Positions 1-58,455 of a DNA stretch of 58,455 bases are shown here, in pieces. Under the pieces are notes generated by a model. That model did not search any database. It worked only from the letters and a program-made list of their open reading frames with translations, and had not been told where the DNA came from. This DNA comes from Stagnimonas sp. (GTDB taxonomy: Bacteria; Pseudomonadota; Gammaproteobacteria; Nevskiales; Nevskiaceae). Made by a program: the position numbers and the translations under genes. Location: assembly GCA_030652575.1 (NCBI GenBank), contig JAUSQI010000068.1, positions 1-58,455 on the forward strand, written 5' to 3'. Positions within the stretch are counted from its first letter, which is position 1. The number at the start of each line of letters is the position of its first letter.

Positions 1-1661
1 GGCGTGCGCAGCTCGTGCGACATGTTGGCGAGGAACTCGGATTTGTACTGGCTGGCGCGCGCCAGCTCGTCGGCTTTTTCCTGCGTATCGGCCTGCAGCG
101 CCTCCAGCGATTTTTTCTGCTCGGCGAGGATGCTGCCCCTCTGACGCAGCTCTTCGTTGCTCACCTGCAGTTCTTCGGACTGCACGCGCAGCTCTTCCTC
201 CGACGCCATCAGCTGGGCCGACTGCTGCTCCAGCTGCTGCGACTTGAGGTGCAGGCTCTCGTTGGTGGTGCGCAGCTCCTCCTGCTGCACGCGCAACTCT
301 TCGGTGGAGGCCTGCAGCTCTTCGGTCAGGTGCTGGCTCTCGCTCAGCAGCTCGCGCGTGCGCAGGGCGCGTTGCAGGTTTTCGAGCGAGAGCGCCACGG
401 TGGGCAGCAGCTCGTCGAGCAGTGCCTGATGCTGGCTGGTGAAGCGGCCGAACGACGCGAACTCCAGCACGCCCAGCAGATGCTCTTTGGTTTGCAGCGG
501 CAGCAGAATCACGGTCGTGGGTGCGGCCTCGCCGGTGCCGGAGTGGATGCGCACGTAATCGGCAGGGATCGACTCCACCACGATCGGCTTGCGATCGCGC
601 GCGCACTGGCCGGTGAGGCCCTCGCCCAGCCGGTATTGCCTCTGCCCGTGCTTGGCCTGCTGATAGCCAAAACTGCCGCTCAACACCAGCAGTTGCTGGC
701 GGTCTTCCAGCACGTAAAAGGCCGACACCCCGGCGTTGAGAAACCGCGCCAGCGACCCCGTGAGCGTATTGCCGAAGCTGCTGCGGTCTTCAGCCGCTTG
801 CAGTGCATTGATGATCTGCCCGGCCGAAGTTTTCACCCAGTTGCGCTGTTGGATCTCGATGGTGATGTTCTTGAAGGTTTGCAGCGCCCGTGCCAGCGCG
901 CCGATCTCGTCGCGCCGAGGGGTACCGAACACATCGATGCTGTGGTCGCCATCGCTCAGCCGGGTCATCAGCCCCGTGAGGCTCACCAGAGGGCGCGTCA
1001 CCAGGTTTTGCACCAGCAGGATCGAGACGATCACCAGGGCGAGGCCCACCAGCATGCTGATGATCGTCAGCCAATGCGCGATACGCACGATGCGCTGCAG
1101 GTCGTCGCTGCGTTCGGTCAGCAACAAGCGCTCGGCATCCTGCAATTGCATCAACGTGGCCTTGATCTGGTCGATGTAGCCCTTGTCCTTCAGGATCAGC
1201 GCCTCCAGCTGCGCGCGCTGCACGGCATCCCTGGAAAGCACCGCCGCCAGCTCCGGCTCGGCCACTTCGGTGTGCCAATGCTTCAGCAGCTCATCGACGC
1301 GATCCAGACGCGACTGCTGGATGGCGTTATCCCGGGTGAGCTGGCGCAGGTCGTCGAGGTGCTTGCCGATGTTCTCGCGCCCTTGGTAATAGGGGGCAAG
1401 AAACTCCTTCTGCCCCGCAATCTGGTACCCCCGCAGTCCCGTCTGCTGGTTGATGACCTGGATCAGCAGGGATTGCAATTTATCCAGCACTTCATAGGTG
1501 TGGATGGTCCAGCTGCGGATGTCCCTCTGCTCGGCCTGCACCCGCAGGAACGCCGCGCCGTTGGCGATGGTCACCAGAAACAGCAGCACGAATGCCAGCA
1601 GGACCTTGCGTTGTACGGGCAGGTTGGCGAGCCAACTGGGTTTCTGGAGTTCGGTCGTCAT
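1..1661 (-). CDS. Membrane sensor histidine kinase (CHASE3-HAMP-GAF-HisKA), 3' part outside window
   Basis: This is the N-terminal 553 residues of a large membrane sensor kinase, possibly a hybrid kinase. The minus-strand start at 1661 gives MTTELQKPSW. A first membrane helix lies near residues 20-42, followed by a periplasmic region that looks like CHASE3. A second helix lies near 197-217, then a HAMP linker. A GAF-like domain follows at about 285-430, and then a long Glu/Gln-rich coiled coil (about 435-530). The reading frame leaves the window inside the phosphoacceptor H-box SHELRTP, so the catalytic ATPase domain and any receiver domains are not visible. The kinase gene at 1803-2999 lies directly upstream on the same strand with a 141-bp gap, so the two may be co-expressed. 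The architecture is clear, but the signal it senses is unknown. Confidence 0.85.
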   Translation of the reverse strand, partial: MTTELQKPSWLANLPVQRKVLLAFVLLFLVTIANGAAFLRVQAEQRDIRSWTIHTYEVLDKLQSLLIQVINQQTGLRGYQIAGQKEFLAPYYQGRENIGKHLDDLRQLTRDNAIQQSRLDRVDELLKHWHTEVAEPELAAVLSRDAVQRAQLEALILKDKGYIDQIKATLMQLQDAERLLLTERSDDLQRIVRIAHWLTIISMLVGLALVIVSILLVQNLVTRPLVSLTGLMTRLSDGDHSIDVFGTPRRDEIGALARALQTFKNITIEIQQRNWVKTSAGQIINALQAAEDRSSFGNTLTGSLARFLNAGVSAFYVLEDRQQLLVLSGSFGYQQAKHGQRQYRLGEGLTGQCARDRKPIVVESIPADYVRIHSGTGEAAPTTVILLPLQTKEHLLGVLEFASFGRFTSQHQALLDELLPTVALSLENLQRALRTRELLSESQHLTEELQASTEELRVQQEELRTTNESLHLKSQQLEQQSAQLMASEEELRVQSEELQVSNEELRQRGSILAEQKKSLEALQADTQEKADELARASQYKSEFLANMSHELRT

Positions 1662-1802
1662 GGCGTCGGCGGCTCGTGGGCGAAACAGTGCTGGCTGTCG
1701 TAGGCCCATAGTAGCGGTTCGAGTGAACTATTCAGTTTGACGCAGCGGTAAGGCCCCAATCGGCAATCGGGCCTGTTCCGCGTTCACCGGCAACCAAAAC
1801 CG

Positions 1803-2999
1803 TCAAGACGTTGCTGCGACTTCCGGGCTTGCCCTATCGACCGGGATAACAAAACTGAAGCGCGACCCGATACCGACCGAAGAGGACACGCTGACCCGAT
1901 AGTTGAGGTAGTCGGCCGCCTTCTTCACCAGCGACAGGCCCAGACCGAGCCCATCGCTCTTGGCATCCAGCTGTTTGAAGGGCGCGAAGATGGTGTCCCT
2001 GTCGGCCTTGCTCATGCCGATGCCGGTGTCGGTGACCGAGACTTCGACCGAATGGTCGGTGGTCGACCGGCAGGCAACGGTGATGCTGCCCACCGCGGTG
2101 TACTTGATGGCATTGCCGACCAGATTGCCGAGGATGGAACCCAGGAGCCGGCGATCACTGCGCACGAAAACCGGCACCGATTTGATATCCAGCCTCAGGC
2201 CCTTCACCGACGCTTGGGTGCGCCAGGCGGGCATGAGCGAATCCAGCATCTCGTCCAGGCGGAAGCGATCGAACACGATGGTCGAAAAATCGGCATCGTC
2301 GGCGGCACCCGCATGCGCGAGTTGTTCCAGCTCGCGACCGAGACGCGCCACCGCCAAGCTGGCATTGCCCAGATGCTTCTCGATGCTGGCTTTTTCAGGC
2401 TTGCGCAGCGCCAGCTCGATGGACGCCGAGATGATCTGCAGCGGCTGGCGAAGGTCATGCCCCACCGTCGCCATGTAATGGCTGCGCGCCTGCTCGAAAG
2501 TCTGCGCCTGCTGCAATGCCCGTCGCAGCTCCAGCAGCACCATCGTCTGGCGCGCCAGACGCAGCAGCGTGGCCCTGCCGCTGTCCGCAAGTTTGCGGGG
2601 CTGATAATCGAGCACGCACACCGTGCCGATGGCGATACCCTCTGAAGTGCGCAGCACGGCACCCGCATAAAACTGCACGTTCGGGTCGCCCGTGACCAGC
2701 GGGTTGTCAGCGGTGCGTGGATCGCGGTTCAAGTCTTCGATCTCGAAGATGCCGTTGCCGTGGATGGCATGGGCACAGATCGAAGAACCGTAATCGGTTT
2801 GCCGACACCCCAAACCGATTTCGCTTTTGAACCACTGCCGGTGTTCTTCCACCAGACTGATGAGCGCGATGGGAACCTTCAGCACTTCAGCCGCAATCGC
2901 GGTGATGTCGTCGAACACTTGTTCCGCCGGCGTATCGATCACCTCGTAGCTGGCGAGTGCGGCACGTCGTTGAGGCAAAAAGGCTTGTTCTGGAATCAC
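1803..2999 (-). CDS. Soluble GAF-domain sensor histidine kinase
   Basis: This 398-residue cytoplasmic kinase has no membrane segment. A GAF domain spans about residues 25-160 and resembles the GAF found in many stand-alone light/redox or small-molecule kinases. The phosphoacceptor motif GHDLRQP follows, with His at about 181. The HATPase domain carries an N-box (NLVGNAIKY), a G1 box (DTGIGM) and a G2 box (GLGLGLSL). It therefore has what is needed for autophosphorylation but no receiver domain of its own. It lies just upstream of the membrane sensor kinase at 1-1661 on the same strand, and no response regulator is visible nearby. Its partner and signal are unknown. It lies outside the island, in native chromosome. 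Confidence 0.85.
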   Translation of the reverse strand: MIPEQAFLPQRRAALASYEVIDTPAEQVFDDITAIAAEVLKVPIALISLVEEHRQWFKSEIGLGCRQTDYGSSICAHAIHGNGIFEIEDLNRDPRTADNPLVTGDPNVQFYAGAVLRTSEGIAIGTVCVLDYQPRKLADSGRATLLRLARQTMVLLELRRALQQAQTFEQARSHYMATVGHDLRQPLQIISASIELALRKPEKASIEKHLGNASLAVARLGRELEQLAHAGAADDADFSTIVFDRFRLDEMLDSLMPAWRTQASVKGLRLDIKSVPVFVRSDRRLLGSILGNLVGNAIKYTAVGSITVACRSTTDHSVEVSVTDTGIGMSKADRDTIFAPFKQLDAKSDGLGLGLSLVKKAADYLNYRVSVSSSVGIGSRFSFVIPVDRASPEVAATS

Positions 3000-3197
3000 G
3001 CCAACTCACTTGCTTGCTTGAAGCCCTGCGGGCTGGGTAATGATATGGATTTGTCTTGACGGAGGATGCCTTGACTCGAGAAAGCTGTGACCAAGCCCCA
3101 CCGGTGCTGCAGAAGGCATCTTGCACTGCAATCTACACATGCATCTTTTTGACCTTAAGTCTGACGAGTTTGACCCACTTGCCCGTCCTGCTGAAAC

Positions 3198-3236
3198 AAA
3201 AAAGCCGTCGACTTTCCTTATGGAAAATCAACGGCT
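3198..3236 (-). terminator. Original tRNA-Asn terminator, now stranded at the island's left end
   Basis: On the minus strand a stem of about 15 bp, with two G-U pairs and a short ATAA loop, runs into a T tract (the A tract at 3198-3203 on the plus strand). It lies immediately downstream of the truncated tRNA-Asn copy. This is where the tRNA terminator would have been before the island inserted. Confidence 0.7.
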
Positions 3237-3242
3237 CGGGTG

Positions 3243-3293
3243 ATATGGCTCCGTGACCAGGACTCGAACCTGGGACCCAGTGATTAACAGTCA
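3243..3293. repeat. attL: 51-bp copy of the tRNA-Asn 3' end
   Basis: These 51 bases are identical to 48547-48597. They contain the encoded CCA end, acceptor arm, T arm and part of the anticodon arm of tRNA-Asn, reading on the minus strand. Identity stops in the anticodon stem, and the 5' half of the tRNA is missing here. This is the expected displaced 3' fragment left by integration of an element into a tRNA gene. Confidence 0.93.
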
Positions 3294-3420
3294 GTATTTA
3301 CTCGTTCCAACTGAGATCAATTGGTTCCAAGAAAACGTCTCATATTGTTGTAATTATTGATAAATAGAGGCTGACTAGTCCAAAGGCCTCCAATACAATC
3401 CAGCCAGATCATGCGAGTTT

Positions 3421-3440
3421 ACCGGAACCTAACCGGAACC
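3421..3440. repeat. 20-bp direct repeat near left island end (copy 1)
   Basis: This segment is itself a tandem of two ACCGGAACC units and is identical to 48471-48490. It lies 128 bp inside attL and just upstream of the integrase ribosome-binding site. The matching copy lies 57 bp inside attR. Paired repeats like this near both ends are typical of recombinase arm-type or directionality-factor sites, which is an inference here. Confidence 0.8.
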
Positions 3441-3460
3441 TGATCGCGGAGGGCTTGGCG

Positions 3461-4858
3461 ATGAAAAATCTGATCACACCACTAGCTGCCAAAGCAGCCG
3501 TCCGAAAAAGTGCGGAGACCACTGCACAAGAATGGCTGCCCGACAGCACGGGCCGAGGTTCCGGGCGCTTACTGTTGCGGTGCAAAAGTGGAAGTGGGCA
3601 CTGGTATTTCCGCTACACGCGGCCTGACGGCAGAGACGACAAATACCCCATCGGAAGCTATACCGAGCCAAGCCGCAGCTCAGACACCTCAGAGGTAGGT
3701 GGCGGCTACTCGATCAGCCAGGCGCGTGACAGGGCTGACGAGCTAGCGGCCATGCTCAAGCATCCAGCGACAGCTGATATTCGAGCCACTTTTGAGCGGC
3801 GTGCTCGCGAAACATTGGAGGCTGAAGATGCGGAGGCCGCCAAAAGAGATGCAGCTCAAGCTGTTATTCACGCGCAGCAGAAATACACGCTTGGTGCGCT
3901 CATGGAAATCTACTGCAAGCACCTTGAGGATGGCAGGAAAGCGTCTGCAAAGGATGTGCGGGCGTTAGTCACCCGGCACTTGCTGAGAGATCAGCCTGAG
4001 TTGGCATCAAGGCCAGCACACGAGGTATCGCGCAGTGAGTTAGCCAAGCTACTGAGAACTCTGGTCGAGGGTGGCAAAAAACGCACTGCCGGGCTCCTCC
4101 GCGCTTACTTAAATGCTGCCTACCGACTCGCTCAGTCCGCAGAGGGAGACGCAACCGCTCCGTCTGCATTGATCCCCTTCAACATTGATCGCAACCCGGT
4201 AGACGGCATCAAGTCGATTGCTGTGAAGAAGCGTGACCGAGTGCTGACTGACGACGAGCTTCGCTACTTCTTGAAGCGACTCTCCAATGACCCCGGTGCA
4301 GTAGCTGCATTGGTTCGATCGAGTTTGTATGCCGGAGGTCAGCGGCCCCAGCAGATGCTCCGAACGGAGTTAAAAAATTTTTCAGCAAAGGACCGCACTT
4401 TGCTGCTGATGGATGGCAAGGGGAAGCGTGCGGAGGCACGCGCTCACCTTGTTCCTCTTGGGTCGTTGGCACTCAAGGAAATCAAGCGGCTGGCGGTAAT
4501 TGCGAAGGCATTCAGCACGCCACTTTTGTTCACGTCAAATGGTGAGGCGGCTGTGCAGCTCACCAGCATGGGCAAGTGGATTCGCGAGATGCGTGACGCC
4601 ATGATGGCAGCGAAGGAAATTCAGGAGCCCTTTCAGATGAAAGACCTTCGGCGGACAGTCGAGACGATGCTTGCCAAGCTGGGCGCCGATACTGATACCC
4701 GCGCTCAAGTGCTAAGCCATGGGTTGAGCGGAATTCAATCCTCGGTTTACAACCAACATGACTATCTGGCTGAAAAACGTCGCGCGATGAGCAAGTGGGA
4801 CGCTCACCTGCTACTTCTCACAAATGGAAAGCCGGCCCACAGCAAGGCTAAAAAGTGA
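3461..4858 (+). CDS. Tyrosine-type site-specific integrase of the island
   Basis: This 465-residue phage-type integrase probably drives integration and excision at tRNA-Asn. The ATG at 3461 is chosen over the TTG at 3455 because GGAGGG lies 8 nt upstream. The N-terminal part holds the arm-binding region, residues about 140-230 the core-binding SAM-like domain, and the C-terminal part the catalytic domain. Visible catalytic residues are Arg295 (GGQRPQ), Lys394-x2-Arg397 (KDLRR, a Lys in place of the usual first His), His420 (LSHG) and the nucleophile Tyr430 (SVYNQHDY). The Lys in the HxxR position is common in the family. It is the first gene inside attL and reads into the island. The ATPase gene starts 150 bp downstream. 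Confidence 0.93.
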   Translation: MKNLITPLAAKAAVRKSAETTAQEWLPDSTGRGSGRLLLRCKSGSGHWYFRYTRPDGRDDKYPIGSYTEPSRSSDTSEVGGGYSISQARDRADELAAMLKHPATADIRATFERRARETLEAEDAEAAKRDAAQAVIHAQQKYTLGALMEIYCKHLEDGRKASAKDVRALVTRHLLRDQPELASRPAHEVSRSELAKLLRTLVEGGKKRTAGLLRAYLNAAYRLAQSAEGDATAPSALIPFNIDRNPVDGIKSIAVKKRDRVLTDDELRYFLKRLSNDPGAVAALVRSSLYAGGQRPQQMLRTELKNFSAKDRTLLLMDGKGKRAEARAHLVPLGSLALKEIKRLAVIAKAFSTPLLFTSNGEAAVQLTSMGKWIREMRDAMMAAKEIQEPFQMKDLRRTVETMLAKLGADTDTRAQVLSHGLSGIQSSVYNQHDYLAEKRRAMSKWDAHLLLLTNGKPAHSKAKK

Positions 4859-5008
4859 ATCATCAAACCTACATTGGCGGCTATTTCGAGAAGACTCAAT
4901 CTCAGCTTTAGTAGACCGCTGAATTTGATTCAGCTGTGCAACAAGAGGACCATCCAACGCGGGGCTGGGAACGCCCAAACGAAGAAAAATCAAGGGGACA
5001 GGTGGGTC

Positions 5009-7240
5009 ATGATTGAATCAATCGCCATTTCTAATGCCGCCACATTCGGCGCTTCGCCTGAACATCTCAACGCGCTTTCTCAATTCAACTTCATCTTCGG
5101 CTCAAATGGTGCAGGAAAAACAACAGTCAGTCGCGTAATTGCGGATGAATCGAGGTTTCCAGGTTGCAAAGTCACATGGAGAGCGAATACGAAACTTCAG
5201 CCGCTCGTCTACAACCGTGACTTCGTTGAGAGCAACTTCAACCAATCGGCAGAGCTGAAAGGCGTATTCACGTTGGGGGAAAAGCAACTCGACACACTCG
5301 CAAGAATTGCGGCGGCAAACGCTGAGCATGACCTTCTGACTACCAGAATATCCAGCCTGACACTGAATCTGAAAGGGGTTGACGGAAATGGCGGTAAGAC
5401 GGGGGATTTGACTACGCTTGAAACTGGATTGAAAGAAAGGTGTTGGGCCCAAAAGCAAAAGCACGATGCAAAACTATACGGAGGATTTGAGGGCTTTAGG
5501 AACAACTCAGAAAAGTTCAAAGGGAAAGTGCTGCATGAGCAGGCGTCTAACAACGCTGCGCTCCTACCCCTGGAAGAGTTGGAGAGGAAAGCGGAAAGCA
5601 TTTTTGGGCCAACACCCACGACAGAGACATCAGTCGTTACTGTCGATACATCCCAGCTCCTTGCATATGAATCAAACCCAATTTTGAAGAAGCGGGTTAT
5701 CGGCAAGGAAAACGTTGACATTGCTGCGATGATCAAGAAGCTCGGCAATAGCGACTGGGTTCGTGAAGGTCGGGGGTTCTTTGAGGCGAACGATCAAGCG
5801 TGTCCGTTCTGTCAACAAAAAACGACAGACAAGTTTGCTCAGAGTCTGAATGAGTATTTTGATGAGATCTTTGTGGCCGACAGCAACGAGATCGACGAGC
5901 TAGTCACAAATTACGCCACAGAGGCGGCACGAATACAGCAACAAATCGCCGCGATCATTTCGTCACCGTCCAAATTTCTTGATGTTGAGAAGCTGAAGGC
6001 TGAGCAAGAGCTACTCGATACAAAAATCGCACTGAACAATCAGCGCCTTTCAGGGAAAAAGAAGGAGGCAAGCCAAGTCTTTGACTTGGAGTCACTCAGA
6101 AACGTTTGCACGGCGATCAGAACACTGATCGACGCGGCCAATAACGATGTGATTGCACACAACAAGATGGTTGCGAATCTCGCGAATGAGCGCGCGACGC
6201 TGGTAGCTCAGGTTTGGAAATTCGTTCTTGAAGAGCTGAAAGCTGATCTAGCAGAATTCAAGACGGCAAGGGAAGGATTAAGCAAAGCCATCACAGCTAT
6301 CACGCAGCAGATATCGACGGCTAGGACCGAAAGCGGAGAGAAGTTGGCTGAGATCCGTGAGCTTGAGAAACAGACTACAAGCATCCAACCAACAATTGAC
6401 GGTATCAACGGTCTGCTTTCGTCATTTGGGTTTCAAGGCTTCAAACTCGCTAAGGCTGCGAGCGGCGCGTCCTACAAACTGGTTCGTTCGGATGGCTCTG
6501 AGGCCATGACAACTTTGAGCGAAGGTGAGAAAACATTCGTCACCTTTCTCTATTTCTACCACCTGCTCAAAGGTAGCGAGTCGGACAGCGGGATGACCAC
6601 GAACCGAGTAGTAGTTTTCGACGACCCAGTTTCGAGTCTCGACAGTGACATTCTTTTCATCGTCGGTAGTCTCATCAAAGGGCTATTCGACGAAGTGCGT
6701 GCCGGATCTGGGCATATCAAACAGATATTTGTTCTCACACACAACGTCTATTTCCACAAGGAGGTCACGTACAACTCCAAGAGGAAAAATGTTGCGATGA
6801 GCGAGGAAACGTTTTGGATCGTCAGAAAACCCGCGCTGAGCTCGAAGCTAGACAAACATCCAACCAACCCAATCAAAACGTCCTACGAGCTGCTGTGGGC
6901 CGAAGTCCGAAGACCAGAGCGCTCTAACCTCTCGATACAAAATACGCTGCGACGCATCTTGGAAAACTATTTCAAGATTCTGGGTGGCATCGAATTTGAT
7001 GCGTTGTGCGCAATGTTCGAAGGTAAGGAGAAGATCATTTGTAAGTCGCTTTGTTCATGGGTGCATGACGGTTCTCACTACGCACACGACGACCTATACG
7101 TTTCGATTGATGACTCAATGGTGGACTCTTACCTTAAGGTGTTCAGAGCGATCTTCGAGAAATCGGAGCACACCGCGCATTACCGAATGATGATGGCTGA
7201 CTCCTTCGTGGAGGAAGCATCTATGGCGGTCATGACATGA
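5009..7240 (+). CDS. RloC/PrrC-like AAA ATPase, possible anticodon nuclease
   Basis: This 743-residue ABC/SMC-type ATPase belongs to the AAA_13 group that includes the anticodon nucleases PrrC and RloC. The ATG at 5009 is preferred to an upstream TTG because GGGGAC precedes it and the protein then begins just before the ATPase fold. Visible are Walker A GSNGAGKT (31-38), a long coiled coil broken by Cys265-Pro-Phe-Cys268 (zinc-hook-like), the signature LSEGEK (503-508), Walker B VVVFDDP (Asp538, Asp539) and an H-loop LTHN. Near the C-terminus Arg648-x3-Glu652 is followed by His686 and His690 (WVHDGSH), which resembles the Arg-Glu-His triad reported for PrrC. These enzymes cut tRNA anticodon loops when host DNA restriction is disturbed. 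The neighbouring type III RM genes fit that role, but RNase activity is inferred. Base composition is clearly more AT-rich than its neighbours. Confidence 0.75.
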   Translation: MIESIAISNAATFGASPEHLNALSQFNFIFGSNGAGKTTVSRVIADESRFPGCKVTWRANTKLQPLVYNRDFVESNFNQSAELKGVFTLGEKQLDTLARIAAANAEHDLLTTRISSLTLNLKGVDGNGGKTGDLTTLETGLKERCWAQKQKHDAKLYGGFEGFRNNSEKFKGKVLHEQASNNAALLPLEELERKAESIFGPTPTTETSVVTVDTSQLLAYESNPILKKRVIGKENVDIAAMIKKLGNSDWVREGRGFFEANDQACPFCQQKTTDKFAQSLNEYFDEIFVADSNEIDELVTNYATEAARIQQQIAAIISSPSKFLDVEKLKAEQELLDTKIALNNQRLSGKKKEASQVFDLESLRNVCTAIRTLIDAANNDVIAHNKMVANLANERATLVAQVWKFVLEELKADLAEFKTAREGLSKAITAITQQISTARTESGEKLAEIRELEKQTTSIQPTIDGINGLLSSFGFQGFKLAKAASGASYKLVRSDGSEAMTTLSEGEKTFVTFLYFYHLLKGSESDSGMTTNRVVVFDDPVSSLDSDILFIVGSLIKGLFDEVRAGSGHIKQIFVLTHNVYFHKEVTYNSKRKNVAMSEETFWIVRKPALSSKLDKHPTNPIKTSYELLWAEVRRPERSNLSIQNTLRRILENYFKILGGIEFDALCAMFEGKEKIICKSLCSWVHDGSHYAHDDLYVSIDDSMVDSYLKVFRAIFEKSEHTAHYRMMMADSFVEEASMAVMT

Positions 7241-7469
7241 ATCTATCTTTGAAAGATCCCCCGACAATCATGTGAGTCGGGCAACCCGCTGCGCTGCCCA
7301 ACACAGAGCCATATTGCCCCAAAGCGTCGTCGTCTAAACCGAGGTCGGCAGGCAATAGTGGCAGGCAAAATCTGGCGGCGGACTGACTTGAAGAGGCATT
7401 GACGTAGTACTCACGCAATCTATAAAGCCGTTGCCACTGGGCATCGACAGACTCCATACGAGCCAAAAA

Positions 7470-10400
7470 ATGAAGCTGATCGCAAACAGGGGCGATGACA
7501 GGGTTCTTGATGTAGTTCAGAACGCACTCACACCGGCTTCAAATCTTGGGCTCGCCACCTCGGCGCTGTCCCTGTTTGCATTTGAACGGCTCCAGAAAAA
7601 GCTCGCCCAACTCAATCAGTGCAGCCTCATCATCCCGAACACGGACGCTGAAGAAATTGGCTTGCTAGGTAGTGACGCTGACCGCGCAGCACGCAATAGG
7701 CTGCAAGCACATTGGCTCGCCTCAGAGTTGAGCAAGTGGATCAGCAAGCAAGTCGAGGTGAAGCATGTTCCCGGTGCCTTACCGCAGTCCACCTTTATCG
7801 TCGGCGGAACGAATCAACCCACATGGGCAGCAGTTGCCGGCAGTTGCCCGTTCACTACTAGTGGGCTGGGCACAGCACCTGGCAATCCTTTCGCTCTCAT
7901 TCAGGCGGCTGAAACCGAAGCCGAGTGGACCATGCTCAACGGCTGGTTCACGACGCTTTGGAACAGTCTGCCGGCCAACAACATCGCCCAACAGCAGTTG
8001 CTGTCTGCACTCACTGAGATCAGCTCGCACAAAGCTCCATCGCTCATCTATTACTTTGCGCTCCACACACTCTTCAAAGACCGAGGAGATGAGCTCGACG
8101 AAGATCGCGTCATCAAATCCGGCACGGGCATTCGCGACACCGTGGTGTGGAAGAAGCTCTACCGGTTCCAGCGTGACGGCGTGGTTGGTGCTATCGACAA
8201 GCTGGATCGAATCGGTGGCTGCATCATTGCGGATAGCGTTGGTCTGGGTAAGACCTTCGAGGCGCTCGCTGTCATCAAGTATTACGAGCTGAGGAACGAT
8301 CGAGTGCTGGTGCTTGTTCCTAAGCGCCTGCGCGACAACTGGACGCTGTACAAGAGCAACGACAAGCGCAATGTGCTGGCTGCGGACCGCCTGCACTACG
8401 ACGTGCTCAATCACACCGACCTAAGCCGCGATAGCGGCCTCTCCGGCGACATCGACCTCACGCACGTTAACTGGGGTAACTACGACCTGGTGGTCATCGA
8501 CGAGTCCCACAACTTCCGCAATAAGGCGACGCTTAAAGACCGCGAGACACGCTACGACCGGCTGATGAAACAGATCATCAAAGCCGGTGTGAAGACCCGT
8601 GTGCTGATGCTCTCCGCCACGCCGGTCAACAACCGCCTTGCCGACCTTAAGAATCAGATCGCGTTCGTCACGGAAGGCCGCGACGACGCGCTCAGTAGCC
8701 AGAACATTCCCAGCATCGAAACCACCATCCGTAGGGCGCAAACCCAGTTCAACAAGTGGCTGAACCTGGAGGATGCTGACCGGAAGCCGCTGCGCCTACT
8801 GGACATGCTTGGCTTCGATTACTTCCAGCTGCTCGACTCGCTCACCATCGCCCGGTCGCGCAAGCACATTCAGAAGTACTACGGCACCGCAGAGACGGGA
8901 AACTTCCCGGAGCGGCTACCGCCGAAGAACATCAAATCGGATGTAGATCTTCAGGGCAGCTTCCCCAGCATCCGCGTTATCAACGACGAGATCCGCCGCC
9001 TCAATCTCGCAGCCTATGCACCGCTGCGCTACGTGCTGGCGACCAAGCAAGCGGCCTACGACGAGAAGTACAGCACCAAGGTGCGTGGCGGCGAAGGGTT
9101 TTTCCGCCAAGCCGATCGTGAAGAGAGCCTGGTCCACCTATTGCGCGTCAATCTGCTCAAGCGGATGGAGAGTTCAGTCCATGCCTTTGCTCTGACGGTG
9201 CAGCGCCAGTTGGCACATCTCAATGACCTGCTAGAACGTATCGACAATCACGAAGATGCCGTCGAAGAACTCAGCATCGAAGACATCGAGGTGGACGACC
9301 CGCGCTTCGAGTCACTGCTGGTGGGTCGCAAAGTCAAAGTCCTACTCGGCGACGTAGACCGAATCCGCTGGCGACAGGACTTGATGGAAGACCGCAACCG
9401 TCTCGCCACGCTGCTATCTGCCGCGAATGAGGTCATTCCCAAGCGAGATGCGAAGCTCGCTGATCTCAAGGCGGTCATCGCTGCCAAACTCGCATTGCCG
9501 ATCAACGAAGGCAATCGCAAGCTCATCATCTTCACGGCCTTCGCCGATACCGCCCAATACTTGTTTGAAGAGCTCAGCGGCTGGGCGCAGCGTGAGCATC
9601 AACTGCAAAGTGCGCTACTCACGGGCTCCGGCAGCAACAAGACCACCCTGAAAGGCATCCGCGCTGATCTCGGCAGTGTCCTCAGCGCTTTCTCGCCACG
9701 CTCGAAAGAACGACCGGCTGAACTAGCGGGCGAGGGTGAGCTCGACATGCTGATCGCCACAGACTGCATCAGCGAAGGCCAGAATCTCCAAGACTGCGAT
9801 TGCCTCATCAACTACGACATCCACTGGAACCCGGTCCGCATCATTCAGCGGTTCGGTCGTATTGATCGCATCGGGTCCACCAACGCGCACATCCAGCTCA
9901 TCAACTTCTGGCCCAACATGGAGCTGGAGGAATACATCAATCTGGAGCAGCGAGTAAGTGGCCGCATGGTGCTGCTGGATGTCTCCGCCACCGGCGAAGA
10001 AAACCTCATCTCGGAAGATGCGGGCAACGCCATGAATGACCTTGAATACCGCCGCAAGCAATTGCAGCGCCTCAAGGACTCAGTGCTTGATCTTGAAGAC
10101 CTCAGCAGCGGCGTCTCGATCGCCGATCTCACCCTCAACGATTTCCGGGTCGATCTGGCGGGCTTCCTGCGCGAGCAGCCAGATGCCTTCAACCGGACGC
10201 CGATGGGTGTCTTTGCCGTCACCACCGCAGGACACGAATCAGACGACACACCGCCCGGTGTCATCTTCTGCCTTAAGGCAGAAGGGGCCAATACCAGCGA
10301 CTACCTTGAGCCGGGCTATCCCCTCAGTCCCTATTTTTTGGTGCATGTGGGGGACGATGGCAGCGTGCTGCTGCCGCATACCCAGGCCAAGAAGGTGCTC

Positions 10401-10661
10401 GATCGTCTGCGCAAGCTCGGCTTAGGCCGCGACCTGCCCGATGCCACCGCCACCAGTCGCTTCGACAAAAGCACGCGCAACGGCGAGGACATGGGCACCT
10501 ATCAGCGCCATCTTGCGGAGGCCATCAGCGCCATCGTTGGAAAAAAGGAAGAGCGCGGCGTAGCCAGTCTGTTCACACCTGGCGGCACCCATGCGCTCAA
10601 AGGGGAGATTGCCGGTGCCAACGATTTCGAGGTGGTGGCATACCTCGTCGTGCTGCCCTGA
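7470..10661 (+). CDS. SNF2/SF2-type helicase with degenerate PLD-like N-terminus
   Basis: This protein of 1063 residues is chosen from the ATG at 7470 (MKLIANRGDD). The N-terminal 180 residues look like the phospholipase-D-like nuclease domain that often precedes this helicase type. The block ending VAGSCPFTTSGLG matches the usual VGSSNFT..GL region, but the expected HxK catalytic pair is not visible, so the domain is probably inactive. Helicase motifs are clear: Walker A DSVGLGKT, motif II DESH, motif III SATP, and SNF2-like motifs V/VI (SEGQNLQ, IIQRFGRIDRIG). It probably translocates on double-stranded DNA. It heads a same-strand run with DUF4391, RloA, RloB, Mod and Res genes, so it likely acts with the RM system. 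A 229-bp gap precedes it and probably holds its promoter. Confidence 0.88.
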   Translation: MKLIANRGDDRVLDVVQNALTPASNLGLATSALSLFAFERLQKKLAQLNQCSLIIPNTDAEEIGLLGSDADRAARNRLQAHWLASELSKWISKQVEVKHVPGALPQSTFIVGGTNQPTWAAVAGSCPFTTSGLGTAPGNPFALIQAAETEAEWTMLNGWFTTLWNSLPANNIAQQQLLSALTEISSHKAPSLIYYFALHTLFKDRGDELDEDRVIKSGTGIRDTVVWKKLYRFQRDGVVGAIDKLDRIGGCIIADSVGLGKTFEALAVIKYYELRNDRVLVLVPKRLRDNWTLYKSNDKRNVLAADRLHYDVLNHTDLSRDSGLSGDIDLTHVNWGNYDLVVIDESHNFRNKATLKDRETRYDRLMKQIIKAGVKTRVLMLSATPVNNRLADLKNQIAFVTEGRDDALSSQNIPSIETTIRRAQTQFNKWLNLEDADRKPLRLLDMLGFDYFQLLDSLTIARSRKHIQKYYGTAETGNFPERLPPKNIKSDVDLQGSFPSIRVINDEIRRLNLAAYAPLRYVLATKQAAYDEKYSTKVRGGEGFFRQADREESLVHLLRVNLLKRMESSVHAFALTVQRQLAHLNDLLERIDNHEDAVEELSIEDIEVDDPRFESLLVGRKVKVLLGDVDRIRWRQDLMEDRNRLATLLSAANEVIPKRDAKLADLKAVIAAKLALPINEGNRKLIIFTAFADTAQYLFEELSGWAQREHQLQSALLTGSGSNKTTLKGIRADLGSVLSAFSPRSKERPAELAGEGELDMLIATDCISEGQNLQDCDCLINYDIHWNPVRIIQRFGRIDRIGSTNAHIQLINFWPNMELEEYINLEQRVSGRMVLLDVSATGEENLISEDAGNAMNDLEYRRKQLQRLKDSVLDLEDLSSGVSIADLTLNDFRVDLAGFLREQPDAFNRTPMGVFAVTTAGHESDDTPPGVIFCLKAEGANTSDYLEPGYPLSPYFLVHVGDDGSVLLPHTQAKKVLDRLRKLGLGRDLPDATATSRFDKSTRNGEDMGTYQRHLAEAISAIVGKKEERGVASLFTPGGTHALKGEIAGANDFEVVAYLVVLP

Positions 10662-10688
10662 TCGTCACTGTCAGCACCTCGCCTGCAC

Positions 10689-11444
10689 ATGATCGACCTG
10701 CTCGCCGCACTGCAATTGCCCGACGCCTCCCGGCTCGAAAAGCGCATCGCCAAAACGGTGCTCACAGAGCACGGAGCTGTCACAGCGGCGGATAAGCGCG
10801 CGATTGCAGATGGCATTGAAGAGCTCACGTGGGTCGCTGCCCTCAAGCCCATCAACTGCGGTATCGCTGAATACCGCGACGCCCAGCGAGAGTATTTGGA
10901 AGTCGCCGTCTTGCGCTGCCAACTGCGAGCCTCCGCCAAGGCTTCGCGTCTTGCTGAGCTCATCCATCGCGCTGTCCCCTATCCGGTAGTGCTCATCACG
11001 CTGCAAGGTGCGCAGCAGACGCTCTCGCTGGCCCACAAGCGTTGGGCACATAACGAAGCAGGCAAGTGGGTTCTCGACGGCGAGCTTGTGCAAGCGCAGT
11101 TCAGCACTCAGCCGCCTGCCGCATCCGCCGTCGAGCAATCTTTTGCAGAGGCTCTCGCCCTGCATCGACAAACCGGCGGTGATTTTCTGGCACTGATGCA
11201 GAGTTACATCGATACCGTGAGCGCCCTCCAGCTGGCACGCCTCAGTGGGGTGTGGGCGCAACCCAAAAACGTCGAAGATGCAGGTGCGATGCGCGAGCGC
11301 CTACGCCGAAGCGAGGAACTGGCCTTTCAGATCAGCCAACTCAGGCAACAGCTCGCCAAAGCCACCCAGATGCAGAAGCGCGTTGAGCTCAATCTGGCGT
11401 TGCAACAGCTGAACAAGGAAAAGCTACAAGTCGAAACGGACTAG
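10689..11444 (+). CDS. DUF4391-family protein
   Basis: This 251-residue soluble protein resembles the DUF4391 family, which is frequently encoded next to SNF2-type helicases and methyltransferases in defence loci. The N-terminal 150 residues are a mixed alpha/beta region (MIDLLAALQLPDASRLEKRI, then a stretch around AYPVVLITL-type strands). The last 45 residues are a predicted coiled coil rich in Arg, Glu and Gln. No catalytic motif is recognisable. It starts 27 bp after the helicase stop, which suggests co-translation. It may be an adaptor between the helicase and the methyltransferase complex, but this is inference from neighbourhood only. Confidence 0.7.
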   Translation: MIDLLAALQLPDASRLEKRIAKTVLTEHGAVTAADKRAIADGIEELTWVAALKPINCGIAEYRDAQREYLEVAVLRCQLRASAKASRLAELIHRAVPYPVVLITLQGAQQTLSLAHKRWAHNEAGKWVLDGELVQAQFSTQPPAASAVEQSFAEALALHRQTGGDFLALMQSYIDTVSALQLARLSGVWAQPKNVEDAGAMRERLRRSEELAFQISQLRQQLAKATQMQKRVELNLALQQLNKEKLQVETD

Positions 11445-11550
11445 AACTCGAAACTCCGACCAAGCCAGATAGGGGTTATGACGCTAAAATAATTGCCGTT
11501 TCTGCACAAAAAGCGCAAAATATGGCTTCATAGGAAAGGAGAAACGCAAA

Positions 11551-12828
11551 ATGTTGGTCGAGTTCAGGGTCGCCAACTTCCGCTCCATCCACGAGGAGCA
11601 GGTTCTCAGCTTCGTCGCCTCCAACGACAAGACTGCCGCAAAAACGCACCTGATGGATGCCGGCATCAAAGGCGTGAGCCAGCTCACCCGCACGGCCGTC
11701 ATCTACGGTCCAAATGCCAGCGGCAAGTCCAGCATTCTCAGTGCGCTCGCCTACTTGCAGCAGGTGGTTCTTCAGTCCGCCAACCTTCAGCCGGGGGCTA
11801 GCTTCAATGCGCAGCCATTCAAGCTCAGCAAGGCTTCCGTCAAGCAGCCAAGCCGGTTCGAGATCACATTTGTGCTGGATGGTGCCCGCCATCAGTACGG
11901 TTTTTCGATCAGCGCCGAGCGCATCGTTGACGAGTGGCTGCTGGTTTACCGCACCGCCAAGCCGCAGCAGTGGTTTAACCGCGTCTGGAACGAGAAGACG
12001 CAGGTTCACGACTACGAGTTCAGCCCGCATCTCACCGGCACTCGCAAGGTCTGGCAGGAGGCAACACGAGCAAACGCTCTGTTTCTGTCCACAGCCGTAC
12101 AGCTCAATAGCGAGCTACTCCGCCCCGTCTTGAATTGGATGACCAGCCGCATCCTGTTTTTCGCTGCGGGGCAGCATCTTTCACACGACTACACCACAGA
12201 GCTGCTGAAGACTGACGATGGCCGAAACATGGTCAGTGCGTTTCTATCGGCGGCTGATACTGGCATCGTGGCTGTGCAGGCAATGTCTCGCAAGACCTTA
12301 AGGCGCACATACAAGCTGGACATGGCCATTAGTGGTCCTGCGCCAGTGTTGAATGAGGAGGTCGAGACCTTCACACCAATTTTCAGCCATACCGCTGATC
12401 CAGACTTGCCGAGCTTCGAGTTGCAGGATGAGTCGCAGGGCACTCAGCGCCTATATGCGCTCGCGGCGCCCGTACTCGATGCGCTCGCCAATGGCTGGAT
12501 GCTAGTCGTGGATGAGCTAGACAGCAGCCTGCACAGCTACCTGGTCAAGCACATCGTGCAGATGTTTCATAACCCTGCGATCAACACCAAGGGCGCGCAG
12601 CTGTTGTTCAGCACCCACGACACCTCATTACTCGGTGAGGATGTCTTCCGTCGCGACCAGATTTGGTTCACCGAGAAGGATCAGAGCGGCGCAACCCGGC
12701 TGTATCCCTTCAGCGACTTCAGCCCGCGTAAGGCCGAGGCTTGGGAGCGCGGCTATCTGGCTGGGCGCTACGGTGCCGTGCCGCTATTGCGTAGTGAGCC
12801 TGCCGTGCCCTCCAAGATCGCGGCCTAA
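11551..12828 (+). CDS. rloA: RloA-like AAA/ABC-type ATPase
   Basis: This 425-residue ATPase is of the AAA_15/OLD-like type. The ATG at 11551 has AGGAG 10 nt upstream. It shows the N-terminal LVEFRVANFRS strand typical of these proteins, Walker A GPNASGKS (53-60), a signature-like SQGTQRL (about 295-301), Walker B LVVDE (Asp321, Glu322) and an H-loop STHD (His356). The gene is followed after 3 nt by a TOPRIM gene of the RloB family, so the two form an ATPase/nuclease pair of the kind found in RloAB loci and, in general architecture, in PARIS and OLD-type defence. A 106-bp gap separates it from DUF4391, enough for its own promoter, so this pair may be an insertion within the helicase-RM operon. 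Confidence 0.8.
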   Translation: MLVEFRVANFRSIHEEQVLSFVASNDKTAAKTHLMDAGIKGVSQLTRTAVIYGPNASGKSSILSALAYLQQVVLQSANLQPGASFNAQPFKLSKASVKQPSRFEITFVLDGARHQYGFSISAERIVDEWLLVYRTAKPQQWFNRVWNEKTQVHDYEFSPHLTGTRKVWQEATRANALFLSTAVQLNSELLRPVLNWMTSRILFFAAGQHLSHDYTTELLKTDDGRNMVSAFLSAADTGIVAVQAMSRKTLRRTYKLDMAISGPAPVLNEEVETFTPIFSHTADPDLPSFELQDESQGTQRLYALAAPVLDALANGWMLVVDELDSSLHSYLVKHIVQMFHNPAINTKGAQLLFSTHDTSLLGEDVFRRDQIWFTEKDQSGATRLYPFSDFSPRKAEAWERGYLAGRYGAVPLLRSEPAVPSKIAA

Positions 12829-12831
12829 GCC

Positions 12832-13506
12832 GTGGGAGCTGATAACCAGCCCAAGGCGCGCCAGGCGGCAAAGCTCCAGCGCAAGCAGGGGCGGCGGCCG
12901 GGCTTGGATCGGATTTTGATTGTCTGCGAGGGCAGCAAAACCGAGCCGCAATACCTGGAAGAAATCCGCCAGCAGCTGCGGCTGCCCTCCGCGCACATCG
13001 AAGTGCGCCACAGCTTGCTGGGCACATGCCCTATGCAGGTGGTGGAGTGTGCCGAGCAGCTCTTTCGAGAGGGCAACATGTCTCTCGGCATTAAAGCGAA
13101 GTCCTTCGAGCAGGTGTACGCCGTGTTCGACCGTGATGAGCATCTGCGATATGCCGAGGCGCTGGCCCATGCCGCTGCCCTCGATGGAAGGCTGAAAAAC
13201 GACCTGAAACAGAAGGTGAAGTTTGAGGCGATTGCCTCCGTGCCCTGCTTCGAGCTTTGGTTGCTGCTGCACTTTGAAGATTGCCTGGCCCCGATTGATA
13301 GAGGTGTAGCGAGGCAGCGTTTGCGCCGCCACCTGCCAGACTACGAAAAAGGTCAGGGAGGCCACTATGCCAATACGCAAGATCACTTCGACATTGCCAG
13401 TGGGCGTGCAGCGCAGCTGGCAGCTCGCACCACCGCCATGGATGGCATACAGCCCTACACCGACATGCACCGCCTCGTGGCCGTGCTGACACAACTCAAA
13501 AAATAG
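12832..13506 (+). CDS. rloB: RloB-like TOPRIM-domain protein
   Basis: This 224-residue protein starts with GTG, 3 nt after the ATPase stop. It shows the TOPRIM signatures: a catalytic-type Glu in ILIVCEGSKTE (about residues 27-37) and an Asp-x-Asp in YAVFDRDEH (about 97-105). A CFELWLLLHF block is typical of the RloB family. TOPRIM nucleases cut DNA or RNA, and in ATPase-TOPRIM pairs the ATPase is thought to gate the nuclease. The very tight spacing to rloA implies coupled translation. The next gene, mod, begins 7 nt after its stop, so rloB is fully embedded in the RM operon. Its substrate is unknown. Confidence 0.8.
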   Translation: MGADNQPKARQAAKLQRKQGRRPGLDRILIVCEGSKTEPQYLEEIRQQLRLPSAHIEVRHSLLGTCPMQVVECAEQLFREGNMSLGIKAKSFEQVYAVFDRDEHLRYAEALAHAAALDGRLKNDLKQKVKFEAIASVPCFELWLLLHFEDCLAPIDRGVARQRLRRHLPDYEKGQGGHYANTQDHFDIASGRAAQLAARTTAMDGIQPYTDMHRLVAVLTQLKK

Positions 13507-13513
13507 GTTCGCC

Positions 13514-15592
13514 ATGCCCATGCAACCCGTCACCGCCACAGACCCGCTCGCCCACTCTGGCGATGTGGTGCAAGGCAACCTCGCGCAACTCAAAACCTTG
13601 TTCCCCGAAGCCTTTACCGAAGGCAAGGTGGACTTCGACGTGCTCAAGCAATTGCTGGGCGGCGCGGTGGAAGAGCGTGAGGAGAAATACGGGCTCAACT
13701 GGCATGGCAAGCGCCGTGCGCGGCAGCTGGCACTCACGCCGAGCACCGGCACGCTGCGGCCCGCGCCAGAAGACAGCGTGGACTGGGACACCACCCAGAA
13801 CCTGATGATTGAGGGCGACAACCTCGAAGTGCTCAAGCTCTTGCAGAAGAGCTACGCGGGCAAGGTGAAGCTCATCTACATCGACCCGCCCTACAACACG
13901 GGTAAGGACTTTGTTTACCCCGACGACTTCCGCGACAACATCAAGAACTATCAGCGGCTCACTGGACAGGTGGATGGCGAAGGCAAAGCAACTGGGAGCA
14001 ATAGAGAGGCCAATGGCAGGTTTCATACTGATTGGCTAAATATGATGTATCCGCGGATAAGGCTTGCTCGTGACCTCCTATCTCAAGATGGAGTTTTTTT
14101 TGCATCAATTGACGACAGTGAATCGGCAAACCTTAAGTGCATTCTCGATGAATGTTTTGGTGAAGAGAATTTCATCGATACGCTGGCTGTTGAGATGTCG
14201 ACGACATCTGGGCCAAAAACAGTTAATGCACAGCAGGGCACAATTGTAAAAAATGTTGAGTTTGTATATGTGTATAGAAAATCAGCAGCGTTTGACGAAA
14301 GGCCACACACGCCCCTACTGGACGGAATTGATTTCTACGATACGCATTACTCGGCTTGGCTTAATGACGATAGAACTTTAGGAAGCCTTTCAGATGCATT
14401 GCTTGCCGATGAAAAAATCAGAGCTGACATTATTAAATATGGCCTTGGAGATCGAGACGGTTTTAGCATCAAAAGCATAAATAAACTCCTAACACTTTCG
14501 GATAATGCTAAGACGTTCATCGAAGCCAACCTGGAAAAAATTGCCCGTATTGATAGAGCTCCTGTTTCTGCCCAAGGTCGCGCAACAGAAATTGGCATTT
14601 GGCAATCATTTGAGGCCGACCATCGAACATACTTTCTCACTACTCTGGCTAATGGCAATTTGCAGGCGTTGATGCCGCTTTCCTTAAATTACCGGATGTC
14701 GGACGACTATAAAGCTAGATTCGGAAGAACTGTGATCAGGGGCGACTTGTGGAAAGGCTTTCATCAAGACATGGGGAATGTAGCCAAAGAGGGCGATGTA
14801 GTTTTTGCTAACGGAAAAAAACCGATCCGTTTAATAAAACAATTAATTAAATGGTCGAACAGCGAAAAAGACGGAATCATTCTCGATTTTTTTGCAGGGA
14901 GTGGAACTACTGCACACGCAGTGATGCAGCTCAATGCTGATGATGGTGGCAAGCGATCTTTTATAACCGTGCAGCTCCCTGAAATACTTGATCCGAACGA
15001 TAAAGAGCAGAAGGCAGCCGTAGATTTCTGCGACGAGATTAATAAGCCAAGAAATATCGCTGAATTGACCAAAGAGCGTATTAGACGAGCAGCGAAGGGA
15101 ATCAAATCTGAAAACAAGGCGTGGGATGGAGATAAAGGCTTCCGCGTGCTCAAGCTCGACAGCAGCAATCTGCACGCGTGGGATGCCACCAGCGCCACTC
15201 TTGAGAAAGATTTGGTGGATAGCGCCGAGCACATCAAAACGGATCGCGTAGAGACCGATGTTCTATATGAGCTGCTACTCAAGCTGGGTCTCGATCTCTG
15301 CGTGTCGATGCAGCAGCGAGTGGTAGAAGGCAAAACCGTCCACGCGATTGGCGGCGGCGTGCTGATGGCCTGCCTCGACACTCGGATTGATGCGGCTGAG
15401 GCCGAAGCCCTCGCAATGGGCATCGTGCAATGGCAGCGTGAGCTCAAGACCGAAGGCGAAGTGACCTGTGTCTTCCGCGACAGCGCCTTTGGCGGCACCG
15501 ATGCGCAGGGGCGTCCAGCAGCGGACGTAGCCAAGACCAATCTCAGCAAGATTCTTGAGCAGCACGGCATCGCCAATGTGCGCAGCATTTAA
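13514..15592 (+). CDS. mod: Type III restriction-modification system, Mod subunit (DNA methyltransferase)
   Basis: This 692-residue beta-class N6-adenine DNA methyltransferase is the specificity and modification subunit of a type III system. The catalytic motif DPPYNTG (IYIDPPYNTGKDF, about residues 117-129) precedes the S-adenosylmethionine motif FAGSGTT (about 459-465), the order expected of Mod proteins. The middle between them would hold the target-recognition domain. The reading frame is intact, but base composition changes sharply: about 13985-15125 is AT-rich, whereas both ends match the GC-rich neighbours. This suggests that the central segment was exchanged by recombination. The Res gene begins 15 bp downstream. 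The recognition sequence cannot be read from the protein. Confidence 0.94.
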   Translation: MPMQPVTATDPLAHSGDVVQGNLAQLKTLFPEAFTEGKVDFDVLKQLLGGAVEEREEKYGLNWHGKRRARQLALTPSTGTLRPAPEDSVDWDTTQNLMIEGDNLEVLKLLQKSYAGKVKLIYIDPPYNTGKDFVYPDDFRDNIKNYQRLTGQVDGEGKATGSNREANGRFHTDWLNMMYPRIRLARDLLSQDGVFFASIDDSESANLKCILDECFGEENFIDTLAVEMSTTSGPKTVNAQQGTIVKNVEFVYVYRKSAAFDERPHTPLLDGIDFYDTHYSAWLNDDRTLGSLSDALLADEKIRADIIKYGLGDRDGFSIKSINKLLTLSDNAKTFIEANLEKIARIDRAPVSAQGRATEIGIWQSFEADHRTYFLTTLANGNLQALMPLSLNYRMSDDYKARFGRTVIRGDLWKGFHQDMGNVAKEGDVVFANGKKPIRLIKQLIKWSNSEKDGIILDFFAGSGTTAHAVMQLNADDGGKRSFITVQLPEILDPNDKEQKAAVDFCDEINKPRNIAELTKERIRRAAKGIKSENKAWDGDKGFRVLKLDSSNLHAWDATSATLEKDLVDSAEHIKTDRVETDVLYELLLKLGLDLCVSMQQRVVEGKTVHAIGGGVLMACLDTRIDAAEAEALAMGIVQWQRELKTEGEVTCVFRDSAFGGTDAQGRPAADVAKTNLSKILEQHGIANVRSI

Positions 15593-15607
15593 GGCGCAGG
15601 CCCCGCG

Positions 15608-18600
15608 ATGAAACTGCACTTTGAAGACCCCTTCACCGACGACCGCCTGACGTACCAGAAGCAGGCCATCGAGGCCGTATGCGATCTGTTTGCCGGGCAA
15701 GAGGTCTGCCGCAGCGAGTTCACCGTAACGGCCAGCACCGGGCCGAATCCGCAGCTGTTTAGCGACAGTGGCTTGGGTATTGGCAACCGACTGATGCTGC
15801 TGCCGGAGCAGCTGCTGGAGAACTTGAACGCCGTGCAGCTACGCCACGGGCTGCCGCCCTCTGCCGCGCCCGTGAGTCACGACTTTACGGTGGAGATGGA
15901 AACCGGCACCGGCAAGACCTATGTGTATCTGCGCACAGCGTTTGAGCTGCACCGGCGCTATGGCTTCACCAAGTTTGTGATTGTGGTGCCGTCGGTGGCG
16001 ATCAAAGAGGGCGTGTTCAAGAGCTTGCAGATGGTGGAGTCGCACTTCAAAAGCCACTACGCCAACACCTGGTGCGAGCCTTTCATCTACGACAGCAGCA
16101 AGCTGGGCCAGGTACGCAACTTTGCCACCAGCGCCAGCATTCAAGTGATGGTGATGACGGTAGGTGCCATCAACAAGTTCGGCGATGAGGCCGAGGCGCA
16201 AGCCGAAGAAGCCGCTGAAGCCAAGCGCCGCGAGAAGAGCAAGAACGTGATGTATCGCGCGCAGGAGAAGATCGGCGGCGAAAAGCCCATCGACCTCATC
16301 CGCGATACCCGGCCCATCGTGATTGTCGATGAGCCTCAGAGTGTGGATGGTGGTATCGACGGCAAGGGGAGAAAGGCGCTTGCGCGCATGAACCCGCTCT
16401 GCACTCTGCGCTATTCCGCTACCCATGCCGACAAGCACCAGATGGTTTACCGGCTTACCGCCGTGGATGCCTACCAGCAGAAGCTGGTGAAGCAAATTGA
16501 GGTGGCGGGTGCCACGGTAGAGGCAGCGCACAACAAGCCATACGCGCGTGTGGTGAGCATCAGCAACAAGGGTGGCAAGGTGGCTGCGGTGGTGGAGCTG
16601 GACTGCGCCCAGCTCAACACCGTGCAGCGCCGAGAGGTGAAGGTATTCGACGGCGATGACCTGGAGCAGGTGACCAACCGCGCCATTTATGCCGGATGCC
16701 GCGTAGGCACCATCAATGCTGCTAAAGGCGAGCAATGGCTGGAGCTACGCATCCCCGGCGGCGAGCAGTTTCTTAAGGTTGGCCAAGCCTATGGCGATGT
16801 CGATGCGAGTGCGGTGACGCGCGAGATGATCCGCCGCACCATCAAGCATCACCTGGAGAAAGAGCTGCGGCTGCGGCCCTTGGGTATCAAGGTGCTCTCG
16901 CTATTCTTCATCGACGAGGTGGCGAAATATCGCGGCTTTGATGAGGCCACCGGCGAACCCAAACAGGGCGAATACGCCCGCATGTTTGAAGAGGAATACA
17001 CCCGTTATGCCCGCCAGCCGGACTTTCGCACCTTGTTCGGGGAAGTGGACTTAACCCGCTTGGCGAGCGAGGTGCATCAGGGCTATTTCAGCATCGACAA
17101 AAAGAAGATCGGCACCAAGACCGTGGAGGTGCTCAAAGATAGCAGCGGCACCACGGCGGCAGATGACGATACCTACAACCTCATCATGCGCGACAAGGAA
17201 AAGCTGCTGGATTTGGCGACACCCCTGAAGTTCATCTTCAGCCATAGCGCGCTGCGCGAGGGCTGGGATAACCCCAACGTCTTCCAGATATGCAGCTTGC
17301 GCGACATGAGTGGCGAGCGGCAGCGACGGCAGAGCCTGGGGCGCGGCCTACGCCTCTGCGTGAATCAAGAAGGCATCCGCCAGCGCGGGTTTGAGCTCAA
17401 CACTCTGACGGTGATTGCCAAGGAGAGCTTCGAGCAATTTGCCGAGAACTTGCAGCTGGAAATCGAGAAGGAAACGGGTATTCGATTTGGCATCGTCGAA
17501 GCCCATGAGTTTGCAGGCATCGCTGTGGTGAAGGCCGATGGCACCACGGCACCATTGGGCTTTGAGCAATCCAAGACTTTGCATGCACACCTCAAGGCTC
17601 AGGGCTACATCAATGCGGCCGGCAAGGTGCAAGACGCGCTCCGCACGGCGCTCAAGAATGGCAGCCTGAATCTGCCCGCTGAGTTCGAGCCACAGCGCGC
17701 GGCCATCAGCCAGATCCTCACCCAGCTCTGCGGCAAGCTGGAAGTGAAGAACGCCGATGACCGCAAGCCCGTTGCGCTGCGCCGCGCCGTGCTGGAAGGC
17801 GAAGAGTTCAAGGCCCTGTGGGATCGAATCAAGCACCAGACGACGTATCGGGTGGAATTCGACAACGAGAAGCTGCTGGAAGACTGCATCGTGGCGCTGC
17901 GTAACGCCGCACCCATCGACAAAACTCGCCTGCAATGGGGCCTCGCGCTGATCGCGCAGGAAGAGGGCGGCCTCAAGACCATCGAGAACAAGAAGCGCGG
18001 CGCTGACACGGTGGTGCTCAACGAAACCGACATCCCCTTGCCGGATTTGCTCACGGAGCTGCAAGACCGCACCCAGCTCACGCGCAAGAGCCTGGTGCGG
18101 GTGCTGACCGGCAGCGGGCGGCTCAACGACTTCAAACGCAACCCACAGCAGTTCATCACCTTGTGCGCTGAGATCATCAACCGCGCCAAGCGCATGGCAC
18201 TGGTGGATGGCATCCGCTACGTGAAGCTGGGCGAAACGCACTTCTACGCGCAGGAGCTCTTCGCTGACCCCAAGCACCAGCTCATGGGCTACATCCACAA
18301 CACGCTGCGCGATACCGAGAAATCGGTGTACGAGCATGTGGTGTATGACAGCAACACCGAGCGCGACTTTGCCGCCGAGCTAGAGAAGAACGAGGCCATC
18401 AAGGTCTACGCCAAGCTCCCCAATTGGTTCAAGGTGCCTACGCCTCTGGGCAGCTATAACCCGGACTGGGCCGTGCTCATGCAGCGTGATGGCGAGGAGC
18501 GGCTGTACTTCGTGGTTGAGACAAAGAGCAGCTTGTTCACTGATGACCTGCGTGATGTAGAGAGCGGCAAGATCAAGTGTGGCGAGAAGCACTTTGATGA

Positions 18601-18691
18601 GCTTGCAGTTGAGCGCGGTGCGAAAGACTCCGCGAGGTATTTGGTAGCGACCAGCGCGACAGCAGTATTCACTGAGGACACTGCCCTATGA
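15608..18691 (+). CDS. res: Type III restriction-modification system, Res subunit (helicase-nuclease)
   Basis: This 1027-residue ATP-dependent restriction subunit pairs with Mod. SF2 motifs are visible: Walker A ETGTGKT (about 98-104), DEPQ motif II (IVIVDEPQS, about 237-245), a YSAT motif III, motif V FSHSALREGWDNPNVFQ and motif VI RQSLGRGLRL. The C-terminus carries a PD-(D/E)xK nuclease: NPDWAVL followed by FVVETKSS. With Mod it would translocate or diffuse along DNA and cut when two unmodified sites are engaged. The frame is complete and all key residues are present, so the system looks active. Its stop overlaps the next start in ATGA. Confidence 0.94.
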   Translation: MKLHFEDPFTDDRLTYQKQAIEAVCDLFAGQEVCRSEFTVTASTGPNPQLFSDSGLGIGNRLMLLPEQLLENLNAVQLRHGLPPSAAPVSHDFTVEMETGTGKTYVYLRTAFELHRRYGFTKFVIVVPSVAIKEGVFKSLQMVESHFKSHYANTWCEPFIYDSSKLGQVRNFATSASIQVMVMTVGAINKFGDEAEAQAEEAAEAKRREKSKNVMYRAQEKIGGEKPIDLIRDTRPIVIVDEPQSVDGGIDGKGRKALARMNPLCTLRYSATHADKHQMVYRLTAVDAYQQKLVKQIEVAGATVEAAHNKPYARVVSISNKGGKVAAVVELDCAQLNTVQRREVKVFDGDDLEQVTNRAIYAGCRVGTINAAKGEQWLELRIPGGEQFLKVGQAYGDVDASAVTREMIRRTIKHHLEKELRLRPLGIKVLSLFFIDEVAKYRGFDEATGEPKQGEYARMFEEEYTRYARQPDFRTLFGEVDLTRLASEVHQGYFSIDKKKIGTKTVEVLKDSSGTTAADDDTYNLIMRDKEKLLDLATPLKFIFSHSALREGWDNPNVFQICSLRDMSGERQRRQSLGRGLRLCVNQEGIRQRGFELNTLTVIAKESFEQFAENLQLEIEKETGIRFGIVEAHEFAGIAVVKADGTTAPLGFEQSKTLHAHLKAQGYINAAGKVQDALRTALKNGSLNLPAEFEPQRAAISQILTQLCGKLEVKNADDRKPVALRRAVLEGEEFKALWDRIKHQTTYRVEFDNEKLLEDCIVALRNAAPIDKTRLQWGLALIAQEEGGLKTIENKKRGADTVVLNETDIPLPDLLTELQDRTQLTRKSLVRVLTGSGRLNDFKRNPQQFITLCAEIINRAKRMALVDGIRYVKLGETHFYAQELFADPKHQLMGYIHNTLRDTEKSVYEHVVYDSNTERDFAAELEKNEAIKVYAKLPNWFKVPTPLGSYNPDWAVLMQRDGEERLYFVVETKSSLFTDDLRDVESGKIKCGEKHFDELAVERGAKDSARYLVATSATAVFTEDTAL

Positions 18692-19476
18692 GTGGCTACG
18701 ACCCAACCAGCTGTAACGACCTAGCGAAGCCGTTTTACAAGCCTATCGAGGCTGCGATCCGCTGGTGCGGCTTATGGGAGCAAGAGAGGGAGATTCTCGA
18801 CGCATTGAATGGTGAGCCTGTTCCGGTTGAGGGCCAGTTCCCGTGGGTATGCCTGCGCCTCAACACCTTGCGAATAATCGAAGCAATGGACCAGGGGGAG
18901 CTCAGCTACTCCCGTGATGGAAAGCCTGCTGAAGACAAGAAGCCGATTGCGCTGGCGCGCCGAACTGTTCGACACGACGACCTAAAAGCATGGATGGTGA
19001 ATAGGGAGCCAGGCAAAAAGCCGACGTTTCTTTTTGACGAGGTCGAACGGCGAAAGCACAGTGGCGTGGACTTGGTCGATTACCAGGTTCTGCAAACGCG
19101 ATGTGACGCCCTCGAGATTCAGTTGGCGGAAACTTCAAGCGCTCTTAGTGCGAAAAAGGCAGAGCTGAAAGAGGCGACTAAGGCCAGAGACACCTTGCAG
19201 AAGCTTGTCGATGCTCAGGACGTACCCAGTGATCGGAGCGAAATCAGCTATCGCGTAACCATCGCAGCATTACTTCGCATGCTGATGAACTATGAGCCGC
19301 CCGAAAAGACTGTGAAGTGGGCGATAAAAAGTGAGGCGGTCATCATCAGGTGGATTGAGGACATGTTCTCGTTGGCACCTGGGATATCCACTAAAAGGAT
19401 TCAAGAAAGGTTCGACCTGGCAAATCAAGCTTTGGATGTGTATCACCCCCGCACGAACAAAAAGAACCCCGACTGA
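18688..19476 (+). CDS. Unknown coiled-coil protein at the end of the RM operon
   Basis: This 262-residue protein starts within the res stop codon (ATGA), so it is translationally coupled to Res. I do not recognise the family. Residues 1-100 are mixed and contain a WCGLWEQEREIL segment. About 130-175 is a heptad-like coiled coil (LEIQLAETSSALSAKKAELK). The C-terminal 90 residues are helical, with RMLMNYEPPEKTVKWAIKSE. No enzymatic motif or membrane segment is visible. Its position suggests an accessory or regulatory role in the RM locus, but it could equally belong to the replication module that follows after 222 bp. Confidence 0.7.
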   Translation: MSGYDPTSCNDLAKPFYKPIEAAIRWCGLWEQEREILDALNGEPVPVEGQFPWVCLRLNTLRIIEAMDQGELSYSRDGKPAEDKKPIALARRTVRHDDLKAWMVNREPGKKPTFLFDEVERRKHSGVDLVDYQVLQTRCDALEIQLAETSSALSAKKAELKEATKARDTLQKLVDAQDVPSDRSEISYRVTIAALLRMLMNYEPPEKTVKWAIKSEAVIIRWIEDMFSLAPGISTKRIQERFDLANQALDVYHPRTNKKNPD

Positions 19477-19608
19477 GAGTGGCTCGCTATTCGGCGTGAC
19501 TGTTCGCTCCAGAGGATCTAGCAGATGGGTCCGCGCTCGCGGTACTCCGAACCCTGGCCAAGCTCACTTACTCGGGAGTGGCGGCGATTGCGGCGCTAGA
19601 TAGGTATT

Positions 19609-19643
19609 ACCCCTGCGGGGGTGAAAAATGCCCCCGCAGGGGT
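19609..19643. repeat. Perfect 13-bp inverted repeat with 9-nt loop upstream of alpA-like gene
   Basis: The arms are ACCCCTGCGGGGG and its exact complement, separated by TGAAAAATG. No T tract follows on the plus strand, so it is not a typical terminator for the RM operon. It lies 55 bp upstream of the AlpA-like start. It could be an operator, a cruciform at a replication origin or an RNA hairpin. The 222-bp gap 19477-19698 shows nothing else recognisable. Confidence 0.75.
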
Positions 19644-19698
19644 GATTCGAAAATTCGTGTGACTAATTATTCGTTCCGGCCATCAACCGGAGCCAATA

Positions 19699-19929
19699 AT
19701 GTCCAACCGTCAACACGCAGCACAAATCATTCGCCGTCGTGAACTTGAGCAGCTTTTACAGCTCAGCCGCGGCACGCTCTACAACAAGCTGGACCCGAAG
19801 TCGCAGTATTACGACGCGACCTTCCCGAGGCCGATTCCCCTCGGAGCAGTTTCCATTGGGTGGGTACTCAGTGAAGTAAATACCTGGGTTCACAAGCAGA
19901 AAGTTGCATCGCGGGGGGGCAAGTCATGA
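19699..19929 (+). CDS. AlpA-family winged-helix regulator
   Basis: This 76-residue DNA-binding protein is of the AlpA/excisionase-like family common in P4-type satellites and integrative islands. The helix-turn-helix is visible in RRELEQLLQLSRGTLYNKL, followed by the family wing FPRPIPLG and SIGWVLSEVNTWV. AlpA proteins activate integrase or excision genes. CGGAG lies 7-9 nt before the ATG. Its stop overlaps the next gene by 4 nt (ATGA), so it heads a three-gene replication operon. It may bind the inverted repeat at 19609-19643. Confidence 0.88.
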   Translation: MSNRQHAAQIIRRRELEQLLQLSRGTLYNKLDPKSQYYDATFPRPIPLGAVSIGWVLSEVNTWVHKQKVASRGGKS

Positions 19930-20234
19930 GCCACTTCGATCTTGCTGCGTATGCAGCACTTCAGAACGTCGATGCAGTGCTTGCCCGCTGGTTGCCCGGC
20001 GGCCGCCTGGAAGGCAATGAGTACGTAGCGCTAAACCCGACGCGCGACGACCGCAACCTCGGCTCTTTCAAGATCAACATCAAAACTGGCCGTTGGCAGG
20101 ACTTTGCAACTGGCCAGAAAGGCTTCGATCTCGTAGACCTCGTTGCGATGATTGAAGGCTGTGGTCATCGTGAAGCTGTTGCTCAACTCGTGGCTCACGT
20201 GCTTCACGTGCGTCCTGCTGGGTTGAAGCGCTAA
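19926..20234 (+). CDS. Small primase-like protein without zinc ligands
   Basis: This 102-residue protein resembles the N-terminal CHC2-type domain of DnaG-like primases: LNPTRDDRNLGSFKINIKTGRWQDFATGQKGFDLVDLV parallels the primase pattern of FHxExxPSF, a strand and GDxIDFV. The zinc-binding cysteines of the classical domain are absent. It overlaps the alpA stop and shares one base with the next start (TAATG), so it is probably translated together with the TOPRIM/DUF3987 protein. The two likely form one replication initiation unit split into separate genes. The function is inferred from fold resemblance and context. Confidence 0.7.
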   Translation: MSHFDLAAYAALQNVDAVLARWLPGGRLEGNEYVALNPTRDDRNLGSFKINIKTGRWQDFATGQKGFDLVDLVAMIEGCGHREAVAQLVAHVLHVRPAGLKR

Positions 20235-22303
20235 TGGCCGCCCGTCAGCAGGAACAGAACGGTGACTGGCTTTTGGTCACGCCCGTGCCGTCTGATGCAC
20301 CACCGCCTCCAACTCACCATCCTGTTTGGGGTAAGTATTCGAGCTGTTGGGTCTACAAAGACGCAAATGGCCGCGTCCACTTCAATGTCTGCCGCTTCAA
20401 TGGAAGAGGGAAAGCCAAACAGTTTTTTCCTCAGTCCCTTTGGAGGGACTCTGTAGGACGGTTCAAATGGAGATGGAAGGGCGTGCCGCCGCTTCGTCCA
20501 ATTTATGGTCTCGATCGCTTGGCTCTTTTTCCAGCTGCCAAAGTCATCGTGTGCGAAGGAGAGAAGGCCGCAGACGCCGCTCAGCGGCTGTTGCCAGACT
20601 GCGTCTGCGTGACCTCTTCGGGTGGTTCAAATGGGGCAGAAAAGACGGACTGGAATCCTCTTTGCGGTCGTGACGTCACCATCTGGCCAGACGCAGATGA
20701 GCCGGGCCATCACTACGCTCTTTCGGTATCTACCGCTGCCTCTACGGCGGGCGTATCCAAGGTTTCAATACTAAGCCCTGCTGCACTTTCGGCTGTTGGC
20801 GAACAGGCCATTTCGAAGGGCTTCGATGCCTCCGACTATGAGCTAGAGAAACGAGATCCAGATCTGTTGAAAGCTGCGATTGCTAATGCCGAGCCTATGC
20901 AGCAAGCGAACACTGCGAAATCTGCGGAATCTTTGATATGCAGTGATCAGTCGACCGCGAAGCCTGCTGAGAAGTCTTTGCGAAGTGAAGCGACCGCCGA
21001 TTCGGAGAATGACTGGGATTTCGTCATTCCCCCGCCAGTAGCTGTGCCCGAAATGTTCTATGGACCACTCGGTGATTTTGCTCATAGTGCTGCATTCGGC
21101 ACCGAGGTCAATCCAGTAGCGGCCATGGCCGCTGCGATGTCCGCGTTATCGGCCGGATTGGGTCGGAATGTTGGCTTGGAGGTGGGAAACACCAGGCATC
21201 ACATTCGGTTTTTCACACTCCATGTTGGGCGAACGAGCATCGGTCGAAAAGGTGAGGCAGTCGGCTTGCTAGAGCGAGTTTTCAAAGCTATCGGTTGCAT
21301 GGAAGGCGGCCCCGCATTGCTGCCACAGATTTTTGATGGCGGTCTATCAACTCGCGAGGGGCTGGCACTACTCATCCACGACGGCTACACACAAGACAAC
21401 GTAAAAGAGCCAGCAATTGTTGATAAGCGACTGTTCGTCATTGAGGAGGAGTTCAGCAACGTTCTGGAGCAAGCGAAACGCAGCGGAAACACGCTCTCAG
21501 CGTGCATCAGAGGATTATTCGACGGGAAATCAATCAAGCCAGCGGTGAGAAATTCCAGGGCGTGGGCAACCGATCCTCACGTAGCTCTTCATGCCGCAAT
21601 TACGCCAGAGGAGCTGAAAGAAAAAATGGCGAAAGGGGAAATGACTAACGGCTTCGCCAATCGGTTTTTAACGTTCTGGGCTGAGCGAACCACAATTGAA
21701 GCTGACCCACGTCCTGCAACAGAGGATGAAGTTGAAAAGCTCGCTCTCAGTTTCATGAAAATTCTTGAGTTCGGGCTTGCCGGATATCCAAAGCAACAGA
21801 CCAAAATCAATCTTCAACTTTCCCCGGCGGCAAAGGAGTGCTTCGCTCATGCCTACCGCCGATACAGCGTTCGGCATCCAGGTGGAGAGAAGATCACGAG
21901 TGTGTTGCAGCGGCGACCGCCCATGCTGCTCCGCATGGCCGGCTTGTTTGCGTTATGTGATCTGACGTTAACGATTTCAGCCAAGCACATTGAGGCTGGC
22001 ATTGCTTGGATGGATTACTTCACCGCATCCGTCAACCTTATTTTCGGCGAGTCCTCTGCTGCTGCGGCCGAGGCTATCCGCAGCAGCACTTCCGAAAAGC
22101 TGCTCAATTGGCTCTCGTCTAACTCGGGATGGCAAAGCCGCACGAAGATTTCGACCGACTGCTATTCGAAACATCTCAAGAAAACCGCATTGGACGAGGT
22201 GCTGACAAAGTTGACTCTGGAACAACAGATTGAGCGTCGTGAGGTCGACGGCGGCGGAACAACAAGGCGGACAGAGTATCGGCTGGCGTCGAAACTACGG
22301 TGA
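20234..22303 (+). CDS. TOPRIM-DUF3987 primase/helicase-like replication protein
   Basis: This 689-residue protein has an N-terminal TOPRIM domain (VIVCEGEKAADAAQ at about 98-111 and an Asp-x-Asp in WPDADEPGHHY at about 153-163). A DUF3987 (YfjI-type) region at about 265-600 follows, with a degenerate P-loop (HVGRTSIGRKGEA) and a Walker-B-like RLFVIEEEFSNVL. Such proteins serve replication of satellites and integrative islands. It is the last gene of the AlpA operon. Three TGTTCGCAG repeats lie just after its stop, a plausible origin. The reading frame looks complete. Confidence 0.85.
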   Translation: MAARQQEQNGDWLLVTPVPSDAPPPPTHHPVWGKYSSCWVYKDANGRVHFNVCRFNGRGKAKQFFPQSLWRDSVGRFKWRWKGVPPLRPIYGLDRLALFPAAKVIVCEGEKAADAAQRLLPDCVCVTSSGGSNGAEKTDWNPLCGRDVTIWPDADEPGHHYALSVSTAASTAGVSKVSILSPAALSAVGEQAISKGFDASDYELEKRDPDLLKAAIANAEPMQQANTAKSAESLICSDQSTAKPAEKSLRSEATADSENDWDFVIPPPVAVPEMFYGPLGDFAHSAAFGTEVNPVAAMAAAMSALSAGLGRNVGLEVGNTRHHIRFFTLHVGRTSIGRKGEAVGLLERVFKAIGCMEGGPALLPQIFDGGLSTREGLALLIHDGYTQDNVKEPAIVDKRLFVIEEEFSNVLEQAKRSGNTLSACIRGLFDGKSIKPAVRNSRAWATDPHVALHAAITPEELKEKMAKGEMTNGFANRFLTFWAERTTIEADPRPATEDEVEKLALSFMKILEFGLAGYPKQQTKINLQLSPAAKECFAHAYRRYSVRHPGGEKITSVLQRRPPMLLRMAGLFALCDLTLTISAKHIEAGIAWMDYFTASVNLIFGESSAAAAEAIRSSTSEKLLNWLSSNSGWQSRTKISTDCYSKHLKKTALDEVLTKLTLEQQIERREVDGGGTTRRTEYRLASKLR

Positions 22304-22326
22304 GTCTTCGCAAGGCATCGCAGCAC

Positions 22327-22386
22327 TGTTCGCAGCTTGCAAGGCTTAGTTCATCAGTGTGTTCGCAGTATTCACAATGTTCGCAG
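22327..22386. repeat. Three TGTTCGCAG iterons after the replication gene
   Basis: TGTTCGCAG occurs at 22327-22335, 22360-22368 and 22378-22386, all in the same direction. The spacing is 33 and then 18 nt. Short same-direction repeats beside a primase/helicase gene suggest a replication origin or a regulator site. The 193-bp gap holds no gene. Confidence 0.5.
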
Positions 22387-22496
22387 TCGACGATCACCCC
22401 CAATTTTCTAGCCGGGTGGGGGCGATCCCAGTTACCTCGTAAACGTCCGGTACCTGAGTGTGAGCAATCCGCTCTCGGCAACAACTGGAGGTTTTC

Positions 22497-22784
22497 ATGA
22501 AAGACACGTTTTTGGTTTTCGTAGCAGTCGCAAGTTACTCGCGCAATCTGGGCAAGCTGATCAGGTGCGACGCATCAGCGGTCGCAACGTATGGGCTGGA
22601 GCGAGAAAACCATCTGATCGGTGCCACGCGCATGTTCTCAAGCTCGCTGGAGGCGCAAGGTTATGCGGCTCAGCTTCAGCAAAAGTTGGATGTGCAATTG
22701 AATGCAGAAGTCGATGCAGGGGAGCAGGTCGATTTCAGCCGGTATGAAGCCCTATTCGCAATCGTTCAGCCCCACCTGGGCTAA
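22497..22784 (+). CDS. Small unknown protein
   Basis: This 95-residue protein is preceded by a good GGAGG site (CTGGAGGTTTTCATG). The N-terminus MKDTFLVFVAVASYSRNLGKLI has a short hydrophobic run, but the rest is a soluble helical protein ending near LFAIVQPHLG. I do not recognise a family. It is followed by a strong terminator, so it is a discrete gene at the end of the replication module. A role in copy control or excision is possible but is only suggested by position. Confidence 0.6.
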   Translation: MKDTFLVFVAVASYSRNLGKLIRCDASAVATYGLERENHLIGATRMFSSSLEAQGYAAQLQQKLDVQLNAEVDAGEQVDFSRYEALFAIVQPHLG

Positions 22785-22805
22785 GTTACATAACCACCCT
22801 ATAGA

Positions 22806-22841
22806 CCCCCTCATCGATTTTCAGATGAGGGGGTTTTTTTT
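22806..22841 (+). terminator. Strong rho-independent terminator
   Basis: An approximately 11-bp stem (CCCCCTCATC with its complement) is followed by eight T residues on the plus strand. It ends the replication module. The convergent minus-strand DNA-damage operon ends 25 bp further on. Confidence 0.9.
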
Positions 22842-22865
22842 GAAGATTTCAGTCGGCTCGGGCTC

Positions 22866-23033
22866 TCAATGCCGCGCGCCTTTCCAAGTGCCGCCATACC
22901 GGTAGCCCGGCTTGGCCTGCTCGGCCGGCAGACAGCTTAGGCAGACAAATACCCAAGCCACTGTCGGGGCGATCTGGATGCGGTAGGCCACGAGGGTTGG
23001 TTGGGCACAGACCGCACAGTCCTTCGTCTTCAT
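22866..23033 (-). CDS. 55-residue zinc-ribbon-like protein coupled to SprT
   Basis: This small gene begins at the ATG overlapping the SprT stop (ATGA on the minus strand) and encodes 55 residues, starting MKTKDCAVCAQ. It has two Cys-x2-Cys pairs (CAVC and CLSC) about 27 residues apart, the layout of a four-cysteine zinc ribbon. Many SprT-family proteases carry a C-terminal zinc ribbon as part of the same chain; here the protease lacks one and this separate coupled gene could supply it. It is the last gene of the umuDC-type operon. The coding potential is supported by the overlap and motif, not by a recognised family. Confidence 0.6.
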   Translation of the reverse strand: MKTKDCAVCAQPTLVAYRIQIAPTVAWVFVCLSCLPAEQAKPGYRYGGTWKGARH

Positions 23034-23650
23034 GGCCCCGACCGCCCTCGCATCGCAGCCCTCCGCTCAGCGGGGGCGACCTGAGGCGCCTCGAACAGCA
23101 GCGTGCTCTGTGCGAGGACGACCCCACGCTGTGTTTTGGGCAGAGGCTGCATATCGTGGAAGGGCCGTGGCGGTCGCCCGAAGTAGACCATCACCATCAT
23201 CCACTCCGGCCCGTGTGGCTCTGTCCCACGCGGCAGATACCAGTCCACCACCAGGTGCGCGATCTCGTGCGGCACGGTCTGCTGGATCATCCGCACCGGG
23301 TAGCGCTGCATGAGGTCGGGATGGATGCGCACCCACTGCTCCAGCTGTCGCGGGTTCTTGTAGCCCGTCACCGCCATGCCGGCAATCTGGGTGCCCTTGA
23401 GATCAAACAGCAGCTTCGGCCGCACGATGGGCGGCCTACCGCGACGCTGGAAGACGGGGATGCGGCGGGCGACCTCGATCCAGTGATCGACAGCGGCTTC
23501 GACCCGCACCCGCACCCGCTGGGGATTGCGGTGCTGGGCACCAGCCTCCCACTCGATGCCGCGCTCATCCCGCACCAAGGGGATCGCACGCCAGGGCTCC
23601 TCCAGGGGCTGGTTCCAGAAGGCAGAAGTAGTGGGGTCAAGCTTGCTCAT
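23030..23650 (-). CDS. SprT-like zinc metalloprotease
   Basis: This 206-residue protein has the SprT/Spartan zinc-protease motif HEIAH (VPHEIAHLVVDWY, about residues 127-139) and a third ligand His shortly after in EPHGPEW. Eukaryotic SPRTN uses this fold to degrade proteins crosslinked to DNA; bacterial SprT functions are less clear. It overlaps the HNH gene upstream by 4 nt (ATGA) and the small zinc-ribbon gene downstream by 4 nt. It therefore belongs to the umuD-umuC-HNH-sprT operon. No signal peptide is present, so the protein is cytoplasmic. A role in DNA-protein crosslink repair is inferred from family and neighbours. Confidence 0.82.
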   Translation of the reverse strand: MSKLDPTTSAFWNQPLEEPWRAIPLVRDERGIEWEAGAQHRNPQRVRVRVEAAVDHWIEVARRIPVFQRRGRPPIVRPKLLFDLKGTQIAGMAVTGYKNPRQLEQWVRIHPDLMQRYPVRMIQQTVPHEIAHLVVDWYLPRGTEPHGPEWMMVMVYFGRPPRPFHDMQPLPKTQRGVVLAQSTLLFEAPQVAPAERRAAMRGRSGP

Positions 23651-24012
23651 GCGGAAGCTCGCTGCCGAGCTGCCCAGGCGAGGTGCTTTGCGATCTCGGG
23701 CTCGGCCCGCAGTGCCTCCAGCGTGTTGAGGCGCCGACCCAGGGTGGGCTCATCGAAGTGCTCGTGGATGAAGTCATGGCAGCCCCGGCACAGCCAGGCG
23801 CCGCGAGCACGCATCTCGACGATCCCGAAGGTCTCCCGAAACAAGGTCTTGTGATGATTCTTGCGGGGGATGAGGTGATGGAAGGTGAGCGGGTGCGGCA
23901 CGGTGCAGAGCTCACAGGGGCTGCCGTCCTTGGGACGCCGCCGTCGAGTTGGCAGGGACATCTCGTCCGCAGACTCCAGCGCCGTCGCCATCGCTGCACT
24001 CTTCCTCGCCAT
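23647..24012 (-). CDS. Small HNH-endonuclease-like protein
   Basis: This 121-residue protein carries an HNH-type zinc and catalytic pattern: CELC, then FHHLIPRKNHH, then WLCRGCHDFIHEHF. The two Cys pairs would hold zinc, and the HH plus the later His form the beta-beta-alpha metal centre. Such proteins nick or cut DNA, but compact members can also be nuclease-dead. Its ATG shares one base with the umuC stop (TGATG), and its stop overlaps the SprT start. Its place between a lesion-bypass polymerase and an SprT protease suggests DNA processing during damage tolerance. Confidence 0.75.
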   Translation of the reverse strand: MARKSAAMATALESADEMSLPTRRRRPKDGSPCELCTVPHPLTFHHLIPRKNHHKTLFRETFGIVEMRARGAWLCRGCHDFIHEHFDEPTLGRRLNTLEALRAEPEIAKHLAWAARQRASA

Positions 24013-25301
24013 CAGCGCGCGACCGGGAGCTCGTCCCAGCGGGTGGTGTAGGCCGGAGAGCGATGCTCGGACTTCAGCTTCCAGTCCTTCTGGATACCGG
24101 CACCCGCCAGCGCCAGTGTGCCGCGGCCATAGCGCAGGTTCAGGCGATCCATGGTGGTGTTGAGGCGATCGCGCTTGGCGGTCTCGAAGGGATTCTCGAA
24201 GAGCGAAGCCTGATGGCGGTTCTTCGGGGTGATCTGACTCATCATCACACCGGCCTTCTTGTAGCGATAGCCATCCACCCAGATACGGCTCACCCCCTGC
24301 ATCGCATACCGACAGAGCGCAAAAGTGTCGTCGGTGGGCGTGGCGAAGCTCACCAACGTCTGCCGGCTGATCTGAGGTGTGTTCTTGAAAGGGTTGGTGT
24401 GGGCGAAGACCAGGATCGCACTGGCCTCAGTGCCATCGCTGCGCAGCTTGGCAGCCGCCGTCGCGGTGTAGCTGCTCACGGCCTCCTTCAGCCCCTCGAT
24501 GCGCGTCACTTCCTCGCCAAAGCTGCGACTCGTGGTCACCCCCTGACGTACGGCCTGTAGCTCCTCTAGTTCCAGGCAAGACTCACCACGCAGCTCGCGT
24601 ACCGTGCGCTCGACCACCACACCGAAGCGCGCCCGCAAGGTTGCCGTGTCGGCATCCCGCAAGTCCCGTACGGTGTCGATGCCCATCACCGCCAGGCGCT
24701 CACTCAGCTTGCGGCCAATGCCCCAGACCGCGCTGACATGGATATCGGCGAGAAGCCGCTCATAGTCGTCCACTGGCAGGTCTCCGAAGTCGCAGACCCC
24801 ATCAAATCCTGGTCGCTTCTTGGCGCAGTGGTTGGCGAGCTTGGCCAGGGTCTTGGTCGAAGCGATCCCGACACACACGGGGAGTCCGGTCCAGCGCCGC
24901 ACCCGATAGCGGATCGACTGCCCATAGGTGAGGCAATCCCGAGATCCCGTCAGGTCCAGGAAACACTCGTCGATCGAGTAGATCTCCTGCCGAGGGGCCA
25001 TGTCCGCAAGCAGGGTCATGACGCGACGACTCATATCGCCGTAGAGCGTGTAGTTGCTGCTCAGTGCAACGACCCCGTGCTGCCGCGCCAGGTCTTTGAG
25101 CTGAAACCAGGGCGCACCCATCTTGATGCCGAGGGCCTTGGCCTCGTTCGAGCGGGAGACCGCACAGCCGTCGTTGTTGCTGAGCACGATGACGGGCTTG
25201 CCCAGCAGTCGGGGATCGAAGACCCGTTCGCAGGAGACATAGAAGTTGTTGACGTCGACCAGGGCGAAGACGGGCTTCGGATGGAGGTCGCGATTCGTCA
25301 C
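24012..25301 (-). CDS. umuC: UmuC, Y-family DNA polymerase V catalytic subunit
   Basis: This 429-residue translesion polymerase starts at GTG, overlapping the umuD stop in GTGA. This start gives the normal UmuC length; a longer frame extends upstream but lies inside umuD. Catalytic features are Asp16 in [15 protein letters not shown] and the acidic pair in SIDECFLD. The C-terminal QASLF resembles a beta-clamp-binding motif. With UmuD' it would copy past DNA lesions. The next gene (HNH-like) overlaps by one base, so the polymerase is part of a five-gene operon. The reading frame is intact and the enzyme looks active. Confidence 0.95.
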
Positions 25302-25927
25302 CGGCGGCGCAGCTGTTGAATCACGCTGGTGACGACTCCGAAGACCATCCACTCGTCGTATTCCGTGATGACACGGCGCTGGTGAATCGGGTTGGTGGAA
25401 TCAGGCACCAAGGCCACTTCCATCTCGGTCTTGTAGAGACGCTTCACCGTGTGGCCTTCACCATTGATGATCGCAATCACTACATCGCCATGACGGGCTT
25501 CAAGGCTGGAATCGACCGTGAGCTTGCAGCCCTCGACGATGCCAGCCAGGTTCATCGAGTCCCCTTCGACGGTATAGAAGTAAGTCGAGACAGGATTGCG
25601 TACCAGCAGATCGTTGAGATCGCAGCCTTCTTCGAGATGGTCATCGGCCGGAGAGGGGAAACCCGCCGGCACCCGCATGCCGACGTGATGAATCGTCTTG
25701 GGCGACGGATTGCTGTGCGCCGGGGTCAGGTGAAGGGTGGTGCCCATCATGTGAAATGGCAGCGGCTTGAGCCCGCTGTCGTTCTTCAAGAGCGCTTTCC
25801 TGACCTTCAGATAGGACACCACATCGGAGCGCACACTTTGGGGTACGCGGATCACTTCAGTGGGCTCGTTGTTCTTGGTGGTGCCGACGGGACGGCCCCG
25901 GCCACGGGGAATGAGGGTGGTTGCCAT
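25298..25927 (-). CDS. umuD: UmuD-type self-cleaving protein with long N-terminal extension
   Basis: This 209-residue S24-family protein is longer than classical UmuD (about 139). The cleavage site is Ala88-Gly89 ([11 protein letters not shown]). Catalytic residues are Ser124 (VEGDSM) and Lys162 (GHTVKR). In normal UmuD only about 24 residues precede the cut; here there are 88. They include a basic stretch [10 protein letters not shown] and [17 protein letters not shown], which looks like a ribbon-helix-helix or other small DNA-binding unit. The protein may therefore be both a polymerase subunit and a repressor, like Acinetobacter UmuDAb. A 25-bp palindrome sits 10 bp upstream over its promoter. 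AGGAG lies 9 nt before the ATG. Confidence 0.9.
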
Positions 25928-25937
25928 GCTGCCGCTC

Positions 25938-25962
25938 CTAATTATTTGTAACAAATAATTAG
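25938..25962. promoter_or_regulatory. 25-bp palindromic operator over the umuD promoter
   Basis: Two 12-bp arms (CTAATTATTTGT and its exact complement) flank a single central base. The palindrome covers the predicted minus-strand -10 box and ends 10 bp before the umuD ATG. It is unlike the CTG-N10-CAG LexA box, so another repressor is likely, perhaps the extended UmuD itself. Confidence 0.8.
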
Positions 25963-25984
25963 GGCCTGCCCCCAAGCGCGTCAA
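25955..25984 (-). promoter_or_regulatory. Predicted umuD promoter
   Basis: On the minus strand TTGACG (25979-25984) and AATTAT (25955-25960) are 18 bp apart. The -10 box falls inside the palindrome, so a protein bound there would block RNA polymerase. Confidence 0.6.
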
Positions 25985-26053
25985 CCGCACCGTAACAGGG
26001 CCTTTGCAAACGTTAGGATTCTTGGACTTGCCCTGCCCAAAAACTGACCGCCC

Positions 26054-27031
26054 ATGTGCTACTCCGCGCAATTGGTCCAAGACCACCGGGAATACCTGCG
26101 GGCCTTCCCTGGGGCCAAGGTCGGTATCGAAGAATTCGCCCGGCTGACCGAGGCCCGGTGGTCCGGGCAGAAGGCGCTCATCCCCAAGGGGATGGCCCAC
26201 AGTTTCCTCTACAGCGACCGGCCTGAAGACCAGGAGGTCGCGGGTCATCTGCGGCGCTATGACGAGCTGCATGAGCACGATCTGCGGGCCGAGCTGGCCA
26301 GCCAGCAGCTGCGGCTAGAGAAGGCCGAGGCCGATCTCAAGGTGAAGGAGACCAAGAAGGCGAGGGATTCGCTGCGCATCGCCGGAAACAAGATCAAGAA
26401 TCTTCAGAGGCAGCTCGCTGACCTTGAGCGGAGAGAGCTGCTGCCGAAGGACTCAAGGGTCTATCCGCAGTCCTATGCCCCGGTGCTGGTGAAGATCGAC
26501 GGCGAGCTGCGCATCCTGCCGATGCGCTACCTGCTGCGACCGCAGGGCCGGCCACCGGAGTTCGATAAGGAGTATTCGGGCTGCTACAACGCACGTCGCG
26601 ACAACCTCCAGAAGTTTTGGCGCAAGCAGTTTGGGGTGACCCACGGCGTGGTGATGATGGAGAGGTTCTACGAGAACGTGTCTCACCACGATTATGAGCA
26701 ACGACCGCTGACCGCTGACGAGAAGCCCACCAGTGTGGTGGTGGAGTTTGAGCCAGGTGACGGCAAGACGATGTTTGTGGCCTGCCTCTGGAGCCACTGG
26801 CAGGGCGCCGGAGATGACCTGCACAGCTTCGCGATCATCACCGACGAGCCTCCGCCCGAAGTGCGTGAGACGGGCCATGACCGCTGTGTGGTGCAGATCA
26901 AGCGGGAGCGGGTGGAGGAGTGGCTCGACGCGACCGGCAAGTCGGATGAACAGCTGCTCGAAATTCTTTCCGACAGGCCGCAGGTCCGGTATCAACATCG
27001 CCTGCTCAAGACAGAGCTGCCGGCGGGCTGA
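26054..27031 (+). CDS. SRAP-domain protein (YedK/HMCES type) with coiled-coil insert
   Basis: This 325-residue protein begins MCYSAQ, giving the Cys2 that, after removal of Met, forms a covalent crosslink with abasic sites in single-stranded DNA. Further SRAP landmarks are NARRDN (for NARAE), a Glu in ERFYENV (for GFYEW), FAIITDEPP and His in GHDRCVV. An extra helical, Lys/Glu-rich segment at about residues 75-140 is inserted between the first and second blocks; it is absent from canonical YedK (about 222 residues). The gene is transcribed away from umuD, and the umuD palindrome lies 91 bp upstream, so both may be induced together. It probably shields abasic sites at stalled forks. Confidence 0.82.
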   Translation: MCYSAQLVQDHREYLRAFPGAKVGIEEFARLTEARWSGQKALIPKGMAHSFLYSDRPEDQEVAGHLRRYDELHEHDLRAELASQQLRLEKAEADLKVKETKKARDSLRIAGNKIKNLQRQLADLERRELLPKDSRVYPQSYAPVLVKIDGELRILPMRYLLRPQGRPPEFDKEYSGCYNARRDNLQKFWRKQFGVTHGVVMMERFYENVSHHDYEQRPLTADEKPTSVVVEFEPGDGKTMFVACLWSHWQGAGDDLHSFAIITDEPPPEVRETGHDRCVVQIKRERVEEWLDATGKSDEQLLEILSDRPQVRYQHRLLKTELPAG

Positions 27032-27061
27032 ACGACCGAATTCCTTCGACGACCACAAGGC

Positions 27062-27193
27062 ATGAATCAGCACGAATCGCAGCCCCGTTGTTTGGCCCGG
27101 AAGCTCGGTGAGCTTGCCAATGGCCGACTAGACCAGTCGAGATGGCTGCGTCGTTGGCCGGCAGATCCTCATGAGAGCTGGCTGCGAAAGTGA
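27062..27193 (+). CDS. Possible 43-residue protein downstream of SRAP
   Basis: A short frame starting MNQHESQPR and ending ESWLRK overlaps the GTG of the next gene by 4 nt (GTGA). It is Trp- and Arg-rich (QSRWLRRWP). The overlap with the following gene and the small distance to SRAP (30 bp) suggest a genuine small gene in an operon, but no family is recognised and the ribosome-binding site is weak. Confidence 0.4.
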   Translation: MNQHESQPRCLARKLGELANGRLDQSRWLRRWPADPHESWLRK

Positions 27194-27627
27194 CTCGCCT
27201 CGGACTGCAACCGCCAATTCGCTACTACAAGGTGAGCGGCGGCAAACCGCTGACCTACGCAGACGTCGTCGTGCTCTGGAATCACTCGCCCTACCTGCAA
27301 CCCGCTCGCGGTGAAGGTAGTGCCCAGCTGTCCAGGCTTCGACTCGCCTTCAATGGTCAACGCTTCGCATATGCACACCGAAATGACGCGCAGCGCCGTC
27401 GTGCCTTTCAGCGAGTGAGCGAGGCTTATCCCGACCAGAACAGCAAGAGTTCCTGGGTCAGTTACTTTGAATACATCGCCCACGGTGACATCCCGTTTCC
27501 CGAAGGCGTCAAGGACTTTCGTCCAACGATTGACTGGGCGCTGACCTGTGAACGATTTGGCTTCTTCCTGGAAATCCGCCGCCAGCGCCGACTGGCCAAA
27601 GAGGCGTTGGAAGCGCGTCAGAACTAA
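27190..27627 (+). CDS. Unknown protein after SRAP
   Basis: This 145-residue protein starts at GTG, overlapping the small frame before it. I do not recognise a family. It is soluble and basic, with aromatic patches (WVSYFEYIAHGDIPFPEG) and a C-terminal Arg/Lys-rich helix (LEIRRQRRLAKEALEARQ). It lies in the same direction as SRAP and ends 138 bp before the IS element, so it is probably co-expressed with the SRAP gene. A nucleic-acid-binding role is only suggested by its charge. Confidence 0.55.
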   Translation: MTRLGLQPPIRYYKVSGGKPLTYADVVVLWNHSPYLQPARGEGSAQLSRLRLAFNGQRFAYAHRNDAQRRRAFQRVSEAYPDQNSKSSWVSYFEYIAHGDIPFPEGVKDFRPTIDWALTCERFGFFLEIRRQRRLAKEALEARQN

Positions 27628-27765
27628 CCCACTGCGATTAGACTTTTGGTTGCAGAGTGCTGCTGCGAGTTACTCGTCTGACATGGCGAACCCCACACGG
27701 CCCGCGGGAGGCCGTCAGCATGTTCCCGCACCTTGATTGCGAGTTGGTGAGGACAGCAACGTGCC

Positions 27766-29392
27766 GAGACTGTGTGAAAACGTGGCGTGAAGTTTGCTGA
27801 TTGGTAATTCCATCATTTGCACGATGGAGCTGCCGATGAAGCGTTTCATTGAAGGCGAGGACAGGTCTCAAAGCACGCTCTTTCCCGAGCGACTCGACGA
27901 CTACATCGCCGAGGACAATCCCGTCCGGGTCGTCGACGTCTTTGTCGATGAGCTCGATCTCGCCAAGCTCGGATTTTCTGGCGCCGAGCCGGAAGTCACG
28001 GGTCGCCCTTCCTACCACCCGGCGACGCTGCTCAAGCTCTACATCTACGGCTACCTCAATCGGGTCCAGTCCAGCCGTCGCCTAGAACGCGAAACCCAGC
28101 GCAATGTCGAGCTGATGTGGCTGACTGGCCGGCTCAGCCCGGACTTCAAGACCATCGCCGACTTCCGCCGGGACAATGGCCCTGCAATCCAGAAGGTGTG
28201 TAGTCACTTCATGCGTCTTTGCCGTGAGGCCAAGCTGTTTACGGAAGCAGTCGCTGCGATCGATGGCAGCAAATTCAAAGCCGTCAATAACAGCGATCGC
28301 GCCTTCACGGCCCGCAAGCTGGAAGTGCGGCAGGAGCAGCTCGAAGAGAGCGTCAGTCGGTATCTTGCCGAGCTGGATCGTGCCGATCGTGATCCGACCC
28401 GAGTCACAGAGGATCGTGTCGCTCATATCCAGAAGCGGATTCAGATGATCAAGGCCCGCGTGCGAGAGCTCGATGACATTCGGGTCCAGATGGAAGCCTC
28501 GCCGGATGGCCAGGTGGCACTGACCGATCCTGATGCCCGCTGCATGGCCAGCCGAGGCCGGGACACGCCGGTGGTCGGCTATAACGTCCAGACCGCTGTC
28601 GATGCCCAGCATCATCTGATCGTGGCGCATGAAGTCACCAATGTCGGCAACGACCGCACCCAGCTAGCGCCGATGTCCAAGAAGGCCCGTGAAGCGATGG
28701 GCTGTGATCCCGAAGCTGCTTTCACCGCCCTGGCTGATCGCGGCTATTTCAGCGGCGAGCAGATCCTGCAGTGCGCACAAGCAGGGATTACACCGCTCGT
28801 GCCGAAGACGATGACCTCCAACAACCGAGCGAGGGGTTTCTTCGACAAGCGAGACTTTCGATACCAGCCCGACAGCGACACTTTCCTATGTCCCGCCGGG
28901 CAGCAGGCGATCCGTCGCTTCGACACGATCGAGAAGGGACAGAAGATCATCAAATACTGGTCTTCCGCCTGTACTCGCTGCCCCATCAAATCGACCTGCA
29001 CCACCGGGGAGTATCGGCGTATCACCCGGTGGGAATATGAGCACGTCCTCGATGCCATGCAGCAGCGGCTGGACGACACGCCAGATGCGATGCGGGTCCG
29101 TCGGCGAACCGTCGAGCATCCCTACGCCACGCTCAAAGCCTGGATGGGAGCCACGCATTTTCTGACGAAGACGCTACCCAGAGTCAGTACGGAGATGAGC
29201 CTGCATGTCCTGGCTTACAACATGAAGCGAGTGATGCAGATCCTTGGCTTGCAGCAAACCATGCAGATGATCAGGGCGTAGAAAGCTCGTTTGAAAATTC
29301 TCTGCAGAGAAAGGCGGATGCCATTCAATTAATCGCGTCTTGCAGTAGTCGCTGCCAGAGGCCACATCAAATCTGGGTTTTCACACAGCCTC
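27766..29392 (+). mobile_element. IS1182-family insertion sequence
   Basis: Terminal inverted repeats read GAG(A/G)CTGTGTGAAAAC at 27766-27781 and, inverted, at 29377-29392. The 4-bp sequence TGCC lies immediately outside both ends (27762-27765 and 29393-29396) and is probably the target duplication. The single transposase gene fills the element. The frame is intact, so it could still move. Confidence 0.85.
27836..29281 (+). CDS. IS1182-family transposase
   Basis: This 481-residue DDE-type transposase is the only gene of the IS. The start at 27836 (MKRFIEGEDR) has GGAG 6 nt upstream; an in-frame ATG 12 nt earlier is also possible. Conserved family blocks are visible: the N-terminal DUF772-like region (GRPSYHPATLLKLYIYGYLN, SPDFKTIADFRRDNG), the first catalytic Asp in AAIDGSKFKAVN, the second in ALADRGYFSGEQI, a cysteine-rich SACTRCPIKSTC and the C-terminal RRRTVEHPYATLKAWMG with the catalytic Glu. 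The length and motifs suggest an active enzyme. Confidence 0.93.
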   Translation: MKRFIEGEDRSQSTLFPERLDDYIAEDNPVRVVDVFVDELDLAKLGFSGAEPEVTGRPSYHPATLLKLYIYGYLNRVQSSRRLERETQRNVELMWLTGRLSPDFKTIADFRRDNGPAIQKVCSHFMRLCREAKLFTEAVAAIDGSKFKAVNNSDRAFTARKLEVRQEQLEESVSRYLAELDRADRDPTRVTEDRVAHIQKRIQMIKARVRELDDIRVQMEASPDGQVALTDPDARCMASRGRDTPVVGYNVQTAVDAQHHLIVAHEVTNVGNDRTQLAPMSKKAREAMGCDPEAAFTALADRGYFSGEQILQCAQAGITPLVPKTMTSNNRARGFFDKRDFRYQPDSDTFLCPAGQQAIRRFDTIEKGQKIIKYWSSACTRCPIKSTCTTGEYRRITRWEYEHVLDAMQQRLDDTPDAMRVRRRTVEHPYATLKAWMGATHFLTKTLPRVSTEMSLHVLAYNMKRVMQILGLQQTMQMIRA

Positions 29393-29467
29393 TGCCAAAA
29401 GCAGACACTCACCAGCTTCAATAAAACTCGAATAGATCAAGAACTCAGCCAGCCGGTCTCGCTGAGG

Positions 29468-30823
29468 CTATTGCCTCGACATCGGAAGTGACACCAAAAC
29501 CTTTGCACCTACAGAGCCATCGGAGATGGTGACTTCTCCCCGATGCAGGGTCGCGATCGCTTTGACTAGCGAAAGTCCCAATCCAAGACCAGGCGTGCTC
29601 CGTGACGTATCCAGACGATACAGCCGCTCGAACACCTGCTCGCGCTGCCCTAGGGGAATACCGGGCCCGGCGTCTTCGACGCTCAGCTGCCAGTGATCGT
29701 CGATGACTCGCGCTGCCATCACGATGCTGGTTTGTGAGGGGCTGAACTTCACGGCATTGTCCAGCAGGTTGATGAGCAGCTGGAACAGTAGGTGTCGGTG
29801 CCCGTTCAAAACCGGCCCAGGTTCAACCGTCACGGCGAGATGCTGTTGCTTCTCGTCGGTCAGTGGCTCGATGTAGTCGGCGGCGTCGCGTACCAACTGC
29901 CCTGCATCGCAGTCGGTGAACTCCTGCCGTAGAAGCCCCGACTCCACACTGGCGATGCGCAGCAGCGACTGGAAGGTGGCGAGCACCTGATCCAGGTCGG
30001 TCAGATGTTTTTCGACCCAGGGCTGCAACTCCTCGGCGCTGGGTGGATTACTCAGCGCTGCTTCCAGCCGCGAGCGGTGGCGCGTCAGTGGCGAGCGCAG
30101 GTCGTGGGCGATGTTGTCGGTGGCCCCACGCACGGAAGCGATCAGATTGTTGATGCGATCCAGCATCGAGTTGAGGGTCTCGCCCAGCCGGTCGAACTCA
30201 TCGCCGTTGGGTCGTGCGGGAATGCGGTGGCGCAGGTCTCCTTCCATGATGCGCTGCGCCGCTGCGCGGATCGCCTCCACGGGCTTCAGCGCCGCACGGG
30301 TCAGCAGGAAACCCGCGCTGAGCGAAATCACCAGCATCGCGCCCAAACTCCACAGTGCCGCCCGGCGAATGTCTGCACGCACGGATGCCACCTCGATCTC
30401 GTCGAAGCCCACCAGCAGGCGGCTGCCATCAGCAAGCCGCGCCCATTGCAATACCACCTCGGTTTCGCCCGGATACTTCCGGCTGGGCAGCTTGAAAGAT
30501 TGCTCCTGTGCCCCCGCTGACGCAGGCCAGATGTCAACGTTGCCAGCCTGCTTCACCCCCTGTGCGTCTTCCAGCCGATACAGCCGGTCGTGGTTAAGCG
30601 TGAGGTTTTCCATGCGGCGGTTGATGAGCGCGGAGACGCCGCGCAGGCCATCCACCTGCAACTCCGCCTGCATGATGTGCAGTTCAGCCTCCACGCTCTC
30701 CTGCACATGGCCGACCATGAAGCGATCGGCGAGCCAGGTCACCAGCAGCAGCAGCGCGCTGAAGCTCACCGCCAGCAGACTGCTGTTGGCGAGGGTGAGT
30801 CGTGCGGAAGTGGACAAACGCAT
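29468..30823 (-). CDS. Heavy-metal-type sensor histidine kinase
   Basis: This 451-residue membrane kinase starts at 30823 (MRLSTSARLTLANSS), 2 nt after the response-regulator stop. It has a first membrane helix at about 13-33, a periplasmic sensor of about 130 residues, a second helix at about 165-185, HAMP, and the H-box NIAHDLRSPLTRHRSRLE. The N-box (LLDNAVKFS), G1 (EDAGPGIP) and G2 (GLGLGLSLV) are intact. This is the layout of metal-responsive kinases such as CusS/CopS. Its cognate regulator is encoded immediately upstream. The neighbouring metal efflux operon is the likely target. The inducing metal is not readable from the sequence. Confidence 0.9.
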   Translation of the reverse strand: MRLSTSARLTLANSSLLAVSFSALLLLVTWLADRFMVGHVQESVEAELHIMQAELQVDGLRGVSALINRRMENLTLNHDRLYRLEDAQGVKQAGNVDIWPASAGAQEQSFKLPSRKYPGETEVVLQWARLADGSRLLVGFDEIEVASVRADIRRAALWSLGAMLVISLSAGFLLTRAALKPVEAIRAAAQRIMEGDLRHRIPARPNGDEFDRLGETLNSMLDRINNLIASVRGATDNIAHDLRSPLTRHRSRLEAALSNPPSAEELQPWVEKHLTDLDQVLATFQSLLRIASVESGLLRQEFTDCDAGQLVRDAADYIEPLTDEKQQHLAVTVEPGPVLNGHRHLLFQLLINLLDNAVKFSPSQTSIVMAARVIDDHWQLSVEDAGPGIPLGQREQVFERLYRLDTSRSTPGLGLGLSLVKAIATLHRGEVTISDGSVGAKVLVSLPMSRQ

Positions 30824-30825
30824 GC

Positions 30826-31503
30826 TTACTCCGGTTCGCGCAAGCAATAACCCGCACCGCGCAAGGTGTGGATCAAGGGCTTCCACGGTGCCTTGTCCAC
30901 TTTGGCTCGCAGGCGGGAGAGATGCACGTCGATGACGTTGGTCTGGGGGTCGAAGTGGTAGTCCCACACGCCTTCGAGCAGCATGGTGCGCGTCACCACC
31001 TGGCCGGCGTGGCGCAGCAGAAACTCCAGCACGCGGTATTCCTGCGGCTTGAGGGTGATGACCTCACCACCGCGCTTGACGGTGTGCGCCATGCGGTCGA
31101 GTTCGAGATCAGCCACCCGCAGGCGGTTCTCGGCAGCGGGCATGAGGCCGCGACGGGTAATCACTTCCAGCCGCGCCAGCAGCTCCGCGATGGCAAAGGG
31201 CTTGACCAGATAGTCATCGCCACCGGCCCGCAGGCCCTTGATACGCTCATCGACTTGTCCAAGGGCCGAGAGAATCAGCACTGGCACCCGCGAGCCGGTG
31301 GCGCGCAGCGCGGCGAGCATCGAGAGGCCATCCATCTGCGGCATCAAGCGGTCGAGCACGATGGCGTCGTAGGCCTCGCCGGTCGCCAGAAATAATCCAT
31401 TGCGACCATCCGGCGCATGGTCGGTGACATGCCCCGCCTCGCGCAGGCCCTTGCACAGAAAGCCTGCGATATCTGCATCGTCTTCCACCACCAGAATGCG
31501 CAT
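30826..31503 (-). CDS. OmpR-family response regulator for the metal-efflux cluster
   Basis: This 225-residue response regulator has an N-terminal receiver (RILVVEDDADI; phosphoacceptor Asp in AIVLDRLMPQMDG; Lys in YLVKPF) and a C-terminal winged helix (TLKPQEYRVLEFLLRH; LLEGVWDYHFDPQTNVIDVHLSRLR). Proteins of this family bind direct repeats with a spacing of about 10-11 bp. Two such sites, TTAACG then TTCATG 10 nt apart, occur upstream of the RND operon (32172) and of the lipoprotein gene (39210). The cytochrome b gene precedes it with a 3-nt gap and the kinase follows, so the three form one operon. Confidence 0.92.
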   Translation of the reverse strand: MRILVVEDDADIAGFLCKGLREAGHVTDHAPDGRNGLFLATGEAYDAIVLDRLMPQMDGLSMLAALRATGSRVPVLILSALGQVDERIKGLRAGGDDYLVKPFAIAELLARLEVITRRGLMPAAENRLRVADLELDRMAHTVKRGGEVITLKPQEYRVLEFLLRHAGQVVTRTMLLEGVWDYHFDPQTNVIDVHLSRLRAKVDKAPWKPLIHTLRGAGYCLREPE

Positions 31504-31506
31504 CGC

Positions 31507-32100
31507 CTAGCCCCCACGCACAGCAAACATCTTGCGCATCAGGCCTTCGCCGCGCCACTCGTGAATCACCGCCATGCCGGCATGGCCAAGCAGGTAGAGC
31601 TTGAGCGGCAGCGCACCGAGTTCGTGGATGCTGCCGATGCGGTGCATGAGGTCAAGGTTGTCTTCCAGCAGCCACATCGCCGTGCCGGTGACGGTGAAGA
31701 ACAGCAGGATCAGCAAGCCAAGCCCTTGCACAGCAGTGGCGAGATGCTCGGTCTGCTGTGAGGTAGGCGGTGTCAGTTTTTTCAAGCCGCCAAGGGCCTG
31801 CTTCGCCTCCGACCAGATGCCGCCGCGCCCGGCTGCCGCCAGCCAGGGGAAGTAGCGGGTGAAGAACCCACCCTGAGCGCGGCGAAACAGGCTGACCAGC
31901 AGCACCACCAGCATCACGGTCGCCGTCAGCCCAGCCCATTCGTGCAGCTCGAACAGCGTCGCTTGCAGGGCGCTGGCTTCTGCCATCTTCCAGGGCTTGG
32001 CCATCCACTCCGAGCCGATCAGCTGGTGGATGACCGCCACGCCGAGCACGGCGTGGCTGAAGCGCAGGCCGGGCGAACGGGGCGTGGTGATTTTGGGCAT
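31507..32100 (-). CDS. Cytochrome b561-like membrane protein
   Basis: This 197-residue protein has four predicted membrane helices with histidines placed as in cytochrome b561/Ni-Fe hydrogenase b subunits: SHAVLG, FELHEWAG, SIHELG and LLGHAGMAVIHEW. It should bind two haems and move electrons across the inner membrane. It is the first gene of the operon with the response regulator and sensor kinase, and it diverges from the efflux genes, so its expression is probably tied to metal stress. It may detoxify or change the redox state of the metal, or feed electrons to a periplasmic partner; both are inference. Confidence 0.82.
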   Translation of the reverse strand: MPKITTPRSPGLRFSHAVLGVAVIHQLIGSEWMAKPWKMAEASALQATLFELHEWAGLTATVMLVVLLVSLFRRAQGGFFTRYFPWLAAAGRGGIWSEAKQALGGLKKLTPPTSQQTEHLATAVQGLGLLILLFFTVTGTAMWLLEDNLDLMHRIGSIHELGALPLKLYLLGHAGMAVIHEWRGEGLMRKMFAVRGG

Positions 32101-32171
32101 GGCGGACTCCTCGTTGTTTTGAAGTGCCGGCAGCGTAGGCCCGCGCTGCTAACCGGAACATGGCCGTCACA

Positions 32172-32209
32172 TTAACGTTTGTTCATGGTGCGGACACTGT
32201 CCGGCAAGG
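32172..32209 (+). promoter_or_regulatory. Shared promoter element, copy A, upstream of the RND operon
   Basis: TTAACG and TTCATG, 10 nt apart, are followed by a CGG-x-CAC-x3-CCGGCAAG block. About 30 of 38 positions match 39210-39247, with no gaps. The element lies between the divergent cytochrome b/regulator operon and tolC, 49 bp before the tolC start. The tandem half-site layout fits an OmpR-family regulator. Confidence 0.7.
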
Positions 32210-32257
32210 TGCCGAAGTCGAAGGTATGCGGCGTCCCAAGCCCCCACCGACTTCGCC

Positions 32258-33538
32258 ATGACGAGACCACCCGCCACATCCCGGATCAGGCATTTGCAAT
32301 GCCTCATCGTTTTTGCGTTCCTCACGGCGCTCTCGCCATTGGTGCAAGCGCAGGCGCAGGAGTCCGGCGCGCTCACCGATGAGGAAAGCGCGCCGATTGC
32401 CACTGATGTCTCGCTGACGCTCAATCAGGCCTTCGAGGCCGCCGTGGCGCGCGCACCCGGTGCGGCCTTGCTGGCCGCGCAGGTAGAGGGCGCTGCCGAT
32501 GCCAAAGCCCGCAGCCGCAGCCTCATCGCAGGCGCGCCGAGTGTGCAGCTGCGCTACCTCAGCGACCGCCTGCAAACCCGCCAGGGCGTCACCGAATCTG
32601 AAGCCGGTTTTGATTTGCCGCTATGGCGCTGGGGCCAGCGTCAGGCCGCTGCGCAACTCGCCAGTGCCAACCAGATCGGTGCGGCGGATGAGCTGCGCTT
32701 CCACCGCTGGCAGGTGGCCGGTGCGGTGCGCGAGAGCTACTGGGAAGTGCGCGAGGCCCAGCAGCGGCTGGAGCTGGCCCGCCGCGACGTGGCCGCGTTC
32801 AAGGCGCTGGAAGCCGATGTGCAGCGGCGCATCAACGCCGGTGACGCCGCACCCGGCGAGCGCATCACCGCCGAAGGCCAGCGGCTGGAGCGCGAGGCCG
32901 CGCAGCACGAGGCCGAAGTGATGCTGGCAGACCGCTTCTTCGGTTGGCGCGCCTTGACCGGCTTGAGCGTTTTGCCCAACCCGGAGGAAGAGCGCGAGGC
33001 CGCAGAGGTGACTGCCTACCTGCCGCTGGACGCCGCCCGCGCCGCAGCAGCGCGTGCCGAGGCGGCCTTGATGGCTGGCCGCAGCGAGGGCGCGGGCAGC
33101 CCGCGCCTGTTGCTGGGCGTGCGCCACGACACCCAGGACGGCGCGCCGGATGTCGATAGCCTTGCTGCCCAGCTCTCGCTGCCCTTCGGCGGCGACAGCC
33201 ACCGGCAGGCTGCACTCGCACCACTCAAGCTCGAAGCCGCCCGCGCCCGCGACGTGGTCAGCCAAATGGAACGCGAATCGCAGCTGGCCCACCACGAGGC
33301 TGAGCACGAGCTGCACGCCCGCGAGATCGCACTCACCGACGCCGGTGCCCGCATGGCACTGGCACTGGACGAACTTGCCCTCACGCGCCGCGCCTACAGC
33401 CTGGGCGAGATCCCGCTCGCCGAGCGCCTGCTCACCGAGCTGCGCGCCGCCGAAGCCAATCGCAGCCATCTGCTCGCCTTCATTGCCCATTCGCGTGCCA
33501 TCGCCCGCTTCAACCAGATCAACGGAGTTTTGCCATGA
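32258..33538 (+). CDS. TolC-family outer-membrane efflux protein
   Basis: This 426-residue protein has a signal peptide (CLIVFAFLTALSPLVQAQA) and long Ala/Glu/Arg-rich helices arranged as two TolC-type repeats. It is the outer-membrane channel of the heavy-metal RND pump encoded next. Its stop overlaps the adaptor start (ATGA). The start lies in the shared regulatory region with the cytochrome b operon. It is similar in arrangement to CzcC/CusC. Confidence in the family is high; the exported metal is unknown. Confidence 0.88.
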   Translation: MTRPPATSRIRHLQCLIVFAFLTALSPLVQAQAQESGALTDEESAPIATDVSLTLNQAFEAAVARAPGAALLAAQVEGAADAKARSRSLIAGAPSVQLRYLSDRLQTRQGVTESEAGFDLPLWRWGQRQAAAQLASANQIGAADELRFHRWQVAGAVRESYWEVREAQQRLELARRDVAAFKALEADVQRRINAGDAAPGERITAEGQRLEREAAQHEAEVMLADRFFGWRALTGLSVLPNPEEEREAAEVTAYLPLDAARAAAARAEAALMAGRSEGAGSPRLLLGVRHDTQDGAPDVDSLAAQLSLPFGGDSHRQAALAPLKLEAARARDVVSQMERESQLAHHEAEHELHAREIALTDAGARMALALDELALTRRAYSLGEIPLAERLLTELRAAEANRSHLLAFIAHSRAIARFNQINGVLP

Positions 33539-34614
33539 CCCATTTCTCACTGCGCTTGCTGCCGCTGATCGCCGCACTCGGCGCGGGCGTCGCGCTGGCC
33601 GCGACACCCACTGCGCCCAACATTCTCTTCAACGCCGAGCAGATCAAAAGCCTCGGCATCAGCGTGGTCAATCCCAAGTCCACCACCGTCGCAGCCGGCA
33701 GCAGCCTCACCGCCAAGGTGATTGCCGCGCCTGATGCCGAATGGGTGGTGACGGCACAGACCAGCGGCGTGGTGGTGCGCGTGCCGGTGGCCGAGGGCGA
33801 TGCCGTGACCGCCGGCAGCGTGCTGGCCGAACTGCGCAGCGCTGAAGCGCCGCAGATGGGTGCCGAGCTGATACAGGCCGAGTCCGCCGCCAAGCTCGCC
33901 CGCAGTGAGCGGGATCGTGATCGCCAGTTGCACAGCGAAGGCATCATCGCCGCCCGCCGCGTGCAGGCCAGTGAAGCGGCTGCCAGCCAGGCCGAGAGCC
34001 AGCTCGCCGCCGTGCGCATGCGCTTCAAGCTGATGGGCATGAGCGCTGCGGATGCCAGCAACGGCCGCGTGTTGGCGCGTGCGCCATCGAGCGCCAGCGT
34101 ACTCGAACGGCTGGTTAATCCGGGGCAGCGCGTGGCCGAGGCCGACCCGCTGCTGCGGCTGGTGGACGCCAACCGGCTGATGCTCGAACTGCAAGTGCCG
34201 ATCAGCGAAGCCAGCTTTGCAGTGGGCGATACGCTGGCGCTGCCGGATGGTCGTCAGGCCACGGTGACGCAGGCCGGCTGGGGCACCAGCGAGATGGCGC
34301 AAACCGTGCGCGTGCGCGCCGCGCTGCCCAAGGGCCAGAGCAACCTCAGGCCCGGCCAGTGGTTGAAGGTGCAGCGCGAATCCATCGCCAATGCCGCCTG
34401 GGTGGTGCCTGCCACGGCGGTCAGCCGGCAGGGTGCTGACACCGTGGTGTTCGTCCAAGACGCACAAGGCTTTGTGGCCACCCCGGTGAAGGTGCTGGCG
34501 AGTCATTCCGGTAACACCACGGTGAGCGGCGCCCTCACGGCACAGAGCGCGGTGGCCAGCACCGGCACCATCGCCATCAAGGGTGCCTGGCTCGGCCACG
34601 GCGGGGGTGAATAA
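33535..34614 (+). CDS. Periplasmic adaptor of the heavy-metal RND pump
   Basis: This 359-residue membrane-fusion protein has a signal peptide (LLPLIAALGAGVALA), a lipoyl/barrel-sandwich domain (about 60-90 and 165-190), an alpha-helical hairpin between them (LIQAESAAKLARSERDRDRQL) and C-terminal beta-barrel domains. It bridges the inner-membrane RND permease and the TolC-like channel. The gene overlaps tolC by 4 nt and the permease begins 2 nt after its stop, so all three are translated from one message. No His-rich metal-binding tail is present, in contrast to CzcB. Confidence 0.88.
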   Translation: MTHFSLRLLPLIAALGAGVALAATPTAPNILFNAEQIKSLGISVVNPKSTTVAAGSSLTAKVIAAPDAEWVVTAQTSGVVVRVPVAEGDAVTAGSVLAELRSAEAPQMGAELIQAESAAKLARSERDRDRQLHSEGIIAARRVQASEAAASQAESQLAAVRMRFKLMGMSAADASNGRVLARAPSSASVLERLVNPGQRVAEADPLLRLVDANRLMLELQVPISEASFAVGDTLALPDGRQATVTQAGWGTSEMAQTVRVRAALPKGQSNLRPGQWLKVQRESIANAAWVVPATAVSRQGADTVVFVQDAQGFVATPVKVLASHSGNTTVSGALTAQSAVASTGTIAIKGAWLGHGGGE

Positions 34615-34616
34615 AC

Positions 34617-37600
34617 ATGTTGCTCGCACTCACCCGTGCCGCCCTCGCGCGGCCTCTGATGACCGTCCTCGCCTCGCTGCTGCTGATTGGCGCGGGCGTG
34701 TATTCCTTCCTCAATCTGCCGATTGATGCCTTCCCCGATGTATCGGCACCGCAGGTGAAGATCATCGTCAAGGTGGCGGGCATGACGCCGGAGGAAATGG
34801 AAACCCGCGTCACCGCGCCCATCGAGGTCGAGCTGCTGGGCCTGCCCAGCCAGACCATGCTGCGCTCCACCACCAAATATGGGCTGGCTGACATCACGCT
34901 CGACTTTGCCGATGGCACCGACATCTACTGGGCGCGCAGCCAGGTGGCCGAGCGGCTCAACGGCGTCTGGGGCGATCTGCCCGCCAATGTCACCGGCGGC
35001 ATGGCCCCCATCACCACGCCGCTGGGCGAGATGTATATGTTCACGGTCGATGGCCCGCAGAGCCTCGCAGAGCGCCGCGAAGTGCTGGACTGGATCGTGC
35101 GCCCCGCACTGCGCACGGTGCAGGGCGTGGCCGATGTGAACTCGCTCGGTGGCCGCGCCACCAGCTACGAAGTGGTGCCCGATGCCGCCAAGCTCGCCGC
35201 CGCCGGAGTGACCAGTGAAGAACTGCGCCAGACACTCGAACGATTCAACAGCAACGACGGCGCCGGCCGCGTCAACGAGGGCGAAGAAGCCCTGCTGGTG
35301 CGCGTGCAGGGCAAGCTGCAATCGCTGGACGACATCGGCAACCTCGTGGTGAGCGCCGAGGGCAATGCAATGGTGCGCGTTCGCAACGTGGCCGTGGTGC
35401 AGATCGGCGCGCTCACCCGCATGGGTGGTGTGACCAAGAACGGGCAAGGCGAGGCCGTGCAAGGGCTGGTGCTGGGCCTGCGCGGTGCCAACGCCGGCAC
35501 GCTGGTGGCCGGGGTGCAGGCCAAGCTCGAAGAACTCAAGCCGCTGCTGCCCAAGGGCGTGGTGCTCACGCCCTTCTACAACCGGGGTGAGCTGGTAAGC
35601 CGCGCCGTACATACAGTCGCAAAAGCCCTGACCGAGGCAGTGGTGCTGGTGCTGATTCTGCTGGTGCTGTTTCTCGGCAATCTGCGCGCCGCACTGGCCG
35701 TGGCACTGGTACTGCCGCTGGCGGCGCTGTGGACCTTCATCCTCATGCGCAGCACCGGCCTCACCGCCAACCTGATGAGCTTGGGCGGCCTCGCCATCGC
35801 CATCGGCCTGTTGGTGGATGCCGCCGTGGTGGTGGTGGAGAACGTCGTCGCGCATCTGCACGAAGCCGATCATGGCGGCGGCAAGCAAGACCATGACAAG
35901 GCCAGGCTGGTGCTCAATGCCGTGAAGGAAGTGGCCGTGCCAGTGACCGCAGGCATGGCGATCATCGCGCTGGTGTTCGTGCCCCTGCTCAGCCTGCAAG
36001 GGTTGGAAGGCAAGCTGTTTGCGCCGGTCGCGCTCACCATCGTCTATGCCCTGGCCGGGTCGCTGCTGCTCTCGCTCACAGTCATTCCGCTCGCCGCCAA
36101 GCTGCTGCTGAAGGCAGAAGGCCATGACGACCCCTGGCTGCCGCGCAAGATCGCTGCGGTCTACGAACCCCTGCTGCGCTGGTCGCTGAAGAACCCGCTG
36201 ATCGTCGGTGGTGTGGCCATCGCACTACTGGTGGCGACGGGCGCGCTCTACACCCGCATCGGCAAGACCTTCATGCCGACGATGGACGAGGGCAGCATCA
36301 TCGTGCAGCTCGAAAAACTGCCCTCGATCAATCTCGATGCTTCGCTCGCCATCGACACCGCATTTCAAAAGGCCGTGATGGCCCGCGTGCCGGAGCTTGC
36401 GCTGGGCGTGGCGCGTGCGGGCAGCGACGAGATCGGCCTCGACCCGATGGGACTGAACCAGACTGACGGCTTCTTCGCGCTCAAGCCCAAAAGCGAATGG
36501 CGCTTCGACACCAAGGAAGAGATTCAGGACGCCATCCGTGAAGTGCTCAAGGACTTCCCGGGTGTCGCCTTCGCCTTCAACCAGCCCATCGAGATGCGCG
36601 TATCCGAACTCATCCTCGGCGTGCGCGGTGACCTCGCGGTGCGCATTTACGGGCCAGACCTTGCGGTGCTCAACGCCAAGTCCGACGAGATCGCCACCGC
36701 CCTGCGCGGCATCAGCGGCGCGCAGGATGTGTATTACGTCGCCAACGAAGGTGTGCAGTATCTGCGCGCCGTGCCGGATACCGATGCGCTGATGCGCTAC
36801 GGCTTGTCGGTGGATGCCTTGAGCGAGCTGCTGCGCACGCAGATCGAAGGCGTGAAGGTGGGCATGATGCAAAAGGACGGCCGTCGCTATCCGCTCATGC
36901 TCAAGGCCGCCGGTGCCGAGCAAAGCCCCGACAGTCTGGCGGCCATGCCGGTGCATCTGCCCAACGGCAGCCAGGTGAGCCTGAGCCAGCTGGCGAGCAT
37001 CGAGCGCGTCAGCGGCCCGGTGCAGATCGCCCGCGAACTCGGCAGCCGCAACACTGTGGTGATCGCCAATGTGCGTGGCCGTGACCTGGTGGGTTTTGTC
37101 GAAGAGGCCCGCAGCACTGTCGAAAAAGCTGTGCCGCTGCCAGAGGGCTATCGCCTGAGCTGGGGTGGGCAGTTCGAGAACCAGCAGCGTGCTGCCAAGC
37201 GGCTCGCTACTGTGGTGCCCATCGCGCTGGCGCTGATCTTTCTCATCCTCTACAGCGTCTTCAATTCGCTGAAGCAGGCCGCCCTAGTGCTGAGCAATAT
37301 CCCCTTCGCCATGATCGGCGGCGTGATGGCGCTCGGGGTCTCTGGCGAATATCTCTCTGTGCCAGCGTCGGTCGGCTTCATCGCCTTGCTCGGCATCGCC
37401 GTGCTCAATGGCGTGGTGCTGGTGACCTATTTCAACCAGCTGCGCGATAGCGGCATGGCGATGGGCGAGGTGGTGGTGCAAGGCGCGATGCGGCGCTTAA
37501 GGCCGGTGATGCTCACCGCCAGCATGACCGCGATTGGTCTGGTGCCGATGCTATTCGCCACCGGCCCCGGCTCTGAGATTCAAAAGCCGCTGGCCATCGT

Positions 37601-37718
37601 GGTGATTGGCGGGCTGATCACCAGCACGCTGCTGACGCTGGTGCTGCTGCCCATCCTGTATCGCCGCTTTGGCGGCGGTCACATTCCCGATTCAACTACT
37701 GCAAACCTCGGAGCCTGA
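34617..37718 (+). CDS. Heavy-metal efflux RND permease (CzcA/CusA type)
   Basis: This 1033-residue inner-membrane pump has the RND fold: a membrane helix at the N-terminus, two large periplasmic loops and two bundles of membrane helices. The proton-relay helix reads GLAIAIGLLVDAAVVVVEN, with Asp and Glu seven residues apart, as in CusA. The additional Asp that CzcA has before it is Ala here, so by this marker it is closer to the monovalent-metal class. The Met residues that define CusA's copper/silver path are not obvious, since VQLEKLPSI stands where CusA has a Met-rich strand. The transported ion is therefore uncertain. It ends 1 nt before the GDT1-like gene. Confidence 0.9.
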   Translation: MLLALTRAALARPLMTVLASLLLIGAGVYSFLNLPIDAFPDVSAPQVKIIVKVAGMTPEEMETRVTAPIEVELLGLPSQTMLRSTTKYGLADITLDFADGTDIYWARSQVAERLNGVWGDLPANVTGGMAPITTPLGEMYMFTVDGPQSLAERREVLDWIVRPALRTVQGVADVNSLGGRATSYEVVPDAAKLAAAGVTSEELRQTLERFNSNDGAGRVNEGEEALLVRVQGKLQSLDDIGNLVVSAEGNAMVRVRNVAVVQIGALTRMGGVTKNGQGEAVQGLVLGLRGANAGTLVAGVQAKLEELKPLLPKGVVLTPFYNRGELVSRAVHTVAKALTEAVVLVLILLVLFLGNLRAALAVALVLPLAALWTFILMRSTGLTANLMSLGGLAIAIGLLVDAAVVVVENVVAHLHEADHGGGKQDHDKARLVLNAVKEVAVPVTAGMAIIALVFVPLLSLQGLEGKLFAPVALTIVYALAGSLLLSLTVIPLAAKLLLKAEGHDDPWLPRKIAAVYEPLLRWSLKNPLIVGGVAIALLVATGALYTRIGKTFMPTMDEGSIIVQLEKLPSINLDASLAIDTAFQKAVMARVPELALGVARAGSDEIGLDPMGLNQTDGFFALKPKSEWRFDTKEEIQDAIREVLKDFPGVAFAFNQPIEMRVSELILGVRGDLAVRIYGPDLAVLNAKSDEIATALRGISGAQDVYYVANEGVQYLRAVPDTDALMRYGLSVDALSELLRTQIEGVKVGMMQKDGRRYPLMLKAAGAEQSPDSLAAMPVHLPNGSQVSLSQLASIERVSGPVQIARELGSRNTVVIANVRGRDLVGFVEEARSTVEKAVPLPEGYRLSWGGQFENQQRAAKRLATVVPIALALIFLILYSVFNSLKQAALVLSNIPFAMIGGVMALGVSGEYLSVPASVGFIALLGIAVLNGVVLVTYFNQLRDSGMAMGEVVVQGAMRRLRPVMLTASMTAIGLVPMLFATGPGSEIQKPLAIVVIGGLITSTLLTLVLLPILYRRFGGGHIPDSTTANLGA

Positions 37719-37719
37719 T

Positions 37720-37992
37720 ATGAACTGGCAAGCCCTCTCGACGATTTTCATCACTGTCTTTCTCGCCGAAATCGGCGACAAGACCCAACTCGCCACCATG
37801 CTTTTCTCCGCCAAGGGTGATGTCAGCAAGTGGCTGGTGTTTGCCGGTAGCGCCGCTGCGCTGGTGCTGGCCGCTGGCATCGGTGTGCTGGTGGGTGGCC
37901 AGCTCGAAAAACTGATCTCGCCGCAGACCCTCAAGCTGGTGGCCGGACTGGGCTTTATCGGCGTCGGTGTTTGGACGCTGGTGGCAAGATGA
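37720..37992 (+). CDS. Half-size GDT1/UPF0016 (TMEM165-type) cation transporter
   Basis: This 90-residue membrane protein contains one copy of the family signature ExGDK (FLAEIGDKTQLA) and three predicted helices. Most family members have two such halves and export Mn2+ or Ca2+; this single half probably works as a dimer. It follows the RND permease stop by 1 nt, so it is part of the same operon. Together with the VIT-family transporter 3 kb downstream it points to manganese or iron as a relevant metal. The sequence ends normally at VWTLVAR, so it does not look like a recent truncation. Confidence 0.8.
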   Translation: MNWQALSTIFITVFLAEIGDKTQLATMLFSAKGDVSKWLVFAGSAAALVLAAGIGVLVGGQLEKLISPQTLKLVAGLGFIGVGVWTLVAR

Positions 37993-38030
37993 GTTCGGGC
38001 GACCAGCCCGTCGCCTAGGCTCATACCGCC

Positions 38031-38339
38031 ATGAACCAATACATTCTGCTGATGTTTGAAGATGCCAAGACCGACTCAACTGCGGGCGACGATCAAGCCT
38101 GGGCGCATTACTTCCAAACATTGCACACCTCAGGGCGATTCGATGGCGGCAGCGCCATCGGTGCCGGGGCTTGCTTCACCAAGACAAAAAATCCAAAACC
38201 CGTCACGCCACATCTGACCGGCTTCATCCGAGTCAGAGCCGCCAGTCTTCATGAGGCACGAGATTTCTTGCAGGGCAATCCCGTCTACGAATCTGGCGGC
38301 ACGGTAGAAATCCGCGAGCTGCCGCGTGACGACACATGA
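38031..38339 (+). CDS. YciI-family protein
   Basis: This 102-residue dimeric alpha/beta-barrel protein is of the YciI/YCII group. MNQYILLMFEDA, the HYFQTLHTSGRFDGGSAIG block and the closing VEIRELP strand are typical. Family members have varied or unknown functions. It follows the GDT1-like gene by 38 bp and may belong to the same transcript. A 21-codon remnant-like frame overlaps its stop. Confidence 0.75.
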   Translation: MNQYILLMFEDAKTDSTAGDDQAWAHYFQTLHTSGRFDGGSAIGAGACFTKTKNPKPVTPHLTGFIRVRAASLHEARDFLQGNPVYESGGTVEIRELPRDDT

Positions 38340-38401
38340 TTGAACGTATCTGGCGCGGCCACCCTGACGCCGATAGTTCATGGCTCAGCGAGAAGTCCTA
38401 G
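38336..38401 (+). pseudogene. Possible remnant of an antibiotic-biosynthesis-monooxygenase-like gene
   Basis: A 21-codon frame overlapping the YciI stop (ATGA) starts MIERIWRGHPD. That start is reminiscent of small ABM-family monooxygenases, which often follow YciI genes. It stops after 21 codons, so it would be a truncated leftover. The call rests on ten residues only. Confidence 0.25.
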
Positions 38402-38404
38402 CCC

Positions 38405-39082
38405 ATGTCCTACCCGCCGAAGTCGCTCCCGCAGATTGATCGATGGCTGTTTATCGGCGGGCCACTGCTGGCACTGGTGGCCGGCTACGTGAATGTGGTG
38501 TTGCTAATGAGCTTCTCGGTGCCCGTGAGTCATGTGACGGGCTCACTCGCGCACCTCGCGCTCGATGGCGCAAAGCACGACGCCCATCACTTGCGGATGG
38601 CTGCCAGCGTTGCCTTGGCATTTCTACTGGGCGCTGCAGTCACGGGCTTCTGTACCGAAGGACAGATGTTTCAGCACCGAAGGCGCTACGGCGTGGTGAT
38701 GATCCTGCAAGGCATCGCTTTCACGGTTGCAGGGCAGTTGATGGGAGCGGCTAGTTGGCTGGCGGTGCCAGCCGCCGCTTTCGGCTGCGGCATGCAGAAC
38801 GCGCTCGCCAGCAGCTACCGGGGATTGAACCTGCGTACTACGCACATGACCGGCATCGTCACGGACATGGGTGTGCTGCTGGGCCTGCGCGCGCGAGGTC
38901 AGCAAATTGGCCTTTGGCGCCTGAGCCTGCTGGCACTCATTTTCGCAGGCTATCTGCTGGGCACTTTTATCGGCGTGCTGGTCGGCGAGCGTGCAATGTC
39001 CTTCGCCTTATACCCACCTGCTGGCGCTTGTTTGTTGGGTGGAATGCTGTATTTGCTGCTGTTTCACCGCCCCCACGCTTGA
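38405..39082 (+). CDS. DUF1275 (YoaK-type) membrane protein
   Basis: This 225-residue integral membrane protein has six or seven predicted helices and DUF1275 landmarks: AGYVNVVLLMSFSVPVSHVTGSL near the N-terminus and FGCGMQNALASSYRGLNLRTTHMTGIVTDMG in the centre. The function of the family is not established; a transport role is often assumed. It lies in the metal block between the YciI and lipoprotein genes, and its start is 4 nt after the short remnant frame. Confidence 0.82.
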   Translation: MSYPPKSLPQIDRWLFIGGPLLALVAGYVNVVLLMSFSVPVSHVTGSLAHLALDGAKHDAHHLRMAASVALAFLLGAAVTGFCTEGQMFQHRRRYGVVMILQGIAFTVAGQLMGAASWLAVPAAAFGCGMQNALASSYRGLNLRTTHMTGIVTDMGVLLGLRARGQQIGLWRLSLLALIFAGYLLGTFIGVLVGERAMSFALYPPAGACLLGGMLYLLLFHRPHA

Positions 39083-39209
39083 GCCGGCGCGTCGGGTTTG
39101 ATTGGCGCGATGTGATCGTCGGGTGTAAGTCACCATCGCCGTGGCGTCCAAGCTGTGTCTCGTGGCCAGCGTTCCCATTGGACGGCCAAGTCCCTACCGT
39201 TGGTCTGCG

Positions 39210-39247
39210 TTAACGCGAGTTCATGTTCCGGCCACCTTCCGGCAAGT
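39210..39247 (+). promoter_or_regulatory. Shared promoter element, copy B, upstream of the DUF5666 lipoprotein
   Basis: This is the second copy of the element at 32172-32209, with TTAACG and TTCATG again 10 nt apart and the CCGGCAAG block at the same distance. It lies 62 bp before the lipoprotein start at 39310. It suggests that the lipoprotein is in the same regulon as the efflux pump. Confidence 0.7.
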
Positions 39248-39309
39248 GTCGAGCCGCCACTGTAGGCGGGCCGAAACGACTTCGGCATTCATTCCCCGGA
39301 GAAACCCCA

Positions 39310-40776
39310 ATGAAAACGAAATCTCTCATCGCGCTGGCGGCGATTGCGCTCTCGGCCTGTGGCGGTGGTGGCGGCAGTGATGCGCTCACCACGCCCACCA
39401 CCAGCAAGAGCGCGGCAGGCGTCGTAGGCGGACAGCCCGGCGCACTCACCTTTGGCAGCCAGGCCCTGGCCGTCACCGGCAGCGTCACCCAGAACGGCAA
39501 GGCGGCGACCTCCAATGATGTGCAGCCCGGCGATGTGATTGCTGCCACCGTCGTCAGCAGCACGACGAAATCCAGCGGCACGCTGACGGTGAGTGCTGTG
39601 GATGTGAAGTTCGAGGTGAAGGGTGCGCTGGGCCGCGTTGATGTGGCTGCTGGCACGCTGGAGCTGTTCTCACAGGTGGTGACCACCGACGCGCTCACCC
39701 GCATCTTTGAAGACAACGTCGATGACAGCTACACCTCGCTGACACTGGCCGATCTGAAGACCGGCGATTTCGTCGAGGTCTCCGGCCAGCGCCAGACGGA
39801 TGGTCGCATTCTCGCCACCCGCATCGAGCGCAAGCTGACCAAGTCGGGCGACAGCGGCTACTCTGAATCCGAGCTGCGCGGCACGCTGGCGAGTTTGGAT
39901 GTCACTGCCAAGACCTTCCTCGTCGGAACCCAGAAGGTGGACTACACCGGCGCGACCCTCAAGGGCACGCTCGCCAACGGCGTGCGGGTTGAAGTGGAAG
40001 GCCCACTGAACGGCACCACCATCGCCGCCCGCAAGGTGGAGGTGGAGAACAAGGCCAGCGGTGAACGCAGCGGCGAAGGCGAACTAGAGGGTCAGGCCAC
40101 GGGCCTTGATGCCACGGCCAAGCGTTTCAACCTCTTGGGTTATGTGGTGGACTACAGCGCCGCCACGCTGCAAGGCACGCTGGCGGAAGGCGCGCGGGTG
40201 GAGGTGGAAGGCACCTTTGATGCAACCGACGCTAACCTGCTGCGCGCGAGCAAGGTGGAGGTCAAGCACGCCAGCGGCGGCTCCGGCAGCGCCAATGGCG
40301 AGGTGAAAGGCGCGCTCGCCTCGGTGGATACGACCGCAAAGACCTTCGATGTCGGCAACAGCCTGTTCTATGCCGATGCCCAGTCAGTGATCGAACGCGA
40401 TGACCGTGCGACCAGCTTCGACCAGCTCCGCAACGGTGATTTTGTCGAGGCGAAGTTCGACAGCACCCGGCCGCTCGGTGGCCGCAGCTACGCAGTGAAG
40501 ATCGAGCTGAAATCCGCCAGCAGCGGCAGTGGCTCCGGCAGCGGTGCGCAGGAGATCAAGGGCAGCATTTCGACCTTCAACGCCAGCGGCAAGAGCTTCA
40601 CCCTCAACGGCACCACGGTGCAGGTCACGGCCTCGACGGTCTACGAGATCGACGACCGCAACGGCACCGAGGCGGGCTTCTTCGGCAATGACCGCACGGG
40701 CCGCCGCTGCGAGGTGAAAGGCACCCTGAGCGGCACGGTGTTCACCGCCAGCAAGATCGAACTGGGTGATGACTGA
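39310..40776 (+). CDS. Lipoprotein with repeated DUF5666 domains
   Basis: This 488-residue secreted lipoprotein has a signal peptide ending in the lipobox LSAC followed by a Gly-rich linker. The start at 39310 gives MKTKSLIALAAIALSACG; an upstream in-frame extension lacks a sensible signal. The rest is about five OB-like DUF5666 repeats, recognisable by recurring units such as GTLASLDVTAKTFLVG, GQATGLDATAKRF, GALASVDTTAKTFDVG and GSISTFNASGKSFTLNG, each followed by ARVEVEG- or DFVEVSG-type strands. It is likely anchored in the periplasm or outer membrane. The promoter element shared with the RND operon suggests a role in metal or envelope stress. Confidence 0.85.
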   Translation: MKTKSLIALAAIALSACGGGGGSDALTTPTTSKSAAGVVGGQPGALTFGSQALAVTGSVTQNGKAATSNDVQPGDVIAATVVSSTTKSSGTLTVSAVDVKFEVKGALGRVDVAAGTLELFSQVVTTDALTRIFEDNVDDSYTSLTLADLKTGDFVEVSGQRQTDGRILATRIERKLTKSGDSGYSESELRGTLASLDVTAKTFLVGTQKVDYTGATLKGTLANGVRVEVEGPLNGTTIAARKVEVENKASGERSGEGELEGQATGLDATAKRFNLLGYVVDYSAATLQGTLAEGARVEVEGTFDATDANLLRASKVEVKHASGGSGSANGEVKGALASVDTTAKTFDVGNSLFYADAQSVIERDDRATSFDQLRNGDFVEAKFDSTRPLGGRSYAVKIELKSASSGSGSGSGAQEIKGSISTFNASGKSFTLNGTTVQVTASTVYEIDDRNGTEAGFFGNDRTGRRCEVKGTLSGTVFTASKIELGDD

Positions 40777-40951
40777 GCGCGATTGATTTTGCAGTCCCTT
40801 GAGGTGCGGTCTCCCCTGGCCGCACCTTGTCGAGAGGCGATGTCCGGCCCTCGTTACGGCCCTGATTCAGGGTCGTCTTTTTTTGTCGCAAAGGCATTCG
40901 ACAAGCCACAGCCGGTCGATATGCTGAACTCACTCCAAGCGGAACTACCTC

Positions 40952-41647
40952 ATGCCCAGAAGTCATCGTGAATCACATAAATCAGACCGTATCGGCTGGC
41001 TGCGTGCGGCCGTGCTGGGGGCCAACGACGGCACCATTTCGGTGGCCAGTCTCGTCGTGGGCGTCGCCGTTGCCGGTGCGCCGCCTAGCGGCATCCTGCT
41101 GACGGGTGTTGCCGGTCTCGTGGCGGGCGCGATGTCGATGGCGGCGGGTGAATACGTCTCGGTGCAGTCCCAGGCCGACACCGAGCACGCCGACATCGAG
41201 CGCGAAAAGCGTGAGCTGGCCTTGCAGCCGGAACACGAGACCGAAGAGCTGACCGCGATCTATGTCAGCCGTGGACTCGACAAGGCGCTAGCGCGGCAAG
41301 TGGCTGAAAAGCTGATGGCAGGCGATGCGCTGGGTGCCCATGCCCGCGACGAGCTGGGCATCACCGAAACCTTGCGCGCGCGACCTGTGCAGGCCGCGTT
41401 TGCTTCGGCGGTCTCTTTTGTCGTCGGCGCGGTGATGCCCATCGTCACGGTGGTGCTGGCTCCAGCCACGCTGGTGGCCGAGGTGACGACCGCCGCCGCC
41501 TTGGTGACGCTGGCGGTGTTGGGTGGCACGGCGGCCTATGCAGGCGGTGCCTCCATCGCCAAGGGCGCGGCCCGTGTTGCCTTCTGGGGTGCCTTGGCAA
41601 TGGCGCTGACGGCGTTAGTTGGCAAACTATTTGGTGCTGCCGTCTAA
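40952..41647 (+). CDS. VIT1/CCC1-family Fe2+/Mn2+ transporter
   Basis: This 231-residue membrane protein is of the VIT1/CCC1 family. Diagnostic blocks are WLRAAVLGANDGTISVASLVVGV, AGAMSMAAGEYVSVQSQADTEHADIEREKREL and the Glu-rich cytoplasmic helix that binds metal. Five membrane helices are predicted. Members export or sequester iron and manganese. It follows the DUF5666 lipoprotein by 175 bp and fits the metal-homeostasis theme. No copy of the shared promoter element is seen in front of it. Confidence 0.9.
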   Translation: MPRSHRESHKSDRIGWLRAAVLGANDGTISVASLVVGVAVAGAPPSGILLTGVAGLVAGAMSMAAGEYVSVQSQADTEHADIEREKRELALQPEHETEELTAIYVSRGLDKALARQVAEKLMAGDALGAHARDELGITETLRARPVQAAFASAVSFVVGAVMPIVTVVLAPATLVAEVTTAAALVTLAVLGGTAAYAGGASIAKGAARVAFWGALAMALTALVGKLFGAAV

Positions 41648-42261
41648 TTTCTTCTGAGCAGTAGCAATCGCAGTTCAGACATGACTGGCGCTCGCCTACG
41701 ATGCTTGAAGAGACACCCTAGGGTCTTTCAGAGCCCCTTGAAAATCGTCATCGTCGGAAACGATTTCTCCCAGAGTTTATTGGCCGCGACTTTGAGTTGA
41801 GTTGAGCTTTCAGTCCGTCCTGACCGACCGCTTTGGGCTGGGTCTTGCCTGTGAGGCTGAGCTGGCCATCGGCCGCTTTGTGCTCGGCTGATCAAATTGC
41901 GGGCGAATCGCTGATCACCAACTACGACATTGCTGATCAACAAGCTCGCGAATGCGCAAGTGCCAAGAGGGTCATCAATGAAGTTCATCAGCCAGACGTA
42001 AAGCAGAAGAATAAAGCGCAGCCATGGGGCACTGCCCCATACCCCTCAGCGCCTAAAGCTGCGAGTGAGCAGCTTGCGACGCCCGCAGGGGCTTATTTGG
42101 GATGCTCTCAGTCGTTCTGCATGTGCGTCATTTCCTCGACCTCATGCAAGCGAATCGGCTCAATGAATGTAGGATTTCCTACAGGTGTAAGGGGTTACAT
42201 ACACAAACTACACCAAGATTCCTTCACCGATCATGGGCGGTCTTGATTTGCGCTTTCCAAC
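41648..42261. other. 614-bp stretch without a recognisable gene
   Basis: Several short frames exist on both strands, but none has a family resemblance, a clear ribosome-binding site or neighbour coupling. It separates the GC-rich metal block from the more variable right end of the island, and may hold decayed sequence. Confidence 0.5.
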
Positions 42262-42891
42262 TTAGTTGGGCCGAAAGGCGAGCCTTGACTCAGCCACGAA
42301 ATACGAAGTCGCAGCTAGCACTGCGGTCGACACGTCAAAGATTGCGATTGTCAGCGGCGAGGCCACCGCACTTTCGAGGAGAAGGGTGCCCAACCCGGCA
42401 ACCAACAGCACCAAAGGCAGGCCGAGAAATGCCCCTTTCAACAATTGGCCAAAGCTGTAATTCGCCCTGCTGACAAGCCTCGCACTTGGCACTATGCCCA
42501 TCAGTACGAAGACGAACGTAGCTCCTGCCGAGCTGGCAACAAATGGCAGAAGACTGACGCTGGGCCACACAGTTGCGGCTACCAGCACGAGGTGCAGAAG
42601 TAACGCAGTCATTGCAGGCGCGATCACCGATGGAAGGTTCGCGATCAACCACCGACTATCTACTGGACGATTGCCGCCGGCCCTCCCTGAACCCAAGAAA
42701 ACTGTGGTCGCGATGAAGACAGCCACTTGAACGACGAGGCAGAACAGCACAGCGGCAATAGGTGGCGCCATCTGCCGCATGAGCAGCAAAAGCCAGCTGC
42801 CGAGCAGCACTGAAAAAAGTAGAGACCGAGACGTCAGACACCGGCGTAGGCTGCGAGAAATTGATTTTGACAGGGCGATGAGTTCTTTCAT
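42262..42891 (-). CDS. Unknown integral membrane protein
   Basis: This 209-residue protein has about six predicted membrane helices (SLLFSVLLGSWLLLLM, AVLFCLVVQVAVFIATTVF, VIAPAMTALLLHLVLVA, LPFVASSAGATFVFVLMGIV, LLKGAFLGLPLVLLVAGLG, LTIAIFDVSTAVLAAT). I do not recognise a family. The start MKELIALSKSISRSLRRCL gives a positively charged cytoplasmic N-terminus. No neighbour shares its direction, so it appears to be a single-gene unit. The reading frame is complete. Confidence 0.55.
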   Translation of the reverse strand: MKELIALSKSISRSLRRCLTSRSLLFSVLLGSWLLLLMRQMAPPIAAVLFCLVVQVAVFIATTVFLGSGRAGGNRPVDSRWLIANLPSVIAPAMTALLLHLVLVAATVWPSVSLLPFVASSAGATFVFVLMGIVPSARLVSRANYSFGQLLKGAFLGLPLVLLVAGLGTLLLESAVASPLTIAIFDVSTAVLAATSYFVAESRLAFRPN

Positions 42892-43063
42892 GAGCGGAGA
42901 TTATCGCCAGCTTCGCGTGCAATCAGCTCCGTCCCGAACAACCCCGAAAGCAGCTCTACCGAAACCATTTCAATTAGGTCGCTAACGTGCCTTTTCGCAT
43001 TTCTTAATCCAGCTTTTTCGGCGATCGAGAGACGCAGACCGCACCATTCAGACTCTCACTGTG

Positions 43064-43083
43064 AAGCCCCTTCAAAGGGGCTT
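43064..43083. repeat. 9-bp hairpin opening the inverted-repeat region
   Basis: AAGCCCCTT and AAGGGGCTT are separated by two bases. It looks terminator-like but no T tract follows. It marks the left edge of the structured gene-free segment 43064-43879. The 170 bp before it, back to the membrane-protein gene, show nothing recognisable. Confidence 0.6.
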
Positions 43084-43206
43084 TGCTTGGGACTCTTGTA
43101 AGGCCCGAAGGGCCGCGCAGCACGCCCCCAAAGGGTGTGCGTAAGGCAAGCGCTCAGCGCGCGCAGCCCCTGGCTTTTTGGGGGCGAAGGACGAACGAGT
43201 GAGTGG

Positions 43207-43302
43207 CTTTCGAGTTGCATGCAGCCCAACGGGTCCCATGCGAAAGCGATGCAATCGCTGGTGCCGCAGGCATCGAATGGGGGGCTGCATGCAACTCGAA
43301 AG
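43207..43302. repeat. Perfect 21-bp inverted repeat (54-bp spacer)
   Basis: The arms at 43207-43227 and 43282-43302 are exact complements and centre on the palindrome TGCATGCA. Pairing continues imperfectly for a few bases on the outer side (TGGCT/AGCCA). No reading frame in this segment looks like a real gene. Confidence 0.85.
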
Positions 43303-43317
43303 AAGCCACGAGCGACG

Positions 43318-43650
43318 CCCCCGCTGCCACCAGGCAGCACCCTGTTTTTCAGGAGGTCAGCCCTACGGGACCCGATCGAAGGCAATGAAATTGCCGGTGC
43401 CGAAGGCATCGCAGCGGGGGGCTGGCCGTGACCGACAGACCCACCCAAAGGGGGGCTGCGGGGTCGAGATGCGCAGCATCGCAGGACCTCTGAGGCGGCG
43501 ACAAAATCTCACCGAGGGGCCCCGTCGCGAGGCGCAGCCGGCGCCGCAGGCGCGCGATGGGAGGTGAGATTTTGGCGTGGCATGAAGCGCAGCGAAATGA
43601 CAAGCCGAAAGAGCCCTGAGAAGCAGGGTGCTGCCTGGTGGCAGCGGGGG
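43318..43650. repeat. Perfect 27-bp inverted repeat (279-bp spacer)
   Basis: The arms at 43318-43344 and 43624-43650 are exact complements; the core reads GCTGCCACCAGGCAGC, itself partly palindromic. A second, 11-bp perfect inverted repeat (AAAATCTCACC with its complement) nests inside at 43503-43513 and 43563-43573. The arrangement could fold into a long branched stem as RNA or single-stranded DNA. Confidence 0.88.
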
Positions 43651-43704
43651 CAGCAAGCGCTAGCGCGCAGTGGGGCGGGGCCCCCACGAAGGCTTTGGAA
43701 GCTG

Positions 43705-43816
43705 GAGCACTGCTCCAGCGCCTGCTGGTGATGACAGACGAGCACTGCTCGGCGGAATGCTGCGGAAACCTGGCCCGCAGGCCAGTTTCTGCTTGAAGTG
43801 ACGGTGAGCACTGCTC
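43705..43816. promoter_or_regulatory. Three GAGCACTGCTC palindromes upstream of the winged-helix gene
   Basis: The 11-bp palindrome GAGCACTGCTC occurs exactly at 43705-43715, 43740-43750 and 43806-43816. The first is extended to a 19-bp palindrome at 43701-43719. They lie 165-276 bp before the likely start at 43981. An operator array for the following winged-helix protein is plausible. A hairpin (GGCTGTGG, 43856-43863, with its complement at 43872-43879) follows. Confidence 0.65.
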
Positions 43817-43980
43817 ACCAAAATGCCTTTCGCGCCGACCCGGTACCTCTCATATGGCTGTGGATCGAAAACCACAGCCGGGCGCTACCAACTATGGAAG
43901 GCCATTCCGGTGTTTTGGACTGTCATTCCGTAGACGGGTTTTCGGGAGCTCTCCTCACTTTCACATTGCTGGAGCTCGAT

Positions 43981-44991
43981 ATGGTCCCGTTTGCAGGCGA
44001 CAAAGCGTCTATACGCAGGAAGCAAAAAGATAAGGACGTGATGATGTGGTGCATGAGGTTTCCGTTCATTGATCACCACATCCTTTGCGGGCTGCTGGGC
44101 ATCAAAAAGTCAGCCGGGTATCAGACTCTGGAGAGACTTGAGAGAGAGAAAATTCTCCAGCGATACGAGGTTCACCACCTGCCCGTGGCGGTCTACTTTC
44201 TGACTAGCAAGGGACGTGCGGCGGGCATGAAACTGATCGAAGAGTTTGGTGATCAGCAGGACGTCGGCATCAAGCAAAATCACGAGGCGGGCCGAATTAG
44301 TTTCAAACAGCCAGCACATGAGTTGCTGGTTCAACACGCGGCGCTTCGGCTTCGAGATTTATATCCAAAAGCTGAGATTCTTTCGACGAGGCAGATCCTC
44401 CACCGTCGGCTTGGACTCGGCGGCAATGACCAGCCTTCTGGACTCAAGATCCCTGACCTTTTCTTGATTCATAAGCAGATCAATCCGGCTCATAAAGAGC
44501 GGCTCCGTATGGTCCAGAATGACCTTGCTGCCATTGACTCAAAGTCAGCAGCGGGCATCGACTTAAGCAACCAGGAGTGTTCTCGATACCTTGATCTTCT
44601 TGATGAGCAGAATGACCTGCTGGCTGGTCAGCATCAGCTTCCAATGCACCTTGAGAAGTGGGTCGCAATTGAGCTTCAGCAATCGCGTGAAACCCAGCAC
44701 GTCAGGCAACGTATCGTCAGCCAATATGCGCAGTTTCTGGCGGCAGAAATTCTGTATGAGGTGCGTTACATCTCGACCGAGCAGGCTGTGCTCGACCTGA
44801 TGGAATCCACGTATGTGAAGCGGCCTCCAATATTCATTTACGAGGGTGGAAAGTACACAGCCCAAGCGAAAGCCTTGAGCCCTGTGACGAGTGAAATGAT
44901 CCGAGCAAACAAAATGATTTTCCAGTCGATGCCGGGAGTCCACCAGCTGTATTACTACACCCGCCGGAGGAGTCCTGATGTCCAGGAATGA
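43981..44991 (+). CDS. Winged-helix protein with PD-(D/E)xK-like region
   Basis: This 336-residue protein starts at 43981 (MVPFAGDK), with GGAG 6-9 nt upstream; an in-frame start at 43798 would add 61 unconvincing residues running through an operator palindrome. The N-terminal part is a winged helix (HHILCGLLGIKKSAGYQTLERLEREKIL, then AVYFLTSKG). The middle has PDLFLI and later WVAIELQQSRE, a Pro-Asp...Glu-x-Gln pattern like the nuclease fold of replication-relaxation/mobilisation proteins. A C-terminal segment holds FIYEGGKYTAQAK. It overlaps the downstream antitoxin-like gene by 14 nt. It may act in replication or mobilisation of the island, with the inverted repeats upstream as its site. 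Confidence 0.65.
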   Translation: MVPFAGDKASIRRKQKDKDVMMWCMRFPFIDHHILCGLLGIKKSAGYQTLERLEREKILQRYEVHHLPVAVYFLTSKGRAAGMKLIEEFGDQQDVGIKQNHEAGRISFKQPAHELLVQHAALRLRDLYPKAEILSTRQILHRRLGLGGNDQPSGLKIPDLFLIHKQINPAHKERLRMVQNDLAAIDSKSAAGIDLSNQECSRYLDLLDEQNDLLAGQHQLPMHLEKWVAIELQQSRETQHVRQRIVSQYAQFLAAEILYEVRYISTEQAVLDLMESTYVKRPPIFIYEGGKYTAQAKALSPVTSEMIRANKMIFQSMPGVHQLYYYTRRRSPDVQE

Positions 44992-45358
44992 GCTTGGTGA
45001 CGACGCCGCTTTGCTTTCATTGACCGGGCGACTCATGGACCTTTGGAACCTCGATGCCGAGCAGCGTGCAGCGGTACTTGCCAGCGGCTCGCCTTCCCCA
45101 CGTCTTGAATCGCAATCAGATGCCTTGCCGACGGTAACAAGCGACCAGCGAATTCGCTTTGGTCACTTGCTTGGCATTCACCAACATCTTCGTCTGCTAT
45201 TCCCTCAGAACCCGGAGCTGGCGCATCGTTGGATAACCTCACCAAACAAGGCTTTCGATAATCTCACTCCAGTCGACATCATTTCGAGAAATGGAGTCAT
45301 CGGACTGGCTACGGTGAGGGCGTATCTCGAGAGCTATCTGGCCTTCCGAACCATGTAG
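44978..45358 (+). CDS. Orphan Xre/MbcA/ParS-type antitoxin-like protein
   Basis: This 126-residue protein resembles the antitoxins of RES-domain toxins: an N-terminal helical part (LMDLWNLDAEQRAAVL) and a C-terminal toxin-binding domain (RFGHLLGIHQHLRLLFPQNPELAHRWITSPNKAFDNLTPVDII, then GLATVRAYLESYL). A GGAGG site precedes the ATG. No RES-type toxin gene lies beside it; instead it overlaps the winged-helix/PD-(D/E)xK-like gene. It may regulate or neutralise that protein, or be a leftover of a toxin pair. Its end overlaps the convergent secreted-protein gene by 25 nt. Confidence 0.75.
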   Translation: MSRNELGDDAALLSLTGRLMDLWNLDAEQRAAVLASGSPSPRLESQSDALPTVTSDQRIRFGHLLGIHQHLRLLFPQNPELAHRWITSPNKAFDNLTPVDIISRNGVIGLATVRAYLESYLAFRTM

Positions 45359-46347
45359 TTGATAACGACCGTGTTGTACGCAGGCTTGAGAGTAAGCAGG
45401 TCAGTGCCGACATGGAACGTTGCTCGCTCCTTGCTGACGATTAACCAGCCCGTTCCCTGCAACGCAGCCAAGCTCGTTTGTCCGGCAAACTGACACGAAA
45501 CCTTTGCATCGGCTGGATCGGAAGCAGTCTCGGCAAGATCGACGCGTCTTTCTGAAAGTATTCGCTTGCAACTGTCCTCAGCCCCAATCTTCTGGCTGAC
45601 CAAGGTTACCCGCGCGTTCTCTTGAGCCTCGCGATTGAGTTGGTCTCTCTGGACTTGGGCCTCAAGCCTGCGATTAGCCTTTTCGACTTCTTCGGCCTGG
45701 CGCTTTTCTTCTGCCACTTTGACGCGATCCAGATACGCCTTTCTGCTGGCGATGTCCTCGGCCGACAGAAACTCAACCGACCAGTCCATGCTGTCGCTCT
45801 GGCCGCCAGCGTCAACGTTGACCTGCCGACCGGCATCTTCGGCTGCACCAGTGAACTGATTGAATCGGAGGGGTTCGAGTCCAACAAGTCCCGCAACCGC
45901 CCTCCATCTTTTTGATTCACCCTCGTTCAAACGCACACGCAACGGATAGCGGTCGCCATGGCTAAAGCTCTTCTCGGTGCCATCTTTCAATAGAACCTTG
46001 TACTGCCCAAGATGTGAGCCGCGCGGCTTCTTCAACGTAATCATTTTTATGTCTGTCAGCGGAATCGTCTTCTCTTTCGAAAAAACCCCGGCATCGTCCT
46101 CCAGGAGGTAGGGTGACGCCGAAAACAGATCTGCACCCGGACTGCGCCACCCGTCGATGGTGAAGCCCGTGAGCTTCAAAACCTCGTCCCTGGAGCCCAA
46201 TCCATCCTTCTTGATGTATCGCACCCAGACCTCCGTTGCGTCTTGCTCGGCGGCGGCTTGCTGGCTGGGCTCAAAAGCAAATGTTGGCGCTGTGGCTAGC
46301 GAGCAAGCCAACAGCAATGCAGCCGAAAGTAAACATCTCTTTTTCAT
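45334..46347 (-). CDS. Secreted protein of unknown function
   Basis: This 337-residue protein has a clear signal peptide (MKKRCLLSAALLLACSLATAPTFAFEP). An N-terminal beta-rich part contains TIPLTDIKMITLKKPRG, and a charged coiled coil lies at about 205-250 (VAEEKRQAEEVEKANRRLEAQV). The C-terminal part has two Cys (SCKRIL and VSCQF) that could form a disulfide. I do not recognise the family. The gene ends inside the convergent antitoxin-like gene. It is probably periplasmic. Confidence 0.6.
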   Translation of the reverse strand: MKKRCLLSAALLLACSLATAPTFAFEPSQQAAAEQDATEVWVRYIKKDGLGSRDEVLKLTGFTIDGWRSPGADLFSASPYLLEDDAGVFSKEKTIPLTDIKMITLKKPRGSHLGQYKVLLKDGTEKSFSHGDRYPLRVRLNEGESKRWRAVAGLVGLEPLRFNQFTGAAEDAGRQVNVDAGGQSDSMDWSVEFLSAEDIASRKAYLDRVKVAEEKRQAEEVEKANRRLEAQVQRDQLNREAQENARVTLVSQKIGAEDSCKRILSERRVDLAETASDPADAKVSCQFAGQTSLAALQGTGWLIVSKERATFHVGTDLLTLKPAYNTVVINYMVRKAR

Positions 46348-46441
46348 TATTCCCCCGATGTGTCGATGCGGGAAAGCTCAAGAACCCTTACCAATCCGAT
46401 GTCGACAGCGACGCGGTTCAGCTTTCCGATTTACGCAATAT

Positions 46442-46472
46442 GAACACTATAAGTTGTAGCTCTATAGTGTTC
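46442..46472. promoter_or_regulatory. 10-bp inverted-repeat operator upstream of the XRE gene
   Basis: GAACACTATA (46442-46451) and its exact complement (46463-46472) are separated by 11 nt. They lie 38 bp before the XRE-family start, a typical position for an autoregulatory operator. Confidence 0.7.
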
Positions 46473-46486
46473 AATGTCAGCTACTA

Positions 46487-46507
46487 GGGGCTTCTTTTAG
46501 GAGCCCC
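46487..46507 (+). promoter_or_regulatory. Hairpin overlapping the XRE ribosome-binding site
   Basis: GGGGCT (46487-46492) can pair with AGCCCC (46502-46507). The right arm adjoins the GGAG ribosome-binding site and ends 2 nt before the ATG at 46510. Folding would restrict translation. Confidence 0.45.
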
Positions 46508-46509
46508 CG

Positions 46510-46800
46510 ATGGAGACCCGGCAAGCTTTCGGACAGGTTTTGAAAATGGCGCGCAAGAAAAAATCGGTGAGCCAAGAGGAGCTGAGTGAAATCAGCAGCA
46601 GGACGTACATCTCTTCGTTGGAGCGAGGCCTAAAGAACCCCACGCTGGACAAGATTGATCAGATTGGCCAGCAGCTCGGCGTGCATCCTTTGACACTCAT
46701 CGCCGCTACCTTCGCAAGGCGTGACGGGACTTCAATCGACGATCTACTTAAGCAGATTCGTGACGAATACAGCGCGCTCCATGACAAAACGGCAACGTAG
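46510..46800 (+). CDS. XRE-family transcriptional regulator
   Basis: This 96-residue helix-turn-helix protein has FGQVLKMARKKKSVSQEELSEISSRTYISSLERGLKNPTLDKIDQIGQQLGV, the full XRE fold. It resembles small regulators of restriction-modification or phage-like genes. The operator-like repeat 38 bp upstream and the hairpin at the ribosome-binding site suggest self-regulation. It is convergent with the DUF2130 gene; the 39-bp gap between them holds no obvious terminator. Confidence 0.88.
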   Translation: METRQAFGQVLKMARKKKSVSQEELSEISSRTYISSLERGLKNPTLDKIDQIGQQLGVHPLTLIAATFARRDGTSIDDLLKQIRDEYSALHDKTAT

Positions 46801-46839
46801 TTCTGCCTGGCATCCCATTGCACTTTAGCCGGGGTGAAA

Positions 46840-48252
46840 TCACTCACCCAGAGCCGACGGGCCGAGCTCTTTTAGCTCCGAAAACTTTGCCGCCATTGTC
46901 GGATTGCCACGGGTTAGTTTCTTGATCGTCACATCCTGAGCCTTATCGTTCGCAAGTCGAAGATTACGATCAGTGCCCAGCAAAGCCTCCTTGGTTTTCT
47001 GCAAGTGGTCGATGGATTTGTCGATTTCCTTGATCGCCGTCTGGAAACGCTCAGAAGCAAGATCAAAATTACGAGCGAACGCTGTTTTGAAAGTCTCCAG
47101 CCCAGCCTCGAAGTTGGTGATGTCGATGTTTTGCGACTTCACTAGCGCAAGCTCTGACTTGTATTTGAGAGCGTGCATCGCCGCATTGCGCAACAAGGTA
47201 ATCATCGGAAGAAAGAATTGCGGCCGGACTACATACATCTTCGGGTAGCGGTGGAACACATCGACAATTCCAGTGTTGTAAAGCTCACTCTCAGGCTCTA
47301 GCAAGGAAACCAGCACTGCATACTCGCAGCCCTTCTCAGTGCGGTCCTTGTCCAGCTCCTTGAGAAAGTCTTCGTTTCGATTCTTTGTCGCGGTGAGATC
47401 GTTCTCGTTCTTCATCTCAAACATGATCGAGACGATTTCAGTCCCAGACTCATCCGAGTCCCGAAAGATGTAGTCACCCTTGCTGCCGCTGCGTGCGTCG
47501 TTGTCCTTCTCGAAATACGCTCTCGGGAACGCTGTAGCGCGAATGCGGTTGAACTCTGTCTCGCAGTGCTGCTCAAGAGATTCTCCGATCATTTTGGTGG
47601 ACAAGCGGGCTTTCATGTCCCGGAGTCGTTCGATCGCATCGTCGCGATCCTTGATCTGCGTTTCATACTTGTCTTTGAGCGACTGCTCCGCGAGCCGCTT
47701 CTCAAGCTCTGCTCGGTCAAGGTCCCCCTTTAATCCGTCACGCTGCTTTTCGATCAGGCTAACGGCCTCGGTGACCGCGAGCTTCTGAGAGGCCGCTGTG
47801 GATTCTAGTTGGGCCTTCAGACCCTGTATCTCCGCCTCCTTCGTCGCAGCGACGCTTCGCAGCTCGCTCGCGAGCTTTTCGGCAGCCAGTTCGGCGGCCG
47901 CTTGCTTATCGCGCTTGGACTGCTCAAGTTGGTTGGCGAGCATATCTCGCTCTTTTTCTACCGCGCTTAGAGCCTCAGTCACAGCGAGTTTCCGCGCGAT
48001 CTCCCCCGCCTCGAGCTTTGCTTTCAGTTCTTGGATCTCGGCATTCCGGGCCGACGCAGCTTTCTGCAATTCATTCTCGGCCTTGGTTAGAGCCACTTCG
48101 ATGGCGTTCTGCTTGTCCTTCTCAGCCAGCTCAAGACGCTCATGCAGCTGCTTCTCGAAATCGCCATCACGAACCTGCTTCAAGATGTCTGCATAGCCTG
48201 CTTCGTCGATCTTGAATGCTTTTGCGCAATGCGGGCAGATGATGTCGTGCAT
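46840..48252 (-). CDS. DUF2130 coiled-coil, nuclease-like protein
   Basis: This 470-residue protein starts at 48252 ([20 protein letters not shown]), which places a small Cys-x2-Cys zinc motif at the N-terminus as is normal for DUF2130. A coiled coil of about 180 residues follows (about 45-225). The DUF2130 domain at about 230-420 contains [10 protein letters not shown]...[10 protein letters not shown], a Gly-Asp...Glu-x-Lys pattern of the PD-(D/E)xK nuclease fold. The function of the family is not known. It is the last gene before attR. Internal repeats ([13 protein letters not shown] and [13 protein letters not shown]) point to duplication within the coiled coil. Confidence 0.85.
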
Positions 48253-48470
48253 GTTTAGGCTCCTCCGTGCCTTAACGGTGAGTCTCTCACGACGCTGGGG
48301 GCGTTTCGCGCAGTGCCTGCTGCGGAGAGACACAACGCTTAGGCTCTACGTCTGAGCAGCGCGCACGGGCAATTAGAAGCTGCCTCGACTCGAGGGCTAT
48401 GCGAAGGATGCTCAGGGGAAGTGCTCAAATGAGCAAAAGACAAGCAGAAGTCTGCTGAGCGATGCCGCTA

Positions 48471-48490
48471 ACCGGAACCTAACCGGAACC
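48471..48490. repeat. 20-bp direct repeat near right island end (copy 2)
   Basis: This copy is identical to 3421-3440 and in the same orientation. It lies 57 bp inside attR, just before the tRNA terminator. See the left copy for interpretation. Confidence 0.8.
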
Positions 48491-48504
48491 CAAGCCTCGG
48501 ATAA

Positions 48505-48541
48505 AGAAAAAGGGCTTGGCGGTGTTACCCGCCAAGCCCTT
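48505..48541 (-). terminator. Island-supplied terminator of tRNA-Asn
   Basis: A perfect 12-bp stem (AGGGCTTGGCGG with its complement) with a 6-nt loop is followed on the minus strand by a T tract. It sits just past the tRNA 3' end and replaces the original terminator now at 3198-3236. Confidence 0.85.
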
Positions 48542-48546
48542 ATTCC

Positions 48547-48625
<79 letters not shown>

Positions 48626-48722
48626 AAAATCGGTGGTGGTAGTTCTGAACTACCACAAGGGCGCGGATTGTAGTGAGCAGACGCGGCGGTCGCAAGCCGC
48701 GTCCGTTGCCACGGTGTTTCGC

Positions 48723-49904
48723 CTACGAAACCATCGCCTTGATGCGCGCGACGCTGCCGTCCAGCACCTTCTCGCTGGTGGCAAATGACAGCCGCACATG
48801 GCCGGGCGCGCCGAATGCGCTGCCGGGCACGAGGGCGACCAGCGCTTCGTTGAGCAACTTGTCGGACAGCTCCAGGTCGGTTTTGCAGCCGAGCTTGGCC
48901 ATCAGGCCTTCGACGTTGGGAAAGACATAGAAAGTGCCGTCGCCTGCAAGGCAGGACACGCCCGGGATGGTGTTCAGGTCGGCCACCAGCTTGTCGTGGC
49001 GGCGCTTGAAGACTACGCGCATGTCTTCGACGCATTGCTGGTCGCCATTCAGCGCGGCCTCGGCGGCCACCTGTGCAATCGAGTTGGGGTTGCTGGTGCT
49101 CTGGCTCTGGATGTCGGCCATGGCGGTGATGAGCTTGGCCGGCCCGCAGGCCCAGCCGATGCGCCAGCCGGTCATCGAGTAGGTCTTGCTCACCGCGTGG
49201 ATGACGATGGTGCGCTCGTACAGGTCCGGGCAGGCGTTGATGATGTTGCTGTAGGGCTCGTCGGTCCAGATGATCTTTTCGTACATGTCATCGGTGGCGA
49301 TGAGGATGTTCGGGTGACGGCGCAGCACCTCGCCGAGTGCGGTGAGCTCGGCCTTGGTGTAGGCCATGCCGCTGGGGTTGCTGGGGCTGTTCAAGAAGAT
49401 CATCCGCGTGCGCGGGGTGATGGCGGCTTCGAGCTGCGCCGGGGTGATCTTGAAGCGCGTGGCGGCGGTGGTGGCGAGAATCACCGGTGTGGCATCGGCC
49501 AGCAGCACCATGTCGGGGTAGCTCACCCAGTACGGGGCGGGGATGATCACCTCGTCGGTCGCGTTCAAGTACGCCATGCAGAGGTTGTAGCAACTCTGTT
49601 TGCCGCCGCAGCTCACCAGCACCTGGTTCGGCTTGTAGTCCAGCGCGTTGTCGCGCTTCATCTTGTCGATGACGGCTTTCTTGAGGCTGGGCGTGCCGCC
49701 GACGGCGGTGTATTTGGTGAAGCCCGAGTTCATCGCATTCTGGGCGGCGTCCTTGATGTGCTGGGGCGTGTCGAAGTCCGGCTCGCCGGCGCCGAGGCTG
49801 AGCACGTCCTTGCCCTGGGCCTTCAGCTCCGCGGCTTTGGCGGTGACGGCGAGGGTGGGGCTGGGCTTGATGCGGCTGACGCGCTGGGCGAGGGTGAGTT
49901 CCAC
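48723..49904 (-). CDS. aspC: Aspartate aminotransferase (class I PLP enzyme)
   Basis: This 393-residue enzyme transfers the amino group between aspartate and 2-oxoglutarate, feeding amino-acid metabolism. The GTG at 49904 is chosen because GGAGA lies about 8 nt upstream and the protein then begins VELTLAQRVSRIKPSPT as in related enzymes; a longer frame upstream lacks similarity. Key residues are visible: the PLP-binding Lys in HAVSKTYSMTGWRIGW, the Asn/Pro motif NSPSNPSG, TDDMYEKI and the substrate-binding Arg near VRLSFA. It is the first chromosomal gene beyond tRNA-Asn and diverges from the RND operon. Confidence 0.93.
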   Translation of the reverse strand: MELTLAQRVSRIKPSPTLAVTAKAAELKAQGKDVLSLGAGEPDFDTPQHIKDAAQNAMNSGFTKYTAVGGTPSLKKAVIDKMKRDNALDYKPNQVLVSCGGKQSCYNLCMAYLNATDEVIIPAPYWVSYPDMVLLADATPVILATTAATRFKITPAQLEAAITPRTRMIFLNSPSNPSGMAYTKAELTALGEVLRRHPNILIATDDMYEKIIWTDEPYSNIINACPDLYERTIVIHAVSKTYSMTGWRIGWACGPAKLITAMADIQSQSTSNPNSIAQVAAEAALNGDQQCVEDMRVVFKRRHDKLVADLNTIPGVSCLAGDGTFYVFPNVEGLMAKLGCKTDLELSDKLLNEALVALVPGSAFGAPGHVRLSFATSEKVLDGSVARIKAMVS

Positions 49905-50190
49905 AAGTGTCTCCGGGGTTCTGATGCGGGTGCGGCGGGGTAAAAAAGCGCGCAATTTTAGGGCTTCTTGCAGGGTCACGTAGCCGCCGGCTGGCTTATG
50001 CTCTGTCGGCCTTGGAGGAGGCAGATTCGTCCGCGATCCGGGCGACTTTGCGGCAGCGTTCAAACCTGGGGATGCTGCGGCGCATCTATGCCACGAGATC
50101 GCGCACTGCCGCACCGCACTGCGGCCGATTCAACCCTGGAAACGTGAAAAGACTTCACCCATAACTATCAGCATAGGGATTCGAAAAATC

Positions 50191-51435
50191 ATGACCCCCG
50201 CCCACTCGTGCGTCGACAAGACCCGCTCGTCTTTCATCATCACTTTGCTGTGCGGCAGCCTTCTGGCCGCCGCAGGCCTGGTCAGTGGCTGTGGCAGCAA
50301 GGACGCCCCCGCAGGCGACGATGCCCCGAAGACTGAAGAAGCCAAGAACAAGGCGCCGCTGGAGCTTTCGCCCAGCGACGTGGCGGTGGTCAGCGAACAG
50401 GCACTGGTGCGCAAGCTGCCCCTCTCGGGCTCGCTCTCGCCGCTGTTGCAGACCACCGTCAAATCGAAGGTGGCGGGCGAGCTGCTGTCGGTGGCCGTGC
50501 GCGAGGGGCAGGCGGTGAAGCGCGGCGACGTGCTGCTGCGCATCGACACCCGCAACCAGGGTGCGCTGGTGGCCAGCCAGGAGGCCGGGGTAGAAAAAGC
50601 CGAGGCTGATCTGGCCTTGGCCAAGCTCAATCTCGACAACAACAAGCGCCTGCTGGAGAAGAACTTCATCGCCCAGAACGTGCTCGATTCGGCACAGGCC
50701 AACTACGGCTCGGCCGTCGCCAACGTCAAGCTCGCCCGCGCCCAGCTCAAGCTGGCGCAGATCGGCCTGGAGGATGCCGTGGTGCGTGCGCCCTTCGACG
50801 GCACCATCTCGCGCCGCATGGCCGAGCCGGGCGAGAAAGTCTCCAGCGACTCCCCCCTGCTGGGTCTGATCAGCCTCGACAAGCTGGAGCTGCAGGCAGC
50901 CGCACCGGCTTCCGAGATCCCACTGGTCGCCATCGGCCAGCTGGCGCGCGTGAGGGTGGATGGCTTCGGCACGCGGCTGTTCGAGGCCAAGGTGGAGCGC
51001 ATCAACCCCACGGCAGAGCAGGGCTCGCGCTCGATCTTGCTGTACCTCTCGCTGGACAACAGCCAGGGCGTGCTCAAGGGCGGCATGTTCGCGCAGGGCG
51101 CGCTGGTGATCGAGCAGAGTCAGCCGGCACCCGCTGTGCCCACCGCAGCGGTGCGCAGCGAGGCGGGCCTGGACTATGTGATGGTGATCGAGGCCGGCAA
51201 GCTGGTGCAAAGGCCGGTGAAGCTCGGTCTGCGCTCCGAAGACGAGGCGCTGGTGGAGATCACCGAGGGCCTCAAGCCGGGCGAGCAGGTGGTGATCGGC
51301 AAGCTGGATTCGCTCAAGGCCGGGCAGGCCGTGCTACTCAACGCCGCCGCGGTCGCAGCCCCAGCCGACACACCGGCGGCGCCAGTGCCCGCCAGCGACA
51401 AGCCTGCGGCTGAAAAGCCCGCGAGCGGCGGCTAA
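50191..51435 (+). CDS. RND efflux periplasmic adaptor lipoprotein
   Basis: This 414-residue membrane-fusion protein of a multidrug pump has a signal peptide with a lipobox (LLAAAGLVSGC), so it is anchored to the inner membrane by a lipid. Then come a barrel-sandwich domain (VKSKVAGELLSVAVREGQAVKRGDVLLRID), an alpha-hairpin (ASQEAGVEKAEADLALAKLNL...) and beta-barrel domains. The C-terminus is a low-complexity Ala/Pro/Lys tail. It is followed after 30 bp by the permease. The 286-bp gap before it is the divergent promoter region shared with aspC. No TolC-like gene is next to it. Confidence 0.9.
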   Translation: MTPAHSCVDKTRSSFIITLLCGSLLAAAGLVSGCGSKDAPAGDDAPKTEEAKNKAPLELSPSDVAVVSEQALVRKLPLSGSLSPLLQTTVKSKVAGELLSVAVREGQAVKRGDVLLRIDTRNQGALVASQEAGVEKAEADLALAKLNLDNNKRLLEKNFIAQNVLDSAQANYGSAVANVKLARAQLKLAQIGLEDAVVRAPFDGTISRRMAEPGEKVSSDSPLLGLISLDKLELQAAAPASEIPLVAIGQLARVRVDGFGTRLFEAKVERINPTAEQGSRSILLYLSLDNSQGVLKGGMFAQGALVIEQSQPAPAVPTAAVRSEAGLDYVMVIEAGKLVQRPVKLGLRSEDEALVEITEGLKPGEQVVIGKLDSLKAGQAVLLNAAAVAAPADTPAAPVPASDKPAAEKPASGG

Positions 51436-51465
51436 GTCCCGCCGCACTGCAAGGATAAGCCCGCC

Positions 51466-54400
51466 ATGTGGATCACCAAGACCAGCATCAATCAGCCCGT
51501 GTTCGCGACGATGGTGATGTTTGCCCTCGTCGTGCTCGGCGTGTTCGCCTACAACCGACTGCCGGTCGAGCAGATGCCGGATGTCGCCAACCCGCTGGTG
51601 TTCGTCTCGCTAACGTATCCGGGCGCCTCGCCCGAGGCGATCGAGAACGATCTGATCCGGCCGATCGAGAACGTCGTCAACACCGTCAACGGCGTCAAAC
51701 GCATCTATGCGACGGCGCGCGAAGGCTTCGGCTTCGTCAACATCGAGTTCCGGCTGGATGTCGACGTCGCCACCACCGCACAGGAGGTTCGCGACAAGAT
51801 CGCCGACATCCAGCCGAGCTTCCCCCGCGAGGCCAAGCCGCCGCAGGTGAGCCGCACCAACGGCGACCAGAACCAGCAGCCGGTGATCAATCTCGCGGTG
51901 TACTCCGACACCCGCTCGCTGCGCGAAATCTCGACGATGACCGATCAGATCATCGTCAAGCGCCTGCAGAGTGCCTCCGGCGTCGGCAACGTCGCGGTGA
52001 GCGGTGCGGTGGTGCGGCAGGTGCAGGTGTTCCTGAAGCCCGAGCAGCTGCGCAGTTTCGGCGTGGGGGTCGATGAAGTCATCGCGGCCATCCAGGCCGC
52101 CAATCAGGACTTGCCCGCCGGCAGCATCACCCGGGGTGCGACCGAGCAACTGGTGCGCATCGAGGGTCGCATCAAGAGCCCCGAGGCCTTCGGCCGCATC
52201 ATCGTCGCCACGCGAGGCAGTGCGGTGTATCTCAACCAGGGCGGTCTGCCGATCCATCTCGACCAGGTGGCGACCGTGGTCGATGGCGAGGCGGAAGAAA
52301 CTTCGCTCGCCCGCGTCAACGGCAAGCGCTCGATCAGCCTCAACCTGTTCAAGGTGCAGAACGCCAACGTCGTCGAAGTGGGCGACGGCGTGCGCCAGGC
52401 GCTCGAAGACCTGAAGAAGCGGCTGCCGGAAGACGTCAAGGTCGTCACCATCTACTCCAACGCGGACTCGATCAAAGCCTCGCTGGAGGGTGTAAAGAAA
52501 ACCATCGTCGAAGGCGGCCTGCTGACGATCTTCATCGTCTTCCTGTTCCTGCACTCCTGGCGCTCGACCATCATCACCGGCCTGACACTGCCGATTTCGG
52601 TGATCGCCACCTTCATCGTGCTGCATGCCTTCGGCTTCACGCTCAACTTCCTGACGCTGATGGCCTTGAGCCTGTGCATCGGTCTGTTGATCGACGATGC
52701 CATCGTGGTGCGCGAGAACATCGTCCGCCATCTGGGCATGGGCAAAACACATGAGCGCGCGGCGCGCGAGGGCACTGAAGAAATTGGCCTTGCAGTGATG
52801 GCCACCACCTTCGCCATTCTCGCCGTGTTTGTGCCGGTCGCCTTCATGAGCGGCATCATCGGCAAGTATTTCTTCCAGTTCGGCATCACGGTGGCGGTCG
52901 CGGTGCTGGTGTCGCTGTTCGTCAGTTTCACGCTCGACCCCATGCTGTCCTCGGTCTGGCGTGACCCGGTCAAGAATCGCTTCAAGTACGTGCCCTGGCT
53001 GGGTCGTCTGATGGAGCAGATCGAGCACGGCGTCGAAGCGCTGCACCGCGTCTACGGTCGCCTGCTGGCCTGGGCCTTGTCCGAGCGACGCCATCGGGTC
53101 TGGCTGCCCATCTTTGGCCTTGTGCACGCTGCTCGTCAGCTGGACTGGCGCCAGATCGGCACCATCAGCAATCGCGGCATCGTGCTGTGGCTGGCGGCGG
53201 GCATCTTCTTCGGCAGCTTCGCCATCGTGCCGATGCTCGGCACCGAGTTCGTGCCGGAAGAAGACCAGGGCTTCACTTCGCTGCGTCTCACCACGCCGCT
53301 TGGCTCCAGCCTGGAATACACCGATGCCAAGACGCATCAGGTCGAGGCGGTGCTGAAGGAGTTTCCCGAGATCGAGACCGTCGATACCCAGGTCGGCACC
53401 GACGAGGGCAAGAACTACGCGCGCATCAACCTGGTGTTGTCGAACGCGCAGACCACGCAGCGCCGGCCGCAGAAGGAGATCGAGGAGGCGCTGCGCAAGC
53501 GCATCTCCAGCATCGCCGGCATCGAGCTCTCGGTGGGCTTCGACAAGCCGATCTTCGTCTCGATCCTCGGCCCCGACGCCGCCAAGCTCAGCGAGATTTC
53601 GCAGGTACTGATGGCGAAGATGGCGAAGATTCCCGGCATCGCCGATCTCGAAAGCAGCGAGAAGGGTGCGAACCCGACCGTCGCGATCCGCATCAACCAG
53701 GAGACCGCCAGTGACCTCGGCCTGACCAACGAACGCATCGGTCGCGCACTGCGGCCGCTGGTGGCGGGCGACGAGATCAGCCACTGGCTGGGCCCCGATG
53801 GCCAGGACTACGACGTGATCGTGCGCCTGCCGCAAGAGCAGCGCCGCATTGCCTCGGACTTGGGCGAGCTGGCGCTGAGCAGCAACCGGCTCGACTCCAA
53901 CGGCCAGCCGCTGCTGGTGCCGCTGCGCCAGGTGGCGGAGTTCGTGCAGACCGCGAGTCCGCAGCAGATCAAGCGGCAGGACTTGCAGCGCCGCGTCTCG
54001 CTCTACGCCGGTGCCGTCGGCCGGCCGGCGGGCGATGTCGGCAAGGATGTCGAGAAGCTCATCGCCGAAACCGAGCTGCCGGCGGGCTATCGCTTCGATG
54101 TCGGCGGTCAGCAGCAGGACATGAACGAATCCTTCTCGGCGGCCTTGGCGGCCCTCGGACTGGGTGTGATCTTCATCTACATCATCCTCGCCTCGCAGTT
54201 CGGCAGCTTCCTGCAGCCGCTGGCGATCATGGCGTCAATGCCGCTGTCGCTGGCCGGTGTGTTCATTGCACTGCTGATCACGGGCACCACGCTCAATCTG
54301 TTCTCGATCATCGGCTTCATCATGCTGATGGGCCTGGTCACCAAGAACGCGATCCTGCTGGTGGACTTTGCCAATCACGGCGCCCGCGAGGGGCTGTCGA

Positions 54401-54696
54401 TGCGCGAGTCGCTGTTGCAGGCCGGGCAGGTGCGTCTGCGGCCGATCCTGATGACCACGCTGGCGATGATCTTCGGCATGATGCCGATGGCGATCGGCGG
54501 CGGCAGTGGTGGCGAGACGATGGCGCCGATGGGGCGCGCGGTAATCGGCGGCATCATCACCTCGACGCTGCTGACCCTCGTCGTGGTGCCGGTGCTCTAC
54601 ACCTATCTCTTCACGCTCGGCGAGCGTGCGAAGCGCTGGTATGGGCCCGGTGTCGATGAGGAGCACGACCAGCCTGCAACCAAGGCCATCCATTGA
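51466..54696 (+). CDS. Multidrug efflux RND permease (HAE1/AcrB type)
   Basis: This 1076-residue inner-membrane pump begins MWITKTSINQPVFATMVMFALVVLG. The proton-relay helix reads LCIGLLIDDAIVVREN, with the double Asp typical of AcrB-type drug pumps, unlike the single Asp of the heavy-metal pump in the island. Two periplasmic porter regions and twelve helices are recognisable. It partners with the adaptor upstream; the outer-membrane channel must come from elsewhere. The frame is complete. Substrates cannot be deduced. Confidence 0.92.
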   Translation: MWITKTSINQPVFATMVMFALVVLGVFAYNRLPVEQMPDVANPLVFVSLTYPGASPEAIENDLIRPIENVVNTVNGVKRIYATAREGFGFVNIEFRLDVDVATTAQEVRDKIADIQPSFPREAKPPQVSRTNGDQNQQPVINLAVYSDTRSLREISTMTDQIIVKRLQSASGVGNVAVSGAVVRQVQVFLKPEQLRSFGVGVDEVIAAIQAANQDLPAGSITRGATEQLVRIEGRIKSPEAFGRIIVATRGSAVYLNQGGLPIHLDQVATVVDGEAEETSLARVNGKRSISLNLFKVQNANVVEVGDGVRQALEDLKKRLPEDVKVVTIYSNADSIKASLEGVKKTIVEGGLLTIFIVFLFLHSWRSTIITGLTLPISVIATFIVLHAFGFTLNFLTLMALSLCIGLLIDDAIVVRENIVRHLGMGKTHERAAREGTEEIGLAVMATTFAILAVFVPVAFMSGIIGKYFFQFGITVAVAVLVSLFVSFTLDPMLSSVWRDPVKNRFKYVPWLGRLMEQIEHGVEALHRVYGRLLAWALSERRHRVWLPIFGLVHAARQLDWRQIGTISNRGIVLWLAAGIFFGSFAIVPMLGTEFVPEEDQGFTSLRLTTPLGSSLEYTDAKTHQVEAVLKEFPEIETVDTQVGTDEGKNYARINLVLSNAQTTQRRPQKEIEEALRKRISSIAGIELSVGFDKPIFVSILGPDAAKLSEISQVLMAKMAKIPGIADLESSEKGANPTVAIRINQETASDLGLTNERIGRALRPLVAGDEISHWLGPDGQDYDVIVRLPQEQRRIASDLGELALSSNRLDSNGQPLLVPLRQVAEFVQTASPQQIKRQDLQRRVSLYAGAVGRPAGDVGKDVEKLIAETELPAGYRFDVGGQQQDMNESFSAALAALGLGVIFIYIILASQFGSFLQPLAIMASMPLSLAGVFIALLITGTTLNLFSIIGFIMLMGLVTKNAILLVDFANHGAREGLSMRESLLQAGQVRLRPILMTTLAMIFGMMPMAIGGGSGGETMAPMGRAVIGGIITSTLLTLVVVPVLYTYLFTLGERAKRWYGPGVDEEHDQPATKAIH

Positions 54697-54820
54697 TGGC
54701 CTGGTAGTCGGCGAGATCGAAGGTTTTCATCTGCTGCCTTCTTGTGGATCTCGGCCTGGTTGTGGGTCGGCAGTTCCTGGGCGATGAGTGCTTTCACGGG
54801 GCATTTGTTCAGGCGGCGAC

Positions 54821-55642
54821 TTACTTGAGGAAGATGCGGTTGAGCAGCCCTGCGCCACGGGTGTAGAGCGCCGGGGCCAGACGCTTGGCGCGCCAGATCA
54901 GTCGGGCGTCGATCTGCGGCAGCACATACAGCTGGTTGCGGTCGAGCGCGTCGAGGGTTTTCTTCACCACGCCTTCGGGCGACACGCCGGTGCGGGCGAC
55001 GAGCTTGGCAGCGAAGTCCGCACTGCCGCCCGCGATGCGGCCATCCTTGACGATGTTGGTTTTCACGAACGTGGGGCAGAGCGCGGTGACGTGGATGCCA
55101 GTGCCTGCCATCTCTGCCGAGAGCGTTTCGGTCAGCGCCAGCACTGCCGCCTTGGTGACGTTGTACGGCCCCATTGTCGGGGCGGCAGCGAAGCTCGCCG
55201 TGGAGGCGACGTTGATGATGCCGCCGCGCTTGAGTGCACGCAGCCTGGGCGCGAACACATGGCAGCCGTGGATCACGCCCCAGAGGTTCACGTCCATCGT
55301 GAACTTCCAGTCCGCCATGGTGACTTCGCCGATGGCCTTGCCGCCGATGCCGATGCCGGCGTTGTTGATGACCAGCGTGGCGGGGCTGCCGAAGTGCTGT
55401 TCGGCGGTGGTGGCGAGCGCCTCGACCTGGTCCAGCACGCCGACATCGCAGCGGGCGGACCAGGCCTCGCCGCCCTTGGCCTCGATCATCGCCACGGTTT
55501 CGTTGGCGCTGGCGAGGTTGATGTCGGCGCAGAGCACGCGCCCGCCGCGTTTCGCGAGTTCGAGTGCAAACGCGCGACCGATGCCGCTGCCGGCGCCGGT
55601 GACCACGGCCAGAGAGTGCTGCGAAGGCTTGTGACTCGCCAT
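54821..55642 (-). CDS. Short-chain dehydrogenase/reductase
   Basis: This 273-residue NAD(P)-dependent oxidoreductase of the classical SDR family starts at 55642 (MASHKPSQHS), with AAAGGA about 10 nt upstream. The nucleotide-binding motif VTGAGSGIGRAF (TGxxxGxG), the NNAG motif (LVINNAGIG), the catalytic Ser in INVASTASF and the YxxxK pair in GPYNVTKAA are all present. The C-terminal region, ending RAKRLAPALYTRGAGLLNRIFLK, is basic and may associate with membranes. The substrate is unknown. A TTACA-N8-TGTAA repeat lies upstream. Confidence 0.9.
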   Translation of the reverse strand: MASHKPSQHSLAVVTGAGSGIGRAFALELAKRGGRVLCADINLASANETVAMIEAKGGEAWSARCDVGVLDQVEALATTAEQHFGSPATLVINNAGIGIGGKAIGEVTMADWKFTMDVNLWGVIHGCHVFAPRLRALKRGGIINVASTASFAAAPTMGPYNVTKAAVLALTETLSAEMAGTGIHVTALCPTFVKTNIVKDGRIAGGSADFAAKLVARTGVSPEGVVKKTLDALDRNQLYVLPQIDARLIWRAKRLAPALYTRGAGLLNRIFLK

Positions 55643-55696
55643 GTTGAAAATGTCCTTTGAGGTGATGAGGCGCGCGGACGCTCTCACGTAAAAAAG

Positions 55697-55714
55697 TTAC
55701 AGTCAACAATGTAA
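55697..55714. promoter_or_regulatory. Possible TetR-type operator upstream of the dehydrogenase
   Basis: TTACA (55697-55701) and TGTAA (55710-55714) form an 18-bp inverted repeat 54 bp upstream of the dehydrogenase start. A TTGACT -35-like hexamer overlaps it on the minus strand. No regulator gene is adjacent. Confidence 0.35.
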
Positions 55715-55876
55715 TCGTAATTCCCGTGGTTCGGCAGAAAGCCGCAGGAAGGCGTTTTTACGGTGCTTCAACCCATTGCCAATGGCACGCCTTCTGCTGG
55801 CGTCAGCAATCAATATTTCGCCAAGTCGGCCGCGTCATCAGGGCTTAAGGGACTTGGACGCCATTGGATACCACCC

Positions 55877-56149
55877 ATGCGATACGTCGTCATTGCCGCG
55901 CTGCTGGCCGTGCTGCGGAACGTCAGCTCGGCTTTCGCCACGGAGCTGGCCAGTACCACGATCAGCGTGATGGCCTTCAGCGACGACGACGGCGCGATCT
56001 GGATACCCAATCAGGGCGGCCCGTTCGCGTCGGCGGTTGATCCTGCGACGGGTTCCGGCACCGCAGCCGGGCAGGGTCGCTTCGGTGGTGCGCTGGGCGG
56101 AGTGCTGCTGGTGCTGTTCGCCGCGGCCGCGCTGCGCCGCCGACGCTGA
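55877..56149 (+). CDS. Small exported protein with C-terminal sorting-like tail
   Basis: This 90-residue protein starts at 55877 (MRYVVIAALLAVLRNVSSAFA), which gives a signal peptide. A 114-nt upstream extension of the frame has no clear start. The mature part is short and unstructured, and the C-terminus is GGALGGVLLVLFAAAALRRRR: a Gly-rich turn, one membrane helix and an Arg cluster. That layout resembles GlyGly-CTERM/rhombosortase-type sorting signals. No ribosome-binding site stands out. The gene lies just before uvrB in the same direction. Confidence 0.55.
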   Translation: MRYVVIAALLAVLRNVSSAFATELASTTISVMAFSDDDGAIWIPNQGGPFASAVDPATGSGTAAGQGRFGGALGGVLLVLFAAAALRRRR

Positions 56150-56157
56150 ACGAGACT

Positions 56158-56182
56158 CCACCCCGGTGTGCGGCCGGGGTGG
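56158..56182 (+). terminator. GC-rich hairpin between the small exported protein and uvrB
   Basis: CCACCCCGG and its complement CCGGGGTGG are separated by about 7 nt. No T tract follows, so it may be a weak terminator or a transcript-end structure. Confidence 0.45.
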
Positions 56183-56239
56183 GGAACAGTCAGCAAGCTA
56201 GGGCACACTAAGCGGTCTCCCCGCCTGCTGGTCGTGCCC

Positions 56240-58330
<2,091 letters not shown>

Positions 58331-58396
58331 CGAGTCGGCGTTGTGGGTTGCCTATGGCGGCCGGGGCCAGTATCCTTCGCGCCCTTGAAGATGTCT

Positions 58397-58455
58397 GGGC
58401 GTGTAGCTCAGTTGGTTAGAGCACCACCTTGACATGGTGGGGGTCGTTGGTTCGA
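58397..58455 (+). tRNA. tRNA-Val (anticodon GAC), 3' end cut by window
   Basis: The sequence begins GGGCGTGTAGCTCAGTTGG, with a complete D arm. The anticodon arm CCACCTTGACATGGTGG places GAC in the loop. The T arm is started (GTTGGTTCGA) when the window ends, so about 18 nt are missing. Confidence 0.93.

Follow-up and report, generated by a model that had tools for sequence, protein, structure and literature searches.

The closest described counterparts of the locus analyzed here come from several separate systems. SRAP proteins encoded beside umuD-umuC have been described and are thought to act with DNA polymerase V (Pol V) (Aravind, Anand and Iyer 2013, PMC3765255). The SRAP protein YedK has an active site formed by Cys2, Asn75, Glu105 and His160 and undoes, in vitro, the crosslink it has formed (PMC9436759); in Xenopus extracts HMCES crosslinks are degraded by SPRTN, followed by bypass (PMC10250235, PMC9436759), and one report on human cells describes removal of HMCES by the proteasome. 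In Acinetobacter, UmuDAb is reported to act as a repressor, with the operator TTGA(N4)GTWAC(N4)TCAA (PMC11332147), and Bacillus subtilis HlpB is cited, second-hand, as binding DNA with no apparent cleavage (PMC3765158). We analyzed a stretch of 58,455 nt (hereafter the window), for which a preliminary description had proposed a mobile DNA-damage cassette that joins SRAP, an SprT-type protease, Pol V and an HNH-type protein.

Gene content of the cassette and its island

The features of the window are listed in Table 1. The island is bordered by a perfect 51-nt direct repeat (3243–3293 and 48547–48597), the right copy of which is the 3′ part of tRNA-Asn (48550–48625), and with an integrase next to the left copy it has the organization of a tRNA-integrated genomic island; since these borders were found, the cassette can be regarded as mobile, as first proposed.

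Table 1. Features of the window with their coordinates, strand and supporting evidence
Feature	Coordinates	Strand	Evidence
Genomic island, 45.3 kb, at tRNA-Asn	3243..48597		Contains the entire cassette
Tyrosine integrase of the island	3455..4858	+	Pfam Phage_integrase 3.8e-8, Arm-DNA-bind_3 1.4e-7; adjoins left repeat
Terminator-like hairpin 3′ of the operon	22803..22836		13-pair stem, then T run
Zinc-ribbon-like protein, 55 aa	22866..23033	-	Cys 6, 9, 31, 34; Pfam Cys-rich 0.065, below cut-off
SprT-type metalloprotease, 206 aa	23030..23650	-	Pfam SprT-like (PF10263) 2.8e-10, 40.4 bits, cut-off 25.6
HNH-type, HlpB-like DNA-binding or nuclease protein, 121 aa	23647..24012	-	NCBIfam HlpB 1.6e-11
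umuC, Pol V catalytic subunit, 429 aa	24012..25301	-	NCBIfam UmuC 482 bits, cut-off 431; Pfam IMS 3.5e-37
umuD, 209 aa	25298..25927	-	NCBIfam UmuD 115.3 bits, cut-off 110; Pfam S24 3e-23
Perfect palindrome, 27 bp, core GTAAC; proposed operator for both arms	25937..25963		Between umuD and SRAP
SRAP with inserted N-terminal coiled-coil hairpin	26054..27031	+	Pfam SRAP (PF02586) 4.5e-21, 75.8 bits, cut-off 27.1
SRAP follower ORF43, 43 codons	27062-27193		Third-position GC 0.59; not counted as cassette gene
SRAP follower ORF145, 145 codons	27190-27627		Third-position GC 0.65; not counted as cassette gene

The umuD, umuC, HNH-type, SprT-type and zinc-ribbon genes overlap one another on the minus strand, as previously noted, by 4, 1, 4 and 4 nt; the first of these values holds for the likely umuC start (GTG 25301) and becomes 55 nt with the possible longer alternative (GTG 25352). 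Both Pol V subunits exceed their NCBIfam cut-offs, and UmuC contains the motifs LVDVNNFY and YSIDECF, which we take to be its metal site. The Pfam matches are over the curated cut-offs for UmuC, UmuD, SprT-like and SRAP and under them for the HNH and Cys-rich families. Recurrence as a block in related genomes (57–75% identity) supports the HNH, SprT and zinc-ribbon genes, and zinc-ribbon homologues lie beside SprT in five of these genomes (62–75% identity). Third-position GC in the six cassette genes (0.73–0.82) decides little, because an antisense control ORF (22997–23854) likewise reaches 0.73. The region holds five terminator-like sites, with a shuffle mean of 3.5. SRAP is indeed divergent from umuD, and the two small genes said to follow it are present as ORFs, but weak and hence left out of the cassette; the longer one has no plasmid match and no Pfam family.

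The catalytic residues of SRAP are intact: Cys2, Asn179, Glu207 and His275 are invariant in nine aligned sequences, including one canonical SRAP, and would correspond to the four active-site residues published for YedK. The structural model of SRAP has helices at 57–98 and 101–129; predicted alone, the protein reached a mean pLDDT of 44; the coiled coil accounts for most of the confident part, and the core was unusable. SprT carries HEIAH (128–132) and HGPEW (146–150), so that H128, E129, H132 and H146 make up HExxH and the third histidine, and its structure prediction from two sequences was unusable (mean pLDDT 37). When the sequences of solved structures were searched, UmuD matched UmuD and LexA structures, SRAP alone yielded chance-level matches and no SRAP structure, the HNH protein yielded chance-level matches only, and SprT had no match. 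No SRAP match was found in phage records, nor were SprT or SRAP relatives found by a pattern search of viral contigs. The HNH protein scores 44.5 bits against HlpB (NF058586), under the cut-off of 130, and 0.62 against Pfam HNH, also below cut-off. It had been thought to process DNA, but nuclease activity is doubtful because HlpB, its nearest named relative, reportedly binds DNA with no cleavage evident.

UmuD, the intergenic palindrome and LexA

The N-terminus of the window UmuD is approximately 65 residues longer than that of E. coli UmuD (residue 87 of the translation P0005, which is one residue longer than the gene, aligned to UmuD residue 22), and residues 9–208 align with a UmuD from an Acinetobacter plasmid, a reference other than UmuDAb itself, at 38% identity. 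The motifs AGFPSPA (A88-G89), GDSM (Ser124) and TVKRL (Lys162) are present; A88-G89 is presumably the self-cleavage site, and the roles of Ser124 and Lys162 are likewise presumed.

The palindrome between the two arms is single in the genome (no second copy at ≤ 3 mismatches) and overlaps the sole promoter-like −10 upstream of umuD, a promoter-like site that matches chance expectation. It shares the GTAAC core and the palindromic form with the UmuDAb operator, but its arms are not TTGA/TCAA. We scanned upstream of 23 extended umuD loci (alignment of the N-terminus beginning no later than residue 12), L194 and L198 being too short for a scan. A palindrome with the GTnAC core and at least 10 of 11 arm positions was present in four, i.e., the window and, each with the same core and 10/11 positions, the genomes G007 and G124 and an Acinetobacter plasmid. 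The G007 palindrome overlaps the aligned umuD start. Genome G010, of the same genus as G007, has a GTnAC palindrome of nearly the same sequence with 8/11 arm positions, which alone falls within shuffles (100/300). Four loci (L187, L193, L195, L199) carry palindromes that are AT-rich and of the TTGA/TCAA type but differ in the core, two scanned loci (L240, L241) have no palindrome, and Caballeronia pSBC2-6 has a LexA box inside the extended umuD frame and no GTnAC palindrome. The scans are thus mixed, and with the GTnAC form at only 4/23 loci we claim no general operator rule. For the window, the likeliest interpretation, drawn from the sequence features above, is one UmuD-controlled regulon that would comprise both arms, with the palindrome as putative operator.

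A LexA site was also considered for the palindrome and rejected, as the interval 25900–26060 has no CTGT-N8-ACAG box; this box lies upstream of lexA in nine of the ten loci compared (from 74 genomes over the cut-off, none of the window's genus), the tenth having one changed base. No lexA above the cut-off was found in this draft genome, the assembly of which is 95% complete. Because of this completeness and because three of the four same-genus genomes carry lexA, which also sets the genus apart from the LexA-lacking, UmuDAb-type situation, we do not adopt the view that the genome dispenses with LexA.

Occurrence in related genomes

SRAP lies beside umuDC in 8 of the 11 umuC loci of the order, and a coiled-coil SRAP is divergent from umuDC at two loci of G066; in G021 its divergent neighbor is a truncated umuC, with no umuD match there. 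Close SprT relatives were found in 8/85 genomes, three near umuD (the window; G003, beside SRAP; G007, after a helicase) and five away from umuC and SRAP. Both umuC and SRAP are nearby in two of the eight (the window and G003), neither in five, as judged in the flanks fetched, which in the same five contain no umuD either. In G003, where SprT accompanies SRAP and umuDC, the SRAP gene shares 4 nt with the SprT gene and the UmuD aligns only from residue 89 on, i.e., without the extension, while in G007 SprT accompanies an extended umuD and a rad3-type helicase.

Conservation of the exact combination is not supported: SprT lay within 5 kb at 2/11 umuC loci of the order, and the two genes were this close in none of the 26 other genomes of the class sample that had both with listed places. 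In the phylum sample, SprT was detected in 9/398 genomes (E ≤ 1e−8), with a strong match in the window only, and the full gene set turned up nowhere else in the samples taken at order, class and phylum level. The idea of a fixed cassette is weakened because SprT, SRAP and umuDC are rarely together in relatives, which had been set beforehand as evidence against it; what persists is that SprT again sits beside umuD or SRAP in G003 and G007. Part of the combination, SRAP with umuDC, was already known (PMC3765255). In related bacteria the cassette parts were found again in different combinations, but this exact set only in the window, SprT being the unusual part.

Proposed function, alternatives and known systems

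What survives of the original reading, a unit that protects an abasic site, removes the protein adduct and copies past it, is a compact mobile unit, probably co-regulated, with intact SRAP and SprT catalytic residues; conservation of the exact combination is the part that is lost. From the sequence, we tentatively favor an SOS-type module for damage tolerance that regulates itself and is carried by an integrative island, with both arms under one UmuD-bound operator. The extended UmuD would repress its own promoter through the palindrome, as UmuDAb does in Acinetobacter, and this single site would control both the umuD-umuC-HNH-SprT-zinc-ribbon operon and the divergent SRAP. Upon damage, RecA filaments would trigger UmuD self-cleavage, as the intact cleavage site and Ser/Lys pair suggest, both arms would be switched on together, and processed UmuD would form Pol V with UmuC. 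SRAP, given its conserved residues, would crosslink to and shield abasic sites in single-stranded DNA, Pol V would copy beyond lesions, and SprT would trim DNA-stuck proteins ahead of the polymerase; crosslinked SRAP would likely be one substrate among others. The HNH and zinc-ribbon proteins probably assist SprT by binding DNA, because the trio also travels as a unit that lacks umuDC.

The evidence supports a DNA-damage role for SprT; that crosslinked SRAP is its substrate is possible by analogy. A more specific version, also modeled on the vertebrate pathway, is rather unlikely: a mobile, single-operator bacterial HMCES-SPRTN-bypass in which SprT would digest the SRAP cap to a peptide, the HNH and zinc-ribbon proteins would serve as DNA clamps and Pol V would pass the remnant; in the sister arrangement of G007, unfolding might be performed by the rad3-type helicase.

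It is quite conceivable, instead, that SprT is a general DNA-protein crosslink protease recruited into a Pol V operon, that SRAP is independent and self-reversing, and that only the damage response makes the regulon common. The HNH-zinc-ribbon-SprT trio without umuC or SRAP nearby in four genomes (G015, G018, G019, G022), and the zinc-ribbon-SprT pair in G021, speak for this, as does the self-reversal of YedK in vitro. Plasmids point the same way: of the 14 SRAP neighborhoods opened on them, only 1 has an annotated SprT-type gene, and on an E. coli plasmid another kind of SprT-type gene comes after stbC, the annotation showing no SRAP within 4 kb. Against this alternative stand the SRAP/SprT overlap in G003 and a Rhodanobacter plasmid on which SRAP adjoins an SprT of a different subfamily, next to an ImuA-ImuB-DnaE2 set. 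A chance assembly, in which a umuDC-SRAP unit and an HNH-SprT-zinc-ribbon block became fortuitously adjacent on the island, would fit the absence of the full set elsewhere in the three samples and the block order (HNH-SprT-zinc-ribbon here vs. HNH-zinc-ribbon-SprT elsewhere), but is improbable given overlaps at all four junctions and the proximity of SprT to umuD in two of the other seven carriers, with a rough chance probability of 0.002 (assuming 10 kb on either side, about two umuD-like genes per 4-Mb genome, and independence). Very improbable, finally, is a regulatory SprT that cuts the UmuD-type repressor, by analogy with the Deinococcus metalloprotease IrrE, which cleaves DdrO: a metalloprotease and a repressor-like UmuD do share an operon in the window and G007, but UmuD retains its self-cleavage site and Ser/Lys pair, no umuD lies in the retrieved flanks of five of the eight close SprT genes, and in G003 the UmuD near SprT lacks the extension.

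The route by which bacteria clear SRAP-DNA crosslinks, given self-reversal by YedK in vitro and the use of SPRTN in Xenopus extracts, could be addressed directly with the window cassette, a small clonable system that places SRAP, SprT and Pol V behind a single proposed operator. If the operator holds, UmuDAb-like self-repression would be suggested beyond Acinetobacter, able to travel on islands, and the element could bring its own damage switch.

Among known systems, the SRAP-UmuDC neighborhoods share with the window the position of SRAP next to umuD-umuC; the main text of PMC3765255 contains neither 'SprT' nor 'HNH', and the metallopeptidase named there is DUF955. Like Acinetobacter UmuDAb (PMC11332147), the window has an N-terminally extended UmuD and a GTnAC-core palindrome between umuD and a divergent gene, but the operator arms differ, SRAP takes the place of the divergent gene, and LexA is present in most relatives of the window genome. 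Plasmid SRAP clusters with ImuA-ImuB-DnaE2 or UmuDC, some with Ku and LigD, have the same coiled-coil SRAP subfamily in a mobile setting, but mostly other polymerases, and the product of their one SprT-type gene belongs to a different subfamily, its C-terminus apparently forming a zinc ribbon. B. subtilis HlpB (second-hand, PMC3765158) is likewise a small stand-alone HNH-type protein, although the similarity is weak and the window protein lies below the family cut-off. Compared with vertebrate HMCES-SPRTN-bypass, the window cassette is bacterial and island-borne, and SprT would act on SRAP by analogy, but a SRAP crosslinker, an SprT-type protease and a bypass polymerase are found in both, here within one gene cluster.

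Gene content and genomic setting of the cassette

The five minus-strand genes (umuD, umuC, HNH, SprT and ZnR) and the divergent SRAP gene lie where the preliminary description had placed them, and the overlaps it reported along the operon were recovered as 4, 1, 4 and 4 nt when a GTG codon is taken as the umuC start. UmuC and UmuD scored above the cut-offs that NCBIfam sets for the two Pol V proteins, SprT and SRAP above their Pfam cut-offs, and the HNH gene gave an HlpB match below cut-off only. The SprT protein carries the motifs HEIAH (starting at residue 128) and HGPEW (starting at 146), and the 55-aa ZnR protein has four cysteines arranged as two CxxC pairs. In SRAP, Cys2, Asn179, Glu207 and His275 were invariant in an alignment with eight other sequences, seven from plasmid relatives and the eighth a canonical SRAP; the residues used by YedK are Cys2, Asn75, Glu105 and His160 (excerpts of PMC9436759). 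The extra N-terminal part of SRAP was modelled as two long helices (residues 57-98 and 101-129), with a block confidence of 74-92 across residues 71-120, the remainder of the model being unusable.

The cassette can be placed within a 45.3-kb tRNA-Asn island, since a 51-nt repeat occurs in two perfect copies, the right one forming the 3' part of the tRNA-Asn gene and the left one being adjoined by a tyrosine integrase. The proposed mobility of the cassette was thereby borne out: it is a real, mobile damage-tolerance cassette. The island also carries a type III restriction pair and an IS-type transposase. Just inside both of its ends, a 20-nt repeat, in which a 9-nt unit occurs twice, recurs in the same orientation and may be an arm-type integrase site. 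A row of genes for an AAA_13 ATPase, an SNF2/HKD-type helicase (PADLOC C3a139, 1.3e-128), a DUF4391 protein and an AAA_21 ATPase is a candidate defence cluster, and it adjoins the type III restriction genes.

Coordinates of features in the window and in three comparison loci
Feature	Sequence	Position
51-nt repeat, left copy	window	3243-3293
20-nt repeat, left copy	window	3421-3440
ATPase/helicase/DUF4391 row	window	4874-12828
Type III restriction genes	window	13514-18691
umuC start codon (GTG)	window	25301
27-bp palindrome	window	25937-25963
20-nt repeat, right copy	window	48471-48490
51-nt repeat, right copy	window	48547-48597
tRNA-Asn	window	48550-48625
umuD, MmcB-like gene, helicase, SprT	L042 (genome G007)	3846-8015
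SprT-type gene 3' of stbC	L249 (E. coli plasmid)	3392-4744
ImuA-ImuB-DnaE2-SRAP	L248 (Paraburkholderia plasmid)	7001-14951

The palindrome between umuD and SRAP

A perfect 27-bp palindrome centred on GTAAC occupies the umuD/SRAP gap, and the 3.44-Mb assembly has no other copy of it even when as many as 3 mismatches are allowed. The single promoter-like site overlaps it, about one such site being expected by chance. The LexA box of the order, CTGT-N8-ACAG, was found upstream of lexA in 9 of 10 loci fetched from the 74 genomes over cut-off (the window's genus not among the 10), with one base changed in the tenth; it is absent from window positions 25900-26060, which rules out this identity for the palindrome.

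The N-terminus of the window UmuD is about 65 residues longer than that of E. coli UmuD, and its residues 9-208 were aligned by the UmuD of an Acinetobacter plasmid. The operator of UmuDAb, the Acinetobacter repressor to which such extended UmuDs are likened, is TTGA(N4)GTWAC(N4)TCAA, in which the core outweighs either arm for binding (excerpts of PMC11332147); the arms of the window palindrome are unlike it. Palindromes with a GTnAC core and 10/11 matching arm positions precede extended umuD in genomes G007 and G124 and on an Acinetobacter plasmid. Counting against the likeness to UmuDAb, besides the differing arms, is that such a palindrome occurs, the window included, at 4 of the 23 umuD loci whose N-terminus could be aligned (20 + 3 loci from two upstream scans). 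In G010, of the same genus as G007, the palindrome matches at 8/11 arm positions, a level that the best site attained in 100 of 300 shuffles, and is nearly identical to the G007 sequence. Four loci (L187, L193, L195, L199) have TTGA/TCAA-type palindromes with cores other than GTnAC, and the upstream scan of two others (L240, L241) returned none. At locus L186, the palindrome TTATCCACAGATTCAGTGGATAA stands 5' of an extended umuD and resembles a DnaA-box pair.

On Caballeronia pSBC2-6, a LexA box lies inside the extended umuD frame instead of such a palindrome. At two loci of genome G066, a SRAP with the N-terminal coiled-coil hairpin of the window type diverges from a non-extended umuD, and because the gaps there hold perfect LexA boxes, these loci seem to be under the host's switch and the window cassette under its own. 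The cassette is probably self-regulated.

Recurrence in relatives and on plasmids

Among 85 genomes of the order, strong UmuC matches were found at 11 loci in 9 genomes (one G015 fragment left out, the truncated G021 locus kept). The genes within 5 kb of umuC included SRAP at 8/11 loci and SprT at 2/11 (the window and G003). Eight of the 85 genomes, the window's among them and all of one family, carry a close SprT relative (E below 1e-50). In G003, SRAP shares 4 nt with SprT (a 174-aa ORF); next comes a weakly MmcB-like gene, and umuD-umuC are found on the far side of a transposase-like ORF. In G007, umuD, a weakly MmcB-like gene, a rad3-type helicase gene (138 bits vs a cut-off of 247) and SprT are consecutive without umuC, a UmuD-type regulator apparently detached from its polymerase. 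The MmcB-like label is weak, the G007 protein (0.092) being below cut-off and that of G003 without a match. The G010 locus (L242) has umuD and the helicase, matched in two pieces, without MmcB-like gene or SprT. HNH-ZnR-SprT trios occur in G015, G018, G019 and G022 with no umuC, umuD or SRAP in flanks of about 7 kb (shorter in G015, where the contig ends 1.6 kb beyond the block), and G021 has a ZnR-SprT pair (flanks of about 7 kb). In G015, G021 and G022 the MmcB-like gene is divergent from the SprT block; G034 has it 3' of umuC at one locus, and G035 has it in that position split into two pieces. Given these varied settings across its carriers, SprT is part of a shuffling set of damage genes. 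A genome-contig scan gave one relative, a Nevskia MAG that is the same as G018:C8 and is counted once; the full gene set of the window had no second instance in the data searched.

Among the matches listed for 369 genomes of the class, SprT-type genes were present in 63, SRAP in 123 and both in 28 including the window. For 26 of the 27 other two-gene genomes (all but G429) the listing gives a SRAP position, and in none of these 26 was it within 5 kb of SprT, as compared by eye; most of the pairs are on separate contigs of draft assemblies. At E ≤ 1e-8, SprT was found in 9 of 398 genomes of the phylum sample.

Matches to the window SRAP occur in 104 of 72,556 plasmid records, and in 88 of these they span 80% or more of the protein. 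Among 14 non-randomly chosen neighbourhoods of such matches, eight had an annotated ImuA, ImuB, DnaE2 or UmuC gene no farther than about 7 kb away, and one, on a Rhodanobacter plasmid, had a SprT-type gene, convergent with SRAP at 16 nt; SprT of this type is matched in 2613 plasmid records, in 2345 of them across 80% or more. On the one E. coli plasmid examined, which is conjugative, the widespread SprT-type gene directly follows stbC, and on a Paraburkholderia plasmid ImuA-ImuB-DnaE2-SRAP adjoins BREX genes.

A possible damage-tolerance route and its precedents

Beyond the observed gene order, overlaps, motifs, palindrome and island borders, UmuD would bind the palindrome and repress both arms, which RecA-dependent cleavage would release; SRAP would then cap abasic sites, SprT would digest DNA-crosslinked proteins and Pol V would perform the bypass. 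We give this shared-regulon damage-tolerance reading slightly less than an even chance, down from even after a recount of the palindromes. That SRAP is a dedicated SprT substrate is unlikely, at roughly one chance in four. Counter-arguments to the route are that YedK reverses its own crosslink (excerpts of PMC9436759) and that one report on human cells names the proteasome in HMCES removal.

SRAP with UmuDC has already been described (PMC3765255, whose main text contains neither 'SprT' nor 'HNH'). For a bacterial SprT-SRAP operon, no earlier description appeared in the titles and abstract openings searched, most subscription journals lying outside that search. The precedent for the proposed SRAP/SprT/Pol V route comes from Xenopus extracts, in which crosslinked HMCES is degraded by SPRTN and bypass follows (excerpts of PMC10250235 and PMC9436759).
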